From Branchiostoma floridae (Eukaryota > Chordata > Leptocardii > Amphioxiformes > Branchiostomatidae), in assembly GCF_000003815.2 (NCBI RefSeq), contig NC_049993.1:7935762-7999761 (forward strand): a stretch of DNA of 64,000 bases, written 5' to 3'. Position 1 is the stretch's first letter; every line of letters begins with the position of its first letter. A program made the translations under genes and the position numbers. Shown in pieces: positions 1 through 64,000 of this stretch. The notes under the pieces are model-generated. The model was given only the letters and a program-made list of their open reading frames with translations. It was not told where the DNA came from and searched no databases.

Positions 1-510
1 TTCTGTATCACACAGTGTGCCCTGGACAAACTTCTGCCAAAAGGTCGCCGGTAACCTTACGTAACTACAAATCGTCCGGTTGATAGGATCGCCACCTCGT
101 GCCAAAGCAAGGGCAGCGGGGTATTAAAAGCAGGGTGAATTCTAGCTGGGCGACGTCCCATCAACATCTCCCGGTATCTCAGGCGTCTCCTGCGCGCTAG
201 CCTTGCTCCCTGCCCCATGTTGGACATAACGCGAATGAGGCACGTAAAGAAAAACACCTAAAACACGGCGAGAAACAAATGTGGTGGCGGCTCTCCCGCC
301 ATATATTTGATTTGCGCCTTATGTCACAGTGGGTCAGGTAAGGTCACTACAACATGCCATAAGCACCGCGGGTGCCCTGCCATATTTCCGGTCGGTGTGT
401 AAAGAGGTGCCGATAGCGGCGTCCAGACAGCGGGAAATTTCACCGCTGACGCGAAAAGCGTAATGTAAAGTGGGCCTTAGTTTGATTGTTTTTGATTAAT
501 GTGTTTCTAG
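1..510. other. Intronic or upstream sequence before first recognised RTK exon
   Basis: No exon with matching phase was found. A 66-codon arginine-rich open frame on the minus strand (57-257) has no recognisable domain and is not called. The stretch is somewhat CpG-rich compared with the introns that follow. Confidence 0.4.
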
Positions 511-639
511 GGTGCAGTACTGGAACATTTGGAGCAGGCTGTACCCAGACTTGCAACTGTATTGGTACTTGCGATAGGGCCTCAGGGGCATGTGATGCAC
601 AGGGGTGCTCAGCAGGGTGGACTGGTCCAAGCTGTCAAG
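511..639 (+). CDS. RTK exon: laminin-type EGF domain (first in window)
   Basis: A 129-nt phase 1-1 exon encodes one EGF-like domain with eight cysteines (GTFGAGCTQTCNC start, GWTGPSC end). It resembles the third EGF of each later Ig-Ig-EGF-EGF-EGF block (4793-4921 and 15499-15624). It is directly followed by an Ig domain, so it may be the tail of a further upstream Tie-like block. That last step is inference, because the sequence before position 1 is not available. Confidence 0.8.
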
Positions 640-3600
640 GTAATTCAAACTCTATTAGTAAAATCAACACGGCAGCCAAGTACGTTTTCTATACAAGCTA
701 AATTTTTAAAAAAGAGACCTTTTTTACACAACAATTGCTTTATTTCCACTGATGTTTCGGTGGCCGTCTGTCACCTTCAATTTAGACAGGTTCACATTGT
801 ACTGCAGCGATAGGTGAAAAGAAAGCAGTAGTTCTGTAAAAAAAGTCTCTTTATTCAGTGACACACCAACCTGATGAAGGTATTCATGGAAGCTAAATTT
901 TGTTGACTTTCAAACAGACTGAGAGTATACTGAATTATTATGATTACACAGTGCTAGGAAAATAAGGACAGCTTAACGGCCCCATCTATGAAATACCATT
1001 CAAGGGTCATTTGGTAAATCATTTGCAACATTTCAATGTTCCTTCATGATACAGAATTAGTGAAAAACCTAAAGAATACTACCATAATATTCTTTTAAAA
1101 CGACAGGGTTAAACTTATTTTCCAGTCATGTCAAACACGAAAATGTTTCTCACCATTCAAGTCTTTTCCTAACTGTGTGTGTAAAAGTACAGACATTCTC
1201 CCCTGACTGTTTTTTATAGAGTACATTTTTACAGTGCAGCATCATTTCTGTGAATCCAAGAACAACGAATAACTGCCTTATCAATGAAATAACTCTACAT
1301 CACCCTTCCCTGTTCACAGAGCGTGCCCCTGTCGATGTAACCCTTGTGAGTTCCTCCCACATCCTTGATGGTAATGCAACAGACCTCCTCTGCCGCACGG
1401 CACAGGGAACCATACAACAGTTTCAGTCATGGCCGGTCAGGAGGGTCGGGGGTGTTGGTCCAGGAAATCCCTTTGACGATGCCTCTTCCCAACGGGTATG
1501 TAGTTTGGAAGAAATGTTCTCTTGTTGTTTCGCATCTTCATAGTTGCTTAGATGGCTGTCTTTCCACTCTGGTGCAATGAGATAAATAGACTATGGTATT
1601 TTGTTGTTTGAAGTAGGCGATTTCAAAACTTTCCAAAGTCTGAAAGTGGTTGCAAGGTATTGAGGTTACTGCCTGGACAAAATGGGAAGAGCACCCAAAG
1701 CCATTTACATGTAGGAACCCTTTGGAGTATGGGCACGTGTGACTTGGAACAGCATTAAAAAAATATCCATAAAATAAAAATATCAGTTTTGATGCTTAAG
1801 ATGATATTGTACTTCATAAAAGAATACATTTGTATATCATGTATCATCAGTAAAAGCTACAAAATATATGCTTCTGTTGGTGTAACGCTAGCTTAACTTT
1901 ATCTGCGGGGTAACCCATATCTGATGTTTTTAAGAAACAGTATTCAGGGATATCAAGTCAACAGACGGTGGCTTCTAACTGCAATGATTTGAAAATATTG
2001 CCATTTGAAATCACTGTCCTTTGGCTAGATATCCCTAAAACCTCTAGTTTCCTAAAACCACAGATATAGGTTACTGAGCGGATAAAGGTGAACTAGCATT
2101 TACATATCTTTTTCCCCCAGCTGGGTGACTACGGTGCCAGGTTCATGGCTGCTGCAGGGGTCAAACGGGTCGGAGCTTTCTCCTGCCAGGTGGACAGCGA
2201 TGGGAGGTCAGGGTCCGCTGTCTCCTTCAAGGTCAAGATCAATGGTGAGTCTCACTGCTTGGATTATTAAAAGATTTCTCCTATAGGGTACGCCCAAAAG
2301 TAGTTACTCAAGCAACTGGATTTGCTAGTTGAAACGTCTGGCCGTTCCAAAACCATGTCCAGTTGCTTGTAATGAGTAACTACTTTGGGGCATATCTGGA
2401 TGTCTAACCTTCATCAACGCTTCTCCTGTATGATTTCTTTAAGACTTATGACTTTATTCTAGTATGTCTAGACATCTCAATATTGACAGAAGTCCTGGTT
2501 AACTTTTACTTTTTGAAACCTTGCATTGTAGCATACCTTCTACCAGAGGTGTTCACAAGGACAGTCAGTGTGGGGGAGTCTGTTGTGTTGAGGATGACCA
2601 AGACATCCAACTGGCAGGCAGGCTGGTCTGACAACCAGGTCAAGTGGAGAAAGGATGGAGAGGTAAGTGTTGTGTCTTTTGGGAGTAAGGGTTTCTGTTG
2701 TGAATAGAATGACACACCAACAAGACTGGTGCTGAATGACATGCCAACAAGACTGGTGCTGAATGACACACCAACAAGACTGGTGCTGAATGACACAAAC
2801 AAAACTAGTGCCCCAATAAGACTAGTGCCCCTGTCCCTGGTGCTGAATGACACACAAATAAGACTGGTTCCCCTTCCCTGAATCACACATCAACAACAGG
2901 TGTCTCTGTCCATGGTACTGAAAAAACACCAATACTGGTACCCCGTCCATGAATAACACCAAGATAATTGAGTCCAGCTCTGTGGAAGCACCCCAGTCTT
3001 TCTTAGGATGATTTAGACCAAAACACCACAACACTGTGTGAATGGCTGATAATGTTTTCCTGTAACCCGCTGTAGCTACTAGATAATCGAGAGGGACTCC
3101 TACTGACCATCCCCAGTGTGCAGACATCACACGAAGGTATCTACGAGGCTTACAGGGATGGGCAACGGAGCAATTGGAGCCACGCCTTCAGCAGACTCAT
3201 CGTCCGAGGTACTTAAGCTTCTTAAGACGTTTTTGTGGATCATCTAGGGGTCCTGCATAAGCTACAACAATAGAAGTTTCATTTGTGAAACTTCTCTGAA
3301 TATAGAGATTTTGCTTCCTGTTTTTTCCTCTAAAGCAACCTACAATTCATCCTCACTGTTTTCTTTTGTCCAGCTTTAGAATTTTCAATAAGAGTAGCAG
3401 TTATGGCTTGTGATGGCCTGTTTTTTTGCTATCGAATATATGATTCTTGATTACAGTGTCATTTTAGTTTGCTGGCTTATAGGCTGTTTATATCTTTCCC
3501 TTCAGTCTCAAAATGTTTCTGTAAGTTAGAGTTATTTAGGTTTACCACATTTATGGAAGGTGACTATCACCTTTTCAAGATGTCAATCCGGATACCAGAC

Positions 3601-6600
3601 TGTAAGGTAGAGGTTGCAGGTGAGTACAGGTATTTTGAACTCTATCACGTTTATCCTCTAAAGGCAATGTTGGCCTGTTTTTCAGCCTGTCCCACCAACA
3701 AGTGGGGCCCAGACTGCAGGAACAGGTGTCCTGTCTGTTACAATGGAGGTGTGTGTCACGTGGGGACGGGCAAGTGCATCTGTGCGCCTGGTTTCCGTGG
3801 CGACAGCTGTCAATCAGGTGACTGCTCCTTCTTCTTCAAGTTTTAAACCTTGTGGTGACAGACTTGATATACATGTAGATACATTTAGTTATTTTACTTC
3901 AGAGTCTGTAAAAAGGGAGGTATTGTTTTTGTTCTCTGTGTGTTTGTTTGTTCTGGTGTGTGTTTGCAGTTATTTGAAGATTGCAGAGTGGCAGAATGTG
4001 GTGTAGCTGGAGACAAGCTTTGTTTGTTTGTTTGTTTATTTTCAACGCTGGTTTGGCCTCAGGGGTCCAGAGTTGGTGCATGAGGATTGACTGAAAGGAT
4101 GGCAGTAAAATGCATAGACAGAAGTAACGCTAGTTCACCTTAATCCGTGGGGTAACCTAGATTCGTTGTTGTTAAAAAAACTGGGTATTTAGAGATTTCA
4201 GGTCAACGTCATGGAATTCAAATGTCAAGATTTTAAAAACATTGCAACGTGAAACAAACATCCATCGACATAATGATCCCCAAATACCCTATTTTATATA
4301 CAATGGATATAGGTTACCCTACAGATAAAGGCGAACGTTAGTAAGAAATTCACAAAACCTTCAAAAATTCTAGAAAGTATGAAATCTATGATTTCTTGTT
4401 CACAAAGCCACCCTAACTGATTAATGTTCTCTTTCAACCAGTCTGTGACAGGTCTCATAAGTTTGGGTCAACATGTCAGTTAGCATGTAATGATGGCTCC
4501 TGTGAAGGGAAGCTGCTGTGTCCGGCTGACCCGTTTGGCTGCACCTGTGGTCCAAAATACACAGGTGTCAGGTGCAGAGATGGTAAGATTATGCTACATT
4601 GTTTTATTGGATGTTGTTAGATTTGAGAAAATGAGGCGTTTCATGATCATTTGTCAAATTAGTATCGCTTGCAAACTCGCGGTAAACTTGGCGGTATTAT
4701 GATAATAGATGTTAGGCATGCATTCAAATCTGCTTGTGGTCCGTTATACACTAGACATGATACTCCTGAACACTCCTTTATGTTTCTGCCAGCCTGCCCA
4801 GATGGAACGTTTGGACCAGGCTGTACCGGGACGTGCCACTGTAAAGGGGGGTGTAACAGTGCCACTGGGGTGTGTGATCAACAGGGCTGTGCCGCAGGAT
4901 GGTCAGGGCCAAACTGTCAAGGTACGGGTCTCATCTTGTCGATACCCTGTTCCCTAGTACAATTTTTTTTACTCAATGCAAAGCGCTTGTCGACAAGCTT
5001 TTGGTTAGTCTTCTGACCCTTCTCTAGTTGAAAATGACACAAAGGCTAATAGTGTGTCTTGTGATGTCTGATAAAAAATGCCCGGCAGTCAGCAGGGTTG
5101 GACAAGTCCACTAGCCCGATTGTCCAGGGCAAGTGTAAGTGCTGATTGGGCAAGTGAATGTCCTACCCCGCTTGTCCGATTGGTCAAGTAAGATTTTTCC
5201 ATGAGAGAGATTTTGATATACTTAAGTCATCAATCATTGGTCAACACAGAAAAATAGAGCCAACAATAAAAGAATTCTACTGATGGAAATGTCTGGTCAA
5301 GTGAAAAGTTAGTTTGGGCAAGTAAATTTTCTATGTACTTGGCCTATAGGACAAGTGGATTATTATTATAGAAAACTTGTCCAACCCTCAGTCAGTATAA
5401 GTTCGTCTCTATTAAGGGATGGTCAATGAACTCTGATGTAGATGGCCATTTTTTTCTCCTCTTTAAAGATGATCCTGTTCAGTGTACAGTAAACTTAATT
5501 TTCTCTATTTTGATTTTACTTTCAGTGGTCTCCACTAATGCTGTGAACTTTTTTGCGACCCCTGAGCAAGACAGATGGCTCAACATGTACACTGCAGCAA
5601 GGCATAACAATGTGGACAGTGCACGATGTGCCAAGTACTGCCTACAAGGCACAGGTAGGTTTGAAGATTCTGAAGTAACTTCCATACATGTATATTCAAC
5701 AAGTTAGAATAAAATGTTCTGGTGTGGCATGCATTCAGCTAAGCAATGAATACATCTGATGATTTTCTGGCTATAAAGTTATTTCTTTACAATATGAAAT
5801 AAAAACAAAATTGTAGGAAACACTGGTCTTACTTGTGCATAGTTGAATGAGGAAATATAGAACATGAGGTATCGAAACCATAAGTTCTCCTGTAGTGCCA
5901 AGAAAGACCAACAATAGGCCAAAAATCTGATCATACCTAATACATACAATACATACTACAAAGGCTACCAAAACATAAATGTTCTTGGTGATGATAATAA
6001 GAGAGTTGATTCAAATTTATTTAAACCTGATTCAAAATGTTTTTGCCTTTTTCATTATCAGGCCTTGCTAGAGGACTTACATGCAGGTCATTTGACATGT
6101 ACAATCCCGGGGGCTCCTTGCCCTTGCAATGTCGGCTAAACACAGAGAATAAGGATGTGGCAGGGAGCCCTGGTCTGTCTGTCAACAATGGTGGAAGCTA
6201 CTACCAGAGAGAAGGTGAGAAGTGGATAGATTTTGGTGATCTTAGGATGAATAATGGATACTGACTGGGACTATTATGGATAAACTAAACTTTAACTGGG
6301 ACATTTTAAAGTATTTTGTAAAAGCTATCATGGTATTACATTATCAATTACAAGACAGTTGGTATAATCTACCAAGGAAAGGGCATGTATAAGAGACAAA
6401 TCAGGTAAGAATAAACCTTGTTGTATGTCCTTCCTTACCAGTCAGAATGCTCTTGGAGTTCACAGTTTCTTGGGTTTAACCTGGTGTGGTCTTCCCATAA
6501 CCATTAGCCTGCTAAGGAAGGGTACCAGATTTGTTTTGGTTGCAGGACTAGGAAACAGGGAGATTTTTAATGGCATTTTGTTTAGATATTAGATCTAATT

Positions 6601-9600
6601 TTTGAGAGTTCTGAAGAGCACATGCTGTCACTTTTTACTTTTTCAATGTAGTGACTTTTGTAGGTTCCAAAATATCCATTCATATAAGATGCCAAAGTAA
6701 TGAAAAAAATGCTAACATTCATGTGTTCAAATCTCTCCAGACTTTAGTGCCTGCTCATCCCTGCCATGTGCCAATGGCGCCACCTGTCTGGATAGAGCGG
6801 ACCTGCGGTACACTTGCATCTGTGGCCCTGGATGGACGGGAACAAAATGTGACTTAGGTATAGATTTTGTACTTATTTACAGCAAAGTTTAAATCTAACA
6901 GTTTCTACAGAACATTAGTATTGCCTCAAAATGTTAGAAATATATGCCCAGGTTGCAGATACTAGTGGAGGGGCTATTCAAAGACTATACCAAGAGTTTA
7001 GAGATAGAAAATCAGCACCAAGTTAATACATCATTCAAATAGTTCAAGTGAGACATAGCCAATCAGCACCAAGGAGAGATGCCATACAAAGAGTTTAAAT
7101 GAGAGATATCCAATCAGCACCAAGGAGAGGCATCATCCCAAGAGTTTCGATGAGAGATAGCCAATCAGCACCAAGGAAAGGCATCATCCCAAGAGTTTAA
7201 ATGAGAGGTAACCAATCAGCACTAAGGAGAGGTACCATACTAAGAGTTTAAATGAGAGCTAGCCAATCAGCACCAAGGAGAGACATCCTCCCAAGAGTTT
7301 AAATGAGAAATAGCCAATCAGCACTAAGGAGAGATACTATATTATAGAGTTTAAATGAGAGATAGCCAATCAGCACCAAGGAGAGACATCATCCCAAGAG
7401 TTTAAATGAGAAATAGCCAATCAGCACCAAGGAGAGATAGCATGCAGGTGTTTTAAGTGAGACATAGCCAATCAGCACCAAGGAGAGGCATCATACCAAG
7501 AGTTTAAATGAGAAATAGCCAATCAGCACTAAGGAGAGATACCATACTAAGAGTTTAGATGACAGATAGCCAATCAGCACTAAGGAGAGACACCATCCCA
7601 AGAGTTTAAATGAGAGATAGCCAATCAGTACCGAGGAGAGATACCATACTAAGAGTTAAAATGAGAGATAGCCAATCAGCACTAAGGAGAGATACCATCC
7701 CAAAAGTTTAAATGAGGGATAGCCAATCAGTACCGAGGAGAGATACAGTACTAAGAGTTTAAGTGAGGGACAGTCTATCAGAGACAAGAAGAGAGACCAT
7801 GCCAAGAGTTTGAAAGATAGATATGCATAATGGCACTATTTATATATGCATATTGCCTAATACTATCTTCTGATTCAGAGATTTGATAATTGTAAGAAAA
7901 TGTTGTAGGAACAAGCAAATCTAAAACTTACAGTTTCAACTGTCTTTTTCAGCATCCAGCGACCCTCTTGACTACTTTGCAAAGTACAGCAGTTCTAACC
8001 TTGATGAGAACGATGCTGAAACCATCACAGGAATTTCCCACTCAGACTGTGCAACACGCTGCCTACAGGTGAGACCATTTTAGCCTTCTCAGGGCTTAAA
8101 ATACCACCTGCATGTGCAGGTTAGTACAGATGCATTCATTGGAACTGTGATTTCATTTATGATGTTTACCTACACCCATATGTTAATGAAGGTTAGAAAT
8201 CCAGGTAATAAGATATGCTAAAAAGCAGTTACTGAAGCAACTGGATATGATATTGGAAACGGTCAGACATTTTAGACAACCATCCGGTGTCTTTCACCAG
8301 GAACTACCATCCAGTGTCTTTTGTCCTCCATCCATATACTAACAAAATTCCTTCAAATGACATTGAAGCAAACCGTAGATGAGACCCATACTTCTGTTCC
8401 AGGGCACTGAAACTGTCTCCAGAGGCAGCTGCAAGTCTTTTGACTACCGCATCTCGGAGCAGAAATGTTACCTCAGCACCGCGAGCAAGGACACCAACCC
8501 TCAGCAGTTCCGTCAGGGAAATGCTGACCTGGAGTACTACCAAATGGAAGGTATGGCTAGTGCAGTTGTGACCACACTTAAAAACAACTTTTAGAACCTG
8601 ACGTCTGAATAGTGTGTTCAATTACGGTAACATTGAAATTGAAAGAATTGCACATTCAGTTTATTGATAGGAAAAAAGTAATCAATGCAAGACCAATCTC
8701 AATAAGTTAGAAACATTAGAGTTGTCATAATCATAACAATATGCAAATACAACTCAATCTATACAACAAGATAAAAAACAGAGATTTACTTCTGGATGTT
8801 TCAAAAACTCTATGATGATAATTGTTATTTGTAGTAGTAGTGATTACACAAAGTGTCTGAAATCTTGAATTTATTGAATTTACCCAGAATTAAGCAATAA
8901 GTCATGGTATATTGTAAATAAGAACATTCCAGTGTTTTATAAGCTAAGGTGCCAATAATACTCCTATGAATGATTCTTTTCCTTTGAATGATGTTTATCC
9001 TCCTGTTTGTGCCCAGGCTCCGGACCCTGCTCCAGCCTGCCCTGCCAGCTCCCCCAGCGCTGTCAGACTGCAGACACTGACTCTGGTTACAGGTGCTTCT
9101 GCCCTAATGGACGACTGGGACCCAGCTGTGATGTTGGTAAGGATACTGTTTATGTAAAATGGGATTGTGCAGTCATTCGGGGCTGTCACCAGCTTTAAGT
9201 CCTTTCCACTTAGTGTTTCCAATGATACTTTTTGGACAGCAGCACGGATCAAAAGTATTTTCATGTAATGAAGCTCAGAGTTTTGTCCTGATGGCATGAA
9301 AATTGTGTCCATCTCTGCAAGCACATTTTTCTTCCCCGAGACAGAGGAATAAGTCCAGGAGACTGGAGCCAAGCAGTCGGTACAAGGCCAAGGTTTTGAA
9401 GGCTTGTGGGCTGTATTGGAGAGGATAACAGTAATTGTCAGAAAGAGAGTTTCATGGTTTAACTGTCTATGAAAAGATTCTATTTCAGCTGTAGATTTTG
9501 AATGACTTTGGTATTTTGATATGCTTTATGTTCTTTTTAAATAGAGTAGAGTAGAGTAGAGTTTTTCAGTCCGGTAGGAGTATCCACTCCAGTTTGGCCT

Positions 9601-12600
9601 GCTCTTCAATTCGGAATACTCAGGATACTGTCATTTCCGGACGTAAGGGATGGTCCAGTGCCCTGTAGTTGTATACGACAGGATGGTCTTTCATATGTTT
9701 GTCGAATCTTGCTTTAAAACCGTTCACAGTTGGTGCCATCACTACTTCCTCTGGGAGATTGTTCCACCAGCTGACAACCCGATTTGTATAGGAGTATAGC
9801 CGTGTATTTGTTTTCGCCATGGATCTTTTTAATTTCAACTGGTGACCTCTTGTTCTTGTTTCTACAGACAAGTGGACTAAACATGGAGTATCGTATAGTC
9901 CTCTCATGTATTTGAAGGTGTTTATTAAGTCGCCTCTTAGTCTTCTATATACCAATGTGGGGAGGTGAAGACTCCTAAGCCTCTCAGGGTAGGGTAGATC
10001 CGCCAGACCCGGTACTCTTTTGGTTGCCCTTTTTTGCTCTTTCTCAATTTCAGTAGCCAGTGACCATAGGTGAGGAGACCATACACTTGCTCCATACTCT
10101 AGATGAGGACGGATGATAGACTTGTACAGGGTTAAAAACATACATTTGTCCATAAACTCAAATGTTCTCCATACCAGTCCCATTATCTGATTAGCTTTCC
10201 TTGTTATGGTAAGGATGTTTTTGTTAAAACCCAGGTCCTTGTCTACAATAATTCCGAGGTCTTTCTCTTCCTCCGTGAATTCTAGAGACAGAGGCAAGGG
10301 ATTTGCTTCGTCTTTCATTTTGTATGAGAAGTCTGGGTGTCCCCCGCCAATTCTGATTACGGTGCATTTATCTGGGTGAAATTGGAGTTGCCACCTTGAA
10401 GCCCATAACTGTAGACTGTCCAGGTCTTGTTGTAGTGTTTCACAGTCACACCTGTTTGGTACTGTTCGGTAGATTTTTGTGTCGTCCGCAAACAATTTTA
10501 AGTGACAGGTAACTGCATTAGGCATATCATTCACGAATATTGTGAATAACACCGGTCCAAGAACACTCCCTTGCGGGACTCCACTGTGTACCTCCGACCA
10601 CCGTGAGTGACTATCGTTGACACACACCCTTTGTTTTCTATTTTCGAGAAACGAGGCTATCCATTTGAGAAGGCTCCCCTTGATCCCGTAACTTTCTACT
10701 TTCCTCAAAAGCCTTTGTATGGGAACTGAGTCGAAGGCCTTGCGGAAATCCATGTAGATTACATCCACAGGTATACCTTGGTCTAGCCAGGTCGTCCAGC
10801 TTTCCAAACATTCCAGGATTTGTGTTACTGTGGATCTTCCAGGGAGGAACCCATGCTGTTGTCGTGTAAAAAGTTCATTCCTTCTCATGTGTTTTATAAT
10901 CTCATCCCTAATTATACCCTCCAGAACTTTGCCAACCACGGAAGTTAGACACACGGGTCTATAGTTGCCTGGAGTTTTTCTACAGCCTTTCTTGAAGAGT
11001 GGAGTAATGTTTCCAATTTTCCAGTCTGTTGGCACCTCTCCCTCGTTCAGTGACTTTTGAAAGAGAATGTACAGAGGTGGAGCAAGCGTTCCAGCAAGCT
11101 CTTTTAGGACTCTAGGGTGAATTTGGTCTGGTCCCATGGACTTGTTGGGGTTGAGGTTCTCTAGACGTTTTTGAATATCTTCGATGTTTAGTTCAATGCC
11201 TTTCAGCTCCTGTTTGTATGTTGACTCTTCAGGTTGTGGTATACACCTTGTGTCTTCTTTAGTAAAAGTACTAACGAAGAATTTGTTTAGTATTTCTGCT
11301 TTTTTAGTATTTCCGCTTTCTCATCTCCATCCTTCAGGTCTGGGATGTTATGTCTTGTTTTTGACTTTTTATTTACGTATTTCCAAAATAGCTTTGTATT
11401 CCCTTTAATATTTCTGGCGATCTCCTTTTCATGTTTCTTGACCGCTTTTCTTGCTGCCCACCGTGCTTGGTTACGCAGTTTTGTGTATTTAACATAGTTA
11501 ACATGACTTCTTGTGTGGATGTATCTCTTCCAGGCTTTTTGTTTAGTTTGTTTGTTGTCTCTTTGTCTTTCCATGAAAGTCTTCTTCTTCTCTGTGTTGT
11601 ATTAACTTTGGGTATGTTTTTGTCTGAAGATTTCCTTACTGTTTCTGACAATACTTTCCAACACTCGTTTGTATCTAAATCTTCTAACATTGTGTCCCAG
11701 TCTCTCTCCAAATCTTCTCTCATGTCATCATAGTGCCCCTTGTGGTATAAGCGGAATTCCCTGCCGTTTTGGCTCCTTTCCACATAGCACTTATATGACC
11801 ATTCCAGCATGATGTGGTCGCTTTTCCCAACAGGTGGCCTCGGAGTGACCGTATCTATCATATGCATCTCGTTTGTAAGTATCAGGTCTAACACATTGCT
11901 GTTCTGGTTAGCCTGGTGTCTTGTTGCAAAGTCTACATGTTGAAAGAGGTACACATCTCTTATTGCCTCTAAATAGCAAGACTTGTTTGCATATTTTCTC
12001 CTTTTCCTCAGTCAAGTACCGAAAGCATGAAGATCATGGTTTTATCAAGACTTTGTGAGAAGTTGTCGCACTGTTGACTGTAGACTGGTTTTACATTTTA
12101 AAAACGTTGTACACAGATGCCCAGGTGGACGTCGGCATCGAGAGTAAGAATTACCTGGTGGACACCAGCGATGTGCAGATGTACTGTCGCACCACCCACG
12201 GGAGTATCGTACAGAACAACATCAACAACGTGAACTTCCCCATTATACGTGAAAGGAGAGGCAAAATAGATATAGGTAAGGTTTAACCTGATCCTTTAGC
12301 ATATACATTAACAGTATTTGGATGTTCCCAATTCTCCTTAAATGTATTTAGAAATTTTGGCCATCAATTTTGTTGGCCAACTAGTGGAATGGCCGACGGA
12401 GCAGTCTGCCTCAACACTTCAAACGACCTCAAACAACCTCAAATGACCTCAAATGCCTCTAATATGCAGTATACATGGTAAACAACCTTATGTGGCGCTC
12501 TGGATACATATTTTATCCATTTATGAATGAAAACAGTACAATAAAAGCATATATAGCACAACTCTATCATTGTCAACTTTCAATACTTGTACACTAAGTG

Positions 12601-15600
12601 ATTTTCAGCCTCAAATTGCTTCAATCTTGAAAACAATCTGTCAGTGATTAACTCCAAGTAACTGGTAACGTGTTTAATACTTAGGACTTGCTGCATTTTC
12701 TATTGTGAATGTAGATGTTATAATGTGACTAAAACAATATAGGAATATCAAAGTCAAATGGTGCAATAAATACATGGTTTAACAACCCAGGAAACCCTCT
12801 CACGACGTCCGGCAACTATCGAAAGATCTACAACTACGGGGTCTACCTGATTGAGCCTGCAGGAGACCTCCGTGTGGGAGCCTTCTCCTGTCAAGTTCAG
12901 CAAGGACAACAAGTCAGGAAGGTTGTCACATTGAACATGAACAAGAACGGTATGACATTATGATGTTATATGTTCTTTTTTTGATATTCATTTCATTTCA
13001 AGACTAAATGTGCTGCACTGTCAACTTACAAAAAATTATTTCTGAGAAGGCCCCACCCCATGATTACAGGACAAGACATGTTACATTGTACATTGTTAGT
13101 TGGAGAGAGATGTTAATGTTATTGATATTCAATGGAACAAACAAAATCTGATACATGTATGTTGAAACAAAATTGTTGTTCAAAACGCACAGACTTAGCA
13201 GTTCCATGGTCAAAATCAATAAAGGTCAAAAGTTGAAGTGGAGGTCCCGAGGTACACATCTCAAGGATTTATTTCAGCAGGTAGTCCGTTGTAGGTTGGA
13301 AAAGTGTATGCATGCAACATGTGGTACTTAAGTTGCTCAACCCTAGACCATGCGAGCTAATAAAAGTAAAAATTTCCAACTCTTTCTATTTCAGCTAAGA
13401 TCCGACCAAATGTCATCACTCAGACTGTCAGCGTAGGCGAGAGGGTTACACTGTCAGTGAACACAGATGAAGGTGTTTGTTTGTTTATTTATTTATTTGT
13501 TTAATTACATCTCCAAGTATATTCACTACTCTATATAGAGTTCTCCTACATACAATATAGTCTGAAAATACAATGAATTGTCAGAATAAATAAAATGAAT
13601 AAATAGAAATGATGATTTTAACTATCTATCATAGATATAACCAATCGTTATGCATTTATTTTCTTGGAATTAGACATGTAATCATTGCAATGGCATTCAT
13701 GTCAAGTATCACATTTTATGGAAAACAAAAATTAGTGATGTAAACTATCATGATTTGAATTCTTTGTCATCCACCGACAGATGTTACTGGCCAGCTGACT
13801 TGGCATCGGGATGGAGATTTGGTAACAGGAGTCCAGACCAAAGACTACACCATCGACTCTGTCAGACAAGCAAATGTCGGAGTGTATGAGGTCTTCCAGC
13901 AAGCCAAATACCATTCCTATGAGCATGCCTTCATGAGACTACTTGTTAGAGGTAAGGACTTTACTTACATGGAGTACTTATAACATGATTAGAATGTGTA
14001 TAATTATAGTAAGATATGACCAAATGCAAGTCACTATATCAACTGAATGAATCTCTAACACCTATAGAACTCTGTCTGACAACCTTGGATACTTGGATAC
14101 TTGATTGAAGTAAGGAAACACAGCTATGTTGGACAGGCTGGCCATTTAACATCACAAGACAAGACAATACAATCAACTACATATCATAGATAGAAAATAG
14201 CCCTCCTCTTCCAAAAACATACAAATCACAAGTCTGAACCAATATGTGTTTTCTATACTGTACCCTGTTGTTTTGTGTTGTAGGCTGTACCAAGGACAGA
14301 TGGGGTCCTCCTGACTGCCTAGGGTTTTGTCCCTTTTGTCAGAATGGTGGAGTCTGTGATGACGCCACCGGAGTCTGTGTCTGTGCTCCTGGCTTCAGAG
14401 GTGTCAACTGTGAAAAAGGTAAGTGTAACTGCTCCAGTTGTCTTTGCTGCCATGCAATTAAAATGTATGTTAGCCTCCTTTGCAGCCGTAATTTGTTGGG
14501 TGTGGGAGTTGTTGCAGATTTGCTATTTTTAACAATCACGACTAGGTTTTTATGCCAGGAAGGTCTTGTGACTGCCTGAAAGAAGGCTGAAAGGAGGCTG
14601 CAATTATATGTGCTACAAGTCCCCAGACAGATCTGACAAGTCATATTGATTCATAATTAGCATTTAAAAATATATTACAACTCTAGCAGAGACTTTCTGT
14701 ATAATATCATAGTGCGGAAACCCAGATTCCATAGGTTTGAATCTCAAAACCCCTAAGACTTGGACAGTACTTGAGCCTCTTACAGTTCAGGTATCAGGTT
14801 GTAGTTTTATCACATCATGGGTAGGTAGAGCTCTGGAGCTGTGTCCCACGAAATTCACCTGGCATTACGCCCAACCAACTCGATGAATCTTCTGTCAGAA
14901 CTTTGGTATGATAGTTGAATATTGTATTTTATTTATTGAATATCTCTGTTCTGTTGATTCTATAGCCTGTCCTACAGGTTTCTTTGGTCCCACGTGCCAA
15001 TCCCGCTGTACGTTTGCCAACTGCCGTGAGAAGCTGATCTGCCTGCCAGACCCTTACGGCTGCTCCTGTGCTGCCGGGTTCAAAGGCCTGGACTGTAACC
15101 AAGGTTTGTAAAACAGATTAGTTAAAAGTTATGTAAAATAAGGTTAAAGTTAGGTAAAAATCTTGCTACATCTTTTTATGTGTGCAGTATTAAGGGGCAG
15201 TAAGCATCTGTAGTGCTTGTACTGTTTCAGAAACAAGCTGCTCTATGCACAAAATGGTGTAGGAAAGACTTGAACTTAATCTACTAACAGGTGTAATGAC
15301 TTACAAGAATGAAGGCAAGTGATATTAAAAATGGATCTAATTGTCTGCACTACAAGACAATTAGGTTCAGTTGTAATATCCCTTGCCTTCTTATAAACCA
15401 TGTACTCTAATCTAAGATGAAGACCTAAATCATCAAATTTTCATGTTGTCTTCTATTTCAGCTGATTCCTTGTAAACAAAAATCTGTTTGTATTGTAGTA
15501 TGTGATGCAGGTACTTTCGGTCCTGGCTGTGCTTTGACTTGTAACTGTCAGAGTGGAGGCTGCAATAGTATGACAGGCATCTGTGGATGTAAAGCAGGAT

Positions 15601-18600
15601 GGTCTGGAGATTCATGCCAGATGGGTGAGTTTCAGGTCTTGTCAGTTACTCTACAACTTCTGTGGTTAAAGCATCAACAGTGCTGCAGGTCTTACAAGCA
15701 AAGTGAATTGGTCTAGCTGAAACAAAATTGGACAAATTCCATATTTTGTGATTTCTGATAAAATCACCAGTCCTTTTGTGTTGTCTTATTCTATTGCGTA
15801 AACATGTACTCTAAAACTTCTGTTAGCTTTAAATTTCTTCACGATTTTTATCACAAGCAATACATAGTGATCACAGCTGATTTGATGATTCATTCAGTTT
15901 TTGCTTGTTTTCTTTAATTTCGTTGCTTACAAGCAAACTTGCAGTAGTACCACAACAAGCAGTTAGATGGTTTATGCCATGTATGTTAAGAAAAGCCAGA
16001 TATCAAATAGTTGTGTTACTGCACTGTTCTCCCAAATTATTAGATGTAGGAGAATACATGAGCACATTTGGTGTTTTGTCTATCAGCTAAATGTCATAAT
16101 GTTCATGTCCTTGGTGCTGAACTTGATGATATGGTTCAATTACAGAAAAATAGTTGGCTGGAATAATTTTTCTTGTCTAAAAGATGTAAAAGAAATATTT
16201 TAGGTGAATGCAGCTCTTAACTGATTGTACAAGTTGAGGAATTTGGAAAAAATGATTCCATCTATATGTAGAAGTAGTTAATTTCCATTATGAAGAACAT
16301 TTTCTATATGTGAGCAGACTATTTGCTAAAAATGACATCTTTTGAAATCAAATCCTTATCTTGTTGTAAGTTGACTTAAGATGCTTACCATCTGTATTCT
16401 ATTTCAAATAACACACAGCAACAATTTGTCAACTCTTATCAGTATCTATCACATATGTACATCTATTGATCAAGAGTGCGAATTGAAAGTTACTGTAACA
16501 ATGCATGTTGCTTTCTTTTATTGCATAAATTCTATTCCATTTGCTGCTGTAAAAATTGTCTAGTCTTATCAAAACCTAAACATGAATCTCTGCATGTTCC
16601 CAACAGCCTCCAACAGTCCACAGGAGTACTTCAGCAAGCAAGACGAGAAGTTCTTGCTGAACAGCTCACCTGAAGGGTCCATTACTGCCTCCTTAGAGGA
16701 GTGTGCTAGGCGATGTGTCAATGCACAGGTATGTCTCAGTCACAGATGATGAGATGAGACTGTATCTGTGAGTCCTGCACTAAATGTTCTTCATGACAAA
16801 GAAGAACATTGTGTACATATCACATACTAGTACCTGAGAGTAGAGGAATTTTCTACAGATGTTTAATGTGTATTCACAAAGCTTCTAGGGCTGTGCCATT
16901 TGGCCCGCCTTCTGTTTACGTAAGAAATTTTAGCTGACAAATATAATGTACACATTGCTCAGGGAATGGTATGCATATTTTAACAAAGAGGCATTGCAGC
17001 TTCTCACTGCAGCAACATCTACAGAACTACAGTCAAACCTGTATTAGCGGCCACCTTTGCATACCGGCCACCTGCCCATAATGGCCACTTTTTGTCGGTC
17101 CCTTGGATTCGTAAAGATTAAGAAATAGGCTTAGCGGCCACCTGTCCAACGCGGCCACGGCCACACGATTTCCGGTCCTGCAGGTACAAAAACACTGCCA
17201 ATTACGGCCATGCGGGCAGCTGATCTATGTTTCGGCACGCGTTCGGCCATATACAGTGGCCGTGTCGTCACCCTACGTTGGATTTAAAACCTCTTTGACT
17301 TATTTTCAAAACAAAACTTCGTAAACTGGCGCTACCCATACCCGCTGACAAACGAGGTCATACAAGGTCAATAGACGACACCACTATTACGGAGGTAAAT
17401 TTTGTTAAAGTTACGTTCTAATACACTATCGCTTAGGTTAATTTACATCACAAAAACTTTCTAAATAAATTGTTACAAAGACAAAATGATATGAACTTCA
17501 GACTATGATGGATTTTATTCTTACATTTATTAAGAGATAAGTCTAAAATGACGAGACTTTTCTTGTGAGTACCACATTAGCATAATGGGCGAATCTGACG
17601 TGTGAACGTGAGCGGGAACACACGGACGGCGAAGTATCAAAGGATACAAGACGAAAGATCAAAGAAATATGACGATACCGGTCTCTTCAGACAATATCAA
17701 CTGTAGAACATTTAAAACTTTTTATAGCTTTTGTTTTCTTAATACATATAGTGTAAAAATCATTGCAGTACATGTACAGTACTGTATTATGTGAATAAAG
17801 ATCAGTGGGTACTAAAACCATGTTTAACTTATTGCTTGTGGTCAATTAATTAGCATATTCTCTATAGTGGCCACCTCTCTATAGTGGCCAATTTTGACCA
17901 GTCCCTTGAGTGGCCGCTATAGACAGGTTTGACTGTAGTTAGTGCATGACCCTAAAGGCCCCTTCACACGAGAACAAGAATAAGCTGGAATGCCGTCAGA
18001 ATGAACATTCTTATCTCATTTGATGGAGAACTAAAACGGCAAGCCACTTCAAATCCTGCCAGAGTGTGGCCAAAAGAATATCTGGAATGCAGTGAGAATT
18101 TCTAGAATACACTACAAATTCCCAGGAAAGAAAATAATTTTCATTCTGACGACATGTTGGCTCATTCCTTCTCGTGTGAAGGGGATATAAAGTCCATTTG
18201 GAATTCCCACTCGAATGACCCCGACTGTGGCACGAATTTTGCAAATACTTCATTCCGGCTGATTATGCTTCATTCCTGCTAATTCGGTTTCAGTGTGAAG
18301 GCCCTATTAACAAGGTAACAGGAGAACCAAAGCAAATGGTAGCACAGATGAATATCTCTTGGTTTTTGTGAAAAGAACTTTGTTGACGGTTGATTATCTT
18401 CTGTCCCAGGATTTGGAGTGTAAGTCTATCAACTACCAACGAGACGAAAATCGCTGCTGGCTGAACAACAAGAATGATGATGATGATGCAAGTTTGCTGC
18501 AGCCCATGGGTGGAAGGAACTACTATAGGAGAGAGGGTAAGTGCTTCCTTATTGTGTACATAGATCAATTCAATTTCCTTCATTTTATTCATTATCAACA

Positions 18601-21600
18601 TGAATATATCATTGAGTCTGGGGACTGGGCACAGGGGACTGTAAGTTTCTTGTTAAGTTTCCTCTGTTGCCAGCACTGTGAGTGATCTGTTTTTGAGTGA
18701 GTTTGCCCTTACACCCTTACATGTAAGTTACAGCATCCTTGTCTTCTTCAGTGAGCATGGAAGAGCAAATCCAATGAGAAAGGCAAAAAAGTTATTGTCA
18801 TTCAAGTTAGAAATGTTGCAGAAGACAGCACCTTCCAAGAAATGAACAGAAATGTTGGCTCTTTTTTGTAAAAAAAAAACAACTTATAACATAACTGTTA
18901 TGTATATCACCAGCACTTCTTTTGTGATTTTCAGACTTCAGTGAGTGTTCTAAGGTTCCCTGTCTGAATCAAGGAGCTTGCTCTGTGTCAGAAACATCTC
19001 CAAGATACACCTGTGCCTGCGCACCTGGATTCACTGGAAGCACCTGTGCAGATGGTTAGGAGTCTATATTACAACTATGTTTTTGTGAAAACTCTGTGCT
19101 CTGGAATTGTCCATCATGTGATCAATGTAAATGTACAATGGATTCTGTTTACTAGCTTCACATATAATAGATTGCCATTTGTAACTTCATTATTATATCA
19201 AACTTAACTAACTTAGAAATTGGGTTATTGTGATTGAAAGGTTCACATAGTATCTTTTAGTAACTGTATGTCTGTGCAGATTAGTCATCCAGGATGTAGA
19301 CAAAACATGTAGTTAAATCAATCCTTTATAATTGCTGGATATGTATATACAAAATTTATTAAGATTTATNNNNNNNNNNNNNNNNNNNNNNNNNNNNNNN
19401 NNNNNNNNNNNNNNNNNNNNNNNNNNNNNNNNNNNNNNNNNNNNNNNNNNNNNNNNNNNNNNNNNNNNNNNNNNNNNNNNNNNNNNNNNNNNNNNNNNNN
19501 NNNNNNNNNNNNNNNNNNNGAAGCTTCACCTGCTCTGGTCGAGAGCCAACTTTCTTACTGGCAGCAGACAGAAGACCTGCATTTGGTAGGTGATGGCAGA
19601 AAGAGTGGTTATAAATTCTGGTTAATCTGTGGTCATATAGTGGTGTGCCCTATTCCCTCCATTCAGCTTTGTGATTTTGATAGAAAGTTTGGACAATTTT
19701 ACTCCAAAAATTGTACAGAAATTTGAGTACTTGCAACTTACACATGGTATAAAGCTCAGTTTCATCTGCACCTGTATAACAATATACTTACAAATAAAAG
19801 GTAATTGACCTATTTTAAAGAATAATATTGAGCAAATACATTATATAACTTGTTTTGATATAATAAGAGATTTAATTGAAAAAAAAATCCATGTAACTAT
19901 CATAATGATTTTCCCCAACAAAGTTTTCTGTGAGAAAATGTCTCTCTTTGGACAGCTGAACATCAAAGAAACAAGACTAATTTCTGTAGGTAGCTGAATG
20001 TTTGTTGATTGACTTTCCTTGCAGACCAGAGGGCACCCACTAACATCCAAATACAACAAACTGGAACAGACTGTACTGTCACATGGGATCCCCCACCAAA
20101 ACCTGGATTTCAAGTTATGGAGTACCAAGTATGTACAAAACTTCTCTTCATCTTGATAAATGTGCTTCAACTTTTTGTCACAGTTTTCAGATATGTTGGT
20201 ACAAAATACTACATTTAGTAGATACAGGGCAACTTTAAGTTACAGCTGTTTCTCAATGCTTTTTTTACTTCATGTTTCCAAATGTTCCAGACTGCTTTTA
20301 ACTAGATTAATAACTCATTACAATAGGAAGGTGGTCAGCAACTGATGATTTTTCTGAAAATGTTGCAGTTATGTTCACTGTTACTGTTATAGTAGCAATA
20401 TTACTACATGTACTAACATTGGTGTAAATGTGTTTTGCTATGGAACCAAAAGTAACAAGACCCTAAAACTGCATGTCTTTGAAATTTCTAGTAATTCCTG
20501 AACAGTTCCAAGCATTTTAACAATCAGTAAACATATTCAAAATAAAAAATAGAATAGTCCAGGGCTCGAAATACTTTTTTCTGCATACCTGCACAGGTAA
20601 CATTGAAAATTACCTGCACCAGACAAATTTAGTCAAATTTAATGCAGGTTAGGTGTAGGTAGACATCAGAAATACCCGCACAGCTCCAATTTTACCTGCA
20701 CTAACCTGCATATGCAGGTGGTATTTTGAGCCCTGTAGTTCTAATTCTAGTTTAAAGGCAAAGTTAGGCAAAGAAGATTAATGGACTATGCTGATTTTGA
20801 GCATAAGTCTTATACATTGTATGTATATCATCTACAATGTGTTTATGATTATGATTGAATCTTTTTGAGCATCACATTATACAAAATGGTGTGTTCCAGG
20901 TGATGGCTACAGCCCAGCTGCCTGCCAGAGATGATGATGTATGGGAAAATGAGTATGATAACGTCACCAAATCCACGGGACAAGGGACAAGGACTGCAAC
21001 GTTCCAGAAGTCTTCCCCAGATGCCACCTCACTAACAAACCTAAGGGAGCTGAGGCCCAACTCTATCTATCCGTTTCGAGTCAGGGCTAGGTCACAAGAT
21101 GGCTGGGGTGGATACAGTAAAGAAGTCAACTGCACAGTGCCCCCTCTGGCAGGTAAGAGTTCTTCTCTCTGCCTCAATCATGTTATGTATGCAAACTACT
21201 TGAGAATTTTTTTGGGTCAATTTTCTAGCTTTCCAGTCATCTCAGATCTGCACACCAAATCAACAAAGGTCCATTAATTGATGAACCTACATGTATCAAT
21301 AGTATACCTGTTTTTGTTCGTAATTAAAAAAATTAGTATAGTATATCTGTTCTTGTGAAACATTGTGAAATCTATTATATACAGTCTATACAGTCTTCTA
21401 TTTAAATGACATTTTGAATCATGTTTTTTTTCTGGTCCTCCTTCCACCCATCACGGATGACATTTGGCATGCATCTGTCGCCACTAGTTACATTTTCTCT
21501 CCCTCTACACGATTTTCAGTTCCTTTTCCACCACCTGCTCCAATAAAAAATGATGACGCAGCAACTAGAGAGAGCAGTGACCGGACCATTCCTATGTGGC

Positions 21601-24600
21601 TGTATGGAGCCCCGAATCGCTACGGACCTGTGGGGTGAGTTGTGAGCAACAATGTTGAACTTCGTGAAGACTCTGTACATAGCTTCATCACCCTGGGGAA
21701 TCAAGTAGAATTTGTACAACACCTGTGGTAAGGAAATGGTACAGTCCATTCAGGAACTGCTAAAGGTAGCTGAGGAGTTGCTGATACATCAACCAGGCAA
21801 ATGTATTTCAGGGTGTGATACGAGATCTGACCTTAAATTATCATTGGCCGAGACTAATTCAGCACGAAGGACATGTGTGTTTACCTATGTTTGGATAGTG
21901 TTCAGTACAAAGGACAGGTATGTTTGTGTGTTTGTGTGTGTGTTCTGTGTGTCTGTTGCTCCCCCTCTCATTTGCATCCCATCTCTTTCACATTATATAA
22001 ATACACGACAAGCTTGCGGAGAACTTTTCCTTTACTTTACCTTAGGCTTTATTTTTTCCTGTCCTCCATTACAGAAGCAAACAGGATATATATGTTTGGG
22101 ATTGCATCTTCTATGATCATGACTCACTCAAGAAGTTTATTTCTTGCCCAGGTGCTACCAGGTTGTGGTCATTGAGCTGAAAAATGGAGCAACAACTGAT
22201 GAACTGCCAGCACCACAAAACCTGGAAGTGTTCAACAATTACAGCCAGGCAGCCGCCAATTACAGCCAATCAGCCGGAAAAAATTACATCGCCTATGTAG
22301 CTGCCGCTCATAGAGGGTGAGTTGAAACAAGAAAGCTTCTGAAAAAAGCTGGCCGGTGCATATTCTGGAAAAAGCCTGGATGTCAAACAAAATCACACGA
22401 AAAAAGAGTTTTTAAACGTCGAATTACTGAATGGTCTGTCTTCTATTAAAAAAACATTACATGAGATTTGTCTAACAAAGAAAAAAAAATTGTAACCAGT
22501 GGGGTTCGAACCCACAATCCACGGCTGCAGAAGCAAATTGCTATTTGCACCCAGCGTCTTAAACGGGTCGGCACACCGACTCATTATGAATCAGGTGTAT
22601 AGAAGGGCTATTAGAAGGGTTTAGTTAAATTGACTGATTCATGCATCCATCCATGCATCCAAACGAACGGTTGAATGAACCGCTTCTGTCGATTCTACGC
22701 ACCGGCAAAAATTCATTCTTTAGGCAGAAAACAGTTACATGTCAGAATGACAATTTAGGCAATGACTCGACACTTTCTAAAGATATATTTCATTAGTTCC
22801 ATGTTCATAAGTGATATCAATGGCCAGTGGCAATGTATTGAAATTGAACGGTCACAGGTAGGGCTAGGTATCAGTACAGCGTACCGGTACAAAACCGGTT
22901 TTTCTCATCGGACCGGTCCAGAAAAAACGGCCCTGAAAAAATTAGTAGGACCGGATGTTGGACCGATTGGAAAATTAACAGATTATTTTATCAGTCATTC
23001 ACACGTTTTGGCGCTTACAGGTGGAAGAAAATAACAACAGTGAAGTAGAGTTTGTAGTAATTTTTTTTTGGTAGTTTCTACTTAGTTTTACAGCCAATTG
23101 CACAGGTGCAGTTAGCATTGTAGGATTTTAAAACGCCAGCGTAAGTCTAATACTCCACCAAACAGATTTCTTTGTTGTAAAATGTACCATTGGTATGAGT
23201 CATACTGAATTAGGTTCAGGTTCAGGTCCGGACCTGGACCTAATTCTCTGGACCTGAACCGGACCTGGACCTGAATTTTCTGTACCGGTACCCACCCCTA
23301 GTCACAGGTCATACTTTAGGTAACTACAATCATTGGACATGTACATCTTCAAAAGACTTTCCTATGTCTGTGTAGTGANNNNNNNNNNNNNNNNNNNNNN
23401 NNNNNNNNNNNNNNNNNNNNNNNNNNNNNNNNNNNNNNNNNNNNNNNNNNNNNNNNNNNNNNNNNNNNNNNNNNNNNNNNNNNNNNNNNNNNNNNNNNNN
23501 NNNNNNNNNNNNNNNNNNNNNNNNNNNNNNNNNNNNNNNNNNNNNNNNNNNNNNNNNNNNNNNNNNNNNNNNNNNNNNNNNNNNNNNNNNNNNNNNNNNN
23601 NNNNNNNNNNNNNNNNNNNNNNNNNNNNNNNNNNNNNNNNNNNNNNNNNNNNNNNNNNNNNNNNNNNNNNNNNNNNNNNNNNNNNNNNNNNNNNNNNNNN
23701 NNNNNNNNNNNNNNNNNNNNNNNNNNNNNNNNNNNNNNNNNNNNNNNNNNNNNNNNNNNNNNNNNNNNNNNNNNNNNNNNNNNNNNNNNNNNNNNNNNNN
23801 NNNNNNNNNNNNNNNNNNNNNNNNNNNNNNNNNNNATTTGTCATGTTAAGCTTGGAAAACTATATTTTCCCCCAATTTCATGTCATGAAACTCAGATTGT
23901 CTTACTTGCATGCATGGACTAGTTGAAATATGTGTCCTTCCAACAAGCCAATTTCTGTCCTGGGACAGAGGGATAGGTCCTGGAGAGGTATAAAATCTTT
24001 CATGTCTTGTTGCATCTGCAGCCAACATACTTGTCCAGCCTATACATGGCCCCTGTGACAGCAGCACCTCTTGGCGGTACAATGCTATTGGACAGAATTA
24101 ATGATAAATCCACAAAGTTAAACAAGACATTCACAAAATGTTGACCTTTCATTTCTTGTTGCATCTGCTGCCAACATTCTCATGGTGTGTGTGTGTGAAT
24201 ATTGTTCAGCACCAAGGACAAGTCTGTTTGCCTGTGTGTGTGTGCCTTACGGAGGTGTTAGTTCTTCCATTTCTCGTGTCTGCAGCCGACGTTCTCATCC
24301 AGCCCGTACATGGATCCTGTGACAACAGCACCCCCTGGTGGTGCTGCAGAGACCGAGACTGCCGGGCTCGCCCCCGCGACGTGGGGCAAAATTGCCGCAG
24401 GGATCATCGGCGGAGCCTTGTTCCTCTGTGCACTCCTGCCACTGCTGTACTACTGCTGGAAGTGTGTATTTTTTGAGCTGTCATGTGTTAGGTTTTAACA
24501 TTATCTAGTGAGTTAACACAGCAATTTTAGGATGGTGAAACTGTTTAAAAGTAGCTACAGTATTTGAGAATTCTTTCAATATTTCATGTGGATTTTCAGT

Positions 24601-27600
24601 TCTTTTCTAAATTTCAATCAATCTTTTCCAGGAATCAAAACACAATTCTTTAGGCCAAGTCTACTCATAATGGTGAAAATACATAAGAACGACTTCAACT
24701 AGCTAAATGGCAACAAAATGATCAACTGACCAACCCACTTATGTTCTGTAACCAACATAATGGAATTTTCTTATCAAGTCAATGTGATTTCATGTGTTGC
24801 AGAAAAAGAGGAGGTGGCAAGAAGAAAGACTCGTTTGATGTGGAGGGAAGAATGAAGGGCACAGGAGGAGTTTCTGCCAAGGCCGACATCCCGGGTGTAT
24901 CCGCCCGAGCTGCCGTGCCCGGTGTCCAGGCAAAACTCGACAAGCCAGGTGTGCAGTCATCAGCAGGGCTATCTCTCCATCCTGGGGCACCTCCCGTAGT
25001 GAAGAAGCCCAAGGATTCAGCCAAGACGTCCTGTTTTGGGAAGAAAAAGAAGAAGGCGGGTGGAGGCATAGAGGTCTACTCCCCGGCTATTGATGCTCAA
25101 GCCGGTGGTGAGTTGAATGCTCCCAGTATGAACGTCAGAGGTCCTCGGGCAAACATTGATGCCAACGCTCCTCAACTTGAGGGAGACATAGATCTCCGTG
25201 GGCCTAACGTTCACATGAAGAAACCCAAGAAGTCAGGTGGTCTGAACTGTTTTAAGAAGCCAAAGAAACCTACAGGAGGTATAGAAATGGATGCACCTGA
25301 TATGAATGTCAGAGGACCACAGGCTAACATTAATGCACGAGCCGGTGGAGATCTGAATGCCCCGAGTATGAACATCAAAGGACCGCGGGCAAACATCGAC
25401 GCCAACGCACCTCGACTCGAGGGAGACGTGGATCTTCATGGACCTAACGTTCACATGAAGAAACCAAAGAAATCAGGCGGTCTGAACTGTTTCAAGAAGC
25501 CAAAGAAACCTACAGGAGGTATAGAAATGGATGTGCCTGATGTCAAAGGAAAGGTGTCTGGTCCCAAAATGCCCGATGTAGACGTCAAAGGTCCACAGAT
25601 GAAAATGAAAGGTCCAGAGGTGCCGGATGTCCATATGAGAGGTCCTCATACGTATGTCAACGTGGATGCTCCAAAAGTACCAGCAGTAAACTTGAAATCA
25701 GGTGACATCGACATTGATCATGAGTATGAAGACATGGACATCAATCTGGAGGGTCCTAAAGCAAAGGGAGGCTTTAAGATGCCTGATCTTAACATCGGAA
25801 AACCAAACATGCCGGATTTCAACCTCAAGGGTCCAAAGGTTAAAGGGCCTGATGTGGATATAGATGCAAATCTAGATGCTGATGTTGATCTACCTGAAGC
25901 TAAGGGTGGTTTCAAGATGCCTGATCTTAACATTGGGAAACCGAAGATGCCAGATTTCAACCTTAAGGGTCCTAAAGTAAAAGGTCCAGATGTTGATGTA
26001 GATGCAAATCTACCATCTGCCAACTTAGATGCTGATGTTGATCTTCCTGAAGCTGAAGGTGGTTTTAAAATGCCTGGGTTTAACATTGGGAAACCAAAAA
26101 TGCCAGATTTCAACCTGAAAGGCCCTAAAGTAAAAGGCCCTGATGTAGACATGGACATGGATGCAAACCTACCATCTGCAAACTTAGATGCTGATCTTGA
26201 CCTTCCTGAAGCCGAGGGTGGTTTCAAAATGCCTGGGTTTAACATTGGGAAATCGAAAATGCCAGATTTCAACCTTAAAGGTCCTAAAGTAAAAGGCCCT
26301 GATGTAGACATGGACATAGATCCAAACCTACCATCTGCAAACTTAGATGCTGATCTTGACCTTCCTGAAGCTGAGGGTGGTTTTAAAATGCCTGGGTTTA
26401 ACATTGGGAAACCAAAAATGCCAGATTTCAACCTTAAAGGTCCTAAAGTAAAAGGCCCTGATGTAGACATGGACATAGATCCAAACCTACCATCTGCCAA
26501 CTTAGATGCTGATCTTGACCTTCCTGAAGCTGAGGGTGGTTTCAAAATGCCTGGTTTTAACATTGGGAAACCAAAAATGCCAGATTTCAACCTTAAAGGT
26601 CCCAAAGTAAAAGGTCCTGATGTAGACATGGACATGGACATGAATGCAGAATTACCATCTGCAAACTTAGATGCTGATGTTGACCTTCCTGAAGCCAAGG
26701 GTGGTTTTAAAATGCCTGGTTTTAAAATGGGAAAACCAGACATGCCAGACTTGAATCTGCCCTCTTTCAAGGGTCCGAAAGTCAAAGGTCCAGATGTTGA
26801 CATCGATGCAGAGTTACCAAGTGGATCCATAGATGCTGACATGGACCTACCTGAAGCCCATGGGGGTTTTAAGATGCCAGGCATAGGTTTCTCCAAGCCA
26901 GATATAGACTTAAAGGCACCAAAGATGCCAGGTATGAACATAAAGGGTCCAAAGGGGAATATCGAAGGAGGAGTTAACGTGAAAGCACCAGCTATCGAAA
27001 CAGAGTTACCACGAGGAAAAGCAGAGTTCGGCATCAAGGGACCGCAAGCTCCAAAGCTGCATGCCCAGGGCCCGTCCTTTGACGTTAAAGGACCCAAGGC
27101 TCCCAGCATGGATGTTCGAGGGCCTCGTGTCAAGGGAGGAATAGACGTTGACTCCCCAAAGGTTGATCTAAAGGGCAGGCCAGCTGATGCCGCCAAGGGT
27201 GGCTGCTTCGGTGGGAAGAAGAAACCGACAGGAGGCGTCGATGTTGACTTGAAGGGACCCAAACTCAAGGGACCCAAACTCAACACAGGAGATGTTGATG
27301 TAGACTTGAAGGGACCCAAACTCAGGGGACCCAAACTGACCACAGGAGGTGCAAGCTTCAGCATGGGTAAGTCAATGTCCCTATATGCGAGTGATAATGA
27401 TGTTATACTGGTATCTTTGGAAGGAGTTCTGTAAGTTGGTTTTTGATGTCATGAATTTGGGAAAAATGCATGTGAGTGGTACTTACATTGTATATCTGTC
27501 TTATAGAGAACTTAAAGATCAGGAAAATTTAGCTATAAATTTTGTAATAACAGTCAGAGTTTGTTGGCCAATATCTTGCTGCCTAATCGCATGACCAATA

Positions 27601-30600
27601 GAAACTTAGCACAAAAGAGCTACCATGTATACTAAGGCTGAAGGTTAAACATGACAAAATCCACAAAACCATCTATGTAAGGGGTGGGAACCGATACAGT
27701 GTACTGGTATAAAACCGTTTTTTCTTGTTGGACCGGTCTGGAAAAAAACAGACCTGAAAAAAATCAGTGGACCAGATGTAGGACTGATTATAAAATGAAT
27801 AAGATTATACCATCACTATAGCAGGTGTTAACAAAAGTGAAGTAGTGTAGAGTTGTCATTTTTACCAAGTTTCTACTGTCAAACTTGGTCTCACTTAACA
27901 GAGGCAGTTAGCATTGTTTATGTAAAGATATGATAATCCACCAAACAGATTCCTTTGTAGCAAAATGGACCCATTGTTTTGCACATCGCCCATTCAGAAA
28001 CAATTAGGTCCAGGTTCAGGTCTGGACCTGATCCTCTGGACCTAAATGTACCTGTACCTGTACCTAAATTTTCTGTACCGGTACCCACTCCTAATCTTTG
28101 TGCCTTTCTACAGACAACCCAGCCTTTGACGAAGACATTTCAAACCATATCATCTCATGGGACGGGGTGAACCTTGACCCTAAAGTGCTGGGAAAAGGAA
28201 AGTTTGGAGAGATTAGGAAAGGAACAGTCAAGAAGGATGGAGTGATGAAGCCAGCTGTGATCAAGATGTTGAAAGGTATCATCCATATTGCTTTTGTCTG
28301 ACTTTGGTACCCTCTGGTAGAGATTAAAGTAAGGACCTTTGTTGCAGTAAAGCTGTAAATTTGTGGTTTTGATGTGGTTTTCTTTTGTGACAGAAGGGCA
28401 AAGCAGGTTACTTTCCACTTTGTTTTGAATTGATAGTTTAGACAATTCTGTTGGAAAGTAGTATAAAATTTGAAGTGGTGTTTGTTGTGTCAAAAATTTG
28501 AGATGGAAAGGTAACTGCAAAAATACACCCACTGTAAATATTTCAAGATTACAGTAGTACTTGTTACATTGGAGCACAGTGCCTCTTTTGAGCTTGCTTG
28601 AAGCCTCTTTATTACTGTACCTCTCCATGTTTTCCTACCCTCCATTGCAGCAGTCATGATCAGGACATTCTTATCCAGGTTTGTGTCTGCTACATATTGG
28701 TTGATGTAGTGTCTACCAGGTCCTTTGAAGCTTCTCTTTCTCTTCTCTTTATATTATGAATACCTTATATTTGCTTTTGCCATAAAATGAATTGCAGTCT
28801 ACATTCTTTGTTGGTTTGATCAGTTAGGTAATGCTTTTGAGTCAGATTACTTTTGATTCCAGTAAACATGTTGAACAGTCTGCAGCAGTTTGAATCAAAA
28901 ACTGTCAAAAAGGCACTGAGTATGGTCAAACCTTTCTGCAGGTACCAGTCAAGAGGCTTGAAATACCTCTGAAAAAAGTATGGTCACACCTTTATGTTTG
29001 TACCAGTCAAGAGGCCTGAAAGAATGGTGGCAATGACAATTAGACACTTTATGCTTGGTTCAATAAATGGTCTGGTGGTTCTGAATATTCAGAGATGTTC
29101 ACTTTATAAATTAAAGTACCAGGTTTAACTGTATTTCTTCTTCCACAGCTTCTGCACCACAGAAAGATCGTAATGACTTCATCAGTGAGCTGGATGAGAT
29201 GACCAGAGTAGGAGATCACCCCAACCTAGTCAACCTGATCGGCGCAGGGCAGCATGATGGTAATAATTCTACCATTACGGATTTCATGTCTAACAACAGC
29301 CGGTACTTAGCACCAAGGACATGGACGATGATAACGTAAATTGGCTATAAATCAGCACAAAGTGGCAACAAAATCTACTTATAAGGAACATGGTTATGGT
29401 CAGTCTTAAACTGAGATGTTGCAGCTGCAACTACCATATAACCTGTTTATCTCTTGTGCACTATACCCCTTCACCCAGTATTCCAGGGTTGTGGGGGAAC
29501 TGCATGGTGGAATTGGTTCCACTGTCTCCATCCCATTTGGTCCTGTGTCATCGGGTGGGATGCTGCAAAGCTCTTTTGGTCTATTTCTTTTCCACTCCAT
29601 TCCTGTTTATCTCTACCTCCCTGTTTGTACCCAGGAAACATGTTCATGGCGCTGGAGTTGGCGAACAAGGGAACCCTCCGTAGCTACCTACGGGAGAGTC
29701 GGCACCCCGGGGAGGCTGACGGACAGATCTCCACCCTCTCCAGTCAGCAGCTGTTACAGTTTTCCAAGGAGGTGGCTGAAGGAATGCAGCAGATATCCAG
29801 AAAAGGGGTGAGCCAGATCTTATTCTTGATTAGGCTATAAAAGTTCTGAAACTTTTTAAAGGGATAATCAAAAACAGGGCTGGGAGGAAGGACTAAATCT
29901 TAGACTATGTTCACTTCCAAACTGCTCTGTTTTAATGTTGATTTCCCAATTCAGTAGCCTTTAAAAAAATCTGTGAAGAAATAGTTGATGTGGCCTGAAA
30001 GAGAGAAAAGATTCAGACATCTGTTTTCCATTTGATTTACAATTCTGTATCAAGTAAATAATTGTACAAAAACAAAGTACACTCTCACAAAGATTCAGAC
30101 ATGATATTGATAGTTTGATGCTAATCTTTTTCTTAATCCTGCAGATTATCCACAGAGATTTATCAGCCAAGAATGTCCTTGTGATGGAGGAGGGTAGTGT
30201 GCCAGTCTGCAAAGTGTCTGACTATGGCTTACCCAGGATGGTCAAGGCAGAGAAGGTACAATACAGAAACTCAGTACTCTGTTTTGTGTCCATATCTGTG
30301 TATGTGTAACTTTTTAGAGAATAAAAAGATCATACTCATCTGCAATACTCATCTTTTTCTTCATTCATATCTTAACAATCTGTCTTCTTTTCTATTCTTG
30401 CCTCAGCATAATCAGTACACATATTTTCAATTCCTTTTTTCAGAGGCACGTCCCGAATCGCTGGATGGCACCTGAGTCATTGTCAAACAACACCTACACC
30501 ACCAAGACTGATGTGTACGTTCAAATTTCATAGCTAAAATTCTTTCATCCCTTGTAGCGACATTAAGTGAAATGTCTATCCAGCCAATACAGTATTATGT

Positions 30601-32338
30601 GTACTAATTACTCTAACTGCTATTTCTGTTGCAGGTGGTCGTATGGTGTTGTTCTTTGGGAGATCACAACACTTGGTAAGTGGACGGAAACATTGAACAT
30701 CAAATACACAATATGGTTTGTAGTTCAGGCAGCTGAGTTAAGGGGCCTTTGGATAACTAAGAACACTCATGGACGAAGCAGTCAGTTCAGTTCCCCTCAG
30801 AAAGCACAAATCGTCGCAAACTTGCCGTATTCAAGAGGAAGATAAATCAACACTACGTCTTCATGTTATAAAAGAATAGTGCAGTTTGTTAAATCCCTGA
30901 CAAAGGTAGCCAAAAGGTACTAAATTTTTCGCAGATAAAAATGGATCATTTAATTGTGTACCTAGGATGAAAATTTTGCTACTGCTATTGTAATAAGTTA
31001 GGAACTATAATAAAGAAAAAATGAAGAAGACAGTCACCTTCACTAGTAAGCATTACTCTACATTGACAAGTACTCATTACAGATGACCTTGTTTCCAGGT
31101 GGGACCCCCTACAGTGAGCTGGAGAGTGAGGACCTGACAAGCATGATTCCTGCTGGCTACAAGCTAAAACAACCCGTCAACTGTCATGATCATATGTAAG
31201 TCTACAGTTCTGATCATGAGCAAAACTTAATGCAAAGTTGAATTGTGTTTTCATTGGAAACATCTCATGTAGCAGTGGAACTTACATGTACTAAAAACCA
31301 TTAGACCTGTAACAAAACCAAGTTCTGCTATAGTGCCAAGGAAAGTTGCTACAGGGCCTAAAATTGACCTAAATGACATTTGCCTTTACAAGACCAATCT
31401 ACAGACAAAATACTATCCTAATCCATTCATATCTTAAGTAACTGTTATTGATGTCCAAAATATGCAGAAACACAGCAGAAGAACAGACACAACAGGAACA
31501 GTGCCTCCTCTGAAACTCCCTTTCACACTCACAGGTAATGAAGAATTCTTCATCATACTTAAAGTTTACTGTCCTAATTTCTGTCTGTGCAGGTACATCC
31601 TGATGAGGCAGTGTTTCCGTGACGACCCTGAGACACGCCCCACCTTCCCACAGCTGGCCGAGACCCTGAAGGAAATGGAGGCCAACAGCGATGAGGTAGG
31701 GACTTGTCACTTTTGACATTGACCATTTCTTTCACTGTAAATGCATTCAAGTTCCTATGGATTTAATGTCGGGGTAGTGGGAAAATGGAGTGCTAACACA
31801 CAACACACATGCAAACAGACCTGTCCTTGGTGCTGAACACTTGTTCCTAGTGCTGATCATGCAGGTATTCTAATTTGCGGAAGGAGGAAAATGGAGTTTT
31901 TGCGGTGGTTTTGAGTTGGCGCAAACTTGAATGCATTTACAGTACTGCACTGTAGTCACATCATTTCTTTTCTAATATGATATGAAATACCTCTTTAGGA
32001 TGTCCTTCTTATGTTGCTACATGTATATTTAAGTTTCCTGAAACTTGGTTGTCAAAACTATTTAATGTATTTGGATATTAGCCGTATTTACAGTTGAACC
32101 AATTTTCCTCACCTGTCATATTTCTGCTACCTTCTTTAGGGCAAAGCATGTATCATTGATACATTGTTACTATAATGTCCACTTTTTCTTCATAAGCTCT
32201 AATCCAACATTGTCTCTTTTTAAAGTGGACTGTGTGTTTGACTTTCAATTTGAAATCTTCCCCCAGACTTACATCGATGTCGAGGCAGACGACAGTTTTG
32301 AGTATGAGCCAGCGGATCCGAGCAAGGATGATGACTAG
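511..32338 (+). CDS. Tie-like receptor tyrosine kinase with AHNAK-like juxtamembrane region (5' partial)
   Basis: Single-pass receptor tyrosine kinase, expected at the plasma membrane. Proposed exons: 511-639, 1320-1495, 2121-2244, 2532-2662, 3076-3208, 3686-3817, 4442-4582, 4793-4921, 5526-5654, 6062-6214, 6741-6857, 7953-8068, 8403-8550, 9017-9136, 12117-12275, 12791-12949, 13395-13472, 13781-13951, 14284-14418, 14966-15103, 15499-15624, 16607-16728, 18410-18536, 18935-19054, 20025-20128, 20900-21152, 21520-21634, 22152-22316, (one exon probably missing), 24286-24461, 24803-27366, 28114-28275, 29149-29259, 29635-29807, 30145-30255 or -30273, 30444-30514, 30635-30675, 31099-31195, 31593-31695, 32267-32338. 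Every junction is GT-AG and phases agree throughout, except across the 23379-23835 gap, where phase 2 meets phase 0. No signal peptide is in the window, so the gene starts upstream. The Ig-Ig-EGF3 blocks and the kinase resemble the Tie family; PAN domains and the AHNAK-like exon are not part of vertebrate Tie receptors. Ligand unknown. Confidence 0.85.
1320..3208 (+). CDS. RTK exons: first Ig-Ig pair
   Basis: Four exons (1320-1495, 2121-2244, 2532-2662, 3076-3208) encode two Ig-like domains, each split in two by a phase-0 intron. Domain 1 has the paired cysteines in DLLCRT and GAFSCQV. Domain 2 has VKWRKDGE as its core tryptophan strand and EGIYEAY where the usual YxC is; the canonical cysteines appear lost (VVLRM, YEAY). 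The same arrangement, including the cysteine-poor second domain, recurs at 12117-13951. This matches the Ig-Ig start of Tie receptors, where the Ig domains carry ligand contacts; binding here is unknown. Confidence 0.75.
1882..2100. mobile_element. Foldback MITE, copy 1 (TAACGCTAG family)
   Basis: About 220 bp with imperfect terminal inverted repeats: the left end TAACGCTAGCTTAACTTTAT pairs with the right end around GATAAAGGTGAACTAGC. A second copy with the same ends lies at 4124-4342. It has no coding capacity and sits in an intron just before exon 2121. Confidence 0.6.
2285..2425 (-). mobile_element. Inverted-repeat element, copy 1 (CAAGCAACTGGAT family)
   Basis: A foldback pairs AGTAGTTACTCAAGCAACTG with TCCAGTTGCTTG and AGTAACTACT about 60 bp later. 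The flank TGTCTAACCTTCATCAACG is the reverse complement of the left flank of the copy at 55050. Three copies of the family are in the window. Confidence 0.5.
2700..2935. repeat. Minisatellite, about 27-bp unit
   Basis: Repeats of GAATGACACACCAACAAGAC followed by TGGTGCT, degrading to the right. It begins right after the donor of exon 2532-2662, inside the intron of Ig domain 2. Confidence 0.7.
3686..4921 (+). CDS. RTK exons: first Tie-like EGF triplet
   Basis: Three phase 1-1 exons (3686-3817, 4442-4582, 4793-4921) encode three EGF-like domains. The first begins NKWGPDC and ends CAPGFRGDSC. The second contains LLCPADPFGCTC, like the CLPDPYGCSC signature of the second Tie2 EGF domain (family knowledge). 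The third is GTFGPGC...GWSGPNC. Order and spacing equal the triplet at 14284-15624, so the two triplets arose by segmental duplication within the gene. Confidence 0.8.
4124..4342. mobile_element. Foldback MITE, copy 2 (TAACGCTAG family)
   Basis: Same family as 1882-2100: both begin TAACGCTAG, have GGGGTAACC about 25 bp in, and end with GATAAAGG followed by GAAC. The interior has diverged strongly, so the insertions are old. Intronic. Confidence 0.6.
5094..5388. mobile_element. hAT-like MITE with 8-bp target duplication
   Basis: The left end AGGGTTGGACAAG and right end CTTGTCCAACCCT are perfect 13-bp inverted repeats. Flanks are CAGTCAGC (5086-5093) and CAGTCAGT (5389-5396), an 8-bp duplication with one mismatch. 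Size, target length and lack of coding capacity fit a non-autonomous hAT element. Intronic. Confidence 0.75.
5526..6214 (+). CDS. RTK exons: PAN/apple-like domain 1
   Basis: Two exons (5526-5654 and 6062-6214) encode a module ending in YYQREG. The cysteine pattern is CAKYCLQ, then CRSFD, then CRLN, which is the usual PAN/apple layout (helix CxxxC, then C..F.Y, then C.L). The same two-exon module recurs at 7953-8550 and 16607-18536, each time followed by a one-exon EGF domain. PAN modules mediate protein or carbohydrate contacts in other proteins; their presence in a Tie-like receptor is unusual. Confidence 0.65.
6741..6857 (+). CDS. RTK exon: EGF domain after PAN 1
   Basis: A 117-nt phase 1-1 exon encodes a standard six-cysteine EGF domain (CSSLPCANGATC start, GPGWTGTKC end). 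It is of the classical type rather than the laminin-like Tie type, which suggests PAN plus EGF travelled together as a unit separate from the Ig/EGF block. Confidence 0.8.
   Translation, partial: TLVPAHPCHVPMAPPVWIERTCGTLASVALDGREQNVT
6985..7815. repeat. Minisatellite, about 51-bp unit, about 16 copies
   Basis: Unit: GATAGCCAATCAGCACCAAG, then GAGAGRYATCATCCCAAGAG, then TTTAAATGAGA. Copies differ by point changes, mainly in the middle. It fills most of the intron between EGF 6741-6857 and PAN exon 7953. Each unit contains CCAAT. Confidence 0.9.
7953..8550 (+). CDS. RTK exons: PAN/apple-like domain 2
   Basis: Exons 7953-8068 and 8403-8550 encode a second PAN-like module with CATRCLQ, CKSFDYR and CYLSTASK as cysteine landmarks, ending YYQMEG. 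The internal intron is in phase 0, as in the module at 16607-18536, whereas PAN 1 has a phase-1 internal intron. The phase match suggests modules 2 and 3 are closer to each other. Confidence 0.65.
8185..8340 (+). mobile_element. Inverted-repeat element, copy 2 (CAAGCAACTGGAT family)
   Basis: Carries GAAGGTTAGAAATCCAGG, then AAAAGCAGTTACTGAAGCAA and GGAAACGGTCAGAC, matching the left half of the copy at 55050-55270. The right half is degraded. It lies in the intron inside PAN domain 2. Confidence 0.5.
9017..9136 (+). CDS. RTK exon: EGF domain after PAN 2
   Basis: A 120-nt phase 1-1 exon encodes a six-cysteine EGF domain (CSSLPCQLPQRC start, CPNGRLGPSC end). The intron after it holds the CR1-like retrotransposon, on the opposite strand. 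Confidence 0.75.
9541..11998 (-). mobile_element. CR1/L2-like non-LTR retrotransposon, 5'-truncated and frameshifted
   Basis: On the minus strand, 11998-11560 encodes the C-terminal part of an APE-type endonuclease (LDLILTN and SDH motifs). After a one-base frameshift near 11550, 11574-11287 encodes the linker. After a second frameshift near 11290, caused by a short local duplication of the GCGGAAATACTAAA type, 11280-9620 encodes the reverse transcriptase: NYRPVCLTS, DFRKAFDSVP, SGVPQGSVLGP and the catalytic FADDT. No RNase H domain follows. The 3' end is an AGAGT-type microsatellite (plus strand 9543-9560). It inserted antisense into the intron before Ig exon 12117. The 505-residue RT frame is intact, but the element as a whole is dead. 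Confidence 0.85.
9620..11137 (-). pseudogene. Reverse transcriptase ORF of the CR1-like element
   Basis: Open frame of 505 codons containing the conserved RT blocks: PDQIHPRVLKEL, GFLPGRSTVTQ, DFRKAFDSVP, SGVPQGSVLGP, LFADDTKIY and an RT thumb region. It lacks the endonuclease start because of the upstream frameshifts, so it cannot produce a full retrotransposon protein. The open RT frame suggests a fairly recent insertion. Confidence 0.85.
12117..13951 (+). CDS. RTK exons: second Ig-Ig pair
   Basis: Four exons (12117-12275, 12791-12949, 13395-13472, 13781-13951) repeat the Ig-Ig layout of 1320-3208. Ig1 contains VQMYCRTTHG and GAFSCQV. Ig2 contains LTWHRDGD and GVYEVFQQA, again without the YxC cysteine, and ends MRLLVRG like the RLIVRG end of the first pair. 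Internal intron phases are now 1 rather than 0, so boundaries moved after duplication or were gained separately. Confidence 0.75.
12400..12740. mobile_element. Degenerate copy of the AAACGAC foldback element
   Basis: Contains CAACCTCAAATGACCTCAAA, then CTCTAATATGCAGTATACAT, then TGTGGCGCTCTGGA and GACTTGCTGCATTTTCTATT. All of these occur in the same order in the intact copy at 45245-45887. Ends are degraded. Intronic. Confidence 0.55.
14284..15624 (+). CDS. RTK exons: second Tie-like EGF triplet
   Basis: Exons 14284-14418, 14966-15103 and 15499-15624 encode three EGF-like domains. The second contains CLPDPYGCSC and GFKGLDC, essentially the signature of the second EGF domain of vertebrate Tie2. 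This triplet is the closest Tie match in the window and is the main reason for the Tie-like assignment. Confidence 0.85.
16607..18536 (+). CDS. RTK exons: PAN/apple-like domain 3
   Basis: Exons 16607-16728 and 18410-18536 encode a third PAN-like module: CARRCVN, CKSINYQ, CWLNNKN, ending NYYRREG. A run of four aspartates (GAT repeats) lies in the loop. The 1.7-kb intron inside this domain carries two different DNA elements end to end. Confidence 0.65.
17030..17935. mobile_element. pogo/Tigger-like MITE with TA target duplication
   Basis: Ends are CAGTCAAACCTGT and ACAGGTTTGACTG, perfect 13-bp inverted repeats, flanked by TA on both sides (17028-17029 and 17936-17937). Subterminal GCGGCCAC and TAGTGGCCAC repeats extend the homology inward. 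The roughly 0.9-kb interior has no transposase frame. CAGT ends plus TA duplication are typical of pogo-type Tc1/mariner elements. Located in the intron of PAN domain 3. Confidence 0.8.
17953..18306. mobile_element. MITE-like repeat with AGGCCCCTTCACAC ends
   Basis: Left end AAAGGCCCCTTCACACGAG and right end CAGTGTGAAGGCCCT form an imperfect inverted pair, and an internal CTCGTGTGAAGGGG repeats the end. It begins only 18 bp after the pogo-like MITE. A part is repeated in inverted orientation at about 39000-39085 (ATTCTAGAAATTCTCACTAC). Confidence 0.55.
18935..19054 (+). CDS. RTK exon: EGF domain after PAN 3
   Basis: A 120-nt phase 1-1 exon encodes a classical EGF domain (CSKVPCLNQGAC start, CAPGFTGSTC end). 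It is followed by an intron with a 149-nt N gap, then by FN3. Phases on both sides of the gap already agree (1 and 1), so no extra exon is required, though one could be hidden. Confidence 0.8.
19370..19518. other. Assembly gap
   Basis: Run of N in the intron between EGF exon 18935-19054 and FN3 exon 20025. Splice phases on both sides agree without an added exon. Confidence 1.
20025..21152 (+). CDS. RTK exons: fibronectin type III domain 1
   Basis: Exons 20025-20128 and 20900-21152 encode an FN3 domain: start RAPTNIQI, core CTVTWDPPPKPG, then LRELRPNSIYPFRVRARSQDGWG, shown here only by its key residues L, P, Y, R-V-R-A and the W-G-x-Y-S turn. These are the tryptophan, leucine and tyrosine positions of the FN3 fold. 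It sits where Tie receptors carry their FN3 repeats. Confidence 0.8.
20560..20735. mobile_element. Short MITE with CAGGGCTCGAAATAC ends
   Basis: CAGGGCTCGAAATAC at the left and GTATTTTGAGCCCTG at the right are near-perfect inverted repeats. The interior is built from ACCTGCA and TGCAGGT blocks. Half-copies of the same family occur near 8090 (AGGGCTTAAAATACCACCTG) and 46455. The target duplication is unclear. Confidence 0.65.
21520..22316 (+). CDS. RTK exons: second FN3-like domain (3' part not found)
   Basis: Exons 21520-21634 and 22152-22316 read PPPAPIKN, then YGPVGCYQVVVIEL, then YIAYVAAAHRG. The YGPV..YQVVV strand is typical of membrane-proximal FN3-like regions of receptor phosphatases and Tie-type receptors. 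The last exon ends in phase 2, but the next recognised exon (24286) begins in phase 0. One exon of length 3n+1 is therefore missing, most likely in the N gap 23379-23835. Confidence 0.6.
22480..22590 (-). repeat. tRNA-derived sequence (Ser/Leu-like pseudo-tRNA or SINE head)
   Basis: On the minus strand the sequence contains GTGGGTTCGAACCCCACTGG (a perfect T-arm stem with B-box), followed by a T-run that could act as a pol III terminator. Upstream are GCCGACCCGTTTAAGACGCT and CTGCAGCCGTGG, like a type II tRNA with a long variable arm. The 5' acceptor strand does not pair with GGTTAC, so it is not a functional tRNA. Confidence 0.45.
22859..23300. mobile_element. hAT-like MITE copy 1, perfect 8-bp target duplication
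   Basis: The 442-bp element runs from TAGGGCTAGGTATC to GGTACCCACCCCTA. It is flanked by GTCACAGG at 22851-22858 and again at 23301-23308. Interior blocks TACCGGTAC, GGACCGGTCC and GGTCCGGACCTGGACC are palindromic. No transposase. Located in the intron after exon 22152-22316. Confidence 0.85.
23379..23835. other. Assembly gap, probably hiding an RTK exon
   Basis: Run of N between exon 22152-22316 (ends phase 2) and the transmembrane exon (starts phase 0). An exon of length 3n+1, completing the membrane-proximal FN3 domain, is expected here or nearby. Confidence 0.9.
24008..24200 (+). pseudogene. Two degenerate copies of the start of the transmembrane exon
   Basis: TGCATCTGCAGCCAACATAC at about 24012, followed by TGTCCAGCCTATACATGG and CCTGTGACAGCAGCACCTC, is a clear relative of TGTCTGCAGCCGACGTTCTC at 24279 with its ATCCAGCCCGTACATGGAT and CCTGTGACAACAGCACC. 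A third, shorter relative (TGCATCTGCTGCCAACATTC) lies at about 24162. The nearest copy keeps its acceptor AG, but its frame loses the hydrophobic segment. Confidence 0.55.
24286..24461 (+). CDS. RTK exon: transmembrane segment
   Basis: After a Pro/Ser/Thr-rich stretch the exon encodes about 21 hydrophobic residues (IAAGIIGGALFLCALLPLLYY), then CWK and a basic stop-transfer stretch continued in the next exon (KKRGGGKKK). It ends in phase 2 and joins 24803 to restore a lysine codon. GxxxG-like small residues at the start of the helix could support dimer contacts (inference). Degenerate copies of the start of this exon lie just upstream. Confidence 0.85.
24803..27366 (+). CDS. RTK exon: AHNAK/periaxin-like repeat region, about 854 residues
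   Basis: A single uninterrupted 2,564-nt exon (phase 2 to phase 1) joins the transmembrane exon to the kinase exons. It is rich in Lys, Gly, Pro, Asp and Met. At 25760-26930 about eight imperfect units of roughly 40-50 residues carry GGFKMP, NIGKPKMPDFNLKGPKVKGP, DVD and LPSANLDAD, matching the style of AHNAK/periaxin central repeats (KMPKF, GPKV, DVDLP). A second, longer repeat in the first third carries NVRGPRANIDANAP and PNVHMKKPKKSGGLNCFKK twice. A basic motif CF-K-rich-GG(I/V)(E/D) occurs four times. AHNAK repeats are scaffold-like and probably extended; here they would form a cytoplasmic spacer between membrane and kinase. Repeat similarity is by eye. Confidence 0.85.
27679..28093. mobile_element. 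hAT-like MITE copy 2, ending 20 bp before a kinase exon
   Basis: Same family as 22859-23300: AGGGGTGGGAACCGATACAG at the left, TGTACCGGTACCCACTCCTA at the right, and the same internal blocks. Flanks ATCTATGT (27671-27678) and ATCTTTGT (28094-28101) are an 8-bp duplication with one mismatch. Exon 28114 starts 20 bp downstream, so the branch-point region of this intron must lie in or very near the element. Confidence 0.85.
28114..31695 (+). CDS. RTK exons: tyrosine kinase catalytic domain
   Basis: Exons 28114-28275, 29149-29259, 29635-29807, 30145-30255 (or -30273), 30444-30514, 30635-30675, 31099-31195 and 31593-31695. Motifs in order: P-loop GKGKFGEI; strand-3 lysine in AVIKMLK; helix-C glutamate in FISELDEM; HPNLVNLIGAG; catalytic loop HRDLSAKN; metal-binding DYG in place of DFG; WMAPES; DVWSYGVVLWEITTLG; GGTPY; CFRDDPETRPTF. 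All catalytic residues (K, E, HRD, N, D) are present, so activity is expected. WMAPES and DVWSYGVVLWE mark it as a receptor-type tyrosine kinase. The activation segment is short with the first donor and carries a tyrosine only with the second. Confidence 0.92.
32267..32338 (+). CDS. RTK last coding exon: acidic C-tail with two tyrosines
   Basis: Encodes a 23-residue tail starting TYIDVEADD and ending in DDD before TAG at 32336-32338. The two tyrosines (YIDV and FEYEP) sit in acidic contexts favoured by SH2-type docking (inference from general tyrosine kinase biology). The tail is short for an RTK, so most docking capacity may lie elsewhere, for example in the long juxtamembrane region. Confidence 0.85.
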   Translation, partial: TYIDVEADDSFEYEPADPSKDDD

Positions 32339-33853
32339 AGAAACCACTTAGCAGTGCCTCCTGGTGACTAGTTACTGCATTGCATGGTCAACCTACAGTC
32401 AAACCTGTCTATAGTGACCACTCATAATGACTGAAAGAAAATGGTCATTTTATAAACTGTTTGGGGAAATTAATGCATGGGTCAAAGGAAAAAAACAATT
32501 CTAACAGACCAAAAAGTGGTCCCACAGAACAAGTTTCACTGAATTGCAATATTCCATAATAAACATAAGAAATGAGCTTTCAAACTGTTGAATTTGTGTA
32601 AAGGTAACTATGTTTGTTCTAACTATAACCTACAAGTATGTTAGGTATTACTGACCAACTGTTACAGTCAATGCTGAATATAATTCAATAATTTGTGTTT
32701 CTGTTTGAAGACTCGTAGCATATACGGCTAAGCATTAAATTTGTAAGCGCAACATTCACAAAACAATCATAGATGTTGGCTAAGGTGTAAAGAATCATTG
32801 TGGGACTGACCAAAAAGAGAGAAAGGGTTATTTTAACTGAAACTCACTTTCCATCTGCTTCTAACTCTTGTAAAGATGAACCTTGTTGTAATGTATTGTA
32901 TTCACTCATATTTAGCTGCAAAAATAACTGTACTATTATATATAATACATACATTTACAGGCATGTTTTGATACACATGTACCAGTGCTACTAGAATCTA
33001 AGCTCAGAGGTGATGTAAAAAAAGACTCTTACAAGTGCTTTCATCATGTGTTAGACGCATCAAGCTGATTTAGAAATGTAAAGAGGTAAATAGGTCTATT
33101 ATTGCAGGCATTGTCTGAATATTTGATTGTATATTGTTGAATCATTACAGGTAATCTATACATACAAAACACACAAAAAAACTTTTAGATTCATATTTTT
33201 CAGAGTCATGCCATGTGATGAAAATGTGCCAATTGTTGGACACAAGCATTATATAACCTGCTTATACCGTTACCTTTATTTTTCTATGTCCGATGACCTT
33301 AATGACCTTTAAGGACCTTAATGACAGCATGGTGGCTACTTGTAAATCACACTGACCATATAACATAGAAATAAATTTACTTCACATTGATGTTACATAC
33401 AGTGAAGTACAAACTTTCAAAATAAGTGATGAAAATAACATATTACTAGTAAGCTTGTATTTATATTCATAAAGCTTATAACACTGAGCTGCATGGAATT
33501 GCATATGAATTGTCCTATATGGAGAATTAAATATATAATGTATATAATGCAAGCAGGTCACTGGAAATTTTATAATCTGAATGGGCTAAGGTTTTATTAT
33601 TGTTAGATATTGTGATATTAGAATTTGTATCAATTTTTGTCTGTTACCAATATATGATTGTAATACGTGCATGTATGCTGGCAACAGTCTTCCTTACTAG
33701 ACATACTCCATGACTTTGTTCTTTATCAAGTTTATGTAAAACATTTATTTTACTAGTATTCTATGAAGGGGTGACAGGATTTCCATGAGTGACTTGTTTT
33801 CCTTGACAAATCCCAATCGATATTATCTATATGCTGATCAATGAGAAAATAAA
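32339..33853 (+). other. RTK 3' untranslated region and candidate poly(A) signal
   Basis: No coding potential is visible. An AATAAA at 33848-33853 is the best poly(A) signal candidate, about 1.5 kb after the stop codon. A fragment of the pogo-like MITE family starts at 32396, inside the putative UTR. Confidence 0.5.
32396..32525 (+). mobile_element. Fragment of the pogo-like MITE family in the RTK 3' UTR
   Basis: TA followed by CAGTCAAACCTGTCTATAGT and GACCACT matches the end of the 17030-17935 element (read inward from the right end). The opposite end was not found, so the copy is truncated or decayed. Confidence 0.5.
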
Positions 33854-35990
33854 GTCTTGGACCAATGAACATGTGTATGTCTTGACTCTGACATGTCCTC
33901 AAGAAAGCATAATTTACATGCAGGGTATGGTAAAATTAGGAAAACAACTGGGAATTAGATGGAGGGGAATTTAGTTTTATAGGCACATAACATTCTATCA
34001 ATGGATGATTGCCTTTGAAGAAACAGAAATGTTTGAAATATTAACAAAGAAACTCTCTTTGTAACAATTTCTACAGAAAGTTTCAGACAGCCCAAATGAG
34101 AAACTTCATAAGTGAAACGATTAATTCCTGATAGATTGTGATAATTTTAGAAAGTCGAGATTACCTTCAATGTCAAGAACAACAGCGAACCTTAAGCTCA
34201 TCCCCTGTCACGCCCCTATTTTGGAACCCCCGTTCCGAAAAGGCCCGTATCTCGCGAACGAAGCGTCTCTTATAATTCCTAGATTTGGCCCTTTCGCGAC
34301 CGGGCTCTTCAAAGTCAATCATTCCTGAAACTATCCATTGATAAAATGTTAAGTACCCATAAAAGTAAATTGATTAGGAATAATCAATTAACAATCAATA
34401 TAACGGAGGTTATATACAACTATACATTGCAATGATGATAGATTGCAAAATTCAATAGCAACACCTAAATTGCATCAGTAACATATACAATGCAACGTGA
34501 AATACGTCTAACATTATGTGACAAAATCTACAAGCAGACTATTACAAAGGGCAATCCCTGTAACTGAAGAATGTGCACTACAGCTCAGACAACACAAGTG
34601 ATTACAATGCACGTCTAAATGTGTTTAGAAATATAGATCATACTTCGGATTGGACACACATGGTATAACAGACAATAAATCCTTTAGCACTGCACTTTCA
34701 AGAAGCACACTGTACATGCAGATTGTCTTGCTACAGGATGCGATGTAACAAGCAAACTTCTACACTTGCTCTTTTAGAAGTTAGGTTTATCTTGTTTCAG
34801 AGGCGGTGTAACAAAAATCAGTTAATCAAGTGGCTTCTCCTAGCGACCCAGTTTATATTGCACCTTTAGATAATCCACACACCGAGCAGCTTTTGGAAAT
34901 CAATTTATGATTTGCTGATAAACAGACAAAACACCATAATGATTTTATATATTAAACGACTCTTTGTTTCATAAGAGATGACTGATATTTTGATGGGGTA
35001 GCCTTTCAGAAAGAGACAATTGACAGGAGATGTGCACTTGATTACCTCTGTTGGTAAATGCAAAGCAAACATGTAATTTCTGACCTAATATGCAATTGTT
35101 TTGTTTGAGAATTGTCTTAGATATTATTATTCTTGATTTTAGATGGTCGTACGTTCGAAATTCAAGTCAAATAAACATAAAAATTAAAACCCTTTGCGAG
35201 CCTTTCACCATATCCCCATTCCCGAAAAGACCGAAATTTGGCAATTTGACGGTCGCTTTAACAGTTTTTACGGCGCGGCCGGGAGCGGTACTGCAGATTA
35301 GGCTCTGATAGGGTATACCGTACTGACTTGTAAAAATGTGCTAATATAGAATGTACTGGGCTTAGAGCCAATGAACACTTCCCCAAACGGATCCATAGAT
35401 CTTCCCTTATATTTAGAATGACTAAAATGCTTCTAAAAGCACGAGTCACAGAAAAGTGATCGATTCTTTAGCGCCGCGCGAGTAGCCCATGTAACACCGT
35501 GACCGCCATTGGAAGCGCCACCTACATTCATGTATACATCTTTCCCTATGCATATATGTAAGTAGATATATGTGGATATACTAGTATCCTCTTTCCTTGG
35601 ATACATTTGGCCTTTCCTTCAACTATTCATCTGCTTATATGGCATAAGAGCAGAAGCCCTGTCGTCACTGACAGAAAACATTCCGATCTTTAACCCCAAC
35701 ATATGGTTGGAAACTTCAACTGATTTAAATTTCTTTTACTTCCAACACAACTTTGGCCTTTTACTTGATTATTTATCCTTGTAGTTTTGTTGCTTAGTAG
35801 TTGTTACCGTGTATAGTTGTAGCGTAAAGTTCATTCATTCATTCATTATATTTACTTTCACGGAGCGGACTGGTTTGGATCCATTTCTTCTTCTTCTCTA
35901 AACAAATAAGGTAAACGATTGGAGCCAGAGGGCTGTCACCATAGTTACTGGTAAAGTAGCAGACCCCTCTTTTGTGTAAGAATAGTAGAG
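33854..35990. other. Intergenic, no gene recognised
   Basis: AT-rich sequence without a convincing ORF. Two stretches (34195-34310 and 35195-35290) share the style CCTTTGCGAGC / CCCGAAAAGR and may be remnants of one repeat. A CATT microsatellite lies at about 35833-35850. Confidence 0.4.
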
Positions 35991-35999
35991 CAGTATTCT

Positions 36000-37318
36000 A
36001 CGAGGCTAGACCACGTGAAGGTAAACAATATGTATTTGCTTGCAAATGTTGCCTTTCTACTTCTATTTAGTATTAGAAGTACACTAGGAGAAACCAGATC
36101 TTCTGTATCACTACATTGCAAACTATTTGACACATGTATCCTACCGATTTTATTGTATGGATCTGAAGTCTGGTGCAGTAGCAAACTGAACGACAAATCC
36201 CCGTTAGAGTCCGTTCATCTGAATTTCTGTAAGTACATCTTATATTTGACACATGTATCCTACCGATTTTATTGTATGGATCTGAAGTCTGGTGCAGTAG
36301 CAAACTGAACGACAAATCCCCGTTAGAGTCCGTTCATCTGAATTTCTGTAAGTACCTCTTATATTAGGTGTTCGAAGAAACGCTAGTAATTTTGCAAGTA
36401 GAGCGGAACTGGGGCGTTTCCCCTTGTGGATTGAAGCTCAATGCAGAATGTATAATTATTATTTTAGACTAGCCAACGAAGTGCACACAGATAGTCTTCA
36501 ATATGAAGCTTATATGGTACAGCAGGAACTAGATTGCCGTAAAACACCCTGTTGGCTATCTGACGCCGGTAAGGAAACTCTTAGAGGAGTCCGGCTTTGC
36601 CTACCTGTATATAAACGGTCACTCTAACGTACCCACACATCTAAATCAACTTAAGCAAAGGTTGAAAGATATCTTCACCCAAAGATTTCATTCAGAACTG
36701 CAAACAATTGGACGAAAAGAAAACCAAATTGAGGACATACAAAACATTAATGACAAAGAAACATATGGCAGAGAAACATATCTTAGCATCTCAAGCTTTG
36801 AACATCGCAGAGCTATGTGTAAATTTCGCATAAGTGACCATCCATTACATATAGAATCCGGCAGGCATAACCGTACTCCTTTAAATGATAGAACATGTAA
36901 ATTCTGTGACCACGTGTATATCGAGGACGAGACACATTTTTTACTAGATTGTACATTATATGAATACGAACGCCAATCCCTATTCAACACTATACAAATA
37001 GATGATAATCATAAGAAAATGTCAAAACAAGACTTATTTAAGTACTTGATGTCATGCACGAACGACCATGCTATTAACGCAATATGTAAATATGTATCCA
37101 TGTGTTTCAAAAAGAGAGAAGAACAAGTTAGATGCAGCCATTAGCGATTGTAACACATACCCTTCCGTTTAGCCTTGTTTGAAATTGCCTAGTCTAGAAG
37201 CATTGTATGAGTTTAGCCTTTTCCTCTGCATCCATAAGACCACTTGTGCTCCTTTTGTGCATTTAGCCCTCGGGCATGAATATGCAATAAAGATTATTAT
37301 TGTTATTATTATTATTAC
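36000..37318 (+). mobile_element. Non-LTR retrotransposon remnant, C-terminal RT region with ATT tail
   Basis: Broken frames on the plus strand match the end of a reverse transcriptase: LFDTCILPILLYGSEVW (36110-36180), then LGRFPLWIEAQCRMYNYYFR (36405-36470), then a CX2C..HX4C zinc-finger-like end (CKFCDHVYIEDETHFLLDC, 36895-36955) and a stop at 37142. The 3' UTR contains TTAGCCCTCGGGCATGAATA and ends in an ATT microsatellite. A 119-bp tandem duplication (36125-36243 and 36244-36362) and frameshifts inactivate it. Confidence 0.7.
36125..36362 (+). repeat. Tandem duplication, 2 x 119 bp
   Basis: Two nearly identical copies, starting ATTTGACACATGTATCCTAC at 36125 and 36244. They differ by about one base (AAGTACATCT versus AAGTACCTCT). 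The unit encodes the PILLYGSEVW block of RT. 119 is not a multiple of three, so the copy breaks the frame. Confidence 0.9.
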
Positions 37319-38002
37319 ACCGGTTGGCGTGGAAAGATGGTCACAATACTTTCTTCATTGATCACCACCAACTGCCCATCCCGTCCCAAGGCCACGCCCC
37401 AGGGTTCGGTAATGCTCGCGAGGGTGTGGACAAAGTCCCCATGGCTTGTGAACATGTCAACCCACCCTGCCTTGGGTTTTTTTTTTTAAATTTTATTGCC
37501 CGTTACAATGATTCGCCCTTAAGTGTCCAAGCAAATTCCTCGTACAAAATGTCGATTTGTCTTAAATGTAAACAACCGTCCCCCTTGGGGATTGTACACC
37601 TGGACACTTCTTGGGTTAACCGTAACAAGGATGTTTCCCTTGCTGTCTGTGGTCACGTCTGTCGCCGCGTACAACTTTCTCTCCCGAAATTTTAGATGTA
37701 ACGAGCTGTTCGGATGGAACACCAATAGGCAATACTTCACGCAATTGCGAGGCGACCACAACGACTTTGTGGTTGATCACGGCGAACCTGTGATGTTAAA
37801 CATGGTCAACGGCTGCCCATCGCGACTGTACTGCACTACATGTACATTACCCTTCTTCAGCGGCGTTCCCATTACCCACAAGCGCCCCTCTGCGCCAAGC
37901 GCGACATCGTAGGCTTGCATTTTCCTCATGTCGTTCCCCGGGAGGTTGGTATGGAGGAGGCGGAGGATTTCGTTGTCAGCAGCTAGAAACTACTCATCCA
38001 AG
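37316..38002 (-). pseudogene. NHL-repeat (TRIM/NHL-type) 3' exon, decayed
   Basis: On the minus strand three frame segments in order read as NHL-like beta-propeller repeats: GRLWVMGTPLKKGNVHVVQY and MFNITGSP; then RKLYAATDVTTDSKGNILVT, VQVYNPQGGRLFTFKT and FVRGICLDT; then GVDMFTSHGDFVH, EPWGVALGRDGQLVVI, ending IFPRQPV and a stop near 37316. The blade pattern (V.V....G..LF, then DS.GNI.V) is clear. Frames are broken near 37785 and at an A-tract (37479-37491). The upstream part would lie in or beyond the gap at 38015-38114. Confidence 0.65.
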
Positions 38003-38014
38003 CAGAGGTCGAAT

Positions 38015-38114
38015 NNNNNNNNNNNNNNNNNNNNNNNNNNNNNNNNNNNNNNNNNNNNNNNNNNNNNNNNNNNNNNNNNNNNNNNNNNNNNNNNNNNNNN
38101 NNNNNNNNNNNNNN
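38015..38114. other. Assembly gap
   Basis: Run of 100 N, a standard size for a gap of unknown length, next to the 5' side of the NHL-like pseudogene. Confidence 1.
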
Positions 38115-38149
38115 ATTATCATATAGCCTACCCACACTGACCCATTTAA

Positions 38150-38215
38150 GAGTAGATTAGATTAGAGTAGAGTTTCCAGTTGAGTAGGAGCGACAAATTC
38201 TTTTCTAAAACATAC
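38150..38215 (-). mobile_element. Short 3' end of a CR1-like element
   Basis: AGATTAGATTAGAGTAGAGT followed by TTCCAGTTGAGTAGGAG matches the 3' end of the 9541 element (AGAGTAGAGTTTTTCAGTCC then GGTAGGAG). It is probably a heavily 5'-truncated copy on the minus strand; the other boundary is not resolved. Confidence 0.4.
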
Positions 38216-38341
38216 ACCTTTTATTCAGTACATACATTTGAACAGTGAATTTGAACAACTTAAAACTTGTACGTGAAATGTATTTCTGTTCCAAGGCTTA
38301 AAATAAGAACAAAGTCGATTCATTATGTTACAAACTGTTGC

Positions 38342-38545
38342 ACGCTCCATATTTCTCCACTCGCCCATTCTTCAGTTTGTCGAGTTCGTTCGTATCAGGC
38401 GCTAAATCTCTGCCGGCTTTCCTGAGGTATTCCGGGATCCCTGTGCTTCACAGCTCTTGAGAATCTCGTTCACTATAGCTACGAACCCAGACACGACTTC
38501 TCCGAAGAAAGGTAGCATTTTGGTCCTCCAGCGCCATGACCGCTA
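38342..38545 (-). pseudogene. Unidentified frameshifted coding fragment
   Basis: On the minus strand a frame starting MLPFFGEVVSGFVAIVNEIL runs to about 38447. A +1 shift then continues as GIPEYLRKAGRDLAPDTNEL, followed by DKLKNGRVEKYGACNSL and a stop at about 38342. Composition looks protein-like, but I do not recognise the family. It may be a degraded terminal exon. Confidence 0.35.
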
Positions 38546-38559
38546 CTCAATGGCGGACC

Positions 38560-41500
38560 GTTGTGTTATTGTCGTCTGAACTTGAATGGGCGGGGGTGCA
38601 AATAATTCTATTTTCCATTTGCAGTTTAAATTGGACATGACTTGAAATAGATTTTATTGTCTTAAATATTATTGGTAATTCAATGTTGTTTTAAGACAGC
38701 AAATGTTTTCTTTGAACAAAGAAACGCGCACTACCGATGTTAATAGAGGGAGCCATCCCCCCTGCCATGCCTGTACTTATTCCCCTATCTTGGTAGATGG
38801 ACGATTCCTGGATATCTCATTCTGATTGGCCAGCGTCCTGTTTGTCTGTCCTCCTGATTGGTTTAAACTTTCAAAAGTTTTATCACATATGTGATAATCA
38901 AAAATTTAATGCACGGCTGTTACGGCGTCATAACCAGCATGAAATGGGGCCTTCTGATTGGCCCACGTCCCCTGGCTATATGATAATGAAGATTATTGTA
39001 TGTTCCTGGGTATTCGTAGTACATTCTAGAAATTCTCACTACATTCCAGACATTTGTGTTCATTCTTATGGCCGGCCTTTTCTCCATCGAATGAGATCAG
39101 AATGTTTCGAAAAATGTTGGAATGCCTAAGAATGCGGTCCCACTGGACGCCCATTATTCGTTAATGGGGATAACTGGGGTAGAAAGTTGAAAAAAATGTA
39201 TAAAGCCCTTCAAAATACTATATGGTCGAGTACCTGTTGACGCTTTTTTGTGGTGCTAACAGTTTTGATGTTTGAAATGTTCAATTATGAAGAGGAAAAT
39301 GATCACGCATCGGTTACGCAATACATTGTCATCATGGGGATAAGTAAAACCTGAGAATTAGAAATCAGCAAAACCTGAGAATTAGAAATCGGCTTTTAGT
39401 ATAGGCGCTCTTCCTTCTGAATACACTGAATTAAAGAAGAATGGGCATGAAGACTTGCTTGTGCTGATAGTCATGCCCACATTGCTGTAACCCCATTGAT
39501 TATGTAGTACACACATTGCAGGTGATGTTGAAATATAGATATTACATAGCAGACCACTTTATTTTATTTGGAGCACTTTCTCTAGTTGACTTAGAATTGG
39601 TTTGATTTTTTTTATTTGGCCCATAATGTGTTGAAACGCAAGCACGAGACCTGTTCGCCTATTGTCGTTTTGACCTGTTAGTCATATATGGAATTAGTCT
39701 GAGTAACTGATTTAAGATATAATGTCGGGAATTGGGATTGGCGAGCCGTACGTCAACTCTGTTTGTTTTGATTTGTTTAAAATTACACGGAGGAAAAGTG
39801 TCCTAGGACACGCGCCACGCGCCGCGCGTCACAGGACATCTTATTTTTTGTCTCGTGTAAATCGGCCTTTAGCAAAGATAGTCTTAGCAAAGATGCAAGA
39901 ATTAAACGATCCGTGATTTGTAATGTTACAATCTGAAGTCTTGTACTCACAGTGGATGGAGATGGTACACACGTCTCAGACTCCGGTCGTATCGATTGGA
40001 AGAGGCTCAGGTAGAAACACAAGGAAACAAAAGTTGAGGTTCTTCCCGGGAATGTGTGATACTGGAGCGAGACGTCCTGACCCAGACGTGTTTTGTACTG
40101 ATTGAAATCGTACTGAGGAGAGTCCGATTCAATCCAGGCATGGGACGTACCATTTCATTAAGGGGCTGTTACTGTCTGAATTGCATAAAACATATCGCAT
40201 GTATGTGTATGTTTTAGGTTCTTTATAGTGATGCTTGACATTAAGAGAGATTGCCCTTCACGATGAATATTGTTTTGAGTTAGTCATCAACAATGAAGAG
40301 CACTTTTGCATTAAGACATTCAATTTCTGGCAAAATATCACTGGAAAAACTATGGAAGGTGATAGGTGAGTCTGACTAGATAAAGAAATGAAAGTCGTGA
40401 GACCAGCTAGCAATAAAACAATAAAACTGTACCTGTCGTATCTACTCGTTACTGTAACCTCCTATGACCTCCGGAATCTACAAAGGTCATTGCAAAGTTA
40501 ACTTTGTGTCCCGAACATATCCCAACTGTGTCCCAAACATTTCCCAACCAAGAAACGGATATCTAACGTACTTCAAACCATTCCGACTTCTTGTAGCACA
40601 CTGCCGAGCACATCCTGACTAATTCATAACCCATTGCGGACCCTATCACAATTTTCCAGAAATTTACAAACATTCGGCTGGCGCATTCGACCACCTGCCT
40701 GATCTCCAGGCAGATTTACCATTGGCATAAGGTAGTATCAAAGCTGGCTAAGAAGTACAGCTGGCCAAAGGGAGTCATCAGGTAGCCAAACACACTCCCA
40801 GTAGACCGGCTTCACTCCTCTGGCAGCTTTTGATACTATCTTATGCTACAGTATGATCTGCTTGGAGATGACCACCAGCCAACCGTCAGCCAACCCCAGT
40901 CGGCCTTGCTCCCACCTCACCCTACTCCCAACCATACTTGGGGGAAGGTCGGGAGGCCATGTTCGGCTATGTGTAATCAGGGCTTAAGTTGTCAGGTTTG
41001 TAACCGTTGAATCGTCCACACATGATCTAGCCGTTACCGATCCAAGCTGCTGGATGCCTTTTCCCTGCAATGATATAATTAGTCGTTAGTCGGAACTTTT
41101 GAGTCATGTGTGTTATGAAGCAACCTTGGTTGTGATTGGTGATGACGAAAGGTTTTGTCCAAATAAGGAATAAGTCCAAATAAGGACAACGTCTTTCGAA
41201 CTTCTGAACTTTCAGCACCGAAAGGGGGCGTGACCGACAGGTAGGTAGGTTAGTGGAGATGTTTTTCTCATATATATGAACACCCGACGTTAACAAGATG
41301 CAAGTCGGTTTCCCCATTTTCCTCTTTTTAATTTAGGTTGTATCACCAGCTTAGACATAAAAAAATTATGCCAAATGAGTTAGCAAAGTTATGTGCAAAC
41401 ACTAGCGACCAAGCGTTCTTTGATTATGAACTACAGACCGTACTTTGGACTCAACTGGCCATTTTGTACTTCACATCATAGTGAGGACAAATTTATGTCC

Positions 41501-42959
41501 AACTTTACTCGTGGAATTTTCTACTAATGATCTATTTCAACTACAATAACTCATGGCATGTGTACACCTTAATTTGATGAGAGACTGGGATATTGCACAT
41601 GTACGAAACAAAAGGAAGGTTTTCTCCAAAAGTCAATACGCAATCGTTTTTACCAAGTACATTTTACAAGATAATCAATACAGGTGCAGCTAAACATTAA
41701 CACATTGCTATTTGTTCTCGACGACAAAGTAGATTTTTTTGAATACTTAAGAGAAAGCTAAGAAAGTGAGAAAGATGATATTTTTCTTGCTCACATTACC
41801 GTTCCAAGTTACCGTATTTGACAAGAGCCGCTCTTTACTATTCTCAGAGCCGCGGTCAACACTCAAGGAGAAACGAGGAGAAAATACAACTTTCTCTGTA
41901 GTGCTGTTTATATAGTGCTGTTATCACCTTATGGAATGCAAGGCGATGCAACACTTATGGACATCACTTCAGAGATACATCACAGTGTTGGAGAGTGGCT
42001 GACGACTAGTCGGGCCAAACATTCACGGTCACTCTTACTGGCGTTTGCACAGTTTCTCACAATGCGGAACATATTCAATACTACCGTTACACACTGGTTG
42101 GGGCTCAATTGCTCCTGAATAATTTCTTAAAATCACTCCAGTAGATTCCTGGAGTTGACATGGAGACTCTAGCTTTTCAATCGAAGAATCAAACTTTCTG
42201 CGTTAGTGTATTAGCATTTTAATTGATTGGTATTTGGTATTAAAGTGAATGGGATCGAGGGGCACAGAGAATGGAGAGTGTAAGCGCGCACTTTGAACTT
42301 CAGTTGTTGTTCTGCATGATTGACAGGTGTGAGCGATGTTTGTACTGTCTGTCTGTTCACAGCACCACAACAGACAACAGCACAGACATTTGTTCACGCC
42401 TGTTGTGACGTCATGACTTCAAGATTCTATGTGTAGACGTCAAGATACTATAAAAACGGTTATATGTACTTAATTACATGACCTGCTCTAAAATAAATAT
42501 GACGTTAATGATAAAATTGCATTTAAATCGAATGGTTTGCCATATAACGTTAACTCGATAATACGGAAGGCCAATAATTATTATAACAACAAGTTATGCG
42601 GTTTTAAAAATATGTACAGTTTTGTTGAATAAAAACAGAACATGAATTAAGAGTTTGTAAGTGGTGTCATTTTCATTTGTATTGTATTGTTGACAATCTC
42701 CATAAATTAAAATATTATCGTACCGAATATACAAACGCAACGCGTTCAAAACCAACGTTGTTTTAGCGTAGAGACAAAGCGGGACACATAAACCCCCTGT
42801 GTAGGATTTAGACTCTACCGTTGACCTTTGACACACCTGAATGACCTGTCCAGGATCCAGCGAAGTTGCTGATGTTGGGGTACAAGTGCATCCCATCGTT
42901 TTCTTATTGAAAAACGGGAGACGGAAGACTGAACTTATCGGAAGAGTAGACTTGCCATC
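38560..42959. other. Intergenic region before the P450 gene, no gene recognised
   Basis: No ORF with domain-like content. Near 40700-40870 a foldback pairs CAGGCAGAT and GTAGTATCAAAGCTGG with AGCTTTTGATACTAT and ATCTGCTTGGAG, suggesting a small MITE of about 170 bp. No core promoter motif for the P450 gene could be identified with confidence. Confidence 0.35.
38990..39160 (-). mobile_element. Fragment of the 17953-18306 repeat family
   Basis: TTCCTGGGTATTCGTAGTAC, ATTCTAGAAATTCTCACTAC and ATTCCAGACATT are the reverse complement of the middle of the 17953-18306 element, with scattered changes. Termini not resolved. Confidence 0.5.
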
Positions 42960-45900
42960 ATGATGAGCGTGCCGGTGATCTCGGGATCTCGGCAGAGGTT
43001 GTCTGCAGTTGTCGGGCGAGCCGTGAGCCCCTGGCGGCCACAGGGACACATCGGCAGGGTACGGGCGCTGGTGGGGTACCGGTCTGGCCTGGTCGGGCCA
43101 AGAACAGGTATACATACAGTTATGTAAAAAAGGAGTACGTTCAGACAGAAACAAATCCTAAATCTCGGGATTCCAACCCACGCCGAATCTGGGCCGCCAC
43201 ATCACAACTCTAGACGCTAAACCGTTACGCCATGAACGACTTGAAGCCGTTTTGCATGGTCAATTTAGCAACTTCCTTGAACCCCATTGTTACCCTTATA
43301 GTGATTCACATGTATCTGATTTAATTCAGTCATTATTTTGAGCAGTCACTAAATACTTACTTAATCTCCAGGCTGTTAGCTCTCATATTCCTTCAACTAC
43401 TCCCAAAGGAGTGATCATGAACTTTGTTTTGGGCGTGTCTGTCTCTGTGGTGCAGCAGTCCTGCATTTCAGTGTTGTTAGAATCTAGTAATAGCACATAG
43501 TTCAACTCCCTTCTATGTACAGATTGCCATACATTGTTCCTGTTACACTTGTCCTGCAATAAAGTTCTTCTTCTATCTGTCATTTTATTTCTTTGTTGTT
43601 GTTGTTGTTGTCCTCGTTTAACGTCTATTATTTCGCTAGACGTGGCCTCTTGGTGCTGAGTAACACATGGTTTGCATTTGAGTCAATAGTCTCTCTTGGT
43701 ATTTAACTCTTGGTTCCTTGTGCTTGAGAGTTGCTGGAGGAGTTTCTAGGAGAGTACATGTACGTCGAAACGGTGTGTACTCTCAATGTACTGGGAGAAG
43801 GCCATGTACATCTGTTTGTTGATTCCTTCTGAAAGGTCTTCTCTCATTCCAGCAAGCGTAGTGATGTCCGTGTCTCTGCTGTCCTCTGCTGTGTTGTATG
43901 TCTCATATATATTCTCCACTTCTAGCAGCATGTGTTGTCTTTCCTTTTCGTAGCGAGGGCAGTGGTACAGGAAGTGGTTGGTGGTCTCCACAGCGCCGCA
44001 GTTTGTGCAGCTAAGTGAGATTTCAGGGTTCATCCAGTTTTGATAGGAGTTGAGTCTGGTATGGCCGCTCACTAGCTGGTTGATGATGACTTGCGTGCTT
44101 CTTCTTCCAAGTGTTTGTCCTTTCTTCTTCATGTTGGTGGCTATTTTCTGCATGTGCTCACTTCTTGTGTTCAGCTTAGTCCTTCTATTCCATCTCTCGT
44201 GTGCTTGTGACTCAATGTGTTTCATGGCTTGCTGTTTTGTCCAGGATGTGTAGTTCTGGCAGTTTCTTGCTTCCTCTGCTGCCAGCTTAGCTTCCTTGTC
44301 AGCAATTTCATTTCCAGGAATACCCATGTGTCCTGGGCACCAGGTGATCTGTATGGTGTAGCCTTTAGATTTAAGTGTGCTGAGTTTGCTTCTGAGTGTG
44401 TTTATCAGGCTGTTGTAGGCTTCCACTTGTTGCACCCCTGTGACGGTTTCAATCGCTGCCTTGCAGTCGCAGAGGAGGAGTATCTTGTTTGATGTGGTCG
44501 GTCTTCTGGTGATGGTGTCTATGGCTCAGCAAGGTGTAGTCCCTCGAGTTCCCCTTCGTAGTTATTGTTATTATTATTATTTCTGACACTGTAATCCATC
44601 CATTAAAAATGTCTGGTAAAAATCCTGACCTGGTGACTGCGACCCAACCTCTGCTTTGAGAATAGCCTCATATACAATGAATGAAGCGCATTTTTGCCAC
44701 ACCGGGCTAAGTACAGGTCACAACAAGACATGTTGAAAAGATACAGTTCACAGATACAAAATGAGACTATTGCTGGATAAATTCAACTTTCTGTTATAGT
44801 GGAGATAAATGAGCAGATATGTTTTATGATCGATGGTTTGTCTAGTTGCATTATGAATATGAATTTTTCTACAGAACTTAGATGTATGAAATAAGGAAAT
44901 TGGTTTTGTATAACCTTATACAGTTCATTTCTCTCTACGGTAAACAATCTACAATCTACTACAAAATGGCGTTCGTCCTCTATTCTATCTAGATTACAAT
45001 GTTTGCATAGTCTTTGTTTCAGAGGGGTGCGAGTATGTCTTCCTGTTTCAATATGAAGTTTATGGCAGCTAATCCTTAGTCTTGTGACAGCATTCCTGTC
45101 CCTCATATTTTCATTACTTAGATATTTTTCTTCATTGTATGTCGTTTTGAATAATCTATATGATCTTAACTTATTTTTGGCAGCTCTGCCTTTGTTTTCA
45201 TTATGTATTTCTTTTAAAAACGTTTGAAAGTATGTGTCTTTTAACGGGTATGCCTAAACACCACAAACGACCCCAAACGACTCAGAAACACCACAAACGA
45301 CCACAAACGACTCTAATATGCAGTGTATATGGGTCAAAGAGCTTGTGTGGCGCTCTGGAGACATTGTTTATACATTTATGAATTTAATAAATGCAACAAG
45401 TCCTACGTATTCACCAGTTATTTCGAGTTAGTCCTGTTTCAAGATTAAAACAATTCTTGGCCACCATACTGGATCGTGTTTGCTTGCATTTGAGGCTGAA
45501 AAACACTTAGTATACAAGTTTTATAAGTTGACAATGATAGAATTGCGGTATGCTATAATCTATGAACCAACAGCTTCCATAATTTTATCGCCATGTTGTC
45601 TATGGAACCGAGCAAGGTACCGAGAACTTCCCCATGCAGACCCCTAGCACGGGCGATCCAACATGGCGGCCAAGAATTGCTTCGATCTTGAAACCAGCGG
45701 ACTAACTTGAAATAACTGGTGAATACGTAGGACTTGCTGCGTTTTTTAAATTCATAAATGTATAAACAATGTCTCCAGAGCGCAACACAAGGTCTTTGAC
45801 CCATATATACTGCATATTAGAGTCGTTTGTGGTCGTTTGTGGTGTTTCTGGGTCGTTTGTGGTCATTTGTGGTGTTTAGGCAGACCGTCTTTTAACCGCT

Positions 45901-48900
45901 TGTCAATAGAGTTAACAATCTGAAATGTGTTGTTCTATGTGGGATAGGAAAATGCTACAAGTATGCATACCCGCACTCTTCTAAGGACTTACGCACCCCT
46001 GACGCCCAACATTTAAATGAGTCAGGTGCCTATCATAGTAAGTTAATAGCACCAATTTTCCCCACAGTACCATCCCCTGTGCAGACATACAGCACAGCTG
46101 CAGTCGGGTCTACCAGCCACCACAATGACGACAGCGAGGCCAAGCCTTTCTCTGCCCTGCCTGGTCCCCCCTCTGTACCAGTCCTCGGCAACTTCCTGCA
46201 CATGTGGTGGGAGGGACTCCTCGAGAAAGAAAAGCTCAACAAAAATCATATCATGTTCACAGATTTCTTTCGTCAGTATGGTCCAATATTCAGGTACATC
46301 TCGTTTGTTTTGTGGAAGACCCTTAACACTAATGTTTGTGTACTTATTCTGTAACCCTTAAACTCCTCCCGTGCCCCATAACCAAAACAAATTTGGTGCT
46401 TGACAGCTACCTTAGCAGGTTGAAGGTTAATAACTTAGATTTGTAGTTTGTCGCACCCACACAGGTCATGGTTCAAAATATTATACCACCTGCACATTCA
46501 GGTTAATGCAGCTACGTTCGAATTTGCGCTGCCAGGTATTTCTTATGTCTACATGCAACTGACCTTCAAGGGTCCATGTACTGAGGTACAATTATGTAAC
46601 ATACGGTGTGCTGAATTCTTTTGTTTTGTTATATTGACTGTTACCACAAAGGCAACTATGACAAAAGTAAATAGTTGCACTAATTTACTAGTAAGTTTTG
46701 AAAACAAGGCTGTAAATTAGACTACATGTCTCACTGTCCATTTTGATCTACCAATATTTTCAGGTTGAAAATTGTGAATGTTGACATGGTGAGTATCAAG
46801 GATCCAGTAGCAGTTCAGGAGTTGTTCCGGAAGGAAGGGAAGTACCCGGCACGCATCGACATCAAACCCTGGAGGAGGTACAGGGAAATCTCAGGCAAGG
46901 CCACTGGAGTGTTTCTCAGGTAAATCTGAACATGAGCGGATCAAACCATTCCGGCCAAAATGGGGTAGGGAATCTCCCGAGCAGCCCTCGTAACCCCTGC
47001 TTCTCCTATTGGGTCAGTTAGTCCTCACTCATAGTGAGTAATCGGGCTGTTCTCAATCATGATGTTTCTGACCTAGGGCGAAGAGATGCTGTTACAATTA
47101 CAATGTAACCCGTAACCTTGAGTGGCCTTCAGGTCTTGTTATGTGGTGACCGTTAAGTAAAAAAAGAATTAAGTCATGCAGCAAAAAGAACAAAAAACAC
47201 TACAAATACTAATGATACAATCATAGAAGAATTAAGTATTTTAATGTCCACTAAATGTTATACAAATTACTCAGTCTCATCCCATACTACACAGTACAGT
47301 GTCTTATAGAATAGTAACTGAAAGTATTAAACGAAAGAAGCTGTCATGCTTTGTATCTTCATGATACAATTTTGAACATTGCTGTACAATGAAGTTACTG
47401 ACATCACTCATGCTGTGTCCTCAGTAATGGCAAAGACTGGCAGAAAAACAGGTCCATAATGGCGCGACCCATGCTACGCCCCAAACATGTGTCTACGTAC
47501 GTCAGCAACTTGGACACGGTGTCAGCCGACATGATCAAGCGACTGCGAGTACTCCAGGCAAGGGCCGATGGGATAGAAGTTCCAAACATATCAGATGAGC
47601 TGTTCAAATGGGCTCTAGAATGTGAGTGATGTCAGTTGACTTTATTATTAGTTATGCAAAAGTGGTTGAACTCTTAGAGAGTTGACTGCAAAGCACTATG
47701 CTTTTTGATAGGGGATAGGACAATGTAGCTTAATGCCATGACTTAAATCATATGTCGTGTGATTTGGCTATATTTTGAAAATACAATATTTGCAGTTTGA
47801 AGCCACCATCTGTTGACTTGATAATTGCCTAAACACCCAGTTTTGAAAGTAACAGATGTAGCCCCATGGATAAAAGTGAGCAAGTATTACATATTGTACT
47901 TTTGTGAAGATTAGACATCCAGGATACATTAAATTGAAGATATTCAGTCTATACTTTGGATAATTAACAACTTTTAATTAGATGTTTAGAACGGTGTCCA
48001 GCGTTCTTCATCAGTGAATTGAAACTGAAGTTGTACAATTTTTTGGAACAAGGAATAATTCTTATGTTCTAAATAAACAAAACAGGTGACGGCTATGGTG
48101 TTCTTAAATAAACAACACAGGTAACTATTGAGGTGTTCTAAATAATGTTCTAAATAAACAAAAAGGTAACTGACAAAGGTTCTATAATACATTCAAGCAA
48201 AGTATACATATTGTATATCATACATATTGCCCCTGTGAGACTTAGTGCTCCAGTAGACGAGAGGGTGGAGAAGGAATTGCACACCCCTCCTTCACCATAA
48301 AAAGTCATGTGCAGGTCAGGCAAAACAGGCAAATAGCCTGTCTGCCTCCTTATCTGTCCAATCGACAGGGAACCCCCCCCCCCCAAAGAAAACATATTGT
48401 ACTGTATGTAAAATGTCTTTTGACAGCTTATTTTTAGTTAACCCTACAAGGATAATCATAGAAGACCATACAGACTGAGACACTTATGATCTATTCCTCT
48501 GTTTTTGCTCTTAACAATTAGCATTTGGGCATGAATTTTCAACAAAAGCATACATTTATAAACAGCTCCCTGTCCACAAGAGATTGTGTACATTTTGCTC
48601 AATAAATACATTGGAAAATGAAACACATTCTATCAGTCAGTGTACCCACTATGAAACAGAAAGGAACACATTATTTCAAACAGTTGCCACAATTTCACAA
48701 AGCTTTTGCCACCTAAGAGATCACCAAAAGACTATATTTCTACTAAAGGCACAAAATCCCATCATCATACAGAACGTGGGACAGTTCATTAACCACTGCC
48801 TTCAAAGAAGAAGTCAAACCCGATAATAGTATTCATTGTATCATATAGTTGATTAGACAATAGTTTTATGTACCACACTGACATTAGTCCTTATGTAATT

Positions 48901-51900
48901 AGCCTTCGGGCTTAATTTTGCAAATAAACATTATCATCTATTTTTTTTGTCTATTGTTTTAGCCATCTGCACGGTCCTGTTCAATGAGCGGATGGGGTAT
49001 CTACAGGACAACATCTCCCAGGATGCTCAGGACTTCATCCAGGGTATCCACACCATCTTCCTCACAACCAACACCGTCATCTTCCCTGACGCGGATGTGC
49101 ATCGTTTCCTGAGAACCAAACCGTGGAGACAGTCTGTGGAGGCGTGGGACACGGTTTTCCGTGTTGGTAAGCTTACCCTGACCTTAGCTTTCCTGGGTGC
49201 TACTCCCCCACAGGCCAACGTGGGGTCTTGTGGCGCAGTCGGCAGGGTGTTTGATTCATAACCCAGAGGTTCTGGGTTCGAATCCGTTGATGTGCCACTC
49301 ACTAGATCCTGTGCCCTTGGGAAATCTGGAAAGGCAGTTTACACGACTTTCCTCACCTCACTCAGGAGGTAAAAATGAGTACCTCAAGCTTCGGTTAGGG
49401 ACATCCCTTGGATAGGACTTTGAATGGAGCAAATTGCAACATTCAACAAATGGTGAGTTAAAAGAGAGCTGCTGATTCAGCATCAGTACTCCCAAGACTA
49501 TAGCACGATTTCAGATATCCAGGTGTACAAAACGTTTTTGTCAGACTGTGATCATTAAACACTTTTTAAGTTCCAGTATCAGGGTAACAGACAGATTAGC
49601 ATTTATGTTATAAAAATGTTGGTTGTAGTGAACAGGATAAGCAGAACTAACTACTCAACACTCTTCAGAATGTTCTCCCTACCTCCATGCAGGTGAGAAG
49701 GTGATGGTCCGTAAGTTACAAGAAGCTCTGGAGCGGGAGGAGAGGGGGGAGGGGGAGGACGATCAACCCAACTTCCTGGCATTCGTCAACAGCACAGGGA
49801 GGCTGACCAAGGATGAGATTTACTCCAACACCATTGAGTTGATGGGTGCTGCTATTGACACGGTTTGTTTTTGTTTGGACTATTACTCCATAGTACTGAT
49901 TATCACTCCATAGGACTGACATTATCACTCCATAATACTGCTTATGACACTCCAGAGGTCTGACATTATCACTCCATATGACTGAAATTATCACTCTATA
50001 AGACTGCTTATACCCCTCCATATGACTGAAATGATCACTCTATAATTATAGAATACATCACAGTGTATTCCGTATCACCCAAGGTATCCCGGGAGGGCTG
50101 AGACCGAGGGTGATGTGGAATACACCGTGTTGTATTTCATTTACGTCATACCCACCTGAGAAAACCCATGTTTTGATGCGAAATGCACCAGAAGTTGAAC
50201 AAATTTGGTGCCCTCAAACAAAAAAGTGTTGCAACAGCAATGTTCCAACGTTCGAATCAGGTATTCGAATTGCCAACCGTGCCGTATTCGGCCCACTCGA
50301 AACAGTTCAATTTACTAAATGAATGGAGCCTGTGTCATACGCCTTTCGAACCTGTGCGATACGGAAGCGTACGGCCCGGTCCGGAACACCCGTATCGAAC
50401 GTTTTCGCATCACAGGTATGACATAAGACTGATTATCACTCCAGAGGACTGACATTATCACTCCAGAGGACTGACATTATCACTCCAGAGGACTGACATT
50501 ATCACTCCAGAGGACTGACATTATCACTCCAGAGGGTATGACATAAGACTGATTATCACTCCAGAGGACTGACATTATCACTCCAGAGGACTGACATTAT
50601 CACTCCAGAGGACTGACATTATCACTCCAGAGGACTGACATTATCACTCCAGAGGATTGATGGAAAGTAGGCACTAGTTTCTGTGAGGTCTAAAATTTTT
50701 TTGAGTACATCATTATATGGGTTCAAACTACCCTGTACACTACAGTTTCTTTGATCTAAACATTTTTTTGTATAAGTTATTTGCCCATTGAAGTACATGC
50801 TCGTGCATTGTTACTCTCTTTTCTCCAGACCTCCAACACCCTCCTGTGGACCCTGTACGAGCTGTCACGCAGACCTGAACTCCAGGACAGACTGTATCAG
50901 GAGGTCACACAGGTCATAGGTCAGGACAAGGTCATGACCTGGGATCACCTGAAGGACCTGCACCTCCTGAAGGCCATCATTAAGGAGACTCTGAGGTCTG
51001 TGTAATCTTATAAGAAGTTTTTTCTTTGCTTTAATGATTTTAAATCTGATTTCAAGTCTATATCGGATATATCCTCAAGCTAACCAACATCTTTTGTTAA
51101 GTGAGTATTTCACTGAAGCTGCGGCACAATGGTGTTGCCGCTTTGACAGAGCGTTCAACAAATTTCATTCATAACAATCTCTTTATGCCTTGTGTGCTTC
51201 GTTGTCTTTTAGTCATAAAATCAGCGCATCTTTCAGTTTAACTTGCTTGGGCAGAGAAATTTTAACAGGTATGACAGTTACAGTAGTGTAACTGTCTCTG
51301 ATAATACTCGAATGATCACATGTTGATTGACACAATGGCAAATAGAGTAAGACCTTTCCTATTGGTTACAGGATGTATCCAGTTGTCCATAATGTCAGCC
51401 GTTTGCTGCAGGAGGACACAGTGCTCATGGGATATTGGTTACCCGCAAAGGTAAATTGAATAAGAACGTATCTTTCCTATTGGTTGCAGGATGTATCCTG
51501 TTGCCCCAAACGTCAGCCGCGTCCTGCAGGAAGACACAGTGCTCATGGGATACATGTTACCAGCAAAGGTACATTCATGGCATGAAGAAGGATCATTCAA
51601 GTGGATTCCAACATAGCACTTGGCAAATTTTTGACCAGTCATCCGGTCTTCTTCAGGATAACTGAAGACCCGCTCAGGATAATGATCGGCAGGAATGGTG
51701 TTGTATTGAGATTACCTGAGTTAGTGCCAAATGTCAGCCATTCCAGACCCTTGCAACAGTCATATTGAGCTAGGTCACCTGACTTAGTGCCAAATGGTAG
51801 CTGCTCCAGATCCTTGTGATTTAGCCCCGCCTATTGTAAGCTCCTCACGGCCTCTGGCTGTGAAGAGAGGGCAGTTGGCCCTCCCAATAACCAATAATTA

Positions 51901-54094
51901 CATAACAGAATGGTGATTTCAGCAAGCTTGTCATTTTAAGTAACATCAGCTCTACACAGTTTTATTTAAAAAAAGTGAATTGAAAGAAACTAATGCATTA
52001 TGAGCTATCCCAGGTATGAATACACTTCAGGTAATCCAAGTGTTTTTAAAAGACATTCCAGAGAAGGCCTTGATAAAAACATCATTGGTCTTATATACAA
52101 TACCAGGTGGAGATACCAGGGTAGGGAATCTCCCAAGCAGCCCTCGTCACCCCTGCTTTGCCTATTGGGTCATGCAGTTAGTCCTCCCTCATAGTGAGCA
52201 ATTGAGCTGGTCTCAATCATGATGTTTCTGTCCTAGGGCAAAGAGATGCTGTTACAGTTACAATGTAACCCGTAACCTTGGTCTTGTTACATGGTGACCA
52301 TCAAGTAAAATAAAAAAGATATGAGAGTTGACATTATGACTATACTTCATTCCAGACCTGCGTGGTTGCCCAAGTGTACGCCATGGGGCGGGACCCCCAG
52401 CTGTTTCCTGATCCAGACGAGTTTAAACCCGAGCGCTGGTTGAGAACAGGAGAGGCTCACGATGAAATCAACCCGTACAGCTCTCTGCCATTTGGCTTCG
52501 GGCCACGCAGTTGTCTTGGTACGTTGGAATCATAAAAACCAACAGTCCCATGGCAGCACACCTGGGGCAATTACTTTCGTATTGAGGTCACCTGATGTAG
52601 TGCCAAATGGCAGCCGCTCCAGACCCTTGAAATTTAGGCCCCCCCTATTGTAAGCTCCTTACAATTCAGCCCCTGGCTGCAAAGAGAGAGTAGTCTGCCC
52701 ACCCAATAAAAAAATCACAGTCAGTGTTTTATTTTGTTGACTTCATTGAAGCAATTTGATACTTTTGGGGTTGTCTTAAGACATAGAACAAACAAACAAA
52801 CAACAATTACCTTATTGAAATATCAAAATTTATGCTCTTTAATGATAACAGGCTGCCAATAATGCCAGCTTTTGTTTTTTCCTGATTCTATCTTGATACG
52901 TCAACCATCTTACCCCTTATACTTCTGTGCTGTTGATCGACCATGAAGTCATTTGTGTCTTTTTTTCAGGTCGTCGTGTGGCAGAGGTCGAGCTGCAACT
53001 CCTTCTTGCAAAGGTAGGGGGCTCTCTTCATTTAAAAGCATGACTTGATAAGATGCAGTGACCCACCTACATTGTACATGTGCATTTATTCCCTCTTAGT
53101 CATAGTCATCTTAGATACAACAAAAGAAGTGAACTGGAGCTAGAATAGCATATAGATTCCAGGCTACTCTCAACTCAGTGCCAACATTGGTTGGAGATCT
53201 AGTGGTCTGGATGAAAGTTGTAGAAAAGAAAAGGTTGTTGAAATTTCATGTAATCTGTATGTCATCTTTGAAGTCCAGGAAGATATTAGCTACCTACAAA
53301 TTATGTATGATATTAAATGGGCTGATAAAGTATACAGTATCCAGAAGGTGGCTATTATGTCACCCTATAAGTGGAACACTGAGGATAGTGTAGTGTTTGA
53401 GTGAACTGTTTTCCCTCCCACAGATGTCCCAGCAGTTTGTGCTGAGTCAGGTTGAGTGAACTGTTTTCCCTCCCACAGATGTCCCAGCAGTTTGTGCTGA
53501 GTCAGGTTGAGTGAACTGTTTTCCCTCCCACAGGTGTCCCAGCAGTTTGTGCTGAGTCAGGTTGAGTGAACTGTTTTCCCTCCCACAGGTGTCCCAGCAG
53601 TTTGTGCTGAGTCAGGTTGAGTGAACTGTTTTCCCTCCCACAGATGTCCCAGCAGTTTGTGCTGAGTCAGGTTGAGTGAACTGTTTTCCCTCCCACAGAT
53701 GTCCCAGCAGTTTGTGCTGAGTCAGGTTGAGTGAACTGTTTTCCCTCCCACAGATGTCCCAGCAGTTTGTGCTGAGTCAGGTTGAGTGAACTGTTTTCCC
53801 TCCCACAGATGTCCCAGCAGTTTGTGCTGAGTCAGGTTGAGTGAACTGTTTTCCCTCCCACAGATGTCCCAGCAGTTTGTGCTGACTGCTGAGTCAGGTT
53901 GAGTGAACTGTTTTCCCTCCCACAGATGTCCCAGCAGTTTGTGCTGAGTCAGGTTGAGTGAACTGTTTTCCCTCCCACAGATGTCCCAGCAGTTTGTGCT
54001 GAGTCAGGTGGAACCAGAAGAGATTTCCTCAGTAGCGCAGCCGTTACTGATGCCGGAGACACCCCTGCACCTCCGGTTTGTGGACAGGAAGTAA
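42960..54094 (+). CDS. Mitochondrial-clan cytochrome P450 (CYP24/CYP27-like), complete
   Basis: Heme monooxygenase, probably imported into mitochondria and reduced by adrenodoxin like its clan. Exons: 42960-43107, 46068-46293, 46764-46919, 47425-47621, 48963-49166, 49693-49862, 50829-50995, 51372-51450 or 51490-51568, 52356-52518, 52970-53013, 53981-54094. Phases agree and the exons sum to 1,668 nt (555 residues plus stop), a little above the usual 500-530. Motifs: Arg-rich N-terminus without acidic residues (targeting peptide); PGPPSVPVLGN; helix C region WQKNRSIMARPMLRPKHV; helix I MGAAIDTTSNTL; helix K KETLR; FKPERW; heme loop FGFGPRSCLG with the ligand Cys. LFRKEGKYPAR is typical of the mitochondrial clan (CYP11/24/27). 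Sterol or vitamin D-like substrates are likely by family; the exact substrate is unknown. Start chosen at the first ATG of the basic leader. Confidence 0.9.
43150..43236 (-). repeat. tRNA-derived sequence, probable SINE head
   Basis: On the minus strand: TGGCGTAACGGTTTAGCG resembles an A-box and D-arm, and GTGGGTTGGAATCCC about 45 bp later resembles a B-box with one change from GGTTCGAATCC. Acceptor pairing is not evident, so it is a pseudo-tRNA or SINE remnant in P450 intron 1. Confidence 0.45.
43594..44580 (-). mobile_element. Non-LTR retrotransposon fragment with RNase H domain
   Basis: The minus strand encodes the end of an I/Jockey-type polyprotein. An RNase H domain contains NYEGELEGLH, then LCDCKAAIETV, then WCPGHMGIPGNEIADKEAKL. 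A CX2C...HX4C finger follows (CTNCGAVETTNHFLYHC), with the stop near 43746. The 3' end is a CAA microsatellite (GTT repeats at 43594-43610). A frameshift near 44525 splits the RNase H start, and the 5' end is cut at an ATT microsatellite (44560-44580). Located in P450 intron 1. Confidence 0.75.
44700..45235 (-). mobile_element. Non-LTR fragment, same finger-type C-terminus as the 36-kb copy
   Basis: The minus-strand frame reads NKLRSYRLFK, then MRDRNAVTRLRISCHKLHIE, then CKHCNLDRIEDERHFVVDC (CX2C...HX4C), with a stop near 44783. It aligns by eye with 36800-36960 (FRISDHPLHIESGRHNRTPL). No reverse transcriptase core remains. Confidence 0.65.
45245..45887. mobile_element. Long-inverted-repeat (foldback) element with 8-bp target duplication
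   Basis: 643 bp flanked by TCTTTTAA at 45237-45244 and 45888-45895. The two arms are inverted copies of over 200 bp. Both outer ends hold tandem AAACACCACAAACGACC, then CTCTAATATGCAGT, then GGCGCTCTGGAGACATTGTT, then CAAGTCCTACGTATTCACCA. No ORF. An older copy sits at 12400-12740. The 8-bp duplication suggests hAT-type mobilisation. Confidence 0.8.
46966..47165 (+). repeat. SINE-like repeat, family A copy 1
   Basis: Begins GGTAGGGAATCTCCCGAGCA, continues CTCTCATAGTGAG-like sequence and AGAGATGCTGTTACAATTAC, and ends A-rich. A second copy with about 90 percent visible identity lies at 52120-52325. Both are in the same orientation in P450 introns. No tRNA or 5S head recognised. Confidence 0.65.
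48500..48945 (+). mobile_element. Non-LTR fragment with finger-type C-terminus
   Basis: The plus-strand frame 48584-48826 encodes CTFCSINTLENETHSISQC (CX2C...HX4C) and a short helical tail, then a stop. The 3' UTR carries TTAGCCTTCGGGCTTAATTT and AATAAACATTA, matching TTAGCCCTCGGGCATGAATA and AATAAAGATTA at 37265-37295. It ends about 20 bp before P450 exon 48963. Confidence 0.65.
49200..49445 (+). repeat. tRNA-derived SINE
   Basis: The head GTCTTGTGGCGCAGTCGGCA (A-box), a CAT-containing anticodon loop (TTGATTCATAACCC) and GGTTCTGGGTTCGAATCC (B-box) form a tRNA-Met-like cloverleaf. A tail with CCCTTGGGAAATCTGGAAAG and TTTACACGACTTTCC follows, then a less conserved 3' part. The acceptor stem is imperfect, so this is a SINE rather than a tRNA gene. 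It lies in P450 intron 5. Confidence 0.65.
49875..50660. repeat. Minisatellite, 22-bp unit, two blocks
   Basis: Unit GACTGACATTATCACTCCAGAG. A diverged block occupies 49885-50045. A regular block at 50415-50655 is itself a duplication of about 119 bp starting GTATGACATAAGACTGATTA. Unrelated sequence lies between the two blocks. All within P450 intron 6. Confidence 0.85.
51372..51450 (+). CDS. P450 alternative exon 8a
   Basis: 79 nt, entering in phase 2 and leaving in phase 0; encodes MYPVVHNVSRLLQEDTVLMG and then YWLPAK. It follows the ExxR exon and covers the strand that lines the active site (substrate recognition site 5). Acceptor TTACAG, donor GTAAAT. It differs from 8b at four residues: V-H instead of A-P, L for V and W for M. 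Confidence 0.75.
51490..51568 (+). CDS. P450 alternative exon 8b
   Basis: 79 nt, same phases as 8a; encodes MYPVAPNVSRVLQEDTVLMG and then YMLPAK. It begins exactly 118 bp after 8a and is the more canonical version, since most mitochondrial P450s have a proline after the YPV. Using both exons shifts the frame to a TGA in the next exon. Confidence 0.8.
51715..51895 (+). repeat. Interspersed repeat, family B copy 1
   Basis: Contains GTCACCTGACTTAGTGCCAA, ATGGTAGCTGCTCCAGATCC, CCTATTGTAAGCTCCT and CTCTGGCTGTGAAGAGAG. The copy at 52565-52715 shares all these blocks in order. A partial extra unit precedes it. Intronic in the P450 gene. Confidence 0.6.
52118..52325 (+). repeat. SINE-like repeat, family A copy 2
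   Basis: GGGTAGGGAATCTCCCAAGC, AATCATGATGTTTCTGTCCT, AGAGATGCTGTTACAGTTAC, GTAACCCGTAACCTTG and an A-rich end match the copy at 46966-47165. It lies just before exon 52356. Confidence 0.65.
52565..52715 (+). repeat. Interspersed repeat, family B copy 2
   Basis: GTCACCTGATGTAGTGCCAA, ATGGCAGCCGCTCCAGACCC, CCTATTGTAAGCTCCT and CCTGGCTGCAAAGAGAG, ending AATAAAAAAA. Same orientation as copy 1; the A-rich end suggests retroposition. Confidence 0.6.
53405..54010 (+). repeat. Minisatellite of 55-bp units spanning the last P450 splice acceptor
   Basis: Eleven copies of GTGAACTGTTTTCCCTCCCA, CAGATGTCCCAGCAGTTTGT, GCTGAGTCAGGTTGA. The terminal G of each acceptor falls at 53423, 53478, 53533, 53588, 53643, 53698, 53753, 53808, 53863, 53925 and 53980. 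The period is 55, except 62 before copy 10 (7-bp insertion). Copies 3 and 4 have GTG instead of ATG. Every copy carries a complete pyrimidine tract and CAG acceptor plus nine codons (MSQQFVLSQ) of the last exon. Only the final copy continues into the true C-terminus. Confidence 0.95.
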
Positions 54095-55691
54095 AGAAGA
54101 CAACTGTATCCATTTATCGTCTTTTGGGAAAACTGAGAATGAACTGAACCTCAAGTAACGGACAACGGACATCCCTTGCGAGCAATCATCCCGCAGCAAG
54201 ACAGCCAGAGCTACAGAGGTCACATTCTAGAGCTTTTAGTTAATCTTTTGGGACAGTGTTTTAACCATAGGTGTAGTTTTTCTTTGTTGATTCATTGAAA
54301 AAATTGATTTGTAGAAAATGTATACAAAATGTCACAATACAGTAGCTAAGGGTTTTCGTAATTTTTAAAAGAATGCATAGTCTCATGCCAGAGTTTCTCA
54401 ATCTGGTTGAAATGAACCATTGTTGTATTGAAATGAACAATGTAAAGAAGCAATGACTTTTGAATATGCATGAATTAGTTCAACGAAAAAGTTAATGAAG
54501 ATACACAAAATATAATACGCAAAAAATTTGTAACCATTGTTCAAATATCGTGACGTGTTTCTTAATGAGGATGAAATTGTGGTCAGTTACATTGTATATC
54601 TGACCATAGGCTATCATGTACACTATTATGGACTATCAGACATCTTTAACTCACATGTATGTATGTATATGTCTGAGTGTAGAGATCTGAGTCTGTCAAT
54701 TTAATGAAATTCCCTTAAAAGGATGTAGTGGGCTGGTGACCATGTTTTTGAAGATAGTGTATTTTTGTAATTCATGCAAAACCTAAGGAGTGGAGTTTTG
54801 GGGCTAGTGTGGTGTGATGTTGATCAAACTTTAATCTTATGGAAATCAGGATTACCTGCTCTGTCATTTGTGTAATATTTACATCAACTCTCTTAATGCC
54901 ACTAGGTGCCATAATACCAACAAAAAAAATGCATTTAAGTTTTGTAAGAGATGTACTAGTACCTATATGCATCATCAGTAATCCTGAGCTACATTGTATA
55001 TAATTATACTCACATGTTTAGGTGTCCAAGACAATCTTTAGAAGATACGTTGATGAAGGTTAGACATCCAGGTAATAAGATATGCCAAAAAGCAGTTACT
55101 GAAGCAACTGGATATAATTTTGGAAACGGTCAGACGTTTCAACTAGCATCCAATAGAGCAGCTTCTTCCAGATCCACTGACGTAAACTAGTGTGGTCCAT
55201 GCTAGTTGAAATGTCTGACCATTTCCAAAATCATATCCAGTTGCTTGAGTAACTGCTTTTTGGCAAATCTTTAAAAGAACTCTGTTAAAATGTTTTTGTG
55301 ATATAATAGTAGTATTAAGACACCCAATGGAATTATAAGATGTTACAATTGTTTCCTTCATATTTTACCATATAGAAGTGCTCCAGTGCACATTTCCTGT
55401 AATTTGTGTGTGTAAATTGTACCAAATTCAAATTAAAACTTCTATTTTCTGAAACAAGACAATGTTAAACAAATTCAAAGGAGTTTGTGCTTGTTTGTGT
55501 ATCAAAAGATCAAATTTCCTATCAAATGATGTAAGGTGTGTGTAGATTACCTAATGGTGCAATATAGCTGTGGGCGCTGGGAGGAGCTGCTTTATGGTGG
55601 AAGTCTTGCTTTTAGAAGACAACGTTCTTCCTGAAAGAACAATTGTACAAGTTTGTTAGTCTACTTTTTTTTAGAGAGGGACAAGAATAAA
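54095..55691 (+). other. P450 3' untranslated region and poly(A) signal candidates
   Basis: Noncoding, AT-rich. ATTAAA near 55432 and AATAAA at 55686-55691 are candidate poly(A) signals. The inverted-repeat element at 55050-55270 lies inside if either is used. Confidence 0.45.
55050..55270 (+). mobile_element. Inverted-repeat element, copy 3 (CAAGCAACTGGAT family)
   Basis: The most intact copy. GATATGCCAAAAAGCAGTTA near 55079 is mirrored by GTAACTGCTTTTTGGCAAAT near 55268, and GGTCAGACGTTTCAACTAGC is mirrored by GCTAGTTGAAATGTCTGACC. It falls in the probable 3' UTR of the P450 gene. Confidence 0.6.
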
Positions 55692-56050
55692 TGATTTTTA
55701 ATTTGATTATATATTAGTTGTGCTTATATTTTCTTACCACCTTCGTCTCCTTAAAAAGTCATCAGACGTCTCTTTCCTTATATATTTATTAATTTTTATC
55801 TTAAGTGAGTATTGGGTTACTTTTTCATCTTCAACATGTACATTGGAAGTGCGATCTGTGTCACAGCTAAAAGATAACGAAAGACTGAGACATATGAAAT
55901 AATTATGAGTTAAAAATACATTGATGTTATACATCGAATCGATCTTGCTGAAAATTGCATTATGTCCCTGTCCCTGCGTTATGCAGTCACCACTTCTTCG
56001 TTCGTCGAGCAGTTCTGACAAGATGTGTCAATCGGAAGTGACAGCCGAAA
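55692..56050. other. Intergenic stretch and leader of the MOLO1-like gene
   Basis: No TATA box was identified. An ATG at 56022 in another frame opens a short upstream ORF (ATGTGTCAATCGG...) that overlaps the real start. The start context at 56051 (CGAAAATGG) is favourable. Confidence 0.35.
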
Positions 56051-59000
56051 ATGGCCGAAGTGATCCGGATCTTGCTGGGTATCATGCCCCTCCTGACCGT
56101 ACCGGTCCACTGCGGGAGGGTTACGGTAGGGGAGGACTTCACGGCCGAAGAGATAGTGAGTGTTTGCGGTCATTATGACCGGTCGTGTGCCGTTGAGGAA
56201 ATCGTCTGTGATCCGAAAAAGATACTTGAGTCCGAGGATCTGAAGGCTGTGATCAGCGCCATCAAAGGTATGACAGCATCACCTATTAGGTCATACGTCA
56301 TACAAATGAGATAGTTACTGTACAATTTTTCTGTCAAAAGGATATTTCATAAAGACGTACATAAGCGTGTTATGTACACTTCCAAAATCAGTCTTTTGGT
56401 TAACTTTCTATCAGTGATTCTCCGGTGTTCACTTTGTCCGATTTGTCCATTTAAAATATCAAGCTTTCTTTAACATAGCAATAATTACCTCCATGAAATT
56501 TCATGGAGGTTATATTTTACCCCGCGTTTGTCTGTGTGTCTGTGTGTCTGTCTGTCTGTCTGTGTGTAAACAAAATAACTCAAGAACGGCTGGGTGGATT
56601 TGTTTGATACTTGGTGTGTTGGTAGGGTGTGATGAAAGCTGGAAATGATTAGATTTTGGGCCTCCTAGCGGCTCCCCTTGGTACTGCAGCGCAACTTCCG
56701 GTTTTGCTATCTTGGTGTTCTGAACATGCTATGGTCACGATTTGTGAGCATTAGATAGCTCTTGTGCTCAGGAAGAAGTGACATAAGTTTGGGCCCCCTA
56801 GCGTCTAGTTTTGGGATAGCAGGGGCATTTTTGTCAAAAACTTCTGACGAGGATAACTCAAGAAGGGAACAACGGATTTTCATGATTTTTGGTATGTAGG
56901 TACCTTGGACAATGTTGTACAAGATGAAATACTAATTATGCAAAATAGGAGCAAATTTGCATAATTAATGACAACATTCAATCATAGCAGTTTTTTCTAT
57001 GTATCTCTTGTCTTGGACGTGATATGGTCTTGAAATTTGGGTAGTAGATAGCTTTCAGTGTCATGACAAAGTGGAGCAAGTTTCAGCCCCCTGACATCTA
57101 ATTTAGGAAATGCAGGGGCATTTTTGTCAAGACATTCCAAAGAGGATAACTGCAGAAAGGATTGAGGGATTGGCATCATATTAGGCATGCGGGTACCTTA
57201 GGCAAAGATGTTCATAATGATATACATGTTATGCAAATGAGGACTTAATTTGCATAATTAATGAGGAAATTGTATAATTCCATTGTTTTCATTAACTGGA
57301 CTTCAATAAATGTAACACATGTTAATTATGATAGGTGGAATATAAGCAGATACTAAATATGGTAATGAGGAACTTATTTGCATAATTTATGTAAAAATTG
57401 CAAAACCGCTTTATGATTAATAATGGGAATTTTATAATTGTGACATGTGTACGATTGTCAATGATGAACAACACCATGCATAAATTATGTTAATGTCTTA
57501 GTCATTTGCATGAAATTTACAAAAGCTCTAAATTTTCATGGAGGTATGAGGTCGCCGAACTCTAGTTGTTCCCTGCGTCTTGTGAAATGACGGTATCTTT
57601 GATTATGCTCAATACGATGTGTTTCGTTTGCAAGAAATAAAGACGAACACAGAGAACCAAAACTTGAGAAGTAAAGGTAACGATTCAAAAGTTATTAGGT
57701 AGTTATATGACTTTAAAGACAATATGAAAGCTATAACGTTACTAGTGGTTTCGAAGAATCTGCAGTGTTGGTAACGTTGTTTTACAAATAACATTCCCCA
57801 ACACGTAGGTGTCTTACGTGACTTGAATGTTCTGAAATGCGAAGATAAAAAAAAGCTAAATGGATGCTAATTGAATCAAACCAAGGCAGTTTTCCCAGTG
57901 GAGTATATTATAGAGTCATTATGACTGATAATCGTCTCTGCTCGTCCATGTTGGAACTCGTGATATTCAAGACTACAGGTCAACGCCCAATAAGTCAATG
58001 ACCCTCTATCATGAATTTGTATGAAAAGTTCAAACACAAAGTTTTTTCTAAACATTACCACATGTAGTCAACGTAGTCTACAGTCCAAACTCAGGATTCG
58101 GCCAAACCCACTAGCTCATCCCTGTACTTCTATACATACGTGTGTTGGGCTCCTTATCGTGCAAGTTAAAGATTTGACCTCCATACACGACCCCCACTTA
58201 AGGCAAAACGTCCCCTCCGAAGGATGATCTAACATCCTGTACATGAGATAGCAAAACGGGTCACCAAAAGGGAACTTGACATAACGTAACGCAATCTGCG
58301 AAAGTGGAGAGCGGTAGTATTGATTTTTGTGAGTCGCAAGCCAGGCTAAGTACCGCTTTAATGCAATAATATGAGATTGTAAACGATAAGAGTGGCACTT
58401 ATATGGCCTGTCTGTCTCCCAGGGGTTCGGGGAATGGAGAAATTGTGATGTAGAACAGACGTCTTTCAACATCAATATGGCGGAGCTCTTCATATTTTAG
58501 CATTCAATCTTATTCGTCGTCTTCTTCAGTCAAACACGACTAGTTTTTCCAAGTACACTGCATCGTCCTACACTCCCATTGATAAGCGTGGTGGGCTGTT
58601 TCACATGCAGGGCCCCGGGGCTTTGGCAATTTATAGATCTTTAAAATACCACTAAACCAAGGGTCAATCATTGACAAGACATACAGTCTATTTTGTTTTT
58701 ATCTGTCCATTAATATATGGATGTTAATTTTCCACTTTGAAAATCAGCTTCTCTAGACAAGCTCGGATAGAAATATTGCCCAAAGGCAGGGGATCGTTGC
58801 CTTAGTGATGATTGTTACTCAAACTCTAAAGAAGTTGAAGGGGACAGCTACCAGCCAGAAGAAAGTAACGACCCCCTTCTGACTCTACTTTGAAGCTTCG
58901 AAGGTGCACAATGACATTGAGTGACCACCAATAACCACCTAACCACCCTATTCTGAACCACTTTTCCGAATCTTTATACAACTATATTTCCAGGTATCAC

Positions 59001-60551
59001 GTATCCCATCCGCAAACATCAGTGTCGTCATCATGGTGACTTTAAGGCTGTTCTTGTCCTGTTACCATGGTTACCCCCTGACGACAGACTCCCAGAGCGC
59101 GCCTGTAACCAGACAGTGTCTCCTGTCGGAGACCGGTACAGAGTGGCGGAGCGTATAGCAGCTGGTGTGGGGCTCAGGAGATTCCGGAACAAGTCCGAAT
59201 GTGGTGAGACTGTGGCTTTATCTTTCCTTGTTGGAACCAACATCATATGATAAAGACACAAACACCCCAACTAACGTAAGTTAGCTTGATTCTCATTTCC
59301 GTCGTCGTTGTCATGGTCACAATTCCCTCGTTAAGGTAGTTCCGAAGGGCGGATATACCGGTTTGCAGATTCAGATGGAGAATCTGGTGTGTTACACCGA
59401 AGGGTGATTATACCGGCTATATAGATACAGTACAGATACAGAAGCTGGAGCGATGATACCGGCCATACAGATACAGATACAAAAGCTGGCGTGTTACACC
59501 GAAGGGTGGTTATACCTGCTATACAGATACAGCACAGCTACAGGTTTGTATGTTGCATGTACACAAGAGCGATGATACCGGCTATAAAGCTACAGATACA
59601 GAAGCTGGTGTGTTACACCCAAGAGCGGTTATACATGTACCCATCACAAGGATACATATAGACAAACATGTACACAGTGCACATATAAACACAGGTATTC
59701 TGTCCCTTGCAGGGTTTGTTTCCGTTTTCTCCCTCAGAGAACCGGCCTTTTCCATGTGGGTTAAAAACGACGCCAACAGAAACCAGACTAGAGAAGTCAC
59801 CAGGCGGATGAACGACACCTTCACACGGCTGTTGTCAACGGCCAGAAGAGAAGCAGTCATCACAGCAGTTGAGGAACTGACACTGCCATGCGATCTCCGG
59901 TAGGCTAACGCTTAGCTGCACTTTTACATTAAATCGCAAGAGAGCATTATTGCTTCCTAATCTCAAAGCAGATCTTGACTTGAGGTAGAAGATCTGATAA
60001 TATCGACAGTGCACCATAAGAAGTAACAGACGTTCTAGCGTGTACGTATGCTTTTCAACCACTTTTAATAATGTAAGGTATACTCTTAACCATGCATACT
60101 TACTCCAAATTACATATTTTTCAGGACCCTTCTTCAATCGTCCTTCGCACGCAGACACTACTAGTATATACATCAATGCTGTACTTATCATCATCGTATA
60201 CTTATAAGAACCATGCAAAAGTGATGAGAAGGTTTTCAACGCTTCTATAATCTTCTTTTCAGTCCGCCCATTTTTGCTCGGACTCTACGGAAACCAAGGA
60301 GCGACCTGCAGTTCCAATTTGCGCCACCATGCGACCAGAACACTACCCTGCAGCACATCGAAATTCTTGGATTCAAGCTTACCATCGACGAACTCGTCTA
60401 CCTGACTTTCGCGGCAGTCGGAACGCTGACTATAATCATCATGACGTGCTGTATCTGCAAGCTTTGCTTAGAGACGTCTAAGTTCCGGAATGTGCGCCAG
60501 TTTTACCACGGGGCACATAATGAAACTCAGGACGAAATTTTAAGTACGTAA
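56051..60551 (+). CDS. MOLO1/TPM-like single-pass membrane protein
   Basis: Exons 56051-56267, 58994-59203, 59713-59899, 60263-60551; total 903 nt (300 residues), phases 1, 1, 2. The N-terminus MAEVIRILLGIMPLLTVPVH is a signal peptide. Next come CGHYDRSCAVEEIVCDPKKI with LESEDLKAVISAIKG, like the CDP..LS..E....L...L start of the extracellular domain in MOLO1-type proteins (related to the TPM domain). NQTVSPVGDRYRVAERIAAG, N-glycosylation sites (NQT, NKS, NDT) and PCDQNTTL follow. A helix (VYLTFAAVGTLTIIIMTCCI) lies about 45 residues from the C-terminus. In nematodes MOLO-1 is an acetylcholine receptor auxiliary subunit; function here is unknown. A strong donor-like GTACGT overlaps the stop, so the last exon might continue into further exons. 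Confidence 0.6.
56487..57545. mobile_element. Interspersed repeat with ACCTCCATGAAA inverted ends
   Basis: About 1.06 kb, beginning ACCTCCATGAAATTTCATGG and ending AAATTTTCATGGAGGT (12-bp perfect terminal inverted repeat). The interior alternates TTTGCATAATTAATGA-type blocks and a repeated GGCCCCCTAGCGTCTA-like block. Minus-strand frames (56707-56922, 56997-57188) look alike because of this internal repetition. No transposase seen. Located in intron 1 of the MOLO1-like gene. Confidence 0.55.
59335..59640. repeat. Degenerate tandem repeat, about 55-65-bp unit
   Basis: About five units built from GTGTTACACCGAAGGGTGGT, TATACCGGCTATACAGATAC and AGATACAGAAGCTGG. It lies in the intron before exon 59713 of the MOLO1-like gene. 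Confidence 0.75.
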
Positions 60552-61221
60552 TTTTCACTACAGTATTTGATAGGTTATTATCCGTGGCCTTACATTATAA
60601 GGAAGTTACGAACTACACCATAGTGAGATCTGAAGTAATAGTCAAGAAGAACATTAATCATACCTCCCTGTTCTGAGGTGATGTCTTGGTATAACGTTAG
60701 ATGCAAACCAAATCAATCTTATGGCAACGTAACGATGTAACGAAAAGAGTATATGGCAAGGCAATGTTCCTGTTCTAACAATAAGTCGAAACTAAGATCT
60801 AAACTACTGTATATAGAGAATTGAAATAAGCATGATGCTTAAGTACTATAATCTGTAATTTGTTACCATACCTGTCAACACTATTTAATGTATCTGCAAA
60901 ATGCTGAATACCACTAACAAAACGCAAGGCGCCTATCAATATTTAGGAAAACAGTGAAGTTGTTAATGATTAGCATTAAATGAAGCACATTCCCCTGGGC
61001 TCTTATTTCCTGATCTCATAGTATTACGTACTAGCACACCACCAATGTCAATATCCGTACACCTATTCTGCAGAGGAGCAAACAGAAAAGCGTACCGGAG
61101 CTAGACTAGTATGACTAACAGGCTACCTTACATATTGGATTTCAAGCGTGCTTAACGTTATAACAAATGGTAAAGATGCTACTAATGAAATAACCTTTCA
61201 GCCTGAATGACTTTCCTAAAA

Positions 61222-61325
61222 ATTCTATTCTATTCTATTCTATTCTATTCTATTCTATTCTATTCTATTCTATTCTATTCTATTCTATTCCATTCTATTT
61301 CATTCTATTCCACTCTATTCTATTT
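61222..61325. repeat. TTCTA pentanucleotide microsatellite
   Basis: About 20 near-perfect TTCTA units, with C/A changes in the last third. Likely polymorphic. Confidence 0.95.
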
Positions 61326-61902
61326 TAGCACCTCAATAAAAATAGCCAGAATAGACCCAGCAATTGGCACTAACATAAATCGCAAAAGTCGATTTCTTTT
61401 TCCTTTCGAGTTGCAAAGTAAATTCTTCGACGATTACCAGACGTCGATCGGGAGAAGTAGCAACAACCCTCTCGTGCGCGAAAATAAAAATCGATAAAAG
61501 AGTAGAGCTGTCTGTGTTCCCGTGGGGAGGGGGGCAGGTGTACGGGCTCAAATGTTACATACGGGGTATTACAGTCGAGTTGGTGTTCTTCACGGATGGA
61601 TTCTGACAAGGTGAACACACTGAATCTCCGTGTCAGTGAACTGTGTCCACATGAAAAGCCAAATTTTAGTTCATTGATGAGTAACGAGTACATTCTGTCT
61701 TCATTACTTCTACACCACGCTTTAAGGATCGATTCGTTGACCGAATGTGACCTCCTCTTGTTACGCTTTTTGGTAAAACTATAATAAGGAGGTTATAACG
61801 GAAGTTGTCACGAAATTGTGTGGGATAGAAGACTCAATTCAACGTCCAAAACGCTAGCATACAGGTTGTGTATATAACGTTACTGTGCATGTGTGCCTTT
61901 CT

Positions 61903-61904
<2 letters not shown>

Positions 61905-61937
<33 letters not shown>
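61905..61937. repeat. TG dinucleotide microsatellite
   Basis: About 15 TG units, flanked by imperfect GTATGTGTG and CACGTACGCGTGTGCATG tracts. Confidence 0.9.
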
Positions 61938-61939
<2 letters not shown>

Positions 61940-63174
61940 CACGTACGCGTGTGCATGTTCGTACGCACGTATGTATGTGCGTGCTAGCGTACCCAGCTAT
62001 ATGCTACCATGTCCCATGTGGAAAAATGGATCACAAGACTTCAATCTTTTGGCACTTGAATTGAATTCCTGAACCCCCTGCAAGGTTTGTATGTGAGTGT
62101 CAGCCGGGTGAATGTCAGCTGCTCTAGTAGGCACCATGACAGAAATGTCACTTCCAGGGGCGCCGTGCGATAACAACGTTCAGCAAATCAGCACTAAGGA
62201 CAGGAGCGTGGCCTAGTATCTATTCTGTCCTACTCCAACTCCGACTAGCTCCTCTGGTCGTGTCCCTGGCTAGTAATTAGTAGGGAAACTTTCAGAGGAG
62301 CTAACGGGAGCTAAAATACGACGGATACTAAGCTAACAATATCGTACTATACAGTATACTGTCTAATAAATCTATCCTCGCACTCTAGATCTCTAGCCTG
62401 GTCGGTACCCACCCCACCCTAGCCCCAGCCGGTTCGTTCATCCGATCACTTCCGTGTCAAGCAGTGTAGCACGCGCACCCTTTTACGTCATTTACTATCA
62501 ATTGTTTCTAAAATACTTAATTAAACGGGATCAAACTCGTTTCTCTATCAACGGGTGCCAGGCTATTTGACATTGAAGCCATAAGAGGGGCGAAGGATAC
62601 CAGGCTAGACAGGGCGAGGGAAGGGTGGAGAATTGATAAAGCTTTAAGGTACTGAACAAGTTAATAAAGTCAGAGAGTTTGACGTCTATTAATGCTGAGT
62701 CCATTTACACGTGTAAACCCAAGTTACTTGATGAACTATTTACATCAAATGGCAATGGTCCACTTTTAACTATAAATATGACAAAATGCATTCTGAATTG
62801 TTTTGAGAAATGCAAGACAAAGGAGTTTTGTAATCTGTGCTACTATATAAGAGAAGCTATCAATAAATAGATATAGAGTGATCTGTTATCATATCAGGAA
62901 CTCTATCTATTCGCAGTAACGATTCTACTGTATTTCCCCCGAACGACCGTTATGTTGCAGCGGATCGCTCTCGAGCAATACCGTTTGCGGGAAGTCCAAT
63001 ATAACCTTGGCGTTTACCCGCGGGGACATGTCGGGCAGTTAAGCGTGAATGATATTCGTGCTGCGGTGACCTATGACCCAGAACCATCCATCCCGGCCGG
63101 CTCGGCAAATTGAGCGCAGGTTGCTGACACTGTGACGGTAGCGCCTGGCTGCGCCGACACCCTTCCCACCCCTA

Positions 63175-63186
63175 CACTTAAATACA
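63175..63186 (+). promoter_or_regulatory. Candidate TATA-like box of the downstream MOLO1-like gene
   Basis: ACTTAAATACAG about 110 bp before the chosen start codon, in a locally GC-rich region. Weak evidence: one motif match only. Confidence 0.3.
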
Positions 63187-63289
63187 GCAGTCCGCATCGG
63201 ACTTCTACACAACGCGGACTCCGGGCCGTCTTGCATTGCCGTGGGTTGAGCTATGCAGACAGGACTGTACGGGGGAGTGTCTATACAAC

Positions 63290-63476
63290 ATGTCCACCGT
63301 GGTGAGAGCGCTGTTAGTGACGGCTCTAGCCTGGGCTGCGTGTGTCGCCGCCGCTAAGAACATCAGTAAGGATGTGGTGGTGGAGAGGTGTGGAGAGTTC
63401 CAGATCTCCTCGCTCTGTGATCCGTACAAGGCTCTGACTGACAGAGAGGTGTCACGAGTACTTGACTCCATCTCAG
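63290..63476 (+). CDS. Exon 1 of a second MOLO1-like gene (3' partial)
   Basis: The 187-nt exon begins at ATG 63290 and ends at a GTAAGA donor in phase 1, as exon 1 of the gene at 56051 does. MSTVVRALLVTALAWAACVA is a clear signal peptide. The mature part contains VVERCGEFQISSLCDPYKAL and TDREVSRVLDSISG, aligning with the CGHYDRSC..CDPKKIL..EDLKAVISAIKG of the upstream gene. I prefer this start over the in-frame ATG at 63236 because it places the signal peptide at the N-terminus. Remaining exons are outside the window; no further exon was seen up to 64000. Confidence 0.65.
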
Positions 63477-64000
63477 GTAAGAGTGTTATAACGTTACTCC
63501 AGCGCCTAGAGTCCAACTCACTGGTACAAATATCTTATCTATAAGCATATAAAATATATGTATCACTTTTCATGCGTGCTTTAGGCTTTTTATACCTATA
63601 TATGGTGGTAACTAACAAGATGGATGAGGGAAAAGCACTAGAAAGGCGTAAAAAGCATCAAAAAGCATTAAACACCGTCCAAGAACCAACATCTGCTTGG
63701 AGATTAATGGCTTTCCGAAAAATACATCAAATGATACAAGAAATTGTAACATAGTTCTATTCATCGAGAGTGTAGAGGTGTCGCAACATCTTCAAGTTAT
63801 CTTAAGATTCACCCCAGCTGATTAAACTTGATCAACATTTACCGTGCCACCTGCTGTAAGTATTTCAAAATAGCTGATAGATTTTTTGTAGCTTCTGTTT
63901 TATTCAATTTTTGATACGGTTAGGGTTGTTGCCGTTTGACACCAAGTGATGTGTTACACAGCGAATGTCATATATTCCTGTCTACATGCACATGTATGAG

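Follow-up and report, generated by a model that had tools for sequence, protein, structure and literature searches.

A predicted Tie-like receptor tyrosine kinase gene in Branchiostoma floridae with an AHNAK-like rod encoded between membrane and kinase

In the lancelet Branchiostoma floridae, the genome sequence predicts a Tie-like receptor tyrosine kinase gene with an 855-residue AHNAK-like rod encoded, in frame, between the membrane and the kinase exons. It lies in a window of 64,000 nt, the whole stretch of DNA analysed (GCF_000003815.2, NC_049993.1: 7,935,762-7,999,761, forward strand), to which the positions below refer. The transmembrane exon, the repeat exon and nine kinase exons make up a single frame of 1,226 residues with its stop at 32338, and GT/AG borders are found at every junction of this chain (24286-32338). 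The predicted protein combines extracellular domains with a single membrane helix and a tyrosine kinase, the exon linking the first of these to the membrane exon being missing.

511..22316, + strand: 28 extracellular exons in a single frame of 1,282 residues, phases kept, no stops
23379..23835, no strand: run of N, candidate site of a missing exon
24286..24461, + strand: transmembrane exon, leaving 2 bases (AA/); its helix, IAAGIIGGALFLCALLPLLYY, has a mean hydropathy of 2.07
24803..27366, + strand: AHNAK-like rod exon, 854 residues plus split codons (the 855-residue rod), phases 2 to 1
28114..28275, + strand: kinase exon 1, with the P-loop GKGKFG and the catalytic lysine (AVIK) after a short juxtamembrane tail
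29149..29259, + strand: kinase exon 2, in frame
29635..29807, + strand: kinase exon 3, in frame
30145..30255, + strand: kinase exon 4, HRDLSAKN and DYG
30444..30514, + strand: kinase exon 5, RWMAPES
30635..30675, + strand: kinase exon 6, WSYGVVLWE
31099..31195, + strand: kinase exon 7, in frame
31593..31695, + strand: kinase exon 8, in frame
32267..32338, + strand: last exon (kinase exon 9), tail TYIDVEADDSFEYEP, stop TAG

A first-pass annotation had claimed that the 2,564-nt repeat exon is in phase with both of its neighbours, and the split codons AA/A and G/AC are indeed restored. Its reading of receptor, membrane helix, AHNAK-like rod and kinase in a single frame is borne out by splice sites, phases and repeat constraint and, independently, by three paralogues, each of which has a short juxtamembrane exon with these phases at the corresponding place. 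The exons of the span it had proposed (24286..28275) hold; the end point does not, the kinase continuing to 32338. Misassembly was considered and rejected: 23836-32338, with the membrane, rod and kinase exons all inside, contains no N, and a genome search finds a single copy of the rod with 100% identity, the remaining 50 matches being at most 56% identical. AHNAK-like rod and receptor kinase would appear to be one protein here.

The extracellular part is made of EGF-like, Ig-like, PAN and FN3 domains, with repeated Ig/EGF blocks (Pfam: PAN_1 6e-17, EGF 1e-11, fn3 2e-11, Ig_3 9e-8). Further Ig/EGF-like frames were seen by eye 5' of the 28-exon set, and the receptor gene probably extends upstream of the window. 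The exon that joins the last FN3 exon to the membrane exon, which should need 1 base and leave 0, was not found; it probably lies inside the N gap at 23379-23835. At the other end, the kinase matches Pfam PK_Tyr_Ser-Thr (1e-75) and, among single-domain PDB matches, is closest to TIE2, with 262.7 bits as compared with 211.5 for FGFR1. Catalytic K, HRD...N and DxG are all read in its translation, as AVIK, HRDLSAKN and DYG, which we take to be the catalytic kinase motifs. With the favoured donor, kinase exon 4 lacks the activation-loop tyrosine; a donor at 30273 that would give it back was disfavoured (score -5.19).

The rod exon is preceded by AG and directly followed by GTAAGT; its frame is free of stops, the two other frames having 79 and 57. 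Eight units can be counted from GGFKMP, with a spacing of 46-55 residues, and Tandem Repeats Finder (TRF) reports periods of 240 nt (25089-25541) and 159 nt (25865-26749). The proposal that these are AHNAK-type repeats is upheld by comparison of the exon with the other rods of the genome (E 2e-70 for the rod labelled C11 down to 2e-10 for C16) and with a sequence taken to be the AHNAK repeat (E 1e-25), but a Pfam AHNAK-repeat match is absent, the sole Pfam match of the rod being Fil_haemagg_2 (E 0.005, under the cut-off). As controls, 20 shuffles gave no match at E 10, and the best E of the reversed sequence was 0.24. A PDB search yielded two weak matches, 5dqa (E 0.0025) and 2j8k (E 0.42). 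Adjacent units differ by 34.5 synonymous vs 5.5 nonsynonymous changes (first 30 codons, five pairs), the neutral expectation being about 3.7 nonsynonymous per synonymous change, and dN/dS is 0.032 in the same five pairs of 30 codons each. It is 0.082 for the 240-nt repeat pair (63 alignable codons); the failure of its last part to align accounts for the 16 synonymous and 21 nonsynonymous codons counted when all 80 codons of this pair are compared. These ratios indicate that the rod repeats are constrained as protein, with purifying selection between units.

Within the rod, the following features were read.

25032..25064, + strand: cysteine-lysine box 1, CFGKKKKKAGG, read in the rod translation
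25248..25280, + strand: cysteine-lysine box 2, CFKKPKKPTGG, read in the rod translation
25488..25520, + strand: cysteine-lysine box 3, CFKKPKKPTGG, copy of box 2, within the 240-nt repeat
25653..25664, + strand: YVNV, YxN motif, on one of the rod's three tyrosines
25725..25736, + strand: YEDM, YxxM motif, on another of the three
25767..26861, + strand: seven consecutive rod units, each 46-55 residues long; an eighth, divergent one runs to about 27011
27204..27236, + strand: cysteine-lysine box 4, CFGGKKKPTGG, near the kinase end of the rod

All four cysteines of the rod fall in CF[GK] boxes, an arrangement seen in 0 of 20,000 shuffles, and a YxN plus a YxxM among three tyrosines came up in 2.0% of shuffles; both tests were picked after the motifs had been seen, and boxes 2 and 3 are copies of each other. 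We take YVNV to be of the Grb2-type YxN class and YEDM of the p85-type YxxM class. Charge along the rod runs plus-minus-plus, with basic and acidic blocks segregated. Every cysteine being placed in a CF-plus-lysine box in this way and two of the three tyrosines lying in YVNV and YEDM, we infer that the rod may be a membrane-lying, phosphorylatable docking scaffold. Its basic first part, with three cysteine-lysine boxes, would rest on the inner face of the membrane, the fourth box would draw the kinase back there, and the acidic repeat block would form an extended loop in between. Ligand-driven clustering would let neighbouring kinases phosphorylate YVNV and YEDM, which might then recruit adaptors of the Grb2 and p85 types, and the rod would tether partners in the cell cortex in the manner of AHNAK and periaxin. 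The first-pass annotation had proposed calcium channels, annexins or the cytoskeleton as candidate partners. With docking and tethering of this kind, the receptor would therefore carry its own scaffold. In simulations of human receptor kinases, as one source describes them, basic juxtamembrane residues touched PIP2 (PMC4361843).

The rod could also be real and translated, yet serve as a passive flexible spacer that extends the reach of the kinase, with neither docking nor membrane function. It is repetitive and poor in tyrosine and cysteine, its YxN and YxxM pair is the kind of thing that 2% of shuffles produce, and one source describes a prediction of disorder for the long L-periaxin tail (PMC7072810). 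However, a dN/dS of about 0.03 is strong constraint for a mere spacer, the four cysteines are all in one kind of basic box, and the basic and acidic blocks are kept apart; we consider a passive role unlikely.

Where such a rod may have come from is suggested by its relatives. The P-loop has seven matches in the genome, one being the window itself. Among the six further places, three (L040, L041 and L042) are readable, and there a juxtamembrane exon of 27-30 residues occupies the position of the rod. In all three the membrane exon leaves 2 bases and the short exon needs 1 and leaves 1, so that the intron phases, 2 to 1, are those of the rod exon; the P-loop exon is similar as well. These genes differ from the window receptor by the length of this segment, 27-30 residues as against 854, and by an additional juxtamembrane exon ahead of the kinase. 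The short exon of L041 and L042 encodes a YVN motif. At L039 and L043 no convincing juxtamembrane exon was seen in the flank examined, the L039 match having two internal stops, and the scan of L044 covered its own locus only. Since place and phases (2 in, 1 out) match the short exon, the rod is most likely an expansion of an ancestral short juxtamembrane exon, to judge from gene structure. Its first 24 residues, when compared with L040 (KKDSFDVEG/RKDMSDVEG), score above each of the 801 remaining windows of the rod and each of 1,000 shuffles, a significant resemblance that holds for one of the three paralogues, and DVEG-like words are found in AHNAK rods too. The far end of the rod resembles none of the three by score (windows scoring as high: 605, 552 and 36 of 771); an ASF at equal offset there is found in L040 only. 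Taken as a whole, a Tie-like receptor with an AHNAK-like rod that was expanded from a short juxtamembrane exon and works as a membrane docking scaffold seems to us rather probable. Points that weigh against it are the low score of the donor at the membrane exon (4.39) and that of the rod acceptor, which at 6.03 is below 32 of the 38 other acceptors of the gene, on which the scoring model was built.

The short linker of the paralogues would also fit a rod exon that is alternative, the receptor being made in a short form through another donor or a cassette exon and the rod form being minor or tissue-specific. Skipping the rod exon from the annotated sites leads to a frameshift and a stop; donors at 24427 (-6.22), 24463 (0.85) and 24484 (0.99) would preserve the kinase frame, but the latter two, like the first, score well under the donor used (4.39). 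A scan for cassette exons with scores over 4 gave no candidate in the first intron and a weak one in the second (27961-28019, scores 4.2 and 4.8), which could replace the rod in frame but is unlike the short juxtamembrane exon of the paralogues. Such an arrangement is improbable. Still more so is a false joining of two genes, with the receptor ending around the membrane exon and an AHNAK-like gene lying apart or nested in it: the repeat frame stays open between 24687 and 27434, with possible start codons inside, and lancelet gene models are described as frequently mispredicted, some of them chimeras (PMC4967905), but AHNAK-like words start and stop close to the splice sites (by eye), the donor at 27366 is strong, being the top of 135 GTs scored in 24802-27434 (0.46% of 4,135 in the window score as high), the phases are those of the paralogues' juxtamembrane exon, and leaving the rod exon out puts the annotated kinase exons out of phase with the membrane exon.

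Seen against known systems, the predicted receptor resembles TIE1 and TIE2, the angiopoietin receptors, by its Ig, EGF-like and FN3 domains outside and by a kinase whose best single-domain match, TIE2, aligns into the tail with its tyrosines. The juxtamembrane segment of TIE receptors is short, and their ectodomain has a set order of Ig, EGF and FN3. By contrast, the lancelet receptor has PAN domains and repeated Ig/EGF blocks outside, the 855-residue rod inside, DYG instead of DFG and, in the favoured model, no activation-loop tyrosine. The rod is like AHNAK, AHNAK2 and periaxin in its Gly-Pro-Lys/Asp words within one long exon; unlike them, it sits inside a membrane receptor, is followed by a kinase and has cysteine-lysine boxes, and no N-terminal PDZ-like domain is found in the extracellular, rod and kinase parts read. 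The juxtamembrane regions of DDR1 and DDR2 are much shorter than the rod and not AHNAK-like. The Drosophila insulin receptor is a receptor kinase with its own docking tail extension bearing YxxM sites, but this extension comes after the kinase and is not AHNAK-like. The cytosolic juxtamembrane region of DDR1 and DDR2 is described as unusually long (PMC4332414), an S100A10-annexin A2 binding motif is described for AHNAK (PMC7072810), and this giant scaffold, called mysterious in one source, co-precipitates with the receptor kinase IGF-1R (PMC9782793). No receptor kinase with an AHNAK-like juxtamembrane rod is found among the literature matches listed. What is new is that three paralogues hold a short exon of equal phases at the rod position, the relatives having only a short linker there. 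If true, this would be a receptor with a built-in scaffold between membrane and kinase; if expressed, it would make the membrane role of AHNAK rods testable in a single polypeptide and show how far a receptor-kinase juxtamembrane region can grow under protein constraint.

Other rods of the genome have other company. None of the 125 listed genome matches to the kinase falls at another rod locus; none of at least 77 genome PDZ matches (150 of 181 candidates were scored) is located at the C11 or C18 rods, and a crude search for PDZ motifs in some 40 kb of sequence upstream of the C18 rod was negative. A similar rod is joined in frame to an Lgl gene, and yet another is flanked by BAR-like and SH3-like exons. 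Tentatively, and with rather less confidence than we would need to prefer it, AHNAK-type rods could be a reusable exon module grafted in frame onto membrane and cortex proteins, namely a Tie-like receptor kinase, the polarity protein Lgl and an amphiphysin-like protein with BAR and SH3 parts, the receptor rod then being a membrane-anchored, kinase-phosphorylated docking scaffold.

The window falls at bases 7,935,762-7,999,761 of contig C15 in the genome searched (513 Mb, 431 contigs), and the exon borders proposed in the first-pass annotation proved exact to the base. As that annotation had also claimed, the repeat exon is in phase with both neighbours: 2 bases are left by the membrane exon at 24461 and 1 is needed by 24803-27366, which in turn leaves 1 base, taken up by the kinase exon at 28114. 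The kinase part comprises nine exons up to a stop at 32338. Together, the membrane, rod and kinase exons encode 1,226 residues without inner stops, with GT/AG at all junctions, and 23836-32338 contains no N base. When the repeat exon is skipped from the annotated sites, a TGA follows within a few codons. Donors that would keep the frame upon skipping score -6.22 (24427), 0.85 (24463) and 0.99 (24484) in the donor/acceptor model, against 4.39 for the annotated one. Short exons that could replace the rod exon in frame, with splice scores above 4 at both ends, were also sought: the first intron has none, and the second has one weak candidate, 27961-28019.

With the P-loop exon as query, a genome search retrieved six further places, the three readable ones being paralogous receptors on C15 at 5.86, 15.19 and 15.35 Mb (L040, L041 and L042). 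In these genes, too, 2 bases are left over at the end of the membrane exon, and next comes a short juxtamembrane exon of 27-30 residues (phases 2 to 1), with position and phases identical to those of the rod exon. A second juxtamembrane exon then precedes the P-loop exon; it seems to have been lost or merged in the window gene. When compared with the short exon of L040, the first 24 residues of the rod exon outscore every one of 801 windows from the rest of the rod and of 1,000 shuffled sequences; with L041 and L042 there is no special match, 395 and 93 of the 801 windows, respectively, being equally good. At the far end, ASF is equally far from the end of the exon in both the rod exon and L040, a correspondence that is suggestive only. 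Among the matches listed, no rod match occurs at the L040-L042 loci, and no kinase match at the other rods (125 of 484 candidates scored). On this genomic evidence, the receptor-rod-kinase fusion is likely to be real. Two papers (PMC4967905, PMC6071037), in whose main text AHNAK is not mentioned, caution against prediction errors in lancelet gene models; short of transcripts, the exon phases are the answer to this warning. The first-pass annotation knew of no such receptor. In the literature on AHNAK with amphioxus, Branchiostoma or receptor tyrosine kinases, or on its invertebrate orthologues, no receptor with an AHNAK-like rod was found among the matches listed.

The AHNAK-like nature of the repeats, also previously proposed, is supported at E 1e-25 against an AHNAK repeat used as query, with 0 of 200 shuffles reported. 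Eight units can be counted from GGFKMP, spaced by 46-55 residues, and the exon further contains a 240-nt repeat in two copies. In five pairs of adjacent units, compared over their first 30 codons, synonymous changes number 34.5 (95 sites) and nonsynonymous ones 5.5 (355 sites), giving dN/dS 0.032. The 240-nt pair yields 0.082 over its 63 alignable codons; the 80 codons first taken had 16 synonymous and 21 nonsynonymous codons, because the last part is unalignable. Changes at codon positions 1, 2 and 3 number 43, 25 and 176 in the 15 of 28 unit pairs that share 27 or more of 36 residues, these pairs being non-independent and picked for likeness. The low dN/dS and the codon-position bias thus suggest that the exon is selected as protein in the frame read. 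Since the constraint on the repeats could predate their arrival in the receptor gene, it is by itself no proof of fusion.

With a database size of 200 million, rods on four other contigs match that of the window with E values from 2e-70 to 2e-10; of 20 shuffles 0 matched at E 10, and the best E of the reversed sequence was 0.24. Features at these places are as follows.

AHNAK-like rods and adjoining genes elsewhere in the genome
G000:C11:7592422-7596256, L021, Lgl-type gene, LLGL and Lgl_C above Pfam cut-offs
G000:C16:18551598-18552296, minus strand, L028, AHNAK-like open frame of 233 residues
G000:C18:17899094-17918975, very long rod of AHNAK-like type, N runs, open frames with 1,125, 1,537 and 4,055 residues
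G000:C4:13270314-13272899, L029, 862-residue frame with weaker rod likeness

The C11 rod, a 3,581-residue open frame (C11:7596346-7607088), is joined in phase to the Lgl gene (donor 7.98, acceptor 7.65), stop-free over the stretch checked, with an apolipoprotein-like stretch below the Pfam cut-off between Lgl domains and rod. The C16 rod exon, adjoined by phase-0 sites, is flanked by exons matching BAR and SH3, both under Pfam cut-offs, in an amphiphysin/BIN-like arrangement. These two joins would make AHNAK-like rods a repeatedly used module. The scans made near the C18 rod found no PDZ. L029 has SGPDYN repeats, with 36 tyrosines in the frame, and its CFGKPKRPK box resembles the cysteine-lysine boxes of the window's rod.

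Along the window's rod, net charge is positive up to residue 300, turns negative across the repeat block and is positive again past about residue 720. All four cysteines lie within CF[GK]-lysine boxes, of which three fall before residue 230 and the fourth is at 801, and the three tyrosines are at 92 (YSPA), 284 (YVNV) and 308 (YEDM). Such boxes around four cysteines arose in 0 of 20,000 shuffles and YxN plus YxxM among three tyrosines in 2.0%, both tests being selected after the motifs were seen and two boxes being mutual copies. Since YVN is present in the short exons of L041 and L042, an adaptor site in the juxtamembrane region may be ancestral. We infer that the rod works as a membrane-lying scaffold with docking tyrosines, with putative palmitoylation, phosphorylation and partners.

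The kinase matches Pfam PK_Tyr_Ser-Thr at 1e-75. In the PDB, the top-scoring entry is an EGFR construct that contains the kinase twice (271.7 bits together, 134.7 each); TIE2 is the best single-domain match at 262.7 bits, followed by FGFR1 at 211.5 (best 60 of 316 matches). The TIE2 alignment extends into the tail, with TYIDV opposite TYVNT. The favoured exon model has no activation-loop tyrosine, and the alternative donor adding one scores -5.19.

On the extracellular side, 28 exons in 511-22316 join in frame into 1,282 residues with PAN, EGF, fn3 and Ig domains (Pfam), and further Ig- and EGF-like frames are seen by eye upstream of the window. One exon, which must need 1 base and leave 0, is missing between 22316 and 24286; it probably sits in the N gap 23379-23835, because no mechanical candidate in the readable part was convincing. 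By eye, 24020-24190 carries two degraded copies of the membrane-exon start (CCAACATACTTGTCCAGCC, CCAACATTCTCATGG) upstream of that exon, and minus-strand open frames at 9620-12011, between two receptor exons, resemble a LINE-like reverse transcriptase. Elsewhere in the window, cytochrome P450-looking frames (LPGPPSVPVLGNF) are seen by eye at 45896-49261, and a 55-bp unit is repeated eleven times at 53397-54009 with 97% matches, each copy carrying a splice-acceptor-like TTCCCTCCCACAG followed by ATGTCCCAGCAG.
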